DNA of 64,000 nt from Porogramme epimiltina. Lineage: Eukaryota; Basidiomycota; Agaricomycetes; Polyporales; Polyporaceae. The translations under genes were made by a program, and so were the position numbers. This document shows positions 1 through 64,000 of this stretch, one piece after another (position 1 is the first letter of the stretch; each line of letters begins with the position of its first letter). The notes below the pieces were generated by a model, which ran no database searches, had not been told where the DNA came from, and saw only the letters and a list, made by a program, of their open reading frames with translations. The stretch lies in assembly GCA_900155495.1 (NCBI GenBank), contig FTLJ01000572.1, positions 55,202-119,201 of the forward strand, written 5' to 3'.

Positions 1-1563
1 CTTAATCTATGTCTCCATGAACTACAGGCTGTCGGGTGAGCAATTTCCGGGTGATGACGTATGTTCGCGCTCATTATCTTTCCAGCGTTCGGCTTCTTGG
101 GCGGTAAAGAAGTGAAGGAGGCCGGCGTGGCCAACCTTGGACTTCTCGACCGTATGTTTATCGAAGTGACCCTAATCTTGCGTAGCTTGACGCTTATTGA
201 TCTTCTCACAGAACGGGAGGCCTTCAAATGGGTCCAGAAGTACATCTCTGCGTTCGGCGGGGATCCGACCAAGGTCATGATGTACGTATTACCTCCCCAC
301 ACGTGTCTTCTTGCTCAAGCTTCGCTTCTAGATGGGGGGAGAGCGCCGGTGCGGTCTCCGTTGCAGCCCACATGCTCGCCAACGGAGGCGATACCGGAGG
401 TCTCTTCCGTGCGGGGTTCATGGAGTCCGGCTCTCCCGCTCCACTTGGGTTCGTCGACGAACCCTTCTTGCAGACTACGTACGACGGCATCGTTGAAGAC
501 ACTGGATGCAGCAAGAGCAACGATACTCTAGCCTGCTTGCGCACAGTCTCTGCGGCAGCGCTCACAGCGGCAATGGACAAGACGCCGACTTTCGAATCGT
601 TTCAGGTGGGGATTCCGTAGTATTCCGTTCTCCGAACAGATCGCTGAGTGATGTAACAGCAATTCAATACGCCCTGGTTCCCTCGGGCCGACGGCGCGTA
701 TGTCGCAGAGCCTCAGCAGCGCCAACTGCTTTCCGGAGCCATTGCCACTATTCCTTTCATAAACGGTGAGTCACTATGGGGCTCCTAGTACCCCACGTTG
801 ACTGATGTAAGGTGACAGGAAACGATAAGGATGAGGGCTCCGCATTCTCTTTTCCTACTCTGAACATAACGTGGGTCCTGCCATGGCTTAATTATGTCTT
901 TCTGCGAATTCAGTCCGGGTTTGGAACAGCACGGATGAAGAGTTCCTAGACTACATCCACTCCAACTACTACCGGAACACATCGCGCGAGGCGGTCGCCA
1001 AGATCCTCGACCTCTATCCTTCCGACCCTGCTGACGGCTCACCATTCGACACAGGGGACCAGTTTGCTTATTCTCCACAGTACAAACGTATGTCAGCTTT
1101 CCAAGGGGACTTCATTGAGCAGGCCCCTCGCCGTCTGTTCGTGCGGACCCTGGGAGACAGACAGCCCGTGTACTCATACTGTATGTGTCTGTTCTTCTTC
1201 GACCCTTCCCGCTCTGACCTTTCGTTTGTAGTCAGCAACATTGAGCGCGTAGAGGGCATCGGCGCGGTACGTTTTCCCTTGAATCCCTCTCATCAGCGAG
1301 GCTGACGCCTCCTCTTCCAGGCGCACGGCACAGAACTCGGGAACATCTACGGCGGTGGCGACATGGGTGATTACCTCATCCGCTTCGCCGCCACCCTCGA
1401 CCCCAATGGGGATGGAGCGACGCATTGGCCGCTGTATACGAAGGAATCCCCGAAGCTTCTCGCATTCTCGGACGACGAACCGAATCTCAGTGTTATGTTG
1501 GACACGTACCGGGAAGAGCAGATGGCATACCTCACGAAGCTTGGTTTGGCGGACCCCATTTGA
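1..1563 (+). CDS. Type-B carboxylesterase/lipase, copy 1 (5' end outside window)
   Basis: This is the 3' two thirds of an alpha/beta-hydrolase of the fungal type-B carboxylesterase/lipase family, which hydrolyses carboxylic esters and is usually secreted. By comparison with the two complete copies downstream, the coding exons are about 1-35, 86-151, 212-281, 332-605, 660-765, 819-870, 930-1180, 1232-1266 and 1321-1563, all with short GT-AG introns. The GESAG nucleophile elbow (Ser) is encoded just after 332, and the HGTEL segment with the catalytic His is in the last exon. The reading frame is intact to the TGA at 1561-1563. The N-terminus and signal peptide lie outside the window. Substrate cannot be told from sequence. 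The family is certain; exon edges are inferred by eye. Confidence 0.9.
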
Positions 1564-3079
1564 ACCTTTGTGTAGTAAGCACTATTGCACAAACATAAGA
1601 CATTAGTTAGCAAACGCCCTATTCCATCTTGAGGCCCTCGAAGCGTTAGATGCTCGTCTTAAGTTAGCCTGCCATGAGTCATAAATGAGGAGGCGGTAAC
1701 TGACTAAGCCGTCGTCGATGCACGTGAGCATAGGCGCCTATTTGACATGAGAATCGAGACTTTCCTAGGCCTCCTCGAGCTCCCTTGGGCCTTCTCCGAC
1801 CAGACCTTGCTAGACTTCCCCCATACTTTCAAAACACAAAGTCACAGAAATATGATGCTCAAGCGCTACCAGAACATCTAATCGTACCCTCTCCCCGCAC
1901 CCCTAGCAATCCTTAGGAACCGACTCGGCCGCTCAATTTGAATCTGCCAGTGTGACGTCATGCGCCCAACCAAACGTAACCCCTGCGCGGATTCTCCCTT
2001 GTCGATTCCTCCACTAGGACAAACTTTGAAAGAAGACCGGCCGAACTTGATCGGAATGGATGTCAGGTGTCAGAGAGTGGATGATGAGGGAGACGGTCTG
2101 CGCTGTCTTTTCCGTGAGCGACTGTTTCCTCTGTCAATGTGCAGCGCGCAGTTCTAACCCGAAACACCCTAGCAGGGTGGTAGAGATGGTGGTTCCAGCG
2201 GTGAGCGGCAGTGATGGGCCAGGCCCCCTGCCCTCGAACCTTTGGAGTAGGATGACTGCCGATGAATACGTAGACTTATCGCCATGCGCGCGAGTTAGGG
2301 GTGGGGGACTGCATATGTGCATAGGGTTACCTCCGTCTTGAGTGTACATATGTGAGGTGCGTTCTATCTCTAGAGCCTCGAGAGTCTAGCCCACACAAGA
2401 ATTTTATAGACCAACTAGACCTGTGACTCGGTCTCCCGCTGAAACAGCACCCCGCTCAAGCTGCCCAAATTATCACTAGTCTTCGTGCGTGTGGCGATAA
2501 GTGCGCTAGTATAACCGGGGCTGTTGTGTTGCATGGCGGTATGTCTACGATTTTAGCGATTGGTCATGTATTGCGCGCACGGGGATTCATTCTCGAATGC
2601 TGTTTCGATCACTGGTCCAGGGGGGGGCTCTATGCGGCCAGGTGGTCCCAACAAGCACCCAGATGCCCAACGGACAGACATGATGAAGTCGCAGTTCACC
2701 TGAAGTTTCATATGAAGATTCTTGCGACAAGTCCTCTGCGACGAATTGAGCCGCGGTCTATCAAACTATGACATGTGCTCTTCCCCGGATGGTAGGACGT
2801 TCAGTGGGTAGGCTTGACCCAAGCAACATCTGACACTGAATGAACCGCCCCCTCTCCATTCCTTATGGCACAGGATACACAGAAGCCCCGGAACTTGGAG
2901 CTGCGAGGCCTCAAACCCCCAGTTTTTCCGATCCAGCGCACGGCGACTCTGTTCGTTTCTCCAACTTTATCCTTTCAGCTCGTCTACGTTCATTTAGACA
3001 CGTGAGCAAAAACTCGTTCACTTAAAAGCACGAGGCCCGCTGAGGAACAAATTGAGGGTAAGCACTGTCTAACACCGAG
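1564..3079. other. Intergenic, no gene seen
   Basis: This is the spacer between esterase copies 1 and 2. Only short unsupported frames are present. I saw no RNA gene or transposon ends. The last few hundred bases should hold the promoter of copy 2. Confidence 0.5.
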
Positions 3080-5409
3080 ATGTCTACCCAGCAGCTCTCA
3101 TTCCTCATTACTCTCTACGCTACTGCGGTCTTTGCTGGCCCTCTGTTTCCTCATGACAGCACGCCGCCATCGGCCCCACTTGACACCGCAACTGTCGTCG
3201 GAAAATCGAACGGAAACGTAGTTGAATACCTCGGAATACCCTTCGCTCAGCCGCCGTATGTCTCCTGTTTCTTGCCTGTCGCCTCGTGGACTCACCGCGC
3301 AGCGTCGACAGAATCGGCGACCTGCGACTCCGCCCTCTACAACAGGTATCACCCTACAGTGGGACAGTGAACGCAACAACACTGGGAAACCAGTGTATGC
3401 AGCAAACGTTTCCCAATCTAACTCTCCCGGGCGATGTCCCTACGGCAGTGGAAGAGTACCTGTCTGCATTCCTCACGCCTGCTCCCGTCCCACAGAGCGA
3501 AGACTGTCAGCGTCTTTCCTGCGTCTTTCGGCTTTGTGGCGCGTTACTGACTCGGCCCCACCAGGTCTGAACTTAAACGTTATAGTCCCTGCAAACACGA
3601 CGAAGGATTCAAGGCTTCCTGTGGCTGTGGTGAGTCGCGAGTGTCAGTGTCATGTTGGTGACTGAGGACTTGTTGACCCATTGTGCGATTCATAGTGGAT
3701 CTATGGCGGAGCGTTCCAGATTGGGTCTAACGCGGCGTATGTTTCAATGCCATCACGTCGTGGTTCTCATGGTGCTGACATGAATACATCCAGAGAACCC
3801 GGAGATGTCATAGTCGCTCGCTCTATCGAGATCGGACATCCCATCATTTATGTCTCAATGAACTATAGGCTCTCTGGTAAGTCCTAAAGGAGCCTTCCTA
3901 TGGGCCTATATTCACCCTCACTCCAGCTTTCGGCTTTCTGGGCGGAAGAGAAGTCAAGGAAGCCGGCGTAGCTAACCTTGGACTTCTTGATCGTACGCTA
4001 GTCGTCCTTCTCAACACAACTGGTAAACTCACCAGCCCTCTCAGAGCGTGAAGCATTGAAATGGGTTCAGAAGTACATTCACGCATTCGGAGGCGATCCC
4101 GCCAAGGTCATGATGTGCGTCCCGATGTCCTATAGCTTCCTCCCCAACACGGCTTACCTTTTTCTTCCAGCTGGGGTGAGAGCGCTGGTGCAATTTCAGT
4201 ATCACACCATATGCTCGCGAACGGGGGAGATACACAGGGCCTCTTCCGAGCGGGGTTTATGGAATCCGGCTCGCCTTGCCCTGTAGGTTACGTCGACGAG
4301 CCCTACTTGCAAGATACATACGACGGAATTGTCAAGGACGCAGGATGTGATGGGAGCCATGATTCCCTGTCATGCCTGCGTACCGTCCATGCAGATGTCT
4401 TGAAGGCTGCTATGGACAAGACACCAGCGTTTGGGTTCTCCTTCCAGGTGCGTCTTTCGTCTACTAAGCGCCATGAACAGGTACTTATCTCGCATATAGC
4501 AAGTCAACGTACCATGGTTCCCAAGGGCAGACGGCGCATATGTTGCGCAACCGCCGCAACTTCAAGTCCTGTCGGGTGCCGTGGCGAACATTCCTTTCGT
4601 TAATGGTAACCAATCTGACTACGTTGTGAGCGGCATCTCATGTTGGTTGAGACAGGTAACGACGAGGATGAGGGATCCGTGTTCTCTTTTCCAACTCTGA
4701 ACCTCACGTGAGTTTAGTATTCTATGCTACACTGCCACGATCGTTGACCGCATGCCATTTTAAGCACGGATGTCGAATTTTTGGACTATGTCAGCTCTAC
4801 CTTTTATCGTAACACATCGCGCGAGGCAGTTGCGAAGATCCTCGATCTTTACCCCTCCGACCCGGCCGATGGCTCACCGTTCGGCACGGGGGATCAATTT
4901 GTGTACTCTCCTCAATACAAGCGTATGGCCGCCTTCCAAGGCGACTTTATCGAGCAAGCTCCTCGCCGTCTGTTCGTACAGACGTTGGGGGACAAACAGC
5001 CTGTGTATTCTTACTGTATGTCGATGCGCTTTCCCCTTCCCTATGTCTTGTCAACGATTCTTTGTTTCTTTTTCAGTCAGCAACATTAGTAGGGTGGATG
5101 GTGTCGGTGCAGTACGTCGTTCACTTTGATATCATGTCGTAGCCCGCGCGACTAAGCTTCCATCAGCCTCACGGGTCGGAGTTGAGCAATGTCTATGGCG
5201 GAGGCGACATGGGTGACTATGTCATTCGCTTTGCTGCTACACTCGATCCCAACGGTGACGGGGCCCCCAACTGGCCTTTGTACACAAAAGAGTGCCCCCA
5301 GCTCCTCGCGTTCTCGGATGATGAGCCGAAGCTGACCGTGATGTTGGACACGTACCGGGAGGGGCCGATGGCATACATTACAAGACTGAGCTTATCTGAT
5401 CCTATATAA
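3080..5409 (+). CDS. Secreted type-B carboxylesterase/lipase, copy 2
   Basis: This is a complete member of the fungal carboxylesterase/lipase family. Exons read as 3080-3255, 3312-3505, 3565-3629, 3696-3736, 3794-3876, 3927-3992, 4045-4114, 4171-4447, 4500-4605, 4656-4707, 4765-5015, 5077-5111 and 5167-5409, which sum to 552 codons plus stop, the usual family length. The start was chosen because it begins a signal peptide ([20 protein letters not shown]) and matches copy 3. Visible landmarks are [11 protein letters not shown] near residue 55, WIYGGAF (oxyanion-hole loop) near 148, GGDP followed by WGESAGA (catalytic Ser), and SHGSEL (catalytic His) near the C-terminus. The protein is probably exported and acts on esters outside the cell; the natural substrate is unknown. 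It is the middle gene of a three-gene tandem array in one orientation. Confidence 0.92.
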
Positions 5410-6898
5410 TGGCTCTATTGTATGTATAACGAACAAGAGCGCTTTAACCTTTTCTTGTGTCGCCCATCTAGGGTTTGAATGGATCCTAACAAACGCGAAT
5501 CTGCTCTTTTTTTCCGTTGCCGTTCAGCTGGCGCTAAAACGAACACGTGATCCGATACGCTCTGCGAGCGAACCAATTCAGCGCCACTGTCAGTGGACTG
5601 AACATTTGTTATCTTCCAACTTCCACTATTCCTTCCACCCATGCACAGTCACCAGCCTCCTGTTATGCCCGTCAGACAATAACACAGCACGCAAAACGCC
5701 ATTTCTAGGCGTCAACGCACCAATGCAGTGCTTACCCAAATCCTCACCTACGCCCGGAACCTTCGTCCCTCCAAGGCTCGTTCAGGCAGTATGCAAAATG
5801 TCAGTGACGTCATGCCTTTCCGGGAGCAGCAACAAGCAGGAATAGCTCAAGTTCACCATGAAGAATCCACTCTTGGGATGCTCTATGTTTCGGAAAGACG
5901 GGAGAGGGATCAATCATGTGTGGGTAACGTCAACGACGGAAGCGGGGGCGAATGACAAGGTATGTGTAGGCTTCTAACAAATGATGTCATCCTGTCCACC
6001 CACTCCAATGCACGTTGATCTTTTCTGACTCGAGTGCGTCAACAGAGCGCCGCGGATGACCAACGTGATGGTGAAAAATAGCGAGCGAGGGTCAAACTCC
6101 GCGATTGCACGCCGGAAGCTTTCTAGAACCGGGCTCGGAGGGCACGTCAACCCCTAACACAGACCATTGTTGCGCGCGAGTCATGCTGTGGAATGATATG
6201 CGGTAATAGAACTCCCCCTCTCCCTTTAGCATGAGCAATTCCGACTCGGAGGTGTGTGTTATATCATTCACAATAGGACGCTGATGCCGACGAGTGGTAC
6301 CCCAGATAGTCGGGATTGAGGTAGTGCACAGTCTAGTTCATGCCATGTGCGTCCTCGAGCTTCTTGGAAATTCTCCGGTTTTCCTCGGACTTGCTGACAT
6401 GGTGCGACAGATGCAAGCGGGACGATGTCGAGACTCGAGTGATTAGGCCTTTAGGCCTCAAGGGCTCACGCGGCGAGTGATTGTGACGTGTTACGGCAAG
6501 GTATGTGCAGATCCGCATGACCTTCTGTAGAACGCGTAAGAGAGGTTCATTGGGAGAGTAATGCGGTGGAATCTCGAGGGTGCCTTGCGATGACTTCTCG
6601 GTGTTTGCTCGCGGGCTTTAGGTGGCATAGTAGCCGCGATGGGTCTCCGACGACCCATCTGAGCGCCCCGTATGGGCGGGAGTGCCCGCACCGGTCTGTA
6701 AAGGCCTTCTACAGATGAATAAATACCCGGACCAATCAATGCGTAACCCCGCACTCCCTCCCGGACCGTCGAATGTGCTGTAACCTACCAGATCCTTCGT
6801 ACCTCCGCGGGGCGTGGCCTTAAAGTCTTGCTTCCCTTACCCTCTTGACGCTGATCGCAACTTCTTCGCCCAAACAGCTGCGAGAAAGTGTCGCTAAC
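5410..6898. other. Intergenic, no gene seen
   Basis: This is the spacer between esterase copies 2 and 3. I saw no convincing reading frame, RNA gene or repeat. Confidence 0.5.
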
Positions 6899-9219
6899 AT
6901 GTCCCGTTGGCAACACCTATTCCTCGCGGTATATATAACCTTCGGGCTCGCTGGCGTTCTGGCTTCTCGCGATGGCTCGCCACCGTCGGTCATGCTTGAT
7001 ACTGCGATCATCATAGGGAAGGTGAATGGGGCCGTGGTGGAATACCTCGGAATACCCTTTGCCCAGCCCCCGTACGTCGCCACACAGTCCACGTTTGTTC
7101 CATTAGCTCATTCCCATAACCTTGGACAGAGTCGGCGATCTTCGCCTCCGCCCACCACGACAGGTGCCGCCTTATAATGGCACCGTGAACGCGACTGCAT
7201 TCGGCAACCAGTGTATACAGCAGACGTTCCCAAAACCGACACTGCCAAGTGGCGCCCCCGCGGGGGTCGCAGGGTACTTCTCGTCATTCGGCGCTCCCGC
7301 ACCGGTACCAGAAAGTGAAGACTGTAAGCTCGTTCCTCCCCTCCCTCTCAGCCTCGTTGCGCGTCCCTAACCTGAAGGCAAAAGGTTTGAACCTGAACGT
7401 CATAGTTCCTGCGAATACCACGAGAGATTCAAAGCTTCCTGTGGCGGTAGTGAGTCTCAAACGTCACTGACTGTGATGTCTTTGTCTTACCATGCCACCT
7501 ACAGTGGATTTATGGTGGGGCTTTCCAATTCGGATCCAATGCCGTGTACGTTCACGTGTTCACATGCCGCGATTCTTCGTCGCACTCATTCTGTACGCTT
7601 AGGGAGCCCGGAGACGTTATCGTCGCTCGCTCCATTGAGATCGGCCATCCTATCATCTATGTCGCCATGAACCATAGATTATCTGGTGAGAAGTTCGCGG
7701 GCCGTGAAGTGGTTCTTGAGGACTCATTCTCTTTTCAGCTTTTGGCTTCTTAGGCGGCAAGGAAGTTAAGGAAGCTGGTGTGGGGAACCTTGGACTCCTT
7801 GATCGTACGATTGTCCAATTCTCTTGTGTTGGCGTCTCAATACCCACTCACCCTCATGTAGAGCGCGAGGCACTCAAATGGGTTCAGAAGTACATTTCCG
7901 CCTTCGGAGGTGATCCCTCTAAGGTGATGATGTACGTCCCCGGCGCATATAGTCAGCATTCCGCTGACGTTGACTTTTTACGTTAGTTGGGGCGAAAGCT
8001 CTGGTGCGATTTCGGTATCTCACCATATGCTCGCAAACGGTGGGGACACGCAAGGGCTGTTCCGTGCGGGGTTCATGGAGTCCGGCTCCCCCTGTCCCGT
8101 AGGATTCATCGACGAACCCTACCTGCAAGATACCTACGACAACATTGTTGAAGATACAGGCTGCGGCGAGAGCTACGACACCCTGTCGTGCTTACGCACA
8201 GTCCCCGCGGACATTTTGAAGGCAGCGATGGACAAGACTCCTGCTTTTGCTATCTCCTTCCAGGTACGTGTTTCGTCCGTCCAGTACCGGGAAGCCGACT
8301 CTGACTCCACGTATAGCAAATCAATGTGCCATGGTTCCCCAGGGCTGATGGCGCATACGTCGCGGAGCCGCCACAGTGGCAGCTCCTGTCTGGTGCTGTC
8401 GCAAATATCCCCTTTGTAAACGGTAACTGAGCCTGCTCATGTAAGGAAACATGTCTGACTTGGGCCGGAACAGGGAATGACGAAGACGAAGGTTCTGCAT
8501 TCTCCTTGGCGACCCTGAATCTCACGTGAGTTCGCTTGTACTGCAGCATTTCCTTTGTCGGGGTCGTAACGCCTCACTACATTTAGTACCGACAACGAAT
8601 TCTTGGTCTATATTCGCTCAACACTCTACCGAAACACTTCCCGTGGAGCAGTAGCCAAGGTCCTCGAACTGTATCCTTCCGACCCCGCGGACGGCTCGCC
8701 ATTTGGTACGGGTGACCAGTTTGCGTATTCGCCCCAGTATAAGCGCATGTCAGCCTTCCAAGGCGACTTCCTCGAGCAAGCCCCGCGTCGTTTGTTTGTT
8801 CAAGCTCTGGCGGATAGACAGCCCGTCTATGTCTACTGTACGTTAGCGCTTCTTCTACCTAGAGCTCTCTAACGGAACGCCTATAGTCAGCAACGTGAGC
8901 AGAGCGGATGGTCTCGGTGCTGTATGTTGCTCTGTCCGGAACCACGTGTTGGCACCACTGACCAGTCTTCTCCCAGGCCCATGGAACAGAGTTGAGCAAC
9001 ATCTATGGTGGCGGCGACATGGGAGACTACGCCATTCGCTTTGCTGCTACTCTTGACCCTAACGGCGATGGAGCACCAGACTGGCCCCGTTACAGAAAGA
9101 AATCTCCTCAAATGCTTGCGTTTTCAGACGACGAGCCAAAGCTGAGCGTGATGTTGGACAAGTACAGGGAGGAACCTATGGCGTACATTACGAAGTTGAG
9201 CTTGGCTGATCCTATTTGA
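6899..9219 (+). CDS. Secreted type-B carboxylesterase/lipase, copy 3
   Basis: This is the third tandem paralogue, with the same many-exon structure as copy 2. Translation starts at ATG 6899 with a hydrophobic signal peptide (LFLAVYITFGLAGVLA), then [12 protein letters not shown]. The oxyanion loop WIYGGAF follows an acceptor near 7502. The nucleophile motif here is GESSG, not GESAG, encoded near 7990. The final exon carries HGTELSN with the catalytic His and ends at 9219. Splice signals and phases follow copy 2, and the frame appears intact throughout. It is a secreted ester hydrolase of unknown substrate. The three copies presumably arose by local tandem duplication; the GESAG-to-GESSG change is tolerated in this family. 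Confidence 0.9.
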
Positions 9220-11074
9220 GATTTGTATAGTACTAGTAGGGTGGCCTTGTAAATAGAACACGGCGCATACCCCGAACGTTGACATTGCTTCTAGACATTC
9301 AATGGTCGTGATATTAGACTTGAAGTTAGCTTTTTGTTAGTTCTATGTACTTACCTGGCTATGAATGCCGGTTTAAGCGCTGATCTAATGGCTTCAAAGC
9401 GTGCTGCTCAGTGGGTGCCATCTTGGTCAGACTATCGTCTGCATCCTCCCGCACCACCGTTGCGCTCCTCTCTGTCTCAACACACTCCAGGAAATAGCCT
9501 ATACAGTGTTTCTCTTGTCAATTATACCTGCTCTCTCCTCAATTCTCTCCGTCTTCCTTCATGAATCGCCGGGCGACGCATGCCGATTTCGGATGGCGCA
9601 AATGGCAGCGTCGCACAAGATCCACATTGCAACTATCATCCTCCCCAAGTGTACTCCCAAGAAACCGTTTCGAAGACATGTGTACCTAGGAGGAGCTAGA
9701 TGAGGAGGTGTTCGATGTCGGTCACGACGAACGCGGCGTGGCGTACGACGGCATAAGGTCGTGTGGCGACGAAGAGGCCGAGTTGGTACGTAAATGATTT
9801 CATGAGAGTATGGTAACAGACCATGCTCAGCGTTTCGGCAGCCACCTATTTGCAACAGCGGGAGAGAATGAGAGGTTGCTCGCACGGGATGTGTCGTCAA
9901 AGAAGGCGAAGAGCAAACGTGCGGAGGTTCAGGACGGGTTGTGGGCAGGTATCGCATAGGTGGTACGTGTAAACAACGCTTTATCGTTCACGGTAAGCGC
10001 AACTTCGGCATATCTTGGATACCATGCCCGTCGCACTCACCAGACCAAGCATAAGGTGCCCACATTCCGAACATCGTGGTGGTATCGTCCTTCCCGAAGA
10101 CCCTTATCCCCTCCCCCACCAATGGAACATCGCCTGGCGAGATGAAAACACACTGTTGGTCAGAGCGATCAGTACGAATGCAGGAAGTTTAAGGACATAC
10201 AAGTAAGGCGGCATGTCTTGCCGAAAGTGCAATACCCTGATGCTCAACGGTGTCGTTATACCTAGGCTCCTTCTTCCGCGACTCGATGTACTCCGCTCCG
10301 CTCCGTGTACTGCGAGGCACCGGCTGTTCATGTAACATAACATCGCAGGAGACATTCGCCCGGCAGCGAGCACCTGCGCCATATATCTTCATCACGGAAC
10401 GTAGCTATCCCACAGGTTCCCCCTCGGATTCCTACCAACAGGACTTCAAGACTCTGGGTCCCGTCTTCGTCGTTCAGAACAGAATCACGCACTGCGAGAA
10501 GGGGAATGGCATTCGGTGAGTCCTCGAATTATCGACCTCCATTGTCAAATGCCACGTGTTATTCTGCCTGCACAAATCGGCCTTGGAGCTCGATTAGCAT
10601 CTTTGTATATAAGTACTCGTGCAGAATGTATCATTCGTGTCCGGTGGACAAATCTTCCCTTAACAGGCTGCAACCCCAGAGCCTAGAACAATCGTCTCAG
10701 TGCCGCAGCTCTTCGAGTCCACAGTGTAGCCGCACGATCTGGCATCCATGTTGTCTAGCCCTCAGAAGTGAACTTTGGCCGCGACGTAAGCTATTTCACA
10801 TAGACGGCTGAATTGAGTATTCGCCCCACATCAGATGAGAGCTGTCGCTCCCTGTCTAGGTGGACACGGGGTTATTCCTATGAAGGTTACATTCGCCGCG
10901 CCATCGATATCTGAAGATAGCCAAGCCCTTTCTTCTGGGGATGCCGTGCGCGTAACTCTGCATTCAACTCCCGGTGTCTTGTTTCTCAAGTCATCGTCTG
11001 CGTCCCACACCTCAGGTGGGCTTTTTCATGAGCAACTTCACAAGAGAGACGTTGACGATTTACATTTGACGTAG
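9220..11074. other. Intergenic between esterase array and TPR-CHAT gene
   Basis: No gene is supported here. The 132-residue minus-strand frame at 9559-9957 is Arg/Pro-rich, lacks a recognisable domain and lacks convincing flanking exons. A TATA-like stretch (gtatataagt) lies near 10606, about 470 bases before the next gene; its role is unproven. Confidence 0.45.
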
Positions 11075-14000
11075 ATGTCAAGACCTCCTCATGAAGAGAG
11101 TTTCGAGCTGGAGCTCGAAGATGCATTCACCCGTATGCTGATTTCTAGGGAAACGCCATCGAGCAACAACCTCAGCCCCCAGTATGTTTCGCGTTGTCTC
11201 TATTATAGCCTTCTGTTCATGCTCTTTGCAGGTCCGAAATATCTGTGAACGGCACTCGGTCTCGAAACACAACGACTCTAGGACTCGAAGATGCCATTCA
11301 ACCGGCACCCACCGTTCCTCCATCGGATGTCATGGACGATGCAAACAACCTCCTCAGTTCCTTGAGGGAAGGGCCAGCCTCGAAGGATCCGGGAGCCGCC
11401 ATAGCACCCCTAGTTTCTCTTCTGGGACGCTTGATGGTATGTTCCAACCACTGCTGATCTATCCAACTCTGCATGCTTATGTCTTGCAGGATATGGTACC
11501 AGCATCCACCGCGCATCAGCTTCCCACCGCAGCCCTCCCGGATTTCTCGACTCTACCAGCCGGCGAGCGTCGTGATACCCCATCCCTATACAACGCTAAG
11601 GAACATGCTGTCTCTGCAGTGACAGAGATCGCCGACTTCGCTTCCAGGGCTTTCCAGCTCATGGACTCAATGACTCAGGAAGATATGGAGACGAGTCTGC
11701 CTCAACCTTCTTCGATCGGAATGTCAATCCCTTCGACTTCGGCTGTAGACCCTGCACCCGCTGCGGCTGAAAACATCTACTTCTCTGGCCTTGGTCCAAC
11801 CATGGACAAAGTATCGGACACCTTGGGAACTGTGTCTACGACAAAAGACATGAGTCGTACGATGCAAGGATCCGAGCTCTTTCTTCGCGCTGCCGCGAAG
11901 AAGGTCGCTACCAGTCTCCAGTCTACACCGGACACCGACCCCAGTTATCGCGCGCAACAGTGCATGTTCGGCCTCGTTCTCCTTCACCTCTACGAGTTGA
12001 CACAAGATGAGGAAATCTTCAATGGTGCCCTCGGGGCCACCGCGTACTCTATGGAAGCCCTCACAGGTGGGGCGTTTCCGCCCTCCGCCACAATCTTCGT
12101 TCGCACGTGGGCGTTCTCCCAAAGACTTCTCTCAAGGAGGAACCACACCATCGCGGAGGTCGAGACCGCCCTTGAAATCGGAAGGAAGACTCTAGACATC
12201 TCCAAGGCCTGTTACCCAAGTGACATCGGCGGACGCCGCCTCGTATCCACAGAGCTCGCAGAATGCCTTTTAGACAAGTACCGAGCAACCGGAGATACGC
12301 GCGCCCTGGATGAAGGCGTTGATCTCCTCCAGTCCGCGTCACCAGATGAAGAGATCGAAGACACCCAGAACCTCTGCATCCTCGGCGAGCTCCTCCTCGA
12401 ACGCTTTCTTCGTCTCGGTCGCCTTGAGGACATTGACAAGGCACTGTTCTTCGCAATCAAGATGCAGCAATTCGAACAGGAAGCGATGGAAACCGCACGT
12501 CCATCGGCCCTGAAGCCTATCCACCCGGACGCCGCGCGCGGACTGCATCTCCTCGCGATGACATGGGCGGAACGCTTCGCGATTGTTATGGACATCGACG
12601 ACCTCGACCGCGCCGTCGACTCTGCACGCGCGTCCTTGCGTCTCTGCTCCGCCGATCACCCACTTTACCCCGCCTACCTGGCCGACCTCGGATCTCTCCT
12701 TTATCAGCGCTTCGTGGCAGATGAGTCTCCCAACGACATCGAGGAAGCCATCGAGAAACTCCGCGCGGCGACCGACCACCCTCCTTCCCCGGCGGGAGCT
12801 TACGTGTACTACCCGCCGCGCGCGGCACTCGGGCTGGCGCTCGGGCGGCATGGCGCGCACACGGGCAACGTTCACGAACTCCAGGAGGGTGTGCGCCATC
12901 TCGCGCGCGCACGCCGCGACTTCTTCGGTGGAACACACTTCGAGTCCCGCATCGAACGCGATCTCGCGGCCGCTTTGTTCATGCGCTTCGCGCGCATCGG
13001 GGAGCAAGACGACCTTGACGAGGCGATCCTCCACTCGAGCTCGGCTCTCGATCGCGCACCCTCGGACGACCGGGCGCGCGCGGAACTCGCGCTTGAGCTG
13101 GGCCGGATGCTCATCCAGCGACATGCCCTCAAGCCGTCGACCCGAGATTTCGAGTGGGCGGTGGATACCCTTCGCAGCGTTGCGACCTCGTCTGGACCGG
13201 CAGCCATCAAGTTAGAGGCGGCGATGGACTGGACGAGAGCGTCTGCTGTGCATGGTCCTGCTGCCACACTCGAAGCCCTCAAGGTCGCGCTCGACATCCT
13301 CCCGCACATCGCGTGGGCTGGCCACCGTGTAGCGGTGCAGTACAAGACCCTCGCCTCTCTGGCCTCCGATATAGGTCCGTGGGCTGCGGCGTGCGCGATA
13401 GCGTGCGGGCAGCTCGAGGACGCCGTGACGTATTTGGAGCGGGGACGGAACGTTCTTTGGGCACAGGCGCTAAAATTCCAGCCGGGCGCGAACAAGCACC
13501 GCGCCTCCGCAATGGAGACTGCCTCCGCCCCCCAAGGCGCAAATGCCTCAACAGCGTCTTCTGGGGCCCCCACCGAGCTCGACGCGCTGTCTTCCTACCT
13601 CTCTACGACATCCCATGGTCCACCGACGCTCACCGAAGAGCATAGGGCGCACGTCGCGCGCACGAACCCGGCGTTCTTCGCAGTCATGGAGAAGCTCAAC
13701 GCCATGAGAGATGAGGTTACACGCAAGCTCGAAGCGCACCCATGTCATCGCCCAGAGAACCTCGCGTGGATTGAAAACTTCAAAAGAGACTTCAAGGGCA
13801 TCCACCAGGACGCATCGCGACACAAGGCGGCCAAGAGGTGGACCTACCTCCGCGAGTCTCTCGAGGACATGGAGGTGACGAACGCGGAGAGCCGAGGTAG
13901 CATCCTGAAGGACGAACGACTTGCGTCGCTCCTGGAGGGCGGTCATGTCGTCTTCTTGAACTGCCATCCCTCGCGATGCGATGCGCTCGTGCTTCGGCGT

Positions 14001-15011
14001 TCGTCTGCAGGCCGCGTCGATATCGGCCACGTCCCGCTCCCAGACCTCACCCCGGATGCAGCGCGCGACTGGGCGGAGGCGATTCAGGTTGGGATGTACG
14101 GCCTTCAAGAGGGCGAGATGGGCGTGCGCGACTTCGACAACGTCATCCTCATTCCCGCTCTTCAAGGCCTCTGGTGGACCGCGTTGTCGCCACTCCTAGT
14201 TCGTCTCTCCATCACGGACCCAACGAAGCCTACCCGGATATGGTGGTGCCCGACAGGACCCCTCGCCTTTCTCCCAATACACGCCGCGGGCCCATACGAG
14301 GGCACCATGCCTGGCGTGCCCGACCTCGTCATCTCGTCGTACACCCCCACCCTCCAGTCCCTCCTCCGGGCTCACGCCGCGCCCACGCACCCCTTCTCCA
14401 TGCTCGCGATCGGCCAGCCCGAAACCCCCGGCCTACCCCCGTTACCCTCCGTGCACAAAGAGCTCGCCGCGATCGAACAAGCCTGCGCGCGCATCTCGCA
14501 CACCCCCACGCTCCTCGTCGGCCCCGCCGCGACGCCGCTCGCGGCCTCGCTCGTGCTCTCCGCGCGCACGCACACGTGGCTGCACCTCTCCTGCCACGCG
14601 TCGCAGGACGCGCGGTACGGGTTCGAGAGCGCGTTCGCGCTGCACGGCGGCCCGCTCGCGCTGCGCGCGCTCGGGGCGCTCGACCTCGGCCGCGTGCAGC
14701 TCGTGGTGCTCTCCGCGTGCCTCACGAGCGCGGGCGACGCGCGTGTGCCCGACGAGGCCGTGCACCTCGCTGCCGGCGTGCAGTTTGCTGGGGCGCGCGC
14801 GGCGCTCGCGACGTTGTGGCCGGTCGACGATCGTGCGTCCGCGTTCGTTGCCGAGCGCGTGTATGCGCAGCTCATACCGGGCGGCGATGGCGGGCGCGCG
14901 GAGCCAGACGCGCGCGGCGCTGCAGAGGCATTGCATGCAGCAGTGGGGGAGATGAAGCGAGCTCGCAGGCCCATGGTGTTGTGGGTGCCGTTCGTTCACT
15001 ACGGCGTATAG
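11075..15011 (+). CDS. TPR-CHAT protein (caspase-like protease fold)
   Basis: Exons 11075-11181, 11232-11436 and 11490-15011 sum to 1277 codons plus stop. Residues 1 to about 160 are low-complexity. Roughly 230-760 form helical TPR-like repeats (for example LGELLLERFLRLGRLEDIDK and LGSLLYQRFVADESPNDIEE). The last 300 or so residues are a CHAT domain. In it, HLSCHASQD supplies the His (about residue 1140) and VVLSACLTSAGD the Cys (about 1181), so the catalytic pair of this caspase-related clan is present, followed by the conserved ATLWPVDDR. CHAT proteins belong to the separase/caspase group and in bacteria act as effector proteases in defence; in mushrooms the family is large and mostly uncharacterised. 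The third exon is very GC-rich, which creates large shadow frames. Its neighbour on the right is the receptor cluster; a functional link is only a guess. Confidence 0.92.
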
Positions 15012-15327
15012 GTGCGCGCGTCGAGATGACCGCATATCGTATCACGCGCGAGTTGATTTGTATATCAAACATTGTAACATGCGTTTGCTTCTTCAAAGAT
15101 AGCGTATAGTACATTGGTCATTTCGCAGGCGTCGTAACAAAATCGTTGACATACAGAGGCGCTCCTAATATCGCATGAGGTTCGTACAGTATGAAATGGG
15201 ACATCTATCGTATGTTCGTTCCTTGAACATACCACTGCTGAAGTTGCAAGTTCGTCGCGCATTGGATATCATCGTGATAAGGCCAATAGAGTAGTGACCG
15301 CGGGTTATCTTGCTCCAGGGCAGCGCC

Positions 15328-16117
15328 TCACGCGACCACGGCTTTTGGGGGACTGGAGACAGGAAGGAAGTCCGCGAACGGATTCTCCGCCATGTGTTCT
15401 TTGTATACGGAAGACACGGACATGCGCGACCCCGGTCGTTGTGCGGGGCCATCTTTGGAATATGTGGGTATGGAGAGGGGGGCGTGGAGTAGAGTTTGGC
15501 AGACGTACCTTCGACCTCCTGGACGCGGTTGTCGCGCGCGCTCCTTCTCCGCCTCAGACAGACCGCAGCGAGCGCGGCGATGGCACCGAACCCGACCACG
15601 CCAGCCCCCACGGCGATCCCAGCCACGGCCCCCGTGCTCAAGGCCTGCGCCGACGATCCCGATGCGCCCGCGCTCTCGCTCGCGGCCGCGCCGCCGTATG
15701 TGGGCGAGAGGGGGGCCGCGAGGCCGATGCACTGGACGTTGGGGTTCGTGTGCGCGACGAACGACGGGCTCTCCGCGCTGATGCCGTTCTTGTCCGTGAT
15801 GGTGACCTTCACGACCTCGCTGTCGGAGAGCGCGGTCGCCCAGATGAAGCTGTGGTTGAACTGGTCCTCGTAGCGCTGCTCGTACCCGCCCGAGGCGGAG
15901 ATGGCGACCTCGAACGGCGGGAGGCCGCCCTGCCAGGTGATGTTGGTCGGCGTGCAGAGCGTCACGTTCGCTGGGGCGTTGACCGTGAGCGCGGCGGCGA
16001 TGCCGGAGAAGGCGACCACGAGGCCGAGGACGAGCGGGAGGGACGAGCGGGCTAGCTAGATCATAGCAGATCAGTATGCGGTATACGGCATGGAGGTATG
16101 AGACATGGACGGACCAT
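15328..16117 (-). CDS. Single-pass membrane protein with Kre9/Knh1-like N-terminal domain, short tail
   Basis: Exons (reverse) 16117-16115 (ATG only), 16055-15509 and 15452-15328 sum to 224 codons plus stop. The single-codon first exon is inferred: an in-frame TAG precedes the signal peptide, and a GT-AG intron directly after ATG repairs the start. The protein has a signal peptide (SSLPLVLGLVVAFSGIAAA), then a Kre9/Knh1-type Ig-like domain (LCTPTNITWQGGLPPFEVAI), a short stalk and a Gly/Ala-rich membrane segment ending in CLRRRRSARDN. The cytoplasmic tail is about 50 residues and has neither tail A nor tail B motifs. Basic residues after the membrane segment put the C-terminus inside. Family members have been linked to cell-wall glucan; the role here is unknown. 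Confidence 0.75.
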
Positions 16118-16570
16118 CGTGAAGCTGGGATCCAGTGGGGCGCGGGGACGGGAGGCTTATCCACGGCCTCGGCTTAAGTAGCAGCTAGGTCGTGCGAGCG
16201 AATCGATGACGCCATGACGGGGTGGCCGGCGTCAGGCGCGGGGACAAGGCGGCCTATCTGCCACACCTCATTAGGTTTGCTCTGGGCTTTTGCCAAAAAG
16301 GGAGACCAGCGTGCAACATGGTACTCGTGGCACGTTCCAGGTGCATTTGGGTTTGCTGCAGGCGTCAGAGTTCGTGTCAGAGCTCGGTGCGTCGGGATAG
16401 TCGGAGTACACAAGAGCACCATAAATAACACAACCCGAAATAAGGAGGGGTATAGTATTGTGCACAACATGCCTAGTCCATCCCTCGTTCCTCTCCTCGC
16501 GATCATGAGCTCGTCCGAAAACGACGGTAGGGAGCGCTGCCTACTCCTATACGTAATACGCATCTCGGCC

Positions 16571-17506
16571 TCATGGGCCATGCCGCGGTGGCAGATGCGC
16601 CTGGAGCCCCGGAGGTACTGCAACGTCCGGTGGCGTGATGCCGCGCGGGCCTGCGGAGAACCAAGAAGAGCTCTCGATGTCCTTTGTGAAGACAGAGGGC
16701 GGCACGCCTTCAAGAGAAAGTGAGGTCAGCACCGATCGAAGAAGGCAGGGAAGCCGGGGCGCACATGAGACTGCTTCGCGGCGTGGCGCGCGCGCGCGCC
16801 GGCGGGCCCAGAGGCAGCCGGCCACCAAGACGAGCAGGACGACACCAACGGATACGCCGGCTGCGATCCCGACGATGGTCCCGCTGGAGGGGAGGTCCGC
16901 GGGCAGCGCAGCATGGAGTGTGTTGCTGGTTGATGTGGTGGAAGGAGATGTGTCTTGAGATGCCGGTAGGATCGGGATAGAGGATGTCTCTGCAATGCGA
17001 ACGGGAGACGCGATCGAGAGGTCGCAGTTGATGACTTTGAAGTAGCCAATGATGAGGTCGATGCCATTGTTGGTGATGTTGAGCGTGTGGACTCCTAATG
17101 GGATGACGGGGGAAGAGAAGATGGCGGATGTGAAGAGCGTCGTGGAGTTCTGCAGTTGGGTGGTTGTGTTCAGCGCTGCCGCGCCGTCGAGCACGTACGA
17201 GACGCTGCCGCCATCTGCGTTGCCGTGGAGTTGTGCTCCGAATACGGTGATGAAGGTGCCTGAGTGCGAGATAAGCACACCAAGGCGAGGATCGGAGTGG
17301 GGTTGAGACACACCGTTGAATGTGACTTGAGCTGTGGCCCCAGGTGCACTGGACTCCATACCCGTCACTTCTCCTGCTTCGTAACTTGCCGTGATAGGGA
17401 TCCAGATGCTTCCGACCAGCTGCCTTCCATCGTTGAACTGTACAGCAGAGGAGTTGCTGAAGATGCGGGTCGTGGAAGCATCTGTTACACATTCAGGCAG
17501 AGCCAT
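16571..17506 (-). CDS. Single-pass surface protein, galactose-binding-like ectodomain
   Basis: Exons (reverse) 17506-17314, 17259-16765 and 16707-16571 give 274 codons plus stop. No signal peptide follows the ATG (MALPECVTDASTTRIF). Exon 1 ends in the family motif TFNG, with a phase-1 intron exactly where the other cluster genes have one. Exon 2 has the ectodomain signature ITVFGAQ, VSYVLDG, LGVHTLNITNNG and IGYFKV, then a Ser/Thr/Pro stalk and one membrane segment near residues 190-215 followed by ARRRARAPRR. The tail of about 60 residues lacks tail A and B motifs. The C-terminal basic cluster fits an outside-N, inside-C topology (reverse signal anchor). Ligand and function are unknown. It is more diverged than the 23-62 kb members. 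Confidence 0.75.
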   Translation of the reverse strand: MALPECVTDASTTRIFSNSSAVQFNDGRQLVGSIWIPITASYEAGEVTGMESSAPGATAQVTFNGVSQPHSDPRLGVLISHSGTFITVFGAQLHGNADGGSVSYVLDGAAALNTTTQLQNSTTLFTSAIFSSPVIPLGVHTLNITNNGIDLIIGYFKVINCDLSIASPVRIAETSSIPILPASQDTSPSTTSTSNTLHAALPADLPSSGTIVGIAAGVSVGVVLLVLVAGCLWARRRARAPRREAVSCAPRLPCLLRSVLTSLSLEGVPPSVFTKDIESSSWFSAGPRGITPPDVAVPPGLQAHLPPRHGP

Positions 17507-18211
17507 CAGCGTGCGGCGTACGTTCGAGAGGGCTAGGGAAAGGATAACGATAGCGCACCGACGCTGGGAGACGATTATTGAGGGGGCGCATGAGACCGCC
17601 TGTGAGTCAGGAAAGTGTGTTTAGCTGGCTGGATCGTCCGGGTCGGCGCGGGGGGCTTGGTAGGCTGTGACGGCTTCAATGCGCCCGTGCAAAGGCGCGG
17701 CGAGGGAGACGCTGGATGAAATCAGTGAATGTGCAACGGAGCCTCCCGGGCAGAAGGAGAATGGTAGAATCCTGAGACCACATGCGCGGCACGCCCACCC
17801 TACCGCGCGCCGGGGCGCGTCGACGAGGTTGTCTTTGACAAGCGCCTCCGAGGACGCACCTCGGTCCGATCTCTCTCACGCGCATTATTGCATATCCGAG
17901 AAGTACGGGGGAAACGGGACCGCGTGTGTCCGTCGAGCATTCGAGCACAGCCGGGCCAGGGCCAACAACATGGAGGCGGTGTCTACATATGCGAGTCCTA
18001 CGACCTGCCGGGCACGAGGTCAGCCTCTCCGACGTGCGTGAGCTTACTAGCACGGAGCGTACTTGCCTCAAGCTCCTACTGCGCTCCTTTTCCTTGACTT
18101 CAACGAGGGGGTATATGCGGGTCTGTGGCGGCACATAGAGTAAGCACCGCCCCTCGGGCGCTTCGGGAGTGACTCACCGAGGGGCCACCCCGCGGTCCGC
18201 GGAGCCGAGGT
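17507..18211. other. Intergenic, no gene seen
   Basis: This spacer holds the 5' region of the 16571-17506 gene and the 3' region of the 18212-19087 gene. I found no supported gene. Confidence 0.45.
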
Positions 18212-19087
18212 TTAGAGGGAGAGCCCGCCCAAGACAAGCCACGTCCCGAACGCAACAACGCCCACTGTGCGTAGCGAGAGGCCCGTCCGTGCGCGAGCAG
18301 CAGATCCCGTAGAGGCGGCGCCCGTAGCGGAGGTGGTAATGCTAGCCGTAGACGTCGCGTCGTTTGCGGATTGACTAGAAGAGGTCGATGATGGCGCGGA
18401 GGGTGCCGTGGGTGTACTAGTCGAAGAAGAGATGGTCACGACCGTGGTCTCTGCTTTGGTGGTGAATATTGCGCTCAACGACGTGGAAACATCGGTCGTC
18501 GTCTGGTTTCCCGGCGCGGACGAACTCAATGCTTGGGAGCCGGAGGTAGCCGCACTTGATGTCACGTTCACAGTGATCGTCCCCGTGAGTTCAACCTTCC
18601 CGACCTTGAAGTAGGTGAGGGTGAAAGTCGATCCGATGTTGGTGATCTCGAGCGTATGCGTCCCGCCTGAGAGGCCGCTCGCGCTGAATAGCGGGAATTG
18701 ATACTCCGTCGGGGACGTTTGGAGTTCGAGGGTCGAGTTCGTCGTCGGCGCGCCCCCGTCAACTGCGTACGAGACGCCGCCGGTGTCCTTGTCGTGGTGT
18801 TCCTGTGACCCGAACACGGCAACGGAGGTGCCTGTGAACATCGACTTGTGTCAGTGCGAACAAAGGATGGCTTGTGGAGCACACCCACCAGTGAAGGAGA
18901 GGTGAGCAGTCGCGCCCTTTACATGCGTCTCCGCGACGGGAACATACACGCCCGCGGGGTTCATGATGAGAACGGTGCCCAAGGACCACACATGCGCGCC
19001 AGCAGGTCCATACTGGATCGCGGTTGAGTTGTACGGGATGCAAAGCGTAGTTGCGTCGGAGACGCAATCCGGTAGGAGTGCTACCAT
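18212..19087 (-). CDS. Surface protein with galactose-binding-like ectodomain, probably GPI-anchored
   Basis: Exons (reverse) 19087-18889 and 18831-18212 give 272 codons plus stop. The start MVALLPDCVSDATTLC was preferred over an upstream in-frame ATG because it matches the paralogue at 16571-17506. Exon 1 ends in LSFTG with a phase-1 intron. Exon 2 starts VAVFGSQ and has VSYAVDGG, GTHTLEITN and LTYFKV, then a long Ser/Thr stalk. Unlike its neighbours it has no basic cluster or tail: it ends with a hydrophobic stretch (VGVVAFGTWLVLGGLSL) after Ser/Gly/Ala-rich sequence, which suggests a GPI-attachment signal. It may therefore be a surface-only version of the receptor ectodomain. The absence of an obvious N-terminal signal peptide is hard to reconcile with a GPI anchor and leaves the start uncertain. 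Confidence 0.7.
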
Positions 19088-21660
19088 GATGGCGATGGAT
19101 GTGAGCGACGAGGGTGGGGAGAGACGCTGTTGCTTTGATTTATACTTAGGGTCCATGAAGTTTGGAATTGCCGTGCGATGCCGACACAGCCATACTGGCA
19201 CCACTAGGCACGGCGGAATAAGAGAAAGGCATCTTCGAGCTCCCGCCTCAACATAATTTACCGAATTGACAGTCTTCGTGATGGTTCAGTCACGTGATGA
19301 CAATTTGATGTGTACCTGGACGGTCTGCGGACGCCGTTGAGAGCGAAGTGAGCGATAGAGGGGTGCAAAGTTGTGTAATAAAACGAATAAGTATACTCTA
19401 GAGTACAGGAGGGGCCTCGAATGCAGTCACATTGACTTCGTGCTCCTCTCGAACCGGCCCAATTTGATTTCTGAGAACCGGATGTAGACTCGGAGACGGT
19501 TGGTTCGACACGGATACATGTACGACACTGCTTCCGTCCCATCTGAGCTAGAGGGTTCCTGGGGGAGGCACATTGTTGTCGGAAGATGTTGAAGAAGTCT
19601 TGCCACTAAGTAGGCCCTCGCGGACCGAGCGAGGGCGCCGAGGTAGGGTTCAGGTTGGCGGAAGAATGAAGGTGTTTGTCGAGGGATACGCTTGTTGTGT
19701 ATAGGTGGCCTGGAAAGCAGGAAGTGGCGCAGCAGAGAACCCACATGACCGCACTCGCAGTTCCGGCCTCTCCATGACGGCCTCCGAGGGGGACTTCGTA
19801 TAACCCGACTAGAAGAACTCCTCTCCGCCTAGGGAAAACGCGTCCATCGGATGGTGGGATCTTCGCTTGAGCGTCGTCGAGTGAGAAGGGTCCCACGGGT
19901 AGCCACGTTGTTCTAAGATATTGCGCCTGTCCTTACGTCCAAGACTCTTGAAGGCAGTTAGATGGTGGGTCGATACCTTGCGGTGACAGGCACATACCCG
20001 ATTCGCGCTCGGCTGGCCAAGGATTTCGCCACTACGATAGGTGAGTTAGCTACTTTATATTGAAAGGGCAAAGACACGCAGAGTTAACGAACAGAGACTA
20101 TCCCGTGTAAATGGTGTTCATCCTCGGCGATTCCGGACGTGTAGAACGACAGCCTGAGAAGACGAAACGACGCAAACACACCATGAGTTTTGATCAGCCC
20201 TTCGTTCTACTTCATGATTTCGTCGTTAAAGGCGGGTTTGAGCATCATAGAACGTCCAAACAAGCACAGATCTTCTGAGGCGAAGTGGGCACAGGAAGTA
20301 GTGGTGAGGACGGGGTAGAGCGAATAATTGGGGAAGTCGGAGGCCGGGCGGGTAGGCGTGGGCGCTAGGAAAATCTTAGGTAATCGCGGCGATGACGTCA
20401 TTATATCCGAGCTGGCTCCTCGGACTCGACCGTCGAAATGTTCCACCTACGCAACAAATAGTTAATCCGAGATAGAGTACACAGTTTCTAAGGAGAACTA
20501 GGGGAAAGGGATGGCCTACACAGATTCAGAATCCACTGCCCGACCCCCTCCGATCAAGCTCAAGCGCCTGCTCTTCTATAACACGCTCCCATCCATCAGT
20601 TGCCTTTCGGTGTTCCTGTTCACTCGAGGAACATAGGGGCAGAATCGTCGACTCGGAGACAACTTGTGTTCCAAGATATGCCTCAATAATATACCCCGTC
20701 TCATACGTTCTCTAGCTTAATACCTGGGCCGTCCGTCGCACTGGCATATGGCATTATACTCTGCCATGACCTCGCGGCAGATCTGCATATGTCGGGAGGA
20801 TCCACCAGGGCACCAACGTTCAGGACAAGGGAGTCTTTTCACGACTGAAACACGTCGCTTGTCTGGGGGTCGGGAGTAGGGCTTGGGACGTGCTCGCCGA
20901 CGGGCGAGCCTGAGCAGAGCCCGGCCCGGGTTCCGCGGAGTCCTCTATATTTGTGGAAGGTAATATATGGGCGTGTCGCGGTGTATAAGTCACAAGGGAG
21001 TCGTTTTTACCCATCAAGGCCGAAATGCTTCGCAGGTACACTCCACGCAGTGGACCTCGCGACGGTTGGAACACCGCCCCTCGAACGACGCTGGCGTAAG
21101 AGATCTTTTTATCTACTGTCGCGGGTAACTTTTGTGCCTTCTATATCTACTTATGCACTGCTCCGGACTCACACAGGGCGAGCTACTGAACCTCAACCTC
21201 GGGGCGGACTGGACGTCCTACGTTTCTCCTGTTGGGACGAGTCACGTGATTGAACTATTCTGACGTTGACCGACGGCGAGTGTTCGAGAGGTCATCAAAT
21301 CTAAACAAGGACATGTCAGAGAGTGATGTTAGGGAAGGTATAGCGGCGCTTACGAAATGGCGTCAATAGCAGAGTACCTCCTCCTTAAGTCCACCTCTGG
21401 TGCAGAAAGCGACCACCGGTTTCCCGTCACATGGAAGACGGTTGCGTCAGTGGCGGAATTCGCCAAGGATCCAGAGCATCCCGACAGGTGGTCAAGATAG
21501 GGGCCAGTCGATATCTGTCAGACTCAGAACGGGTCCAGAGCAACTTCGGGATATGAAAAGCCGAGAGGGGAAGGAAGGCGAGACCTGATGATAGAACAGA
21601 CAGGGACAGTACAAGAGACGGTACGGGAGCAGTCGCCGCTGACTGAAACCCTTCTAACGC
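19088..21660. other. Intergenic, no gene seen
   Basis: About 2.6 kb with only short frames that show no domain or credible splice structure. No transposon ends or RNA genes were recognised. Confidence 0.45.
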
Positions 21661-23006
21661 TCATTCTTCTGTGACGTCCATAACGGAAGCATACGGCGGA
21701 GGCAGCGCAGCATCGTTCGGGCGCGTCGGCCCCGCATACTCATACGGCACTGCCTGCGCCCCGTCGGAGCCTGGGCGGCCGCCCGCTAAGCGCACGCCCC
21801 CATCCACGGAGCAGCCGGATGTACCTGACGGCGGGCGGGAGAGCGCCGTGCCGGAAGGAGCACCGGGGTCGAACTCGCCCTCCAGCGCGAGGTTGCCGAA
21901 GGAGGAGCGGGGGCGCTTCTCCATAGAGCCCGGGCGGTTGGAAGAGCGGCGGTACATGTGCGAGGGCGCGGCCGTGGCCATGTGCGACCAGCAAGACACG
22001 GTCGAGAACGCCCGCTTGAGCATGCACTTGATCATCGTCGGCGCACGCTTGGGGGCCCGCGGCGGGGGAGAAGGCCGGGTGCGCCGTGTGGACTCGAGTT
22101 CTTCTGTGCGTGTGCGGGGTCAGAGAGGGATAGAATACTCAGAAGTTGGGAAGGGGGCTTACCATCGAAAGCCTGAGCTTGGAGACGCTGGCTTCGACGC
22201 CGCAGCAGGAGGATGGCGATGATGCCGATCATAATGATAAATGTCGCGACGGCGATCCCCGCGCAAGCTCCCGTACTGAGCCCATTGCTGGAACCAGTGC
22301 CATCCGAGGCGGGAGCTGCCGCGGTTTGGGACTGGGTGACAACAGGGTTCGGGGTGGCATCGTTTGTCCAGGTAGCGCTTGTGAGGAGGGACTGAGATGA
22401 GGAACTCGTTAATGAGGCGGGGACTTCCTGCGTGGATGTGCCGGACTCTGATAGCCCGGATGTGGGTGACGCTTCGTCCGTTGAGTCGCTTGATGCGGTA
22501 AGGGATGATATCTGGAAAGCGGATTCGTCGTTTGGAGCGAGTTGCGTGGAGGGTGCCGATACCGAAGAAGTGGAACTGGAGGCGACTGAGGGGTTGCTGG
22601 TAGGGTGCAACGTGGATGACGCAGATGTGGAATGGGTCTCCGAGATGGTGCTTCCCCCGACGTGTGAATTGAGGAGGCAGCTTGTATCCGACCCAGACTC
22701 TACGGTGAAGGGCGACGACGAAGCCGAAGTGTCGTTCCCGTCAATGACCGTTATCGTCAATTGGGTGCCGCCAGGCCAAGTCATCGTCCGAAGGACGTTC
22801 GTGGAGTTGGTCTTAGTAAAAACCGTTCCGTGGCCGTCGTCGATAACAACATCGTAGGGAGGCTCTCCGGAAAACCATGTGATGTTGACGACCCCGCATT
22901 GTACGGCATTAGTGGGAGTGGCTACCGACAACGTGGCGATGGTTTGGGGGAGAGTCAGGAGGAGCAAAAGACAGAGGATGGCGAGACTAAAAGGAGTGTC
23001 GGTCAT
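21661..23006 (-). CDS. Kre9/Knh1-like ectodomain receptor with tail A
   Basis: Exons (reverse) 23006-22163 and 22103-21661 give 428 codons plus stop. A strong signal peptide (LAILCLLLLLTLPQTIATLS) leads into a Kre9/Knh1-like domain (VNITWFSGEPPYDVVI), then a long Ser/Thr stalk and one membrane segment (GIAVATFIIMIGIIAILLL) followed by RRRSQRLQ. The second exon is the cytoplasmic tail. It carries the tail A motifs of this cluster, SVDGGVRLAGGRPG and near the end LPPPYASV. The ectodomain is thus unrelated to the galactose-binding-like members, yet the intracellular part is shared, which suggests that the tail is a module joined to several sensors. The junction intron is phase 1, as in the other cluster genes. 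Ligand unknown. Confidence 0.8.
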
Positions 23007-23656
23007 CGTCTCAAGAGGTTGAACGAAACGTTGGACGAGACGGAGGAGCGCCGCACTGGGGCCAAGGAGAGTGGAGACTTTGAGGGGGGAGGCAGCAAGG
23101 AGCGCGAAGGCGCACTACTCGAGCTGGACAGGATGTAATCCCTTGTCAAAAGCGACGACGGGAAGGGAAGGGGAGGGCTGTATGCGGTACATCCTTCAAA
23201 TGTCATCTCTTGCACCATTCATCACAGTTCTGGCTGAACGGACGGAGGTCGACGTTGATATGAGCGTACGTAGATCTGTCGAAGAAGGGACTGAGGGTTC
23301 AGTCAGGACTCAACCAAGGGCTTAAAAGTCATCACGCTTACTCTCATCCTCACAGACACCTTATTGGGTGGTCTAATTTATCTTTCGTGTCAAGTTTCTC
23401 GAAGTTGCCACGTTGACGTCGATGAAGGGCTGCCGCATGGGCGTCTCAACGTGTCGGCGAACGGCGGTACACCATTTTGGTATTACGTAAGACAAATATC
23501 AAGCTCCGAATGTCTCCCGTCTGTCGGAGCTCCAATCCCACTTCGTAGTCAGCACTCCCGCAATTTCATCAACGTTACAACCTTGAACTACTGTATCATG
23601 GGATACTTGCTAGAAGCTCTCATTCTCCTCTGGGAGCGCTACAAACATATCTACTG

Positions 23657-25258
23657 TTAAGAATAAGGAACTGAAAGGTACGGAGGAGGCATCGTCGAAT
23701 CAATACTTTGAGAAACGCTCTGACAATCCTCCACAGTTCTCTCCTCTCCAATGCGGCCTCCAGCCAACCTTACTCCTCCATCGATGGCATATCTCGTCTC
23801 TGCCACCGTGAAGCTAGGAGAGGATATGACTGCATCATCCACTTCTCCGTCTCTGGGGAGCGATTCTTCAGAGAGCTCCGGCGCGGCTTGCTCCTGTCCG
23901 GCAATGGTGGCTGTTTCTAGAGGGGGGTGACATTCCCAGCCTACGAGTACGTCTTGACCCTTTTCTGTAATTTCCGGGGTCCCTTCAAGTGGAGCTCCCG
24001 TAGCGCTGGAGCGATCTGTAATCAGCGCATCGATTGTATCGGCTGTCGCGGGTGTTGGAGAGTTTGCGGCGTCGTGGCCGCTTCGGGGTGACTGCAGCAC
24101 CGCAAGTTCTTCTACATGCGGTTCTTCATGAGCTGTTGCACGGACTGCTCGAATGAGCCGCGAACCACGAAAGAAACTGCGCCCGAGTGTAGCGCCCGGC
24201 TCCCCGAGCGTGTCAGATGATGACAAGTCGGTGGAGCTTCCTGGTTGACAGGCAGTGTTACCGATCAATTAGGCATACGACGTACTAGCAGGCTTACCGA
24301 GGAGCGTTAAGCCACGTCGTTTCCTTTCGCGCTTCCACTGCGTATAGAGCCAGAGCGCAGCAGCGCACACGACGACAACGGCAGCACCTAGCACGCAAGT
24401 TGCAACTAGTCCTGGTGGGAAGCCACCTCTGCCGACCGACGACGATGAGACTCCGCTTGTATGCCTAACGGTGCTGGTTTGGGGACTACTGGTGGTGGAG
24501 GTGGTGGGGTTCGAATCTATGGATGGGACAAGCGTGCTGGTGGTAGTAAGACTTCGCCCTGATGTTGCTGAAGTTGATTCAGGGCTAGTGTTGGAATCTG
24601 AGCTAGGTTCAGCGGTGCTGGTTGCTGTGGATGTCACGGTTTCTGGTGCATAAGCTAGTTAGAGACAAATTTCTCCCGCCATAGAAGATGCATACCCGGT
24701 GTTGATGCTGGTTTGTTGAAACCTGGTGGCGTCGGCGTCGAGATGGTAGTAAACGAAGACACTGTACTGGTAGGGATGCCCCCCTCGCTGTTTTGAACTA
24801 TGAAGTGATCAATGTTCAAGACGACTCCAACGTTTGTAATCGAGATTGTGTGAGTTCCGGACCCCAAGCCGGATGTGCTAAATAGAATGGTGGCCGTAGT
24901 TGGAATTGTAGTCGTGGGTCCGGCATTGCTGGCCAAAGGACTTGCATTATCCACAACATAAGTTGAGTTCCCAAGCTCCCTTCTCCCACCTTCCGTCTGC
25001 CAACCCCACACTTCGATGAGCGGGCCTGTAACCCGTCGTCTTAAGTACAGCAGTCAATTATATGCAATGCTAACACGTACCTACAAACTGAAGCATAGCC
25101 TTGTCAGTTTCCTGAGCAGATTGCTTTGCATGTTCCCCGACAGAAGTCCATTGCCCCGGAGGAAGATACGTAATGTTAATATTGTTGCCGAAAATGCAAG
25201 AGACAGTAGCCTCTTGAGAACACCGTGAGATCTTGCTTGCGGGGCTATCTAAAGACAT
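23657..25258 (-). CDS. Single-pass receptor, galactose-binding-like ectodomain, tail A
   Basis: Exons (reverse) 25258-25081, 25025-24696, 24654-24298 and 24240-23657 give 482 codons plus stop. An in-frame ATG at 25309 would add 17 residues. All introns are phase 1. Exon 1 has Cys pairs (SRCSQEATVSC) and ends LQFVG. Exon 2 is the beta-sandwich (LIEVWGWQ, GNSTYVVDN, SGTHTISITNVG, NIDHFIVQ). Exon 3 holds the stalk and membrane segment (LVATCVLGAAVVVVCAAALW) followed by KRERKRR. Exon 4, about 190 residues, is tail A: acidic, with YAIDGGVRLAGGRIGEE and the end STMPPPYLSVPYS. No classical signal peptide. It is the left partner of a divergent pair with 25826-27168, which has a related ectodomain but tail B. 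Confidence 0.8.
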
Positions 25259-25825
25259 GGTGGGGGTGTAGAGGTAAGACAGCAGGCAGGAGTACAAGTA
25301 TGGCTCCATGTTATCTTAAAGGTGGCTCTAACGCTACTGCCCGACATCTCCACTTGTTGACCAGCATCGCTGAACATGTGCACCAACTACTTTCTGAGAT
25401 ATATCTCGAAAGATTGGTTGATTGACAGGAAGCTTCCATATGTTGCACTCACATCTCGTATTATGATCCCGGGACAATGATATTATCTATTGAATTGGGC
25501 TTCTAGAGGCGTACTTTCAACTGCCCCTGGTTCCCCCTGAAGATGGTTAGGATGCTTTGTGTCAGAACTAGCTTCCAATCTGCCGAAATGGTCCGATCAT
25601 TGACATAAGATCTGAATGAGGTATGCTAGTAGTACTTCCTATGGTTACCGACAACTCATCATTGTTTTTCAGAACGCCTGCTGCAGTTCCGGAACTACGG
25701 TTTTTGAGATTCATGGAATCTCTTCTCTCCGTTAAATTGACCACTTCGTTTGAGAGGCTTCATCCTACCCATTCGTTATTCTGCACATTCCTGGATTCGG
25801 CACTCTTTTCTTTCCGTGTCACGTG
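25259..25825. other. Divergent spacer between a tail A and a tail B gene
   Basis: The start codons of the two genes face away from each other about 570 bases apart, so this interval must contain both promoters and could be a shared bidirectional promoter. I saw no separate gene. Confidence 0.5.
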
Positions 25826-27168
25826 ATGGCGTCTGGCCCAATGGCGTGCACTGACAGCGCAGTTAAAAGTTGCTTGCCAGCTGAGGACGCTACATACACC
25901 CCACCGGGACAATGGAAGTCCGTTATGGGTGCAAAATACTCACCGCAAGAGACTAACAAAGCAGAGATTCACTTCTCAGGTGCTTAAACATCCTTTTTCA
26001 AAAAAATCAAACCCCCTTAACCATATCCCTATAGGTGCTTTTATCGAAGTATGGGGCTCGCAAGTCATGGGAGGAAGAGGGACCGCGGGCAACTCAACTT
26101 ACGTCGTAGATGGAGATCTCTCGAGGAACTACGTGCTACAGACTGGGAACACAACGGAATTTGTCAAGCTGTTTTCAGCCTCAAATCTTCCTTTCGGAAC
26201 TCATACGCTGACGATAACGAATATCGGAGTCCACTTGACCATAGGATACTTCAAAGTTCAGAAAATCGGCATAGGAAGTCTTGCACCCGGGCCGGCATTG
26301 GCTAGTATTAAGGGAATCCTGAGTACACCTAGCCCCATCACTAGCCCCATCTCATTCAGCTCTAGCGAAGTCTCGCGAGGAGGTACTTCAGGCGTTAATA
26401 TTTCATGTTATTATCCTATCTAACCACGTCCCCTGAGGTAACGCCATAAAGACCATCACTTCCTTGTCGCGTAGCTCGGGACGCCTTTCTCAGGGGGTGA
26501 CTATGAGCGGAGTCTACGGCCCCCGAATAAGCCCCACCACCGCTATCGCAGGCCTACCCTTGGTAATTACCTCCGAGAGTAGTCATCAGATGGCCGCGGG
26601 TCCAACAATGACGGGGGAGCCTCCGCTTCAGGGCACTCAACACAGCCTCCCACTACAAAAAGCTCAATCGTCGACGGCCTTCATAGTGGCAGTGGTGATG
26701 GGCGTTCTTCTTTTTCTGCTCGTCACCGTGGCGGGGGCTTGGCTATGGAGACGACGAGCCAAGAGAAACGTCGGAAGAAGGACTCAGCTCCTTCTTGGTA
26801 AGTTTCCCTACAGACATGTCTTATTAGGCAAAGAGGGGCGAGGAGCCTTGTAGCTCTTGTCCCGTGGGGTAACCTTGCAGAGTTTCCTTGAGCTGACGAT
26901 AATGGTTATAGGATTGGACTCCTCGTTGCCTAAAGATATCACGGAGGATATCCGGAAAGGGAAGGAGCGGCACTCGTTCACGACGACTATCGCGCCGGCT
27001 CTTCCACAATACGGATACACATCCCATGATCTCCGATTCTTAGCGGAGAGTTGCATTGGGGAAGACGGTCGCTCTTTGGTCGTAGATGAGGATTGGGAAG
27101 GGCGGACACTGTGTCCCGGATCACTCAGGCCACTTCGAAGGGAAGATGTAATAGGTGACGGATGGTGA
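25826..27168 (+). CDS. Single-pass receptor, galactose-binding-like ectodomain, tail B
   Basis: Exon 1 25826-25979 and exon 2 26035-26382 (348 nt, the same length as in the paralogues) are clear. The exon 3 start, about 26513, is provisional; exon 3 ends at 26797 and exon 4 is 26912-27168. This model gives 347 residues. Exon 1 has CTDSAVKSCLPAEDATY and ends HFSG. Exon 2 has FIEVWGSQ, GNSTYVVDG, FGTHTLTITNIG and TIGYFKVQ. Exon 3 ends with a membrane segment (FIVAVVMGVLLFLLVTVAGAW) and RRRAKRN. Exon 4 is tail B: RHSFTTTIAPALPQYGYTSH. No signal peptide is visible, so the membrane segment probably acts as a reverse signal anchor. It is the right partner of the divergent pair with 23657-25258. Confidence 0.72.
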
Positions 27169-29072
27169 TGGGCTGCGCATGGTGATATCGGCGAACATTG
27201 AAGGGCATGATACCGAAGGATGCAAACTCATACTATTTTATGAACGGTGTGGGATACTTGTAGGCATGCGTTCGACATCAACCAAGTCGGGGGAGAAAGT
27301 CATGTTCCACACCGAACACAAGCGCCCGAAGGACCGACGTCACGCGCACGGACCTCGGCAACTTCTTGCACTAGTGGCGAGCTCCATCCCGGGAAAGCCT
27401 GGTTGGGGCTCGGTAGGGCGACACGGGACGGTCGGGCTACCTGCATCCGCGCGCGAGTTGTCCGCGGAAGTCGACCAATAACGCATCACAGACGCCGGAT
27501 GTACCCTCTGGAGGACCCTGAAGGACGTTGGGGCATGGCAGGTACAAGCGCACTGGACCCATGCGCACGACGGGCGCGCTTGGGCCCGTATTGACGGCGC
27601 CGGGCGAGCCGGGAGTCGCTGATACCTATGTGAAGGCTAGTACGCGTCCGGTAACATTATGAACTCGGCGTAGGCGCCCGTAGGGCGAGGAACTGGACGT
27701 GACCCCGGTTCTATCCAAAGGCGTGAGGATAAAGGATAGAAGCAGTGCGCGCGCGCGGAGCGGAGGGAGGAGGAATGAGGAGACGTTCCTCTGCGACGTT
27801 CGTTTCCTGAGGAGCATGGACATTGAAAGCGAATCTGCAGTCCGTTCGTCAGTATGCGGTGTACCCTGAGGGAGCGGTTCCGAGACATACCATGGCATCC
27901 TCCCTTTAGTTCTGCGCTTTATTTCCTCTAGGATCCACTCTATCTCATGTATTCACCACCATCTAGTCCGCCTCCCCAACCCGGACGTATTCGAAAGCGT
28001 TCGTATCCCGCATGGCGCCGCGAACCACCTTGTAAAGACGTTCCGCGATTGCGAGTTGCCCGCGAGGGTTGAAAGAGATTGGAAGGGGCTGTTTCCCGCC
28101 TTTGAAAATATTCCCTCTGCGAGGGAGTTTGCCCTACACGTCCACCCGTCCGAGAATGACCGTAGCGATAAGGATGTGGACGGCACGTGGCCTGGACCAA
28201 ACCTCTGGCTTTAGTCTTGATGGAAAGGGGAATAGAGGGATGTGCATACGTGATGTTGGGCTTCCTGCTTCGGTGGGCAGTACCATGGTATGCGATCCAA
28301 GCAGAACGTGGCGCATCTAGACGGACAACGTTTGCGGCGTATATATGATACTGCATGAAACCAGGGGCATTGGTTGAATAGCACGGACCAAGATCGAATA
28401 GTAACGTACTATGTGCGATAGGCTTGAGGCTTTCTGGCTCGAAGCGAAAGATGTGATGGAACGCGTGGGGGCTGGAGGCCATAGGCATAAGGACGCTATA
28501 GAGAACGAGGGTCAATAGGCATAACGTCACATATAGAGCAAGGATATGCCCACCCCCCATACCTGTAAAGCAACCAGAAGCGCAGTTACTCACAGAGTTC
28601 CACCCTGTTCCTAGCCCTTCGTTGGCAAGCGATAGAAAGCGTGATTTTCGTCGGTCTCAAGCCAAAGCGTGTGCCGTTAGCCCCTCATCCCCAATGTAAC
28701 ATTATAGTAATGCTGTTCTATAGGATTGAGCTCAATGAGGACAAGTCAGCTCGACAGTTTGTCGGCCGGGAGGAACACGCATTCATACCGGCCGAAGGAT
28801 CTGGCGGCGGCTCGTTCTTGAGCTGCTCACGAAGGGCATGTGAACACTGAAGGCAGAAGAGAATGTATATGCCTAGGGTTTGGCGGCGGAGAAGGAGCGA
28901 GCAGAGGGTCGCACACTGGGGGGAAAGGGAGAAGCCCAGGGTCTCCGCCAGTGGGCGTAGGACTGGGGCGCAGGACGTCGGCACGCCCGCCGGCCAATGA
29001 ACTTACGTAATCAATCAAATTTGGCTATGACTCAGTCCACTGGAGCTGCCTCGAACCCATCCAGCACCCACG
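27169..29072. other. Unresolved region, possible decayed gene on minus strand
   Basis: No intact gene is supported. On the minus strand between about 28980 and 27940 there are stretches that look protein-like but lie in different frames, such as one with LSLANEGLGTGWNS before a GTGAGT/ACAG intron near 28560-28600, a hydrophobic stretch LALYVTLCLLTLVLYSVLMP, and PRGQLAIAERLYKVVRGAM near 28030. They could be exons of an unrecognised gene or remains of one. I could not join them into one frame. Confidence 0.25.
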
Positions 29073-29129
29073 TTAACTGGCCGCTAGCGAATTGAAATCA
29101 GTGTAGTCTCTAGTGACCGCTGACAAGAA

Positions 29130-29430
29130 ATGAGAGGGAAGCGCATAGTCACTCAAACCCAAAATGAATCGAGAGACATGAGGCGGGCATCGTCTAGGTA
29201 GATTCCTCGGAGACGTTCTCTTCAACCGTTCGCCCTTCGGCTCGGTCTCCAGCCAACCTTCTCCCCCATCCTCCCCATATCGCGTCCCTCTTTCCATGAA
29301 GTATTCCTCCTCTTTATTCACAACCCTCGCCACAACTTGAGGGACCTCAACGAGAAGCCCGCCTAGACCGGGCGGGCGCGAGAAGTCGCGAATGAGGAGA
29401 CGTTCGGCGACCGCAGCCGGTGACATAGTG
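29130..29430 (-). pseudogene. Relic of a tail A exon
   Basis: Directly downstream of the 29449-30840 gene is a second, broken copy of its tail exon. It reads RDFSRPPGLGGLLVEVPQVV, then RYGEDGGEGW in place of the normal YAEDGGVRLAGG. After a frame change it reads EENVSEEST, a TAG stop and TMPASCLSIHF in place of STMPPPYLSIHF. The matching segment downstream of the 45891-47244 gene (45440-45866) shows that the tail exon was duplicated before the larger segment was copied. It has no membrane segment or start of its own. It could still be spliced to as an alternative tail, but the stop makes that unlikely. Confidence 0.65.
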
Positions 29431-29448
29431 CGTAGTCGCTGATATAAT

Positions 29449-30840
29449 CTAGAAATGGATGGAGAGGTATGGCGGTGGCATCGTCGAGAAAGATCCCTCG
29501 GTAGCGTTGTCCTCTATCTCTCCTCCTACTCCGCCTCCATCTAACCGCACTCCTCCGTCTTCAGCATGTCGTACCCCTGTTGTCACTGGACGTTCACGCT
29601 CTTTCGTGTTGGAAACGGGATTTGCAACTTGGAAGATATCGGCGATATGGACATTTGGCTCCTGAGGGAGCAAGGAGGCGCGACTCGGAATGGAGGCTGA
29701 GCGCGGGATGGAAATCCGTGTTTCCTCATTCGCTACCGTTGTGCCCTCGCAAGCGTTTCCTATTCATGTAGTCGCGGAGAGATGCCAAACGTGTCAGTGA
29801 GTACTTCGAAATATATGCATATGTACCCATTGAGTCGAAGTATTGAAGACGTACTGAATGATCTACCAGAGCCGTTTCGACAGGTGTTGCCGGCACGTTT
29901 CTTCCGTAACCAAATCGCGGTCGCAGAGATGCATAGGAACAGAACCCCCCCAGTAACAGCACCTGCCATCACTGCTGCTGAAGGCTCTTCAGTGGTCAAG
30001 GAGGTGCCACCGACGCTTGTTGTGGGCCGGGCTTCGCTTCCCGCGTTGCTCCCCAAAAGTCCCCCTTCAACGGTAGTAATCAATGAGACCGATATGTCGT
30101 GGGTTGTGGTGGTCGTTGATATCGTATTCGTTGAGACAGACGTCAAAACGACCGTCGACGTGTATCCCGGAACTTGAAACACTGAGATTGAATTCGAACT
30201 TATCCCTGAATCCGGAGTCAGCATAAAACAATTGTAGTGCATTCAATCTCCACGATTTACTTGTTCTGTCCGGGAACGCCACACTTGAAACCGGCTGCGT
30301 CACGGTAGAGTGTTGAGTAGGTATGGGATGAGTACCTGTATGGGTCGTTGTGGAAGGGAGACCCGAACTTGTTTGTACAATGAAATATTCAATGGCGAAA
30401 GCTCCCCCTTCATTCAAGACCGAAAGTGTATGTGGCTCTGTACTCAAACCGGATGTGTTAAAAAGAGGTTCCGAGTGACCCAGGGCGGCAAAGCGGGCAG
30501 TAATGTTCAAGTAGGGTTCCCCGTCAACCGACCAGGAGGCTTGCGCACTTTGTGGATTCGATAAATATCGTTGCGATCCCCAAACCTTTATGTTGGACCC
30601 TATGATCCAGTGTGGTGAGAGGGTGGAGTATGGAAAAAATAATAAGGGCGGACCTGTAAAGTTAAGGGTTGCTGGTACTTCCTGTGTGGTGGTCACCAAC
30701 ACAGCACCCCCTAAGCATTGGTACCAGCCTTCCTTTGGAACATGTATTTCAGATGCCTCGATTGCATCCACCCCCTCGTCGTGTGGGAGCACTATATGAG
30801 AGGGGACCAGCCAGTTGCTACAGTTGAAGCGCCGAGACAT
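29449..30840 (-). CDS. Single-pass receptor, NCSNW-type ectodomain, tail A
   Basis: Exons (reverse) 30840-30654, 30599-30261, 30205-29855 and 29759-29449 give 395 codons plus stop, all introns phase 1. The N-terminus (MSRRFNCSNWLVPSHIVLPH) has no signal peptide and ends exon 1 with LNFTG. Exon 2 has SNIKVWGSQ, SWSVDGEPY, EPHTLSVLNEGG and IEYFIVQ. Exon 3 has the stalk and membrane segment (VMAGAVTGGVLFLCISATAIW) followed by RKKR. Exon 4 is tail A: HAEDGGVRLDGGGVGGE and STMPPPYLSIHF. The exon 3 donor was set at 29854 because only that choice keeps the tail in frame. The ectodomain is closest to those at 45891-47244 (tail A) and 61396-62695 (tail B). Ligand unknown. Confidence 0.8.
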
Positions 30841-30944
30841 TTCTAGCCGCGGAGGGATAGGTGTTGTAAGGGATGGATTTAGAATCAGGGACGGGTAGAC
30901 GTTTGTACGGGACGCTACCTCCCATGGCGTATAAATTATAATGA

Positions 30945-31025
30945 CCCAAGGTCCGTGTCATAAGGCAACACGATTCTTGGATTCCAGGAACTGTGGCGTA
31001 TCTATACGATGCAGTGTTTACAATG
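30945..31025 (-). promoter_or_regulatory. Conserved upstream block of the NCSNW-type receptor genes
   Basis: About 100-190 bases before the ATG lies a segment that is also found at the same place before the other two NCSNW-type genes (47335-47445 and, inverted, 61195-61315). The core is around ggattccaggaactgtggcg. It lies beyond the coding region and may be a promoter element or 5' leader; its activity is not known. Confidence 0.4.
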
Positions 31026-32062
31026 ACAGAAGCTCAGGAGCGGCTGTAAGTAGAACGGTATACGCTATACGAGCCCCGGAAGAAAAGGTTGGTCATAATA
31101 GCTACGGTCTGCCCGTGGCTCCGATGAAGGAAGGCGGCGGAGCCGAGAAGAAGCGACTGGTTGCGTCGCACTGAACCTACGTAACATAGAAGCCCTATCG
31201 TATCTAGAGACCAGGTGTCTTCCTGGATGATATAAACGCCACCTCACAAAGTGTCGAACTCGAAGGGTAGGCACCGAGAGGCCACGACGTGATGCGGGAC
31301 CCGGGTGGTGGTGCGCCATAGAGGCGGCAAGCCTGAAGCTAGGCAAGCTAGTCGAGCGTTAAAGCTATGCGACCAGCGGCAACGATGGGATCTGTGTGGC
31401 GTCGCAACCATATAAGAGAGAGACTGGCTTGGGGAGAGCGGGGAAGGAGGTTAGATGATGCATGCTCAGACTTAGCCTAGCAGTGTGCTGTCAGCGTGCC
31501 CCACGCGGCATCGCTGCTGGTCGATGAGCATGCAGCCCGTAGCATACCATGACGTCACCTTGATGAAAAATTTGAGCTTAGATGCACCGATATGAGCCCT
31601 TGTTGAATGCACCTGTAGATGCTGGCGAATCTCGGGTTCGGAGGTCGCAATTCGACGAAGAGCTGGAGCTGGCCACAAGGCTCGTTTCGGGGTGCGGCCG
31701 TTGAAGCGCCGGAACCTTTTCCGGACAGCCAAATAGATTACATAATTCAATGCCCAACAACGCTACGTGGCCCGACTGCGGGCTGGGGGACTCAGGGCAG
31801 GACTTGGTTTCCACACGTACGCGCCCGCTCAGTTTGCTCAAGATTCCTAGCCCAAACTCTATCCTCGTGTCCTTAATGTGAGTGCGCATTGGACATCACA
31901 GCTGCGGTGGTACTGAAAGCGACGTTGATCACGTCAGGCCAATGTCAAAAACTTCTTGGCAGAGAGAGTGCGCCCCTGCTTATTCTCCAGATGTTTCTAC
32001 AGCACGTCTATCCTCGTATACGTAAAACTGACTATCCCTTTTGCAAGGTAGTAGAACTATCT
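31026..32062. other. Duplicated non-coding segment
   Basis: This stretch has no supported gene but is recognisably repeated. 31070-31350 resembles 47490-47780 and, inverted, 60920-61110. 31460-31760 resembles 60500-60770 inverted. The match at 31935-31970 and 60270-60300 links this region to the space between the last two receptor genes. It marks a segmental duplication. Confidence 0.5.
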
Positions 32063-33110
32063 TCAACTTGCCAATGAGGGCATACGAAGTGGCACGAGGC
32101 GTCCAGAGCAAATCATGCGTCTGTCTCTGTCTGCGTCCACAAATATACTATCAGTATCCTCTACGTTACTCTCTTGCATGAATTTGGGGTCTTGCGGGGT
32201 GTGTCCGTACTCGGGGAGCGTCGGCGCTATGCTCGTCATGAGCGAGAAACGTCCCCTTTCCTCCTGTCCTTTGGTAGCCCCTCCATGCCGTGCGGTGGGG
32301 AGGGATGTCGCTGGTGGGAGAACGTATACTTCGAGTTCTACGCTGATGCGCGGGCTTCCTGGGGAGGGTGCACCCACTGGTCCAGTTGTCTGCGGAAAGT
32401 CATAACATAACGGAACAGCGGGGGATACATATATATCACTTGATCTCTCGCGAATTGCGTGCGGTTCTTGTACGGTCATGTCCCTTCCGTGACGAGCTGT
32501 AGGAACACTGGTGGTAGCTATGATCTGTACTGTTGAAGTAGCACTCTGACGGGTTTGAGTTGGGCGCTACACGTTTCCCCCCGCCTTAGAATAAGTTTTC
32601 GTGAGCTGTTCCATGGAGGTGGCTGTCATAGGGAATACGGCGTCGGCGTATATAATATACGTGCGATTTATATCACGATGCGAAAACAAATTGCATGCTT
32701 GCCGTAGTCAACGTAGCATTGCGATCCGAAGGAGTGATCGTTGTAAGCATGCGAGGAAAGTAGCATTAACCAGATGTTGTGTGAGGGGCCCATGGGCCCG
32801 GCCGCCGGCGTCGGCATAACCTGTTTGACGTAGCCACACGCCGCACGCCAGCATTCTGTGCCACAACATTTTGCGCGGTAGAAGAGGATGCAGCATTGTT
32901 GAAGAGCGGTGCAAAGTTGCCCACGCTGTATATATGGTTTCCCCCTAGACCTTGGCCTCCAATAATTTACCGATGCGCCCCACACCTCAATCTTATTACC
33001 TAGGTCCCAGAGGTATTACGAAGACGATGCCTCATAAGAGTGAAGAACTCTCCTGAAAACGCTATGACAGAGGCGTAGTTTCTACTCTGGTTAAACAATA
33101 AATACTACTA
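32063..33110 (-). pseudogene. Decayed receptor gene with tail B and no membrane segment
   Basis: Reading down the minus strand, 33110-33050 resembles an exon 1 end (SVIAFSGE). 33000-32700 starts like exon 2 (NKIEVWGAS) but degenerates through frame changes. From about 32550 an open frame runs through a Ser/Thr stalk fragment (SATSTVQIIATTSV) straight into tail B, with ERGRFSLMTSIAPTLPEYGH and a stop at 32063. No hydrophobic membrane segment remains between stalk and tail. It matches the tail of the 58781-60127 gene in sequence and in its place next to an NCSNW-type gene, so it is the inverted, decayed equivalent. An intracellular tail-only product from the open part is conceivable but unsupported. 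Confidence 0.65.
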
Positions 33111-33672
33111 TGAGGTCTACTGTAATTTCGGCCGTGTTAAGGATTGCTGAAGGGGGATGCTTGTTGACGATTCGTCTTCTAAGCATTGAAGCTTCAACGC
33201 ACAAACATAGAGTAGACTACTATGGGGTGTGCATTCTCCGTGACGGAGAGCCGACTGACAATAGTGCCACTCCCCACCGCTTGGATACATGGGAATATTT
33301 CGTGTGTAGTCTTTGGGCATGTGGCCAGGGATATGGGGCTCATCTGAGACAGAATATCTTGTCAATCGCGTGGTCCTTATCGAGGTGCGAAAAAGAGAAG
33401 TACAACTTCTCAAACGTCTGATACATATCCATGCCGTACCGGTCTCATGAATCCTTAATCTTCCTGACGAAGTGCATCATACAAATCCGAGGGCATGAAG
33501 TCTAGTCTTCCAGGATATCTAGAGCCTCCACACGTTGTTTACGAGTACCTTGATGATTTTCTCTGTCTGAATAACTTCGCACACATTGTGACCATTTCTT
33601 TGATTCAAGTGCACTGTGTATACTCATATCCGTAAAATCGTTAGCTGACAAGCGCAAAAACACTGGGACTAT
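33111..33672. other. Intergenic, no gene seen
   Basis: Only overlapping short frames on both strands, without domain or paralogue support. Confidence 0.4.
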
Positions 33673-35250
33673 TTACGGGAAGGGTATCGAAAGATAGGGC
33701 GGGGGCATCGTCGAGATAGACACTTCGGAAACAATATCAGAACCTTCTAACACCTCTTCACCAAGCCGGCCTCCAGCCAACCGAACTCCCCCGTCTGCAG
33801 CGTATCGCATCCTCCCATCTCGCAGAGGTAAAGGTGGACCGCCTATCCCATGCGCATTATCTTCGAGAGCTTCTGATGCTTCTTCTTGATCTTTTTCTCC
33901 ACAATTTGCGCAATAGTGAGGTCCGCTTTCGATGTTGGCAATACCCGCCACGTGATTGTGGTTTGAAGAACGGTGGTATGCCTCCAACGGGGAGACATAG
34001 ACTCCGGAAATTGAGCCAGGCTCGTTGGGTGCAAACATAGGGGTGGGCGAAGGAGAAACTGTATCTGCATGTTGTCGAAATCGTGAGTTTGACTCGGTAT
34101 CTCCCTCCTTTTCATTCTCCGACGTTTCTAGCACACCAAAGTCCGACCCTGGCGAGATTGTAGGCATCGCGACCAGGGCTCCGGTGTATGTTGTGGGGTA
34201 TGCTATGTATGTGCTTTTAGCAATAATCTTGCACACATAAATATAGATTTACTATTTTGGGGGAATGAACCTACACCCTCTTCGTTCTGTTTCTTGCATC
34301 GTAAGCGTTTTCTATAAGTCCACACCCCTGTGACGATAATAAGGAGGAAAAGAGCAGAGGCCGTAGCCGTCGCCGTAATGAGGGGTGTTGAGTGACCACT
34401 CTCATGAGAATCGGATCCAGCCGTAGTGCCATATGTCGAGGTGTTCGGGGACGTGGTGACAGTACTGCTAGATGATGCTATGTTTGCTAGCCCAGGGCCG
34501 GTGGAGACATCGGTGGGCGCTACCATTATAGATGTCAATGTGACTACCGTTCCGTTTTGAGTAGGATAGACAGTAGAGATTCTAATAGATGCGCTTTGTA
34601 TCCCAAGAGAAGGTGTGGTAAATTGTGAAATGCCTTGAAAATCACATGAACGCATGCAACGAAATTAGATTGAAGGCACAAACCTGCCAGGGGTAGGTTA
34701 TTAGATGTTGAAGGAGTGGAAGTCGCCTGACTGGTAGTGATCGTGTGAGAAACTGTGCTACTAGGGGTATTCTCGGTGGTAGGAGTAGGCGTCACAGTCG
34801 CCTGGACCTCGAAATAACTGAGTGTTAACCTAACTCCTCCGTTCCTCACGGTCAAGGTGTGCGATCCTGGGGAGAGGTCTGCTTCGTCAAAAAGCATAGA
34901 CGCCGTGCTTGATCCTACTGTATTGAGAGCTATATTTTTGAAGAGGGATTCACCATCCACGATGTATGAAGAGTTTCCGTCTGTTCCTTGACCTCCCATC
35001 ATTTGCCAACCCCACACCTCAATCTTGTCACCTAATTCACGGAGAGGTTATATCGACGATCCATTATGAAACCAAGGAGCCCACCTGAAAAAGACAAGAT
35101 TGCTATGCTAGCCTCCTGTTGGTTGTATAATGCCCCGTCCCCCCAGTGCTCCCAGATCCCAGGAGGTTCAAGTTGAACGTTTGAGCTTTGAGCTGGGATA
35201 CACGACTCGACTTGGCTATCTAAGCATTGGGGTGCCGAGAGAGAGGCCAT
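33673..35250 (-). CDS. Receptor pair 1, member with tail A
   Basis: Exons (reverse) 35250-35085, 35031-34684, 34633-34277 and 34202-33673 give 466 codons plus stop, all introns phase 1. The start MASLSAPQC was chosen over an upstream in-frame ATG because the divergent partner has the same N-terminus. Exon 1 has Cys residues (QCLDSQVESCIPAQSSNV) and ends LSFSG. Exon 2 has DKIEVWGWQMMGGQGTDGNS, then SPGSHTLTVRNGGVRLTLSY and a Thr-rich stalk. Exon 3 has the stalk and membrane segment (ASALFLLIIVTGVW) followed by YRKRLRCKK. Exon 4, about 176 residues, is tail A: YAADGGVRLAGGRLGEE and STMPPPYLSIPFP. Exons 1-3 closely match the gene at 36201-37543, while exon 4 is unrelated to it. No signal peptide. 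Confidence 0.87.
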
Positions 35251-36200
35251 GAAGTCACAGAAGGGAGCTATCGGAATGCGCGGAGAGTATGGAGAACCGT
35301 GGAGACCGGCGTGTCCCACTACAGAAGTGGCGCGAGTCTGAGGTTCTTTGAACAAGATACCCTTAGAATCGTGGCAAAATGAGATGGCAACGTCATCTTG
35401 ATGGAGTGCTCATCGAAATCTCAATGATGCTCTCGCTCAAAAGACGGCGGTTCAAAGAACCTCTCGAGAATGAGGGCGTCAGTCCCATGTGAATAATGGG
35501 TATCTCAAAGGGCAACATTCCTCATGAGTCTCTATCTCGAGCTTACATCTGTAGCTACATGGGGATGAGGTTGGAGTACATGAATACTTCAAGAGTGGTC
35601 TTTCATGCTGGCGGTTTAAAATACAATGTTCAATTCACACGTCATATCATTGCGCCGTATCTTCCATCTGTCGAGGAGGGATATCACTTGAATAGGGTTT
35701 GACAGGAATACCGAGAACGGAAGCTGCAGGGCCATAAGCCGCATTAGTCAACTTGAACAGCGTGGGACGCCGCAGCACCCGAAAATAGTCACCCAACTTG
35801 CGAATGTGTTATGAACTATACCAGCATCAAGAAGGTATACTTAGGATACATACCCCCAACGTACATACTCCAAGAACTCCAATGGCGTCTTATGTTACAC
35901 TTGTCTATATCCCTCATTGTCCTGACTTGTTGGTACTCTCCATCAAGTGTATATTGAGGATCAATCTGCCATTTCTCACATCATCACTGCCCTTGATATA
36001 CATAGCTATCGAAGTCCCGGCGTGTCCGGGTTGCGGAAGTATGGGATCTATCATGATGAGCATACAAACGCTGGAATGGAAGATAATCATCTCCATGGGA
36101 AGCATTAAACGGGTTATCTCATGTTCCTCTCTGCTTACCAGTGGTGACACGGCCCGCGGAAATCTCTTTGTATTCTACGCGCACTCCGATACCTGTCTTC
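35251..36200. promoter_or_regulatory. Divergent spacer of receptor pair 1 with mirrored promoters
   Basis: The two ATGs face away from each other about 950 bases apart. The 80 bases before each start are related by inversion: both have a block with gcgcaytccgata 15-30 bases before the ATG, preceded by a similar gtgg-gacac stretch. So the promoter was duplicated together with the gene, and the two genes may respond to the same regulators. 35880-36010 also resembles 48820-48930 upstream of the 49120 gene. Confidence 0.5.
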
Positions 36201-37543
36201 ATGGCCGCTCTCTCACCCCCTCAATGCTCAGACGATCAATTTGGGTCGTGTATCCCAGCCCAAAGCCCAAACGTTCAACTTGAACCTCCTGACACATGGG
36301 AACACTGGGGCGGGGCATTATTCGACCAACAAGAGAGTGACAAGGCAATCTTGTCTTTTTCAGGTGGGCTCCTTGGTTTCATATTGAGTTGTCGATCTTA
36401 CCTCTCCGTGAATTAGGTGACAAGATTGAGGTGTGGGGCTGGCAAATGATGGGAGGTCAAGGAACAGAGGGAAACTCTTCATGCATCGTGGATGGTGAAC
36501 CCCTCCCTAACAACACAGCTCTCAACACAAAAGGATCAAGCACGGCCTCCATGCTTTTCAACAAAGCAGGCCTCTCCCCAGGATCCCACACCTTGACCGT
36601 GAGGAACGGAGGAGTTAGATTGACACTTAGTTATTTCATGGTGCAGGCGACTGTGACGCCTGCTCCAACTACAGAGAAAACCCATAGCAGCACGGCTCCC
36701 CAAACAATCGCTACCAGTCAGACGACTTCCACTCCTTCAGCATCTAATAACCCACCCCTGACAGGTTTGTGCCTTCATCTAATTTAGTTACACGCGTTCA
36801 TGTGATTTTTCAAGGTATTTCACAGTCTACCGCACCTTCCCTTGGGGTAGAAAGCGCATCCATCAAGACCTCCACTGTCTATACTACTCAAAACGGAACG
36901 GTAGTCACGTTGATATCTTCTATAATAGTAGTGCCCACCGAAGTCTCCACCGGCCCTGGGCTAGCAAACATAGCATCATCTACTGTCACCACGTCCCCGA
37001 ACGCCTCAACATATGGCACTACGGCTGGATCCGATTCTCATGAGAGTGGTCACTCAACACCCCTCATTGCGGCGACGGCTACGGCCTCTGCTCTTTTCCT
37101 CCTTATCATCATCGCGGGAGTGTGGCTCTACAAGAAGCGCCTTCGACGGAAGGATACAGTGACTGTATTCCACCTAGGTACGTTCTGACGATTTTCTCAT
37201 GTAGAATCGGGATACCGCATACGCACTCCATAGAGTTGGTCCACATTTCTGGACATCGAAGCTGATGTAGGGATTTGCACCAACAGAGCCGACAAAGCGC
37301 ACTCCGCAACAGGAAGACATGGTGGAACGGAGCGAGAAGGGACGGTTCTCGCCTACCCCCAGCATCGCCCCGACACTTCCGGAATACGGCTATACCTCGC
37401 ATGACATCGAACTCATGCGGGGCAGCGACATGGAGAGACCTGAAGACCATCCGGCAGTGGAAGATTTGAACGAGAGTCCGCCGTACGTGGGGCCGCTCGT
37501 GCCGCTGCGCATGGAAAACATGGCGGACGCTGAAAGCGATTGA
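36201..37543 (+). CDS. Receptor pair 1, member with tail B
   Basis: Exons 36201-36363, 36417-36764, 36815-37177 and 37287-37543 give 376 codons plus stop, all introns phase 1. Exon 2 is 348 nt, exactly as in the partner at 33673-35250, and by eye about four fifths of its residues are identical, including IEVWGWQMMGGQGT and SPGSHTLTVRNGGVRLTLSY. The membrane segment (ASALFLLIIIAGVW) is followed by YKKRLRRKD. Exon 4, about 85 residues, is tail B: RFSPTPSIAPTLPEYGYTSH, then ESPPYVGPLVPLRM, so it has both an LPxY and a PPY site. There is no trace of tail A. No signal peptide; the topology is inferred from basic residues after the membrane segment. Confidence 0.87.
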
Positions 37544-38319
37544 AGAGGGGGGGGGCAACGTCGGCGTGGGTGAGCGTTCCAGGGAGAGGTGGATGAGGCC
37601 ATAGAGACAGGGCGAGGACATCTTCAATTGTATTCCTCGACGAGGTGTGGATCCCGGTCGGTTCTATCCAATATACCCGTTTCAGTGTGTTAAAACAGAG
37701 GAGGAAAAGTTGCTGTGCATCACCTCGTTCGAACTGCAGGACATCCAGGACGGGTATATTCCCCTTTCCGGCGGGCACGTTGTCGGAGACACACATGAGT
37801 TGAGTCAAATAGTCACCACGGGTAGACAGTGCGCGACGAAATATATTAAATGCTGCTGAACATATCAAAAACTGTTACAGAAACACCAAGATCTCTTACA
37901 CAGTGGTCCTGAGGCGTACCCGGACCGCGAATGTACCTTGAGAGCTCAACTGAGAACACTCCGACAAACTGGAGAGCACACTCGATGAGTCCATTGGGAC
38001 AACTGTGTCCGGCGACACGCGGCGAATGGCGCTACGCACGGGGTACCGTCGTCCCTACTTGTTGACTGGGGAGTCATCTGGTACAGCTACGAGAGCTGCG
38101 CGCCAGTAGGTGCTCCATCAAGCAATGGGGAGGCATCGATAATGAAGGAAGACTCTGCAAGAGAGAATACTGAGTGAACGAGTACCATGATTGCCGCCAT
38201 GGAGGACTTACAAGCGTTATAGGTTCGCACGGAACGCCCAGTAGAGTGTCGTAGGCTAGGTGTTCTCTAGTGTGCCGTTGGCATCTTCACGATTCTGCTT
38301 TAGCTAGATCGACCACGCC
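37544..38319. other. Duplicated non-coding segment downstream of a tail B gene
   Basis: No gene is seen. The sequence is clearly related to 50454-51189 downstream of the 49120 gene (for example 37640-37720 with 50545-50630, and 38211-38280 with 51109-51180), so the duplication extends well past the receptor gene. Confidence 0.5.
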
Positions 38320-39040
38320 TTATGCACATACAGCGATGTTAGCATCTGCGAATATACTCGCGGCATATGCGAAACTGAAGGTAAAACGCGTTGCGCGAAT
38401 GACGCGCGCGACCTGTGTTGGGAAGCATGTGCGAAGTGAGCTCTCCGATGAACAAGTGTCTATTTAGGTGCATTTGTTAGTTTATATAGGATCTCCGAGG
38501 GGCTATTGCATTCGGACGCACTCACACACTTGCACGCGCTCTTCCATGAGCGCATCGAACTCTGGCGGCCTATCTTCGAGGGTATGAGGATTCGCGAATA
38601 GCTCGTCCCATCCCTCGACGTTCTTCACAGCGACGCGGGGTGCCGTGTGAGCGTCAGTGGCTTCAAGGATCTATGGTGGCACACCGGGTGTTAGTACACA
38701 ATAAAACAAAAGGCACATTGGGAAACCGAATCACCAGTATCTTATCCCCAAGATGGCCAGACCTACTCCCTGCGGTGACGCCATTCTGCAGGTTCCTCTT
38801 CAAACCACTCTTCCGAAGATACCTCGTCATGTTCCGATCTGCGAAACATTCACGAGCGCTAGGTGAAGGCGGCTTTATGAGTCTGGAAATGAGTGATCAC
38901 GGTAGAAACCTGACTAACACTGGCCATACTAAAGTGTTGCGCGATCTTTTTAAGATATCGAGGATTGGTAGTGGTTGTTACGGGGTTATGTCACGGAAGA
39001 ACGACGAGAGAAGCCCTCGACACGCGTTAGCTCGTCCCGT
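38320..39040 (-). pseudogene. Unrecognised gene, copy 1, probably broken
   Basis: Three exons can be joined in frame on the minus strand: 38858-38735 (ECFADRNMTRYLRKSGLKRN), 38670-38530 (ILEATDAHTAPRVAVKNVEG, then WDELFANPHTLEDRPPEFDA) and 38412-38320, ending in a TAA at 38322-38320. The introns have good GT-AG ends and one contains TACTAAC. Upstream, around 39010-38960, a homologous exon reads LSSFFRDITP and then meets a stop, so this copy looks disabled. A second copy lies at 51190-51960 with different lesions. I do not recognise the family. It is tail-to-tail with the receptor gene at 36201-37543. Confidence 0.5.
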
Positions 39041-40327
39041 TAGGGGTAGGTGTATGCGTCATATCCTGGCTTTGCGATGCTTGATTCGTGTCAGTTGCAG
39101 TCATTGGATAGTCTTTCGCTGAAAGACTTACGACACGTATAGAAAGCTTCAACTAGACGCGAAAGACGTTGGAAAATCTGATTGTTTGAGAGTGGTGACA
39201 TGACTACATGCGCCACGAGAATGTTGATGGGGATACGAATGTTGGAGAATCATAGCCTAGACGGAATGACGCCTCCTACGAAGTAAATGCGTCAGTATGC
39301 GTGCTTCATCGCATGACGTGACCGCATATGCTCCTCCTCGGCTCGTGTGCGATGATGAACGAGTCACAGCACAAGCACTCACATATTAGGCATGGAACAC
39401 TAAGCTCTGAGCGAGCTGTCTGCGCTAGATGCACGGTTCCCGTTACATCTCGATTCGACTCGCCGGCGAGGTGAGGTGACTAGCCATCTCCCTGCGTTGC
39501 GATGGATTATGTGGTGCTGCGGACAGACAGGCTTATGGCGTGTAGATGTGTTTGTGGAGGTGGGAGATACGGACGAACAAGGGCAACCGAGGCGACGAGG
39601 ACGTTCAGGCTGGTGCGAGCCCAAGAGGGCAGAGTGGTGACGTGGCGAGACGCGAAGGTCGATCGCGGGCCAGTTTGGGATACGTTTGAGCGCTTGTGGG
39701 AGGGTGCGCACCGCGAGTGGATGTTGGCATGGTGGTACAGGTCTTACGACAAGCTCAGGAGGACGCGATTGACGTAGCGGACAACCCCTGGTGTGAGTCG
39801 CCACCAGCGGCATCAGCACGGTGTGCGACGGCCTAGATGGACTTTATTCCGATTCTCTAAGAATCGGTCTCTATGTTCCGACTTGAATGCGTAACACGTG
39901 CTGGCCTTCTCCCGGCAAATGCCGACGCACGGACCAACACTCAGAGTGCGAAAAGTCCCTCACGTGCTGCCCTTCTCCCGGCATATGCCGAGTCCCGACC
40001 CTCCGTCGGATCTGACTCGTCAGCTGAAAGCCCTTCATGTTGAATAGGGGAAGCCTGCCTCGACGCCTTTTGCTTACAATAACGTTCAATGCACACGCTT
40101 CCTTGATACATTGGTTGGACACGCTCAAGTCTCGGGCGCCCATCCGAACAGCTAAGTAGAGACAGTGCACGCTCTCACATTCCCATTCTTCCCGTCACTC
40201 ACTCCTTTATACATTCGGCACACATAGATCCTTTCCGTCATCGAAACCTACTATCCCCGCATTCCCGTACCTCGTTAGATTCAGCCTGTGCGCGCTGGAC
40301 ATCGCGTGGATGGTGCTGCCCACTGCG
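39041..40327. other. Duplicated segment and intergenic sequence
   Basis: 39460-39690 resembles 52258-52480 (both contain a plus-strand frame with TWRDAKVDR or TWQDAKRNR), marking the right end of the segmental duplication. This may be part of the unrecognised gene or another relic. From 39800 to 40327 I see only the short direct repeat described separately. Confidence 0.4.
39893..39991 (+). repeat. Two-copy direct repeat, about 34 bp
   Basis: cacgtgctggccttctcccg at about 39895 and cacgtgctgcccttctcccg at about 39961 begin two copies of a segment that both continue into gcaaatgccga or gcatatgccga, with a period of about 66 bases. Nature unknown. Confidence 0.6.
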
Positions 40328-41735
40328 CTATGTGGCAAACGCAACAGGGCGTCTAGAGCCGCCGCTGGGGAGGAAGCCAGCCCCGCTGTGTCCGCACGTG
40401 CACGGGCCGGGCTGGCACTGGCACTGCGGAGGGGCTCGGCCGCCGTCATGTTGGGGCTGGAGTTGCCAGAGCTGAGAGTTGAGGAACTCGTCCAACATGT
40501 CGAAGCTTTCCATCAGATTGGGGTCACCGAAGCGGAGCTCGGATTGGCTGGGACTGGTGGAGGGGGGTATCGTGGGATGCATGGCGGTGTTCGTCGAAGA
40601 CATTTAGCGGATCCAATCGTCGACATTCTGCAAATGATTATCCTCGTACATAGACTAGTCTGCGGGAGACGCGATAGCGGTGAGAGTGTTGGTGTGATGT
40701 TGGAGGCAGGCGACGCAGGTAGTTGGGTTGGTGCGTGCGGCCGAGGGATCTGCGGTGCGACCATGGTGTCCTCCCACACAAGCGCACGACGAACCGCAGT
40801 TGCACACTGGCCGCGAGGTAACCGATGTAGCGAAAGAAAGGTTGTAGTCGTTTTGTGAAAGGAACCAGCTGCCGAAGCCTTCATCGACATTCGAAGAGCT
40901 GTCGGAAAAGGGAGAAGGGTGAGTAGGCGTGATGAGACTCATAGGAGAGTGACTACACGGGCGCGTCTCAGGCTCGTGCACCCGCCTGTATGGATCGAAG
41001 AATTGCTGCCCTTGACCAAGGTGGGGGGCTTGGGGAGAACGGGACGCTTGTTACCGAGGTAAGCATCACTGATCAGCGACGAGAGCGGCTGGCCTGGAGA
41101 AGACTTCGCCCGAGGATGGTGGTGTGTTACGCGTGATATTGGAACCCCGGCGGGACGACGTCTTGGATGGACGTTTTCCGCGGGCGCGAGGAGTCGAGCA
41201 AGTGCATGCCGCGCTGTCTTTGCAAGTTCAGCCTGGAGCTATGGCTTTGATTAGGAAAGGGATAGTTCGTAAGGATCATAAGTTACTGACTGCTATTGCC
41301 CGAGTCGGAGTCGGAGAATGGTTGGGACGCGACCGACGCCTCCAGCGGCAGCTCTTGGGGCAGACCGCTAGGAAACGCCGGCGCGCGGACCGTTTATCCT
41401 GCTCACGGTAAACGAAAGCAGACCTTGAAGGTCAGACAAGATGAACAAGAAACACACAGAATGTATTAACACACCTTTGCTCGAGGCGGCACCTGCCTTG
41501 CCGTCAGAGTCCTTGCTTTCGCAGACACATTTCACGTGTATCTGGCGGGTTTTTCGGAATTCAAGACAGTGTTCGCATTGAGTGGCTGGGCGGCCTATTT
41601 CCTTTATCTCGAAGAGAGGTCGGTCGGTGTGTTGGCAGACGTCAGCGCACGTGATCGCGTCACGAAGTATAATGAAGAGACATACTAGGCGTACTTCTTG
41701 CCGCCAGCGAAAACCTGGCAGACCGGAGGGGTGGG
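40328..41735 (-). pseudogene. Copper-fist transcription factor pseudogene
   Basis: Segments of a copper-fist regulator (the fungal Ace1/Mac1/Cuf1 class, which senses copper through the N-terminal Zn/Cu module and C-terminal Cys motifs) are visible in order. Near 41715 is GGKKYA, then a stop and frame change where the first zinc ligands should be. 41655-41460 reads QHTDRPLFEIKEIGRPATQC, EHCLEFRKTRQIHVKCVCES and SKG. 41380-41290 reads AFPSGLPQELPLEASVASQ. At about 40880-40820 is CNCGSSCACVGG. After in-frame TAG and TAA codons at about 40657-40655 and 40606-40604 come NVDDWI and, at 40440-40400, CQCQPGPCTCGHSG. The stops, the frame change in the first Cys module and the worn Cys motifs indicate a dead gene. 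It separates two halves of the receptor cluster. Confidence 0.72.
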
Positions 41736-41818
41736 GCGCTCAGAGACCGAAGCCTCTGAGCAGTATGATGAAACGCACCATAGCGATCAATGCGAGGGCT
41801 AGGGTGAATGTAGTGTTG

Positions 41819-41960
41819 ATCACGGGTGAACCCGCGGGGGGCGGAGGTCCCACATGCACCCGTGCCCGCCAAAACCCCTACCCGTCCACCCGCGGGTGGG
41901 CGGAGGGTAGCCTGGGTAGGGGTGCTAGCGCCGGGTATCGGGGGTATCGGGGGTGAACAC
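41819..41960. repeat. GC-rich repeat with CACGGGT / ACCCGCGGG units
   Basis: This short region repeats cacccgcgggtg-like and gggtatcgg units (41880-41955). The same kind of sequence makes up the ends of the hAT-like element at 54811-55747 and occurs at 44335-44430, so this is probably an old fragment of that element family. No intact ends were found here. Confidence 0.4.
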
Positions 41961-43179
41961 CCTTGGGGGGGCGACTCCCTGCGGGTCACTGGTATTCTGC
42001 ATACGTTCAAGTGCCGCCACTGCAGGATATTGCAAATCGGTAGCTGGATATCGTGGGCGTTGGCGGTGTGTAGCGGGGCAGACGGTTGTGCTGCAAAGCC
42101 TCCGTGGTGGTCAGCGCGGTGAAGGTGCAAGCGGGAGGACTCGCCGCAGACGTCAGGCATGTTGAAGGCACTGGCGTCGATCACATGTCGCACCAAGCAA
42201 AGAAGGGCATTATTAACTTCGTTTCGTACCCTGCGCGTCAGCGCGGGTCGGGCCATTACGTGCCCAACTACAACGTATAGAGATTAATAACATAGTCTGT
42301 GTGTTCATGTAAGTTTTCGAGAGGACCTGTTCTTAGTAACTCTAGGTATACAACATGTGTGAGACGACTGGAGCGACCAGGGGTGAAGTAGAGAGAGGCG
42401 AGCAGAGAGGACCTGGAGGGAGAAATATGCGGATGAGAATATGTGGTGTGCGTACATGATATGTGTGTGCGTGCATGCAATGACGAGATGATTAGAGAAG
42501 ATAGTACATGGCGGAGTCGAGGGTGGCACGGAGGACACGGGCGATATCGACGTCAACGAGAACATGGATAGTTCGGGGGTTTGAGGCATACCGGGGGGTG
42601 GGGCTTCTGGGGCGACAATCAGACCGAGTACGGTGGGGCGCTGGCTTGCATGGGTATGGGGGCAGCATAGGCTTCAGCGGCGACGTACACGGAGATTGTT
42701 GCGGCCTGCTGGAGAAGGCAGGGATGGAGGACGCTGCGCCGGGTTGGTAGGGCGTGGTGGAGTGCATGGTGGAGGGCGCAGAGGATAGGAGAACGCACCT
42801 AGGATGTGGCCCGTGGTCCTTCGAGGCATTCAACGGAGGGGATAGAGAGCGGCGATGGCTACAGAAGAAAGGAGGTGCGTATGGTGGAGGGCGTACGCGA
42901 TGAAGTTGGTGAGTGGCGGCGACGGGGCGGAGGCAGGGTCGTCGAGAGAGACGTCCGGACATGTTTGCCTGCCACATGACGGACCGCGCACGGAGCTTGT
43001 CTCTTCACGGCTGTAGCCCTGTACTCGCCACCACGGAGTGCGCGCTGGAGCTCGCTATACGGGATGACGGGGACGGCTTTGCCTCTTGAAGGGGCTCGGG
43101 TGGCGGGCGAGCGTGCTGGGCTTGCATTGGGATCTGCGCTAGATGCTGGGTGAGCGGTGACAGTGTGTGCGTCGCGCGT
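41961..43179. other. Intergenic, no gene seen
   Basis: Several long frames overlap on both strands (for example 42492-42977 minus, Pro/His-rich), but none has a recognisable domain or paralogue. I do not call a gene. Confidence 0.4.
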
Positions 43180-43181
43180 TA

Positions 43182-44325
43182 CAGCTGATTAAGTAAAGTT
43201 TGCCAAGCGCTGAACTTGCGCAAAACGCGCGAAACGTGCAAAATCTCGCGGGACATACGAGAGAAGCGAAATGACGCCCTCTTTGCACTTCGTGAGGTAG
43301 ACACTTATTAGATTGCTCGGAGAACTATCCGTAAAGGCTCGGGGGACCTAAATACACTTTCAAAACACCCGTTACACGGAGAATCACTTCTTTTATGCTG
43401 CCAGCACCGTTCATGGGCACGGTCCGCCTGGCTCGCACGTTCCGCTAAACACAGAAGGGTTGGGGGGATGTAGATATACACAAGCATTAAATTTCATTGC
43501 AAAACAATACATATAATGAGTAACAAAGAGTAGATAATGACGGCTGGGATACCGTAATCGAGACGGAGGCGGAAGACGTTTAAGCGCCTATCTACTGGCG
43601 ACCAACTTAACAACGTCTTATACAAGAAAAAGGCGAAAGGAGAGTGAAAACGGGGGATAAGAGGAGCGACGGTGAACATACTTGCACAGAACGGGCAGTA
43701 GTAGGCGTAAGGAGGGGGACGTTGAGGGCATTTGGGGTATAAGAACGGAGAAAAGATGGGGGCCGAAACTCGAAGCATGGTGGGGCAAGTAATGAAAATA
43801 AAGGTGTGGGCGACACGATATGAGGCGTACCTTTCATATTGGCATGTTCACTAGATGTCACTCTCCGTTCTAATGAGCTCCGAACTCTCCTAGCCGGCAG
43901 CTCTCCCCCGACTGTCCCGGCGCTTGCGTGTGCCAACCCACCGTCATCCCTTGTGTAGCTTCTAGCATGTTCGAAAGCCTAATTGAGACTGTATGCTGGT
44001 TCTAGTACCTGTTTGCAGGTGTCAAGGGGGGTTGAAAGAGAGAGGGAGGGCGCGAGGCCGTGGAGGTCCGAAGAAGAGTCGCTAGAGGGCCACGTATGGC
44101 ACCGACGGCCTCCAAGTGCTCACCCGTCCGCCGAATACCGTTCAAACGTAGGTTTTCTGTTTCGGGGGATTTTATGATAGCTTCTCGGCATGTTCAGTCG
44201 AGCTAGAGAGCAATGGGCGGGCAGGAAGGAGCACATTCTGCTGTTATCGAGTTTGTTCCGAGATTTTGCACGTTTTGCGCGTTTTGCGCAAGTTCAGCGC
44301 TTGGCAAACTTTACTTAATCAGCTG
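43182..44325. mobile_element. Non-autonomous Tc1/mariner-like element with 68-bp inverted ends
   Basis: The left end begins cagctgattaagtaaagttt (43182) and the right end closes aaactttacttaatcagctg (44325). The inverted repeats run about 67 bases with one mismatch seen. Both ends are flanked by TA (43180-43181 and 44326-44327), the target duplication of the Tc1/mariner group. The 1.14-kb interior has no transposase frame, so the element must have been moved by an enzyme encoded elsewhere. The near-perfect ends suggest a fairly recent insertion. Confidence 0.8.
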
Positions 44326-44327
44326 TA

Positions 44328-45439
44328 TCTGATTAGATACCACCCCCACGGGTACGCGGGTTGCAGCACCTCACCTACGGGTAAGGGTACACGGGTGGAG
44401 GGGTTCAGTGGATCCCACCCCTACCCATGTCCGTCGAACAATATGAAAATTTATTGCCTTTGAAAAATCGTGCGACAAAGCTTGACTTAAGTACATTCAA
44501 TATGAGTATTTCTATGCCCGAAAGAGTTAAGCCGACTCGGTCCCACTCCTAGAGAATCGGATTGGCGTGCGGGCCCGCATCGCCGCTCAAGGAACCAAGT
44601 AGTTACGTAATCTGAGTCTATGGCGCGACCGAAAGCGGAGCTCGAGCGTCTGTGACGTCTCCCGAGTCCTTCCCCCGCTTTCAGCCGAGCTCAATTGGCG
44701 TACATTCTTATCATCTAGCCATAACTAATGCGTCTATTTCGCGTAGACACCTTATTTTATCTCTTCAAATCCACGCAGCTTACTCTTGGCAACCTACTAA
44801 GCAAAGACTAAGCCTCCTGCCCCCGGCCCGCCGCGGCCCGCCGCGGCCCGCCCAAGTCTCGCATAGCCCCACGCGCCCTCCTGGCTCTCGTGTTCTCGCT
44901 GCGCAGCCCGCTCCTCCTCCCACTCCTCCTGTCGCTCACGCAGGGCCAACGACTCTACCTGCGAAGGACACCGAGGAAGATGCATTCCGGGCACGCGAGG
45001 AGGCCACTCAGAAGCGATGCGAACGCCTTGCCCGCCTCTGACAGCCCGAGTCGGAAGAGAAAGAGGAGGTAGTGCGTATGGATGCTCCCCCTCCTGCTCC
45101 ATCTGCACCTGACACCGCATAGGACCCTATTGCCGCGGCTGCCCCTCCCTTGCACCCGCCCTCTCCTACTCGTCCCACCACTACACCGTCTCCTGCGGCT
45201 GCATTTTTGCACAACCTTTTTAGTTGGCTGATGAAGCATTATCCGAGTTCCGCGACGCCTCACCTCCCGCGTCCGCTGCTAGATTCGGTCTAATAGCCTC
45301 GTGCCACCCGCAGCATAAACTGCTTGCCATCACACCGTGCCCGACAACGCCAATAGGAGTGATATGGTCGCTGGTGATTGTAATGTTCCATGTGTACAGT
45401 CGCTAGTGACGAGGAACAAGTGTAGTCACTCAAGCCGGA
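44328..45439. other. Intergenic with short GC repeats
   Basis: 44335-44430 has cgggtacg-type units like those in the 54811 element. 44823-44852 is a short tandem of ccgcggcccg units. The frame at 44652-45041 is Pro-rich and then charged (KDTEEDAFRAREEATQKRCE); it could be a fragment of a retroelement gag or an unknown protein, but nothing supports either. Confidence 0.35.
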
Positions 45440-45866
45440 ATCGAATCGAGAGACATGAGGCGGGCACTACCACTCATCAGTCGTCTACTCTCCAGCTCAC
45501 GCCCCTATCTCCGGCTCACCTAATTCTCCTATCTTCCGCATATCCCGTCCCTCCTTCCATAAAACGGATCACCTGTTTAGTCGCAACGCGCGTCACATAT
45601 TGAGGAACATCAACGAGATGACCGCCTGGACCGGGCAGGTGCAAGAAATGACGAATATAGGAGTGCTTGGCGGTATCATTTGTACCAACACTCGGTTTCG
45701 TTACAAACATAATCTTAGGATCGAGGGGAGAACTTAAAATATTGGTGAGTGCTACTATGTTTTCTATGGGCACTACGTGCAAATGCTGAAGATACGCACC
45801 AAAGGAGCGATGAATGTCGCTTTGTCGGCCTCCCTGGCAGGTATATTTTCTAGTGGCACGGAACAA
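45440..45866 (-). pseudogene. Relic of a tail A exon
   Basis: This is the equivalent of the relic at 29130-29430, downstream of the sister gene. It reads RHFLHLPGPGGHLVDVPQYV, then MEGGTGYAEDRRIR, matching the normal VETGVRYAEDGGVRLAGG up to the point of decay, and further on MPASCLSIRF in place of MPPPYLSIHF. It has no start or membrane segment. Confidence 0.6.
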
Positions 45867-45890
45867 GAAGTGCGTAGCTGCTGATATTGT

Positions 45891-47244
45891 CTAGTAATGA
45901 ATGGAGGCGTATGGCGGGGGCATCGTCGAGATAGATTCTTCGGTGACGTCGTCCTCTATGTCTTCACCTACTCTTCCTCCAGCTAACCGCACCCCTCCAT
46001 CTTCAGCATATCGTACCCCTGTTTCCACTGAGCATCCTTCCTCTTTGGTGCCAATGGTAGTTAGGGTTTGGGAAACATCTGCGATATGACCACTTGAATC
46101 TGGAGGTAGCAAAGAGCTACGAATGGAGGGATGCTGGATGGAATCGTGTGCTTCCGCATCCACCGCTGTTGCGCCATTGCAAGCGGATCCTACGCATACA
46201 ATAGCGGAGAGATGCACAATGTGTTGGTGAGTACTGCGAAACCTGTGTACCCATTGAGTCGAAGTATTGTATACATACTAGAAGATTCACGACAGTCGTT
46301 CCAACAGGTATCGCTCGCACGTTTCTTCCGTAACCGAACTGCGGTCGCAGATATACATAGGAACAGCACTGCACCAAGAATAGTGCCTGCTATAACTGCT
46401 GCGGAGGGCCCTCCCCTTGTCGATGATGAACCACCCGCATCCCCTGTCTGCCGGGGATCGCCTCCCGCTTTGCTTCCCGAAGGCTCTTGCGTGGTCATCA
46501 AGGAGACCGACACGTCGTAGGCTGTGTTGGTTATTGATACCGTATTCTTCGACTCAGACGTCAAAACGACTGTCGACGTGTATCCCGATCGTGTGAGCAC
46601 TAAACTCGAATCCGGATTTATTCCTGAACCTAGGGGTCAGCATGTAGCAAGGATAGCGTACGTGTGTAGCTTACCAGTCGACCCCGAGGGCGTAACAAAT
46701 GAAAGCGACGGCGCAGTGTGGTCTGTGGGTATGGGCTGAGCCCCTGTAGGGGTCGTTGTGGAAGGGAGACTCGAGGTTTGTACAAGAAAATAGTCAATGA
46801 CTAAAGCTTCCTCTCCATTCAAGATCGAAAGAGTATGTGGCGCTGTACTCAAACCGGATGTATTGAAGAGAAGTTGTGAACTATCCGGGAAGGTCTCGGA
46901 GTGGGCGGTAATGTTGGAGTAGGGTGCTCCATCGACTGAATACGAGGTTTGTCCACTTGGACGACCCTGTAAGGTTAGTTGGGATCCCCAAACTTGTATG
47001 TTGGACCCTATCTTCCAGTGTGGTGAGAGTGTGGGATGCAGAAACGTAATATGGGCTGACCTGTAAAGCTCAGGTTTGCTGGTACAACGTGTTTGTCGAC
47101 CGCCAAAACAGTACCATCTGAGCATAGGCTCCAGCGTTGTTGTGGAATCTGTAGCTTAGACGCCTCGATCACGTCCACCCCTTCGTCTTGTGGCAGCGCT
47201 GCATGATAAGTGACCTGCCGGTCGCTGCAAGCTGAGCTCGACAT
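45891..47244 (-). CDS. Single-pass receptor, NCSNW-type ectodomain, tail A (second copy)
   Basis: Exons (reverse) 47244-47061, 47007-46675, 46629-46279 and 46189-45891 give 388 codons plus stop, all phase 1. Exon 3 is 351 nt, as in the 29449-30840 gene. Exon 1 (MSSSACSDRQVTYHAALPQD) ends LSFTG. Exon 2 has SNIQVWGSQ, TSYSVDGAPY, APHTLSILNGEEA and IDYFLVQ. Exon 3 has GYTSTVVLTSES and the membrane segment (VIAGTILGAVLFLCISATAV) followed by RLRKKR. Exon 4 is tail A: YAEDGGVRLAGGRVGED and STMPPPYASIHY. It is a segmental-duplication copy of the 29449 gene. Its exons 1-3 are also very close to the 61396-62695 gene, which carries tail B instead. No signal peptide. Confidence 0.83.
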
Positions 47245-47334
47245 GTATGAGAGCGGAGGGAGGGGTGCCGGAAGGTAGGCTTTAGGATTGGGTGCCGGTA
47301 GATCTTATGTTTGCACGGTACACTTTGTCAGACG

Positions 47335-47445
47335 ATGCACAATGAACCATGATCCGCGTCATTTCGGCAAACACCAAAATCAAGACGGCACTGCTTTCGG
47401 ATTCCAGAAACTGGCGCATATCTATACAATCCTGTATTTACTGTA
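47335..47445 (-). promoter_or_regulatory. Conserved upstream block of the NCSNW-type receptor genes
   Basis: About 90-200 bases before the ATG lies the same block as at 30945-31025 and 61195-61315, with ggattccagaaactggcgca and tatctataca in the core. It is conserved in all three genes despite differences in tail type, so it belongs to the ectodomain half of the gene. Confidence 0.4.
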
Positions 47446-49119
47446 ACTAATTCCGGGGGTGGCTGTAGGTAAATATACGACTGCCGCAGAAGGCAGGAAG
47501 AAATGGAAGATCAGAATCTTCACGATAGGTCGTAGCGCTGATGAAATAAGGCGGTGGAACCGAGAAGAAGCGACAGGTTGCGTTGCACTGAACCTTTTTA
47601 GTATCGAAGCCGCATTGTATCCAGAAACTGGAAGTCTTTCCGGATGGCGTACACGCCACCCCACAATGTGTCGAGATCGGAGAGATGAGCACCGAGAGGC
47701 CACGATGTGATGCGGGTGGTGACACGCCATGAGATCCGAAAGAGGGCTGGAGCAGGGCAGGCCAGTCGAGCGTGACATTCACCAGCGGCAGCGATGAGAT
47801 CCGGCCGGGGCGGCGTCGCACATATATGAGTGAGACGAGCTTGGGAAGAGTGAGGAAAGGGACTCCATGATGCACCCGAGCTTTTGGTCGACGGGAAGCG
47901 CCCTAATATCAATAAGTACGCTTTGTGCCCCTGCCGAATTGACCCCGGTACGAATTTCGGAGAGGGGGCTAGGCTAGGTGTAGTACAGCCACAGCGCGCA
48001 CGTGAGCGCGCGGCTGGGAGATGTGCGGTAGGCGCGCGGTGGCCCGGGGTGGCACTCACCATTCTTGTTGGCAACGTGAGGACTGGATAGCAGGAATGCA
48101 AGACGATGATTTGATTTCTAAGCATTAGGAGAATGAGGAGGACGCCACGGAACGTGTAATTGTAGCTGTATGCGAGTGCAGGCGTTAGAACGCTGGGCGA
48201 CAGCATAGAGCGGAGTGCGCCACCAAAAAGCGGGGAAAACATGAGGATCTCTTACAAGAGGACACATTCTGCTATTATAGCTGAGACGATATTGTAAGGC
48301 GTACCTACATACGACCTGGTTGGGGCTGCTGAAAAAGCGTCTGTCTGTTTTGATACTGGAAGGAATCCCCTAGAAAAGTATACTCTATACGCATCTCTAT
48401 AATGGTCTCATCTGGATTCCCTTCACAACCACAGGATGTTGAAGTACATGAGTTTCATTACAAGATCCCTTCAATCCGGGGCCTAATAAGAGCGCTAACC
48501 GTCGCTCAACACACGGCCACACCGGGTGTATCCAAGCGCAACATGCTTTACATCTTCCATCTGTCTGAATGGATTATCACTTAAATAAGGTTTGACAGAG
48601 ATATACAATGCAGCCTCAATGTAGCTATAGTCTCGACGTGATACTTGTGAGTTGAGACTTTGTGGGATGCCCTATCATCTCAACCTAGTGGCAAACCCAC
48701 ACATCAACTCACATCGATGTGTGTCCACCCTCATCGGCTGCGCGGAGGCACAGGCCACGGTTCGTCTATTGTACTTTGGGCACCCTCTCGCAGCATGCAC
48801 CAGGAAATCCTATTGCTGCCTACGTATGATTCGCCTTTACAGTTCTATATCCCGATCTGTGATTCCTGTCAGTCTGCCATATTTTCACATCATCACATCC
48901 TTGATATAGCTTATACCAGAATGCTGGTACGTTTGATGCGCTGAAGCACTAGATCGAATCTGATGGATATATCAGACGTTTGCAGGGAAGTTGACGACCA
49001 CGAAGGGAGGTGCCATACATGGTTTCTCCTCATCCTCTCAGTCTCTGCTAGCGGCAGCACGGATCGTGCAACTCCTTGCTTATTCTCCACACACTGGGAT
49101 ACAATTCTTCAGAGACACC
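47446..49119. other. Intergenic, partly duplicated sequence
   Basis: 47490-47780 resembles 31070-31350. 48550-48600 resembles 35660-35710 and 48820-48930 resembles 35900-36010, so the boundary between two segmental duplications lies near 48 kb. The 214-residue minus-strand frame at 47598-48242 is not supported by any paralogue. Confidence 0.45.
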
Positions 49120-50453
49120 ATGACCTCTCCCTCATTCTCTCAATGCTTGGGAGACGAAGCATCGTCCTGTGTCTCTGCTGGGCAGGCCTTGCGTCATCCG
49201 ACAACACAGTGGATGCAGGAGGGGGATGCATGGTACAGCCCGCAAGAGGATAACACTGCTATTTTGACTTTTTCAGGTGAGTCCTCCTTTTTTAAATGAT
49301 ATCATCGGTGTAAAACCTTCGTGAATCAGGTCACAAGATTGAGGTGTGGGGTTGGCAAAAGTTTGGGGGCCGAGGGACAGACGGAAACTCCACATACATC
49401 GTCGACGGAGAAACCCTCTTCAAAAACACAGGTCTCAGTAAAATGAACTCAAGCACGGCCTCAATGCTTTTCAGCAAGACAGACCTCTCCTACAGCCCAC
49501 ACACTGTGACAGTGCGGAACGCAGGGGTCCATTTGACACTTGGTTATTTCAAAGTACAGGCACCTGCGGCGTCTACTCAAACTCCCGTGAATACCCTGAG
49601 CAGCACATCGACCCAAGCGATGACTACCAGTGAGGCGACTACCACTTCTTCAACCTCCTATACTCCATCCCAGATAGGTTTATATCCTCATACATCTTTG
49701 CTACATAAACTCATGTATATCTTCAAGGGAACCCACAGTCCACTTCACCTTCCCTTGGCACAGAAAGCATATCAGTTGAGGTTTCCACCGTGTATATCAG
49801 TAAAGATGGAACGGCAATGACGTCGGTATATACCTCGGCTATGGTAGTTAACATTTCTACCCCTCCCGAGACAACAATGGCTGGATCACCATCACCCAGT
49901 AGCACAATAGCCCATGACACTCCGCTGTCTAGCAATACCAGCGGATCTAGTTCCCATGAAAGCGGTCATTCAACGCCTCTTATCGCAGCGACTGCCACTG
50001 TCACTGCACTTTTCCTTCTTTTCATTGTCGCTGGAGTGTGGCTTTACAAGAAGCACTTTCGACGGAAAGACATTGTGACTGTATTCCACTTGGGTACGTT
50101 CTTAGACTACGACTCCCTCACAGAGATCTGCAATACTCCTTCACTACATGGGGGTGGTCCGTTATACCGGGAGATCGAGGCTGATGTATGGATTTTCAAC
50201 GACAGAGCCTACAAAGCGCACTGCACAACAGGAGGAATGGAACGAGAAAAGACAGTTCTCGCCTACCGCCAGCATCACCCCGACACTCCCTGAATATGAG
50301 TATACCTCGCACGACGTCCAACTCATGCGAGGGAGCAACATGGACAGACCTGATGGTCCACCCGCCGTGGAGTATTGGAATGAGAGCCCGCCGTACGCGG
50401 GACCCCTCGTACCGCTGCGCATGGCAGACGTGGCAGACGCTGAAATCAGTTGA
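49120..50453 (+). CDS. Single-pass receptor, galactose-binding-like ectodomain, tail B
   Basis: Exons 49120-49276, 49330-49677, 49728-50093 and 50206-50453 give 372 codons plus stop, all phase 1, with exon 2 again 348 nt. Exon 1 (MTSPSFSQCLGDEASSCVSA) ends LTFSG. Exon 2 has HKIEVWGWQKFGGRGTDGNS, STYIVDG, SPHTVTVRNAGV and LGYFKVQ. Exon 3 has the membrane segment (ALFLLFIVAGVWL) followed by YKKHFRRKD. Exon 4 is tail B: RQFSPTASITPTLPEYEYTS and ESPPYAGPLVPLRM. It is the duplicate of the 36201-37543 gene, and the copied segment continues for about 2 kb downstream. The gene upstream on the other strand (45891-47244) has a different ectodomain type, so the head-to-head pair here is mismatched. Confidence 0.85.
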
Positions 50454-51189
50454 AGAGAGGTGGCAACGCTGGCTTTTTAGGGAGAGGTGGATGAGATCCG
50501 AGAGGAAGGGCGAGGACATCTTCGGTTGTATTCCTCAGCGACGTGCTGATCCCAGCTGGTTCTGCCCAATATACCGATGTCAGTGTGGAAAAGCATATAA
50601 GGAGAAGTTGTTGTGCGTTACCTCGTTAGATAGGTAGGAGATCTATTCCCCTTTACGAAGGATACTTTGTCTGAGACAAACGAAAACTGAATCCAGTAGT
50701 TGCACTTTGAGTAGGCAGCGCACAATGAAATATATAGTGCAGCTGTATATACCACAAACTGTTACAGAAACACCGCCATTTCTAGAACAAAAGTCCTGAG
50801 GCGCGCTCGAAGCGGCGAACACATCAAGAGCCCAACTCAGAATACTCCGTCATCCTCAAGAGGACACTTGATGACTCATTGGGGCGGTCGTGTGCGGCGA
50901 CACGCGCTTCAGCGGTGAAATGGCACTACGCGGGTGGTAATGTCGCCCTGACTTGCTGAGTAGCTAGCTGGTGCAGCTGTAGGAGCTACGCACCAATAAG
51001 TCCTCGATCAAGCAACAACGAAGCATCAATAAAGAGGAAGGGATCTGGAAGAGATGATACTAAGTGACAGCGCACCATGATCACCCGGCGTAGAACTTAC
51101 AAGCGTTGTAGAATCGCAATGAGCGCCCGGTAGAGGGTACCGTGAGGTAAGTGTTCTCTAGTATGCTCTATGCGCGTTCATGGCGTCAC
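50454..51189. other. Duplicated non-coding segment downstream of a tail B gene
   Basis: This is related to 37544-38319; see that entry. No gene is seen. Confidence 0.45.
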
Positions 51190-51960
51190 CGCGAGTCTGT
51201 TATTGCCGGAGCGACGACATATTACGCCCACACTTCGCATTTGCAGATATACTCTGGACATGCGCAAAACCGAAGCTGAAACGCGTCGCACGAACGGCGC
51301 GCTCGACCTGTGTTGAGAAGGGAGCTCTCCGGGGAATGGGAAACCGTTTGACGTAGGTTATTTTGTTTGTTTATGTGTGGTCTCCGAGGTGGATTGTATT
51401 TGGATGCACTCACGCACGCTTGCGCGCGTTCTTACGCGAGTACTTTCAGCCCTAGAGGCCTATCTTCGAGCGTATGAGAAGTCGCGACTAGCTTGTTCGC
51501 TGCCCTTGGCGTTCTTCAAAGCGACGCGATATGCTACGTATGCATTTAGGGCTTGAAGACATGTTACGGGACACCGGGTGTCAGTGCACGATGCCAGCGG
51601 GCGTATTAGGGAATCGGCTCACCGGTGTCTCATCCCCAAGTCAGATTTGCTCTCCGAAATGACGTCATTCTACTGGACCTTCTTCGACCACCTTTCCTAA
51701 GATCCCTCGCCATGTTCCAACGCGTGAGATAGTCGCAAATCTTAGGTAAATATGGCAATGTTATCCCGGAAAAGAGCGATCAAGGTAGAAACACGACCAA
51801 CACCTAGTCATACTAAAGCCGATTTGATCCAAAGCGCTACATGATCTTTGTAAAATCTCGAGGATTGTCGGATGTTGCAACCGGGTTCATGTCGCAGAAG
51901 AACAGCGAGCGAAGTCTTCCGCGTAAATGAGCTCCTCGCGTTGAGTATAGATATATGCGT
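51190..51960 (-). pseudogene. Unrecognised gene, copy 2, broken
   Basis: This is the counterpart of 38320-39040. The last exon can be read from about 51295 (VERAVRATRFSFGFAHVQSI) and matches VARVIRATRFTFSFAYAASI in copy 1. The middle exon (about 51590-51420) contains stops, and the exon near 51705-51640 (NMARDLRKGG) is frame-shifted before its donor. Yet the upstream exon near 51905-51845 is open (SLFFCDMNPVATSDNPRDFT), where copy 1 has a stop. The two copies have therefore decayed independently. Function unknown. Confidence 0.5.
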
Positions 51961-52833
51961 CACATTTTGACTTCGGGATACGCGATTCGCATCAATGGTA
52001 GAAAACTGATCTTTTTCCACTGAAGGACGTACGATGGGTCTAAAAAGTCTTCAAGAAGACGCAAAGAAGTTCAGGCGATGCAATTGACAGCGAGTAGGGA
52101 GGGGATTGTATGCGTGGGGAGGAAGCCAGGGCAAGGCGAAGCTCAAAGGACCTTAGCGCAGACGATATGCCATCTCCTGTTGAGTAAAGACGTCAGTATA
52201 CGTGCCCCACCGCATGACGTAGCCACTGCATATACACCCCGCTCTTTGTTCCCACTATCCGGCGAGGTGCGATGACCAGACGTCTCCCCTTGCTGCTGTG
52301 TATTCGTTGTCGCTACGGATGCTCAGTCTTAGGTGTGTATAAATATCTGTAGGGATGTGAGATAAGAGGCAACAAGCGCACCTGAGGCCAGGGGGGCATT
52401 CAGGCCGGTGTGGGCCGAACAGGGCGGGAAAGTGACGTGGCAAGACGCGAAACGCAATCGCAGGTCACATTGGCATATAAAGCCGAGGATGGACGGCATG
52501 GCCAGTGGAGCAGATGCCGGTGTGTTCGCATCGATCTCGCGACAAGCCGAGCGTGACAAGATCGAGGGAGCGAACAGATGCTTGAGCCAGCTTGCGTACG
52601 CACCGTTGGACACGTGCGCGACCGTCCAGGCGCCTGGCGGAGTGACTTACGTAATCACACAGTCGTCAACCGTTGCCCCTAGTACGTATACGTACTCTAG
52701 ACCGACAACTCTTGCCTCTGATAATTCAAGAACATAAAATGTCGTGCATCTCAATACATAAATACTGCTTAACCATCAACTCATCAGTAGAGACACTATG
52801 GTATACGCCCAGCGTACAAACTACGACATAAGC
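51961..52833. other. Intergenic, right end of the duplication
   Basis: This stretch contains the 39460-39690-like part (52258-52480). No supported gene was seen after it. Confidence 0.4.
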
Positions 52834-54285
52834 CTACGGAAAAGAAATCGAAAGGTAAGGTGGAGGCATGGTATAAGCGGATCCCTCCACAGTCTCAGCA
52901 ATGTCTGCATCTCTCTCCTCTCCCAGTCTACCTCCTTCCAGTCTCACTCCTCCATCTATAGCGTACCGAATGTCTCTGAGTCTCGAAACCAAGGGTTCTT
53001 CGGGTCTCTTACAGCCTCGCTCTCCTACCGGGCTATGTTCTGCGCGTTCCACTGAGGTCAAGGTTTGACCCCCATACTGTGCGGTATTGCTCTGAGCCTC
53101 CGTCGATGGCTCGGCTGCTCGGCTGTATGCTATTTCAGTAAGCCGACCGTGTTTCTCTGCTTGTGAGGGTACGAGCTCCGAGGGCAAATCATGGACGGGG
53201 TGCGGTAGTCCGGTCGATGACTCGGCCCCATTTCCGGCCAGATATTCACCCGTTGGTCCTAAATGGGGTGTGCGCTCGAGGTTAGTGTAAATCTCATCAT
53301 AGTACATGCTCATGGTTGTCTCACCAGATCTGGATAATACTACTCGAGTGATCCTTTGTTTCCACTTTCTACATACCCAGTATATTGTCACGATAATGGC
53401 GCAGAAGAAAATTACACCGGCCGCTACGCCAGCCGGTGGAAAATGATAGCTTGTGTGCTCAGACGCAGGGGATTTGTTCTTACTGGGAGTATATATTGGG
53501 GGAGAAATGCTTGTCATTGGATTCGGAGTGGAAGTAATTGAGGCAAGAGTGGAGGAGTTGTGTGTACTCGCATTTTGGGATGCGCTCACTGACTACTGGT
53601 AAGTACTTGTGATAAATCGTTTCAAGCATAATGGTGGCTACCTGTTGGCTCAGATTCGGACTCCGCCGTAGAAGTGAGCCCTGATGCAGTCGGTACGGTT
53701 TGAGATTGCCCACTGGGAGGGGTTGTCGATGTCGGGATAACCGATTCGGTGTCTTGAACTTTGAAGTGCGCAATATACAGATTGACTCCGCCGTTCCTAA
53801 GTGCGAGCGTATGGGACTCTGTCCCTAGCCCTGAAGCGTTGAATAGCATGCTTGGTGTGACCGGGGGATTATACTGCATAAGATCCGTATTGTTTTGATT
53901 GTAAGAGTGGTCGACAGAGTAGGACGAATTTCCTTCCGCTCGTCGACCACCCACGAATTGAGCACCCCATACTTCGATAAAGCTGCCTAATAATTCATGA
54001 GGGCCTGCTAGCGCTCTGATGAAGTTCAATCTACACACCCGAGAAGGCTAAAGTCCCCTTGTTAGTTTCTTGATAAGAGTACCAAGATCCGTCGTCTACC
54101 GCCTGCCATTGATGAGCGGGGGAGTATGTTGCTTCTGCTGCTGGGACGCAAGATGTCCCTGGCGCGGGGGTACATTCAGGAAAGTTGAAATTGCTTGCGG
54201 CAGGTAGGCGTGCATATGAATATGAGATAGGGATGTTGAATATACGGAGGGAAACAGATACGTATGGCGAGAGAATGGAGCGCAT
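52834..54285 (-). CDS. Receptor pair 2, member with tail A
   Basis: Exons (reverse) 54285-54039, 53986-53642 and 53588-52834 give 448 codons plus stop, phase-1 introns. The start is uncertain: this ATG adds about 30 residues before the part shared with its partner (NFPECTPAPGTSC). Exon 1 ends TLAFSG. Exon 2 has GSFIEVWGAQFVGGRRAEGN, SYSVDH, ESHTLALRNGGV and IAHFKVQD. Exon 3 holds stalk, membrane segment (GVAAGVIFFCAIIVTIYWVC) with RKWKQR, and tail A (YAIDGGVRLEGGRLGEE, TMPPPYLSISFP), without the usual stalk/tail intron. By eye only about 13 of some 115 exon-2 residues differ from the gene at 56137-57467, whose tail is type B. Confidence 0.83.
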
Positions 54286-54810
54286 GCATGAGAATTCTAG
54301 TTAAGTGGTATTAATTATAACCGGAGCTCCCAATTCCCTCCATAGAACTTGACCGTATCGATATCTACACGGGGACACATACGTGCTACTCTCCAGTTTG
54401 ATAATCGCTTCGACGTTGATACCTATGAGAAGTTATCAGTATTTGAGCTTAAGAGAACTCAGTTCCCTATAAGAACAGACTGCTGACACTATAACCAAGC
54501 GCTTCCATACAGACAATACGGAACTGCCTTCCGATACATCTAAGGGAAAACGAAGTTGTTGCAAACACGATTTAATCATTATGATATGAGTGAAATAGGA
54601 AGATAATCAATCTGCCGACGCCTAGGCAAGTGATCCCATTTGAGGCACATATTTGGCTCAACGGGGACGCGCTAAGAGAGCAGCGTGACTACGGCCTGTG
54701 CATTGAGACTATACAGGAACTGCCGGCTCGTCTCCACGACCGTCTCAGCTGCTCGCAACCGCGAGCAGCTACAACAAAAAACCTTGTCTAACATCAAACA
54801 TAGTTACTCT
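54286..54810. other. Spacer left of the hAT-like element
   Basis: This is the upstream region of the 52834-54285 gene. It includes the left target-site copy gttactct at 54803-54810. No gene is seen. Confidence 0.45.
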
Positions 54811-55747
54811 TAGGGCATAGCACGGGTCGGGTAAACCCGCGGCGGGTACGGGTAGGAACCCGCGCGGGTACGGGTAAGGGTGCTCGTCGGCGGACCCGCG
54901 GTGTACCCGTACCCGTCAGCGCGGGTATGGGGTAACCCGCGGGTACTCGCAGTACATGCTCAACACCCTTGGTATAGAGAAAAAAAGCATCTACATGTCG
55001 GCGGTGGGTATGCCGACGAGGTAGACTGTGTCCCACACCGCCACGCGCGAGCCCGTGGGTGCCAAAGAGGGCGACAGCCCCGCACACAACCTCGGGCGCA
55101 TCGTCGGCGAGGTCTATATGGATGACGTAACGGGCACGAACGGTGCGTGTATCCTCCGGCGCGGCTCCTTGGTTGTCATTGACATCCCTAACACCTCCCG
55201 CTCCCTTGTAGTCTGCATAGTCTAGTGCGTGGACTATGAGCCCTGTGGGGTTACTACAAGCTGTCCCCCCACCTGGGCCCGCCTGGTGCTTCACGGAGCC
55301 GCGCGAGAACTTCGCGGCAGCACCAAGACGTGCGCGCTGACTCGGCCACAGGGGTGCCCCTCGGCGACCTCATCAGGCCCGATTCGCTGTGCGTGCCGCC
55401 GGGCACCCTAAAAACCACAACTAATCAATGAGTTCTTCGGGGAGGCCTCATCCTTACCCGTCCCCCATCGCGACATGCAGGCCCGGGGCGTACGCATATG
55501 CCGGGGATCATGTGCGTAGGCGGTATGCGAGATCTAAGTGCAGTTTTGCATCGCCGCGCTCACAGGAACTCGCTCCCCACCTGGACCAGTGAACGAGTAC
55601 CGCGGGTACTCGCGGGTACACCCGTAACCCGCACAATACCACCCGTACCCGCGGTATACCCGTACCCGTGTCCGCGGGTAGGAAACTCGCGCGGGTCGGG
55701 TACGGGTAGACCTAAATCTACCCGTACCCGACCCGTGCTATGCCCTA
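54811..55747. mobile_element. Non-autonomous hAT-like element, 937 bp
   Basis: The ends are tagggcatagcacgggtcgg (54811) and, inverted, ccgacccgtgctatgcccta (55747). Each end is flanked by the same 8 bases, gttactct (54803-54810 and 55748-55755), the length of target duplication made by hAT transposases. Subterminal regions of about 150 bases at each end are packed with cgggta/acccg units, as expected for transposase binding. The interior encodes no transposase; the minus-strand frame at 54794-55294 runs through an end and is not supported. The intact target duplication suggests a fairly recent insertion. It separates the two promoters of receptor pair 2. Confidence 0.88.
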
Positions 55748-56136
55748 GTTACTCTACCTGTATGTTTGTCAATCCCATGCAAATACAATCGTAACTACAA
55801 CACATTCGAAAGATACCTGTCAAGTGTATCCATGGCATTCATGATGTAACACAGGTGCATGATACGGAAAACCAAAATACCCAGTCAATCCGCACATCCT
55901 ACCATAACCCTTTTGAGTTTTTATCTGATTAGTGCCAAGGCCATTATGATGGTCTCCACCTGGAATACAGCTCTGTTCTTCTGGCGTTGATATTGATGAG
56001 AAGGAAGAGGGCCTCTACCTACCATCAAAGGTTCTTCGCTTTTAACCCAATGCGACAAAGGCATCAAACTTAATGGGGAAAGCCTCATTAGTGTAGACCA
56101 CCCTCCTTTATTCCCATTTATCTCTTCCTATCTCTC
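55748..56136. other. Spacer right of the hAT-like element
   Basis: This is the upstream region of the 56137-57467 gene. It starts with the right target-site copy. No gene is seen. Confidence 0.45.
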
Positions 56137-57467
56137 ATGAACATGCCCACGAAAAGCCCCCAAGGCCCAACACCCACTCCAAGCCAGCTTCACTTTCCTG
56201 GATGTTCCCCCACGCCAGGTACATCTTGCGTCCCAGCGGCAAGTGCAACATACTCCCCCGCTCATCAATGGCAGGCGGTAGACGACGGATCTTGGTACTC
56301 TTATCAAGAAACTAACAAGGGGACTTTGGCATTCTCAGGTGTGTCAATTGAACCTCATCAGAGCGCTAGCAGGCCCTCATGAAGTATTAGGCAGTTTTAT
56401 TGAAGTATGGGGTGCTCAATTCGTGGGTGGTCGACGAGCGGAAGGAAATTCGTCCTACTCTGTCGACCACTCTTACAATCAAAACAATACGGATCTTATG
56501 CAGTATAGTACCCCAGTTACACCAAGCATGCTATTCAGGACTTCAGGGCTAGGGACAGAGTCCCACAAGCTCGCACTTAGGAACGGCGGAGTCAATCTGT
56601 ATATTGCGCACTTCAAAGTCCAAGATATCGAACCGGTCATACCGACATTGACAACCTCTCCCAGTGGGAAATCTCAGACCGTACCGACTGTATCCGGGCT
56701 CACTTCTACGGCGGTGTCTAAATCTGAGCCAACAGGTAGCCACCATTATCGTTAAAACGATTTATCGCATGTACTTACCAGCAGTCAGTGAGCGCATCCC
56801 AACATGCCAGTACACACAACCCTTCCACTCTTGCCCCAATTACTTCCACTCCGAATACAGTGACGACTGTGCCCCTCCCAGGATCCCCGTCCGCCAATGC
56901 GTCAGGTCAGAGTGATAGAAATGGAAAATCAACACCTCATGATGGATTGTCGATGCTTGCAATGGCAACAATTGTATCCGGCGCGGTCATCCTCCTCTTG
57001 CTGATCTCAGCTATAGTTTTTTGCGTTGTGAAGAGACGGGCAAGACAAATGAAGATGCCGATATCTTTTTATATGGGTACGTTCGGACAATTGACAGGGG
57101 TCTGTGCAGAGAAGGAAAACCGTTGTCTGAAGCTCTCAGATTATACGTCTCTCCTCAGCATAATTTCAAAGGCTCAGATTGCTTACGAGTACACTTCTTT
57201 CCAGTATCAACGCCATACGCTCACAACCGTCCAGCTAAGACGGAGGATCAGTACCTCGAAGAGAAGCAGCGATTCTCCCTTTCTACAACTGTGGTACCGA
57301 CCCTTCCGGAATACGGATACACCTCGAAAGATCTTCAATTGGCGGATGGCAGCAACACAGGACCGGATTCTCAACTTAGCCCGGAAGACAATTGGGAAGA
57401 GCAGACTCTTTGTGCGAGCTCTCCCACGCCGGTTCGGAAGGCAGGCATCGTTGGACTTCCACCGTGA
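56137..57467 (+). CDS. Receptor pair 2, member with tail B
   Basis: Exons 56137-56338, 56391-56735, 56789-57076 and 57205-57467 give 365 codons plus stop, all phase 1. Exon 2 is 345 nt, as in the partner. Exon 1 contains FPGCSPTPGTSCVPAASATY and ends TLAFSG. Exon 2 has GSFIEVWGAQFVGGRRAEGN, ESHKLALRNGGV and IAHFKVQD. Exon 3 differs from the partner after its first 20 or so residues and holds the membrane segment (MATIVSGAVILLLLISAIVF) with KRRARQMK. Exon 4 is tail B: QRFSLSTTVVPTLPEYGYTS. So the two genes share the ectodomain and differ from the stalk inward. No signal peptide. The hAT-like element lies in the shared upstream spacer. Confidence 0.86.
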
Positions 57468-57639
57468 TGATTGATGAGAAGCACCATGGTTGAGATCTCA
57501 CGGCAGCGTAGTGCAGGAAGGCAGAATTGGATAAATCTCAGTATACATGGCGGATCTGGCCAGTTAGCAAGCCGTCTACTATCTCCGATTGTATTACTCA
57601 TTGAATGCTCTATGTAGTTCATCTGTGTTCATATATTCT

Positions 57640-58100
57640 TGATAGCCTGAGCAGGACGACATATGTTTTGTATCTTGTGGAACGAGTCTCATCGTTCCAG
57701 TGTATCATACAATAGAGTGTATTGGTATCATGCAAGAGTCCGAATTGTCCAAAGAGCATGGTGGCCGCAGCTAATATATCGTCGGTAGAGCTAGCGTTCA
57801 TTATGGGAGGTTCACCATCCACAATATAAGTAGATTTTCCTTTGTTCATACTCTCTCCCAAAGTCTGCAGACCTCAGACTCCGACCAACCTTCCTGATAA
57901 AGGAAGACCATGCTCATATTGTTTACTACGGCTTCATGGATATCACGTACCTGTAAATTTCAACACACTTCTATCGCTCCCTTGGGAGAACACTGTTCCG
58001 CGGTACCCAAATCGAGAGACATGGGTAAGAGGGGGGAACGACGCGGATACCGCGGGGATACAAGAATATGGATAACTCTCCGAGCACGGAGGAAATGGAT
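57640..58100 (-). pseudogene. Truncated receptor gene, partner of 58781-60127
   Basis: On the minus strand an exon 1 copy reads PFPPCSESYPYSCIPAVSAS and ends LKFTG before a good gtacgt donor (about 57949). The ATG of the intact gene is absent: the sequence before the shared part is gcgggtatcc. Exon 2 then has a TGA where the conserved Trp of the EVWG motif should be, followed by STYIVDGEPPIMNASSTDDI and MLFGQFGL, and the homology ends in mid domain near 57700. No membrane segment or tail follows. It is therefore a dead, inverted copy of the gene at 58781-60127, and it shows that this locus also once had, or began to form, a head-to-head pair. Confidence 0.75.
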
Positions 58101-58780
58101 ACCCGCTCACGCAATGTGGATGGTTCGCTCTGGTGGGAGAAGCTTGTGAGCTGTCTTGCGTACTACGGGGCGGGTGGGAATAGGGGTCGGTACCCGACCC
58201 TTACACCCTCGGACAGATACAGTGACCCAATCGCTAAGTCGCCACATCACGCAACTATATATCTAACATGATTATCAATTTCCTTATTATGTTTCCTTCC
58301 TTTCTCCATAGACATGAGATATCAAAGAGACGCGGAACATACTCTGTGTCATGACTCCATATGGGGAGAGTGAGTATGAAATTTGGAATATGCATGCCCT
58401 AGAGAGTGTATCTGGTCTAGATTACATCTCTCATGTTTGTGGTCACAGGTAAACTGTCTATTTTACTGCGGCGAGCGTCTATTAGTAAACTAGCCCTGTC
58501 ACCAGACAGATGTGATAGTAGGAAAATGATGATGGGTTCCACATAAACTTAGACGGCATTGTGTTCATTCCGTGGATATTTTAGGTGGATCAGAATGTCC
58601 ACCACTCGATGCCGTCTGCCACGGTAAAGATATCAAACTTTACCACAACGCATGAAGAATGCGCGAGGTAGACGTTAGGGGGGTTTCTGCTTCCCTGCGC
58701 TCTCCTGTTAGCCCTTGCACTAAAGACAATATCTAGAGATCCTCTGGAGCTACTCAGGCCACGATATATGCCAGTGTTTC
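58101..58780. other. Divergent spacer, no gene seen
   Basis: This interval between the dead and intact members of the pair presumably holds the promoter of the 58781 gene. Confidence 0.45.
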
Positions 58781-60127
58781 ATGGCCAGCTATCCATTTTC
58801 TCCGTGCTCGGAAAGTGACCCATATTCTTGTATCCCCGCGGTATCCGCATCGTACTCCCCTCTCAACCATTTCTCTCTATTTGGCGACAACGGAGCAGTG
58901 CTCTCCACTGAGGAGAACGGTAGGGTAGTGTTGGCATTCACAGGTACGTTACACCCACGAAGCTGTCGCAAATGATATGAACATGGCCTTCGTTAGGACC
59001 GCTAGTCGAAGTCTGGGGTCAGCAGACTTTGGAGGATGAATCGAACGAAGGAAACTCCACTTATGTCATAGATGGTGAACCTCCCATTATGAATGCTAAC
59101 TTTACCCAGAATATATTAGCTACGGCGACCATGCTCTTTGGAAAATCTGGACTCTCGCCTGGCTCCCACACACTGTCGATCACAAACGTTGGTGTGCAGC
59201 TGACTCTTGGATATTTCAAAGTTCAAGAAACGGGGGCGACCCCAACTAGTGATTCATCTCAAGCAGGGGTCACGGAAATCACCCCTTCAGGTCCCAATGC
59301 TGCATCGACTAAGACAGGTGTGCAATTTGCAAGTCCACCACCAATATCGTACTTTAACTGATGATGTATTTCGAAGGGCCGGCATCCATACCCATGACTA
59401 CACCAACCTCGATGCCACAATCACAAAACACAATTTATACAGTGAGCAAGGACACGGGTATCTACACAAACGTTACGCCCACCTCCTCCACGGGAGAGAC
59501 CACGGATACCTGTACTCAAGCAGGGCCAGCGGATAGCACTACACTTCCACTTCAGCCACGGCGAAATGGCCCTTCAACGGCGTTGATCGCAGTCGCTGTG
59601 GTCGCAGCGGTCCTATTTGTACTGCTTATCGCGGCATGCATCCGGCTCTACAAGAAACGTGCGCATGACAAGGATCGCGCCATAGGATTCCCCGCCGGTA
59701 CGTTCTTTTATCATGACGTCACCCCAACAACCGGGCCAAGCGAGGGCATCCATCCCACGAAACTCGCCCATCCATGAGGAGTGCAGAAGCTAAAGGATAC
59801 ATTATCCCACCAGAAACGTCCTCCACCCATCGCATGTCCTCCCCCGATCGTAGGCCATGGAAGCGGGGCATCAAAGGAGAGGAGGAAAGGGGGCGGTTCT
59901 CACTCACGACGAGCATGGTGCCGACGCTCCCTGCGTACGGATACACCTCGCAAGATCTTCGATTCATTCCAGAGAGCGACACAGGGAAGACCGATAGTAT
60001 ATTCCCGGACGAGGGGGGAAACAAGGTGTATTCTGCATACCTCGGGCTGCATCGTGTGCCGGATACCGACTGGATCCATCCTCGACCTGGGGTGAACGGT
60101 GGCGCGGGCGTAGAGTCGATTGGGTAG
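58781..60127 (+). CDS. Single-pass receptor, galactose-binding-like ectodomain, tail B
   Basis: Exons 58781-58943, 58997-59317, 59377-59697 and 59787-60127 give 381 codons plus stop, all phase 1. Exon 1 (MASYPFSPCSESDPYSCIPA) ends LAFTG. Exon 2 has LVEVWGQQ, GNSTYVIDGEPP, SPGSHTLSITNVG and LGYFKVQE. Exon 3 has the stalk and membrane segment (ALIAVAVVAAVLFVLLIAA) followed by RLYKKRAHDK. Exon 4 is tail B: RGRFSLTTSMVPTLPAYGYT, then a longer end than in the other B-tail genes. Its partner on the minus strand (57640-58100) is a pseudogene, and a relic of the same tail lies inverted at 32063-32479. No signal peptide. Confidence 0.83.
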
Positions 60128-61194
60128 GATTGACAGGGTGACGATGGTTCCACCACTTTCTTGGGAGGGCGACAGATGCTTTGAGGTACAGGAGACACTT
60201 CAGAATCAATATGGACATATCTAATGAACAAGCAGAGATGTTTACCAAGTGACAGGCACTCTCACTACTTAAAATTTCCCGACATTGGCCTGACGTCAAC
60301 GACGCTTCCTAGCGATGATATGCACCGGGCAACTACACATGATGGAGGCAGATATAGCGTTTATGTGGGACATCGTGGGCAAACGGGGCGGCCGCGAGGG
60401 GGCACCAGTCGGATTCGCCGAACGCCTGACCGGGGAAGCTGCAATGGACAGGCTTGCCCGGCGGCTAGCAACGGGACGTGGCATTGTTTGGCGTCGAATG
60501 ACGTCATTTATTTGGCTGCCCGGAAAAGACTCCGGCGCTTGAGCGGCTGCACCCCGAAACGCGCCTTGACACTTCTGTCTCGGAATTGCCACCTCCGAAC
60601 TTTAGATTTGCCAGACGATACTGACGCATGCAGCAGATGCTCCCACTAGTGTGTATTCTAGCTATAATTTGTTGTCGAAGTGACGTCGGGGTCCGCTCTA
60701 GGCTACGTGCTCGTCGATCAGCGGAGACGCATACAGGCATAGTTTGAGCATGCATCATCGAGTCTTCTTCCCCGCTATCTCCAAGGCCGTCTCTCTCTAG
60801 CATCATAGCGCCGCACGGATCCCATCGTCGCACCTAGTGGGTGCTGCACAGCTCCGACGCTCGGCTAGCTGGTTGAGCTTCCGTTTTCGGATTCCCACAG
60901 CCTTCACCACCGGCATCACGTCGTGGCCTCTCGGTGCTCATCCCTCCGGGTTGGACACCTTGTGGGGTGGCGCGTAGACCATTCAGGAATACCATCAGCG
61001 GCAGAGCACTATGAGGTTTTGGCGTCAGAAAGGGTCAGTGCAACGTGTCCTAGTGGCTTCTTCTCGGCTCCGCCGCCTTCGTTCGTCAGAGTTACAGACA
61101 TACCATGAATGTTACGGTCTGGCTTTCTTCCTGCGCCCTGCACCACCCATATAATATATTTTGTTTCACCTACAGCCACTTTCGTACTTCCGTC
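60128..61194. other. Duplicated non-coding segment
   Basis: Inverted matches to 31070-31970 (for example 60507-60560 with 31670-31740, and 61020-61090 with 31080-31170). No supported gene. Confidence 0.45.
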
Positions 61195-61315
61195 CAAGTA
61201 GACACTGCATTGTATAGATACGCCACAGTTCCCGGAATCCAATAATAGTGCTGCCTTGATTTTGGCGCTTGCCGAAATGACACGGATCGTGGGTCATTAT
61301 ACGCCATGCGACATA
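61195..61315 (+). promoter_or_regulatory. Conserved upstream block of the NCSNW-type receptor genes
   Basis: This is the inverted counterpart of 30945-31025 and 47335-47445, here about 80-200 bases before the ATG at 61396. It includes tgtatagatacgccacagtt and a following cggaatcca. Confidence 0.4.
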
Positions 61316-61395
61316 GCGTCTCGTACAAACATAAGATCCACCGGGACCTGATTACAAATCCATTCCCTCCAGGACCCATCCCTCCGCCTTCGAAC

Positions 61396-62695
61396 ATGCC
61401 GAGCTCTTGTGACACCTGGCAGCCCCCTTATCATATAGTGCCCCAACAAGAAGGAGTAGAGGTCATCTTGGCAGTTCAGCTACAAATTCCACAAGAACGC
61501 TGGAGCCTATGCTCAACCGGTGCTGTGTTGGCGGTCGACACACACTTTTTACGAGCAAACCTGAGCTTTACAGGTCCGCCCATATTATGTTTCTGTATCC
61601 TCCACTCTCACAACACTGGGACATAGGGTCCAACATACAAGTCTGGGGGGCGCAGCAATACTTACAGAATCCCCCAGGTGTGCAAGCCTCTTGTTCGGTC
61701 GATGGGGCACCCTACTCGAACATTACTGCCCATTCCGAGACCATCCAGAATGGTCCACAACCTCTCTTCAGTATATCTGGTTTGAGTACAGCGTCACATA
61801 CGCTTTCAATATTGAATGGAGAGGTCGCTTTGGTCATTGACTATTTTCTTGTACAAACTTCGAGCCTCCCGTCCACAACGGCCCCTACAGGCGCTCCGTC
61901 CATACCCACAGACCATCCTACGCAGCCACTTTCAGTGACTACGCTCTCGGAGCCCACGGGTAAGCTAATTACGTACGCTAGCCTTGTCACATGCTGACCC
62001 CTAGGTTCAGGAATGAATCCGGATTCGAGCTTAGTGCTCACAGGGCCAGGATACACGTCGACAGTCGTTTTGACATCTGGGTCGACGAATACGATATCAA
62101 TAACCAACACAGCCTACGACGTATCGGTCTCGATGACCACGCGAGAGCCTTCGGGAAGCAACGCGGGAGGCGATCCATGGCAGACAGGGGATGCGGGCAG
62201 TGGATCCTCGACCAGGGGGGGACCCTCTGCAGCAGCGGTAGCAGGCGCTGTTTTTGGTGGAGTGCTGTTCCTATGCCTCCTTGGGGTGGCAATATTGGTG
62301 TGGAAGAAGCGAACGCGCAAAGTCCGGAGGAGCAGTGAACTTCATTTCATCGGTACGTCTCGTCAGCACTTCGACTCCGTGTACAAAGGCCTACAGCACT
62401 CACACGTACGACGCTACCGCTACTCGTTCGTGCAGAGACGATCGTGCCCTGGCCAGGGGGAGCTGACGTGGTGCGCAACAAGGCGGAGAAGGAGAAGACG
62501 CGGTTCTCCCTCACTACCAGCATGGCCCCCACGCTTCCCCCGTACGGGTACACGGCGTACGATGTCCAGCTCGCGAACGAAAGCGAAGGCGACCTGCGCG
62601 AACATGATGACGTCAGCATCGCGGAGTCGAACGCGGAGGAGCATATGTTGCCATACCTAGCGCCGTTCAGCGTGAGACCTCACAAAGACGCGTGA
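61396..62695 (+). CDS. Single-pass receptor, NCSNW-type ectodomain, tail B
   Basis: Exons 61396-61573, 61627-61959, 62005-62352 and 62436-62695 give 372 codons plus stop, all phase 1. Exon 2 is 333 nt, as in the 45891-47244 gene. Exon 1 (MPSSCDTWQPPYHIVPQQEG) ends LSFTG. Exon 2 has SNIQVWGAQ, SCSVDGAPY, ASHTLSILNGEVA and IDYFLVQ. Exon 3 has GYTSTVVLTSGS and the membrane segment (AVAGAVFGGVLFLCLLGVAI) followed by WKKRTRKVRR. Exon 4 is tail B: TRFSLTTSMAPTLPPYGYTA. Its first three exons are near copies of the 29449 and 45891 genes, which carry tail A. An in-frame upstream ATG at 61306 exists but is not shared by the paralogues. Confidence 0.85.
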
Positions 62696-64000
62696 GGGCA
62701 TCGCGGGATGGGAGCCGGCGCGTGGGGTGGGGGACCTGATCACGAGGAGCGAAGAAGGAATCGCTATGACGGTTACTCGAGTTGTTGCCACGATGCACTG
62801 GGGCCTGCTGCTGCGGCTCCGGAGCCTTGGTGTCCCATAGGAATGCATCCCCGACCAATTTCTTGCAGGTCTAGAGATCCATCGGATGGTGTGTTGGTCG
62901 CGAACTACAGGCAGAATATCATGAAAACACGCACAAAGCACGCAAAGGCATTTCATCGTATGCCGAAGCATAGGTCTGACTTCCACGAACAGGGGGACTG
63001 GAGGAGTTCGTCGCAAAGCGACCACCTCGTTGTGGGGGGACTGTGGAAGGACCGTCGCCTTGGGGTAACTGGAAGCGGCGCGAGGTGCAACAGCAACCGA
63101 TCATTATCCGGATGAGCAGCGTAGACCGAGGGGCTACCCACCACTCACGGCGTCGCCTCAGGTGACGACTCCAGGTCCGCGGGTAGCACGACCCCGAATA
63201 GTCCACTGTCCTTCGTCGCGAGTTGACGTCCGGCCTCGCACGAGTCTGAAGTGGGGTCAGTCCGAAAGCAGAGAAACACAGGTAACGCACACACCCTCAT
63301 TTTCAGTGCAACATTTTCCCTGTGGTTGTGTGCCATGTCTAGGGTCGAGGCCCCTACGAGCGAGATATGCGCGAAGGGGCCCACAGCATTCAACATTCAG
63401 CGATCGAGACGTGACGGCGAGGGGGTTGTGTTCTGATCAGGGGGTGGAGTTCTTGAAGAATACAGGAACGCAGATGGTATAAGAAGAAGTGGAAATGAAC
63501 GAGTATCGTAGGGTACGTACGCGTGAAAATTCATCCCGCTCCGACCATCAACATGCCCCCAGCGAACGCACATTGCGCCCCATGTTATCATCTTCGAATA
63601 CGTCTGAATAGAGACCGGGTAGGTATCCATAACGCGCGCATTGTGCAGCGCTTCGTGGTTGCGCCTATGAATGTTACGAATGCCCGCGAATGGAAGAGGT
63701 GACCGTGATGCGAAGATTCTGTTCCAAAACCTGTTAGAACATCACGTCGGCAAGCAGACTCGAGGCCTCACCTGTATCAGATATCACTTTGAGGTGTCCT
63801 GGCAGTCGTGAGCCAATTCATCATAGGGTTTCCAAGTATAGTGGACCGGCGAACGGAGAGAGAATTGATTTTACAACGTCGGAGGGAAGACTCGAACGGA
63901 CGCCTCACACCGATGCACGTGATAACCTTGGCCAGCTTAGTAAGTTTGGCGCCTAAAAGTTCCGATTCTACGCAGTGAATCGGATTTACAATGGAGGAAG
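62696..64000. other. Right end of window, no gene seen
   Basis: The plus frame 62708-63115 and the opposite frames show no domain or splice structure. Near the edge, 63962-63985 forms a perfect short hairpin (tccgattc...gaatcgga). No tRNA could be folded. Confidence 0.4.

Follow-up and report, generated by a model that had tools for sequence, protein, structure and literature searches.

Head-to-head gene pairs with two tail classes and often matched ectodomains in Porogramme epimiltina: a candidate paired-receptor system in a basidiomycete

The stretch of DNA analysed here (the window, 64,000 nucleotides) forms the end of contig C458 (119,201 bp) of Porogramme epimiltina and carries two divergent genes, MINUS and PLUS. 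MINUS lies at 33673..35250 on the minus strand (exons 35250-35085, 35031-34684, 34633-34277 and 34202-33673; 466 aa) and PLUS at 36201..37543 on the plus strand (exons 36201-36363, 36417-36764, 36815-37177 and 37287-37543; 376 aa), both as spliced models built from the sequence alone. All three introns of each gene are in phase 1, the frames are intact, and exon 2 measures 348 nt in both. The MINUS protein is laid out as an ectodomain, a Ser/Thr-rich stalk (S+T 43%), a single membrane segment and a long tail ending in STMPPPYLSIPFP; PLUS has the same outer part and a tail containing APTLPEYGYTSHD, and the Ser+Thr content of the two stalks is 41-43%. The first-pass annotation had described two four-exon genes with like exons 1-3 and unrelated fourth exons, and this description held: both models are open, protein identity of the ectodomains is 81%, DNA identity from just before the ATG to the membrane segment, introns included, is 86%, and BLASTP between the two tails gave no match at E < 0.05. 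Chance or misreading as the source of the likeness is ruled out by 969 aligned columns at 86% identity with intact frames, and alternative splicing of the two genes to one tail is unlikely because they lie on opposite strands. The 950-bp interval separating the start codons (35251..36200) is probably a two-way promoter region; it lies outside the homogenised tracts described below, with 66 of 140 positions identical in the upstream 150 nt.

MINUS and PLUS each carry one hydrophobic segment followed by a basic stretch, and N-glycosylation sequons numbered 42 in 2508 residues of 19 ectodomains versus 12 in 2556 residues of 20 tails; the basic stretch and this distribution suggest that the N-terminus faces out. 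No obvious signal peptide was seen in either protein (highest hydropathy of any 19-residue stretch within the N-terminal 45 residues, 0.0 and 0.3), so we infer this topology. The membrane segments of MINUS and PLUS, the two looked at, are uncharged. The ectodomain is a putative jelly-roll domain. Foldseek returned 213 matches at E ≤ 10 and none at E ≤ 0.001, with Cry1Aa, DipZ and a phage baseplate protein standing among the CBM rows at similar Z, and the best E values of a PDB profile search were 0.083 and 0.088. With PLUS as the sole protein query, 0 of 4564 candidates scored, and a search with the tail-B region yielded no candidate. A profile of five sequences gave 12 protein matches, 9 of them named as fungi; PPxY stood within 15 residues of the end in 5 of the 12, and none had LPxYG in its tail (sequences read for 10 of the 12), one protein carrying it near the N-terminus. 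Among these relatives, which include single-pass membrane proteins of Agaricomycetes of a CE2_N-like / galactose-binding-like group, Mycena rebaudengoi C8J57DRAFT_1114044 (P0001, PF17996) resembles the genes described here in its related ectodomain, Ser/Thr-rich stalk, single membrane segment and, as in tail A, PPxY near the C-terminus, but differs in seemingly having two outer domains, as judged by eye.

MINUS/PLUS is not a lone pair. We searched for pairs in one genome, covering C458, C604 (1-24000 and 42000-48500), C196 (1-3500) and C758 (31500-37500); family matches also lie on C76, C426, C537, C730 and other contigs outside this search, and MINUS and PLUS queries (tblastn, E ≤ 0.05) found no match in C458 1-55,600. 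The results revealed seven adjacent head-to-head pairs on two contigs, each made of one gene with the MINUS type of tail (tail A) and one with the PLUS type (tail B): c/d, MINUS/PLUS, i/j and k/l in the window, and 604.2/3, 604.4/5 and 604.6/7 on C604. In 7/7 pairs tail A is encoded on the minus strand and tail B on the plus strand, with start codons about 0.57 to 2.0 kb apart (c/d, 568 bp; 604.6/7, 1678 bp). An eighth head-to-head pair, 758.1/758.2 on C758, has ectodomains 29% alike; 758.1 carries tail A, and the plus-strand 758.2, 71% related to window gene b, apparently ends in a hydrophobic stretch without a tail. Spliced models came from a custom aligner; those for MINUS, PLUS and j are more reliable than those for genes c, d, e, k and l and for the tails on C604.

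Gene c (23657..25258, minus strand, tail A), whose tail model has several predicted introns and is uncertain, faces its partner d (25826..27168, plus strand, tail B); their ectodomains are 50% identical and mutual best matches. Gene e (29449..30840, minus strand) combines tail A with an ectodomain of the i/o type, no head-to-head partner being found, and f (32096..33189, minus strand) is a decayed tail B gene. Gene i (45891..47244, minus strand, tail A) has an ectodomain 70% identical to that of o, a tail B gene 14 kb away, and 28% identical to that of its neighbour j (49120..50453, plus strand, tail B), which is close to PLUS in ectodomain, tail and 3' flank. A relic resembling the start of j exon 1 lies at 48074..48148 on the minus strand, 972 bp from the j ATG (69% over 74 nt, one stop); by its sequence, this may be the place of a former head-to-head partner of j, the matched partner having decayed. 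Genes k (52834..54198, minus strand, tail A) and l (56179..57467, plus strand, tail B) have ectodomains 90% identical, the start codon of neither being fixed. The ectodomain fragment m (57711..58110, minus strand), in which no tail was detected, stands head-to-head with the spliced tail B gene n (58781..60141, plus strand) at 77% over 389 nt, and o (61396..62695, plus strand) pairs tail B with an i-type ectodomain and is without a head-to-head partner. Ten other open reading frames of the window, compared with Pfam, gave a CHAT domain and two sub-threshold matches on one frame. A mating-type locus found no support on these fragmentary contigs, 17/17 STE3 matches lying on C92 and the 3 Homeobox_KN matches on C139, C206 and C397.

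Twenty tails were compared all against all by BLASTP (E < 0.05). Matches joined 41 of 45 A-A pairs and 45 of 45 B-B pairs versus 1 of 100 A-B pairs (604.1/604.5, 24 bits), the classes and motifs being partly defined from the same sequences on which they were scored. The consensus is of a C-terminal DGGVRLAGG...T[LM]PPPY type in tail A and an RFSxTTSxxPTLPxYGYTSxD type in tail B; 604.1, which lies outside the seven pairs, is the weakest class A member and is without the DGG motif. Common descent of the two tails found no support from hhalign, in which ten B tails set against just the last 53 or so residues of nine A tails gave a probability of 0.3%, E 0.22 and five aligned columns. PPxY stands 8-10 residues from the end in 10/10 A tails and LPxY further inside in 10/10 B tails, never swapped. 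Thr after LPxY is invariant in the ten B tails, with Gly, Tyr and Asp nearly so, and DGG is kept in nine A tails (604.1 being outside that alignment). No ITIM or ITAM pattern was found in any of the 20 tails.

The DGG pattern of tail A had 32 genome matches on 11 contigs (control, 1), so that, by this pattern, tail A serves as the general tail of the family and is widespread across the genome. Tail B occupied ten places (nine genes and relic f), all on C458 and C604, the weakest at E 0.013 and the next match at E 0.39. The TLPxYGYT pattern gave 7 matches, all in B genes (control, 0), missing d, j and f, and a second tail-B query recovered six of the ten B tails plus one match at the level of chance. 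Simple Nei-Gojobori dN/dS values were 0.29 for tail B (PLUS/j) and 0.70 for tail A (i/e), indicating at the sequence level that tail B is under constraint and tail A less so in one comparison. PPXY and LPXY are described as PY motifs bound by Rsp5 WW domains (PMC2810449), and PY motifs are described as common (PMC5892558). With a putative Rsp5-type PY motif in both tails, part of the function may be common to A and B, and 'opposing' signals would be hypothetical.

Ectodomain identities between partners were 50, 81, 28, 90, 85, 86 and 34% across the seven pairs: four of seven were matched (81-90%), c/d stood at 50%, and i/j and 604.6/7 were unmatched. Identity between non-partner A and B ectodomains averaged 36% with a maximum of 58%. 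The actual partner assignment was the best of 5040 possible A-B assignments (1 of 24 in the window and 1 of 6 in C604), and when the C758 pair was added, 3 of 40320 assignments reached the actual score. Nine other adjacent family neighbours, chosen by us, showed 27-48% identity, lower than partners (Mann-Whitney, one-sided, p = 0.027). This matrix was computed without genes a, b, p and 758.2 and relics f and m; b and 758.2 entered only the C758-pair comparison, and the C196 gene only the tree and one tail comparison. In a maximum-likelihood tree of 20 ectodomains, partners formed clades (UFBoot/SH-aLRT) for 604.4/5 (100/98), k/l (99/90), 604.2/3 (93/81) and MINUS/PLUS (90/91), of which only 604.4/5 and k/l passed 95/80; c and d were not joined, and e, i and o were without resolution. 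Likeness of c and d in DNA was confined to two short blocks. These sequence comparisons indicate that ectodomains mostly track the pair, not the tail class.

At the DNA level, the MINUS tract (34293..35257, minus strand) is 86% identical to its PLUS counterpart (36194..37152, plus strand), the alignment running over 969 columns from -7 before the ATG to +957, where it ends at the membrane segment with no match found beyond. Introns 1 and 2 were identical at 47/53 and 43/49 positions, and the exons at 134/163, 304/348 and 303/347. Similarly, introns were as alike as exons (87-96%) in the four matched pairs, whose tracts span -7..+957, +1..+685, -41..+680 and -64..+461; the i/o tract spans -478..+931. 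In 5/5 tracts the end precedes the tail exon. Because introns diverge as exons do and the tract ends are abrupt, the sequences point to gene conversion or recombination, not convergent selection, as the source of the ectodomain match. Outside relatives link ectodomain and tail in j with PLUS, the C196 A gene with k, 758.1 with 604.2, and e with i; since such a relative ties together the donor's ectodomain and tail, the donor side was probably B to A in MINUS and A to B in l, 604.3 and o. Copying has thus apparently run in both directions with the tails kept distinct, a pattern consistent with selection that keeps the outer parts matched and the two tails different.

The first-pass annotation had proposed a fungal paired-receptor locus in which one ligand is read through two outputs. 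Its anatomical part stood, with two tail classes, seven pairs and copied ectodomains; the shared ligand, co-expression and opposite outputs we infer, and one ligand with two outputs is our best reading, not a result. We put the probability of a basidiomycete paired-receptor system, built as an array of head-to-head pairs with two tails and the same ligand, at roughly 0.53. The two proteins, expressed from their common intergenic region, would share one plasma membrane with the N-terminus facing out and would recognise a single ligand; by analogy of fold with jelly rolls that bind carbohydrate, this is probably a glycan or a glycoprotein of the cell surface. An Rsp5-type ubiquitin ligase would dock on tail A through its WW domains, leading to uptake or damping, and tail B, found only in the array, would give a specialised output. 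Selection for sensing of the same ligand would favour ectodomain copying and reject tail copying, and pairs could drift to different ligands while the members of each stay matched. Against this reading stand the unmatched i/j (28%) and 604.6/7 (34%), the latter, unlike i/j, with no decayed partner to excuse it; c/d, at 50% and without a clade; 758.1/758.2, without tail B; and o, without a neighbour.

Unmatched pairs and several relics would fit neutral gene conversion in a birth-and-death family, where close inverted neighbours swap their 5' parts, being paired serves no purpose and the tails are different by ancestry. Genes lying head-to-head at a spacing of about 0.6-2 kb make good conversion substrates, inverted proximity alone favours the process, and the dN/dS of matched pairs over exons 1-2 reached 0.70 (0.38, 0.44, 0.30 and 0.70, the last taking in sequence beyond the tract; simple Nei-Gojobori values). 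We nevertheless regard this account as somewhat unlikely, given that 5/5 tracts stop before the tail, that copying apparently went both ways, that seven adjacent pairs each hold one tail per class, and that i and o are 70% alike at a distance of 14 kb. Additionally, pairs with ectodomains only about 30-40% identical to one another keep a conserved tail B, which turned up in the array alone.

A heteromeric receptor, in which matched ectodomains form a dimer interface and the two tails are halves of one signal, would agree with the one-A-one-B make-up of the seven pairs and their common intergenic region; we consider it distinctly improbable, as 9 of the 11 contigs that carry tail A motifs have no detected tail B. 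That both tails feed the same Rsp5-type turnover route, the pair being mainly a dosage or timing device, is highly improbable: PPPY in 10/10 A tails and LPxY in 10/10 B tails are both described as PY motifs for Rsp5 WW domains (PMC2810449), but the other conserved positions differ (Thr, Gly, Tyr and Asp after LPxY in B; DGG in A).

The paired-receptor reading has its closest known counterpart in SIGLEC11/SIGLEC16, which lie head-to-head about 9 kb apart, undergo repeated gene conversion that keeps their ectodomain exons alike and are considered paired receptors (PMC5701461). The fungal pairs share with them the head-to-head arrangement, converted ectodomains and differing signalling parts. The SIGLEC genes, however, encode Ig-like sialic-acid lectins, one with an ITIM tail versus an ITAM-bearing adaptor, whereas the fungal pairs have another domain, lie about 0.6-2 kb apart, form several pairs in arrays and show no ITIM or ITAM. 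In the CEACAM family (PMC2832619), the ectodomain and often the membrane exon are common via conversion or duplication, cytoplasmic exons are replaced, and ITIM and ITAM-like members occur in the same groups; the route to a shared outer part and a swapped inner part is similar, but CEACAM is an animal Ig family whose subcluster genes mostly have one orientation, head-to-head not being the rule. Of the traits of animal-type paired receptors, we found near-identical linked ectodomains (4/7 pairs), two recurring unrelated tails and ectodomain conversion; ITIM or ITAM motifs were absent from 20/20 tails, and a charged membrane residue for an adaptor from MINUS and PLUS. Judged from sequence features, the array is paired-receptor-like in anatomy and evolution and not a member of the animal systems.

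Fungal allorecognition genes (HET, NLR, gasdermin) are likewise many-member recognition families (PMC10197012); fungal NLRs are intracellular, whereas the array proteins are predicted to face outwards. Neither 'paired' nor 'cell surface' occurs in the main text of that fungal immunity review. The earlier statement that no fungal system of this kind is known to have been described agrees with the literature matches listed, among which there was no description of a fungal paired-receptor system; these comprised titles and abstract starts of open-licence papers and are weak evidence of absence. A further, rather improbable extension is that each pair is one specificity, reading the same glycan or self/non-self marker via a damping and an activating tail, with allele-like diversification, and that the array contributes to what basidiomycetes use at the cell surface to recognise non-self or defend themselves.

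Basidiomycete somatic non-self recognition is poorly understood (PMC8229728), and the array offers basidiomycetes a concrete, testable set of candidate surface receptors. Even if its function differs, it provides a clear-cut example from nature of genes in which conversion is accepted at one end but missing from the other. Should the pairing have a function, paired receptors, so far treated as an animal immune device, would have arisen again in fungi with an unrelated domain, and this second origin would again have come with ectodomain copying and tail preservation.

The array of head-to-head receptor-like gene pairs runs off the end of contig C458, and the start of C604 already lies within it; because both ends fall inside the array, C458 and C604 may be neighbouring contigs. 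The start of another contig, C196, falls within a tail A gene resembling gene k of the window. In one matched pair on C604 (L039), intron 1 has a GC donor in 604.2 versus GT in its partner 604.3. Upstream, the array is preceded by an open frame of 1275 aa (window 11184-15011, + strand), and a Pfam search detected a CHAT (caspase-like) domain at its C-terminus (E 7.8e-33).

On C758, gene 758.2 (L042, C758:31500-37500, local 4839-6001, + strand) lies head-to-head with a tail A gene, and its ectodomain is 71% alike to that of window gene b (near 18060-19100, - strand). The gene model of 758.2 apparently ends in a hydrophobic stretch and lacks a cytoplasmic tail, and the product is possibly a GPI-anchored form.

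A genome-wide motif search revealed ten tail-A motifs at 10000-54673 of C76, divided six to four between the two strands; the tail-B search of the genome found no tail B on C76. Judged from these motifs, this interval is another cluster of the receptor family, besides the array. Within the window, the membrane-protein-like gene p (21661-23006, - strand) has a DGGVRLAGG...LPPPY tail, but no ectodomain match was detected in it. Directly 3' of the tails of tail A genes e and i, we located degenerate second tail-A exons (29161-29328 and 45504-45680, respectively; both - strand), and these remnants look as if they were left by past tail replacement.
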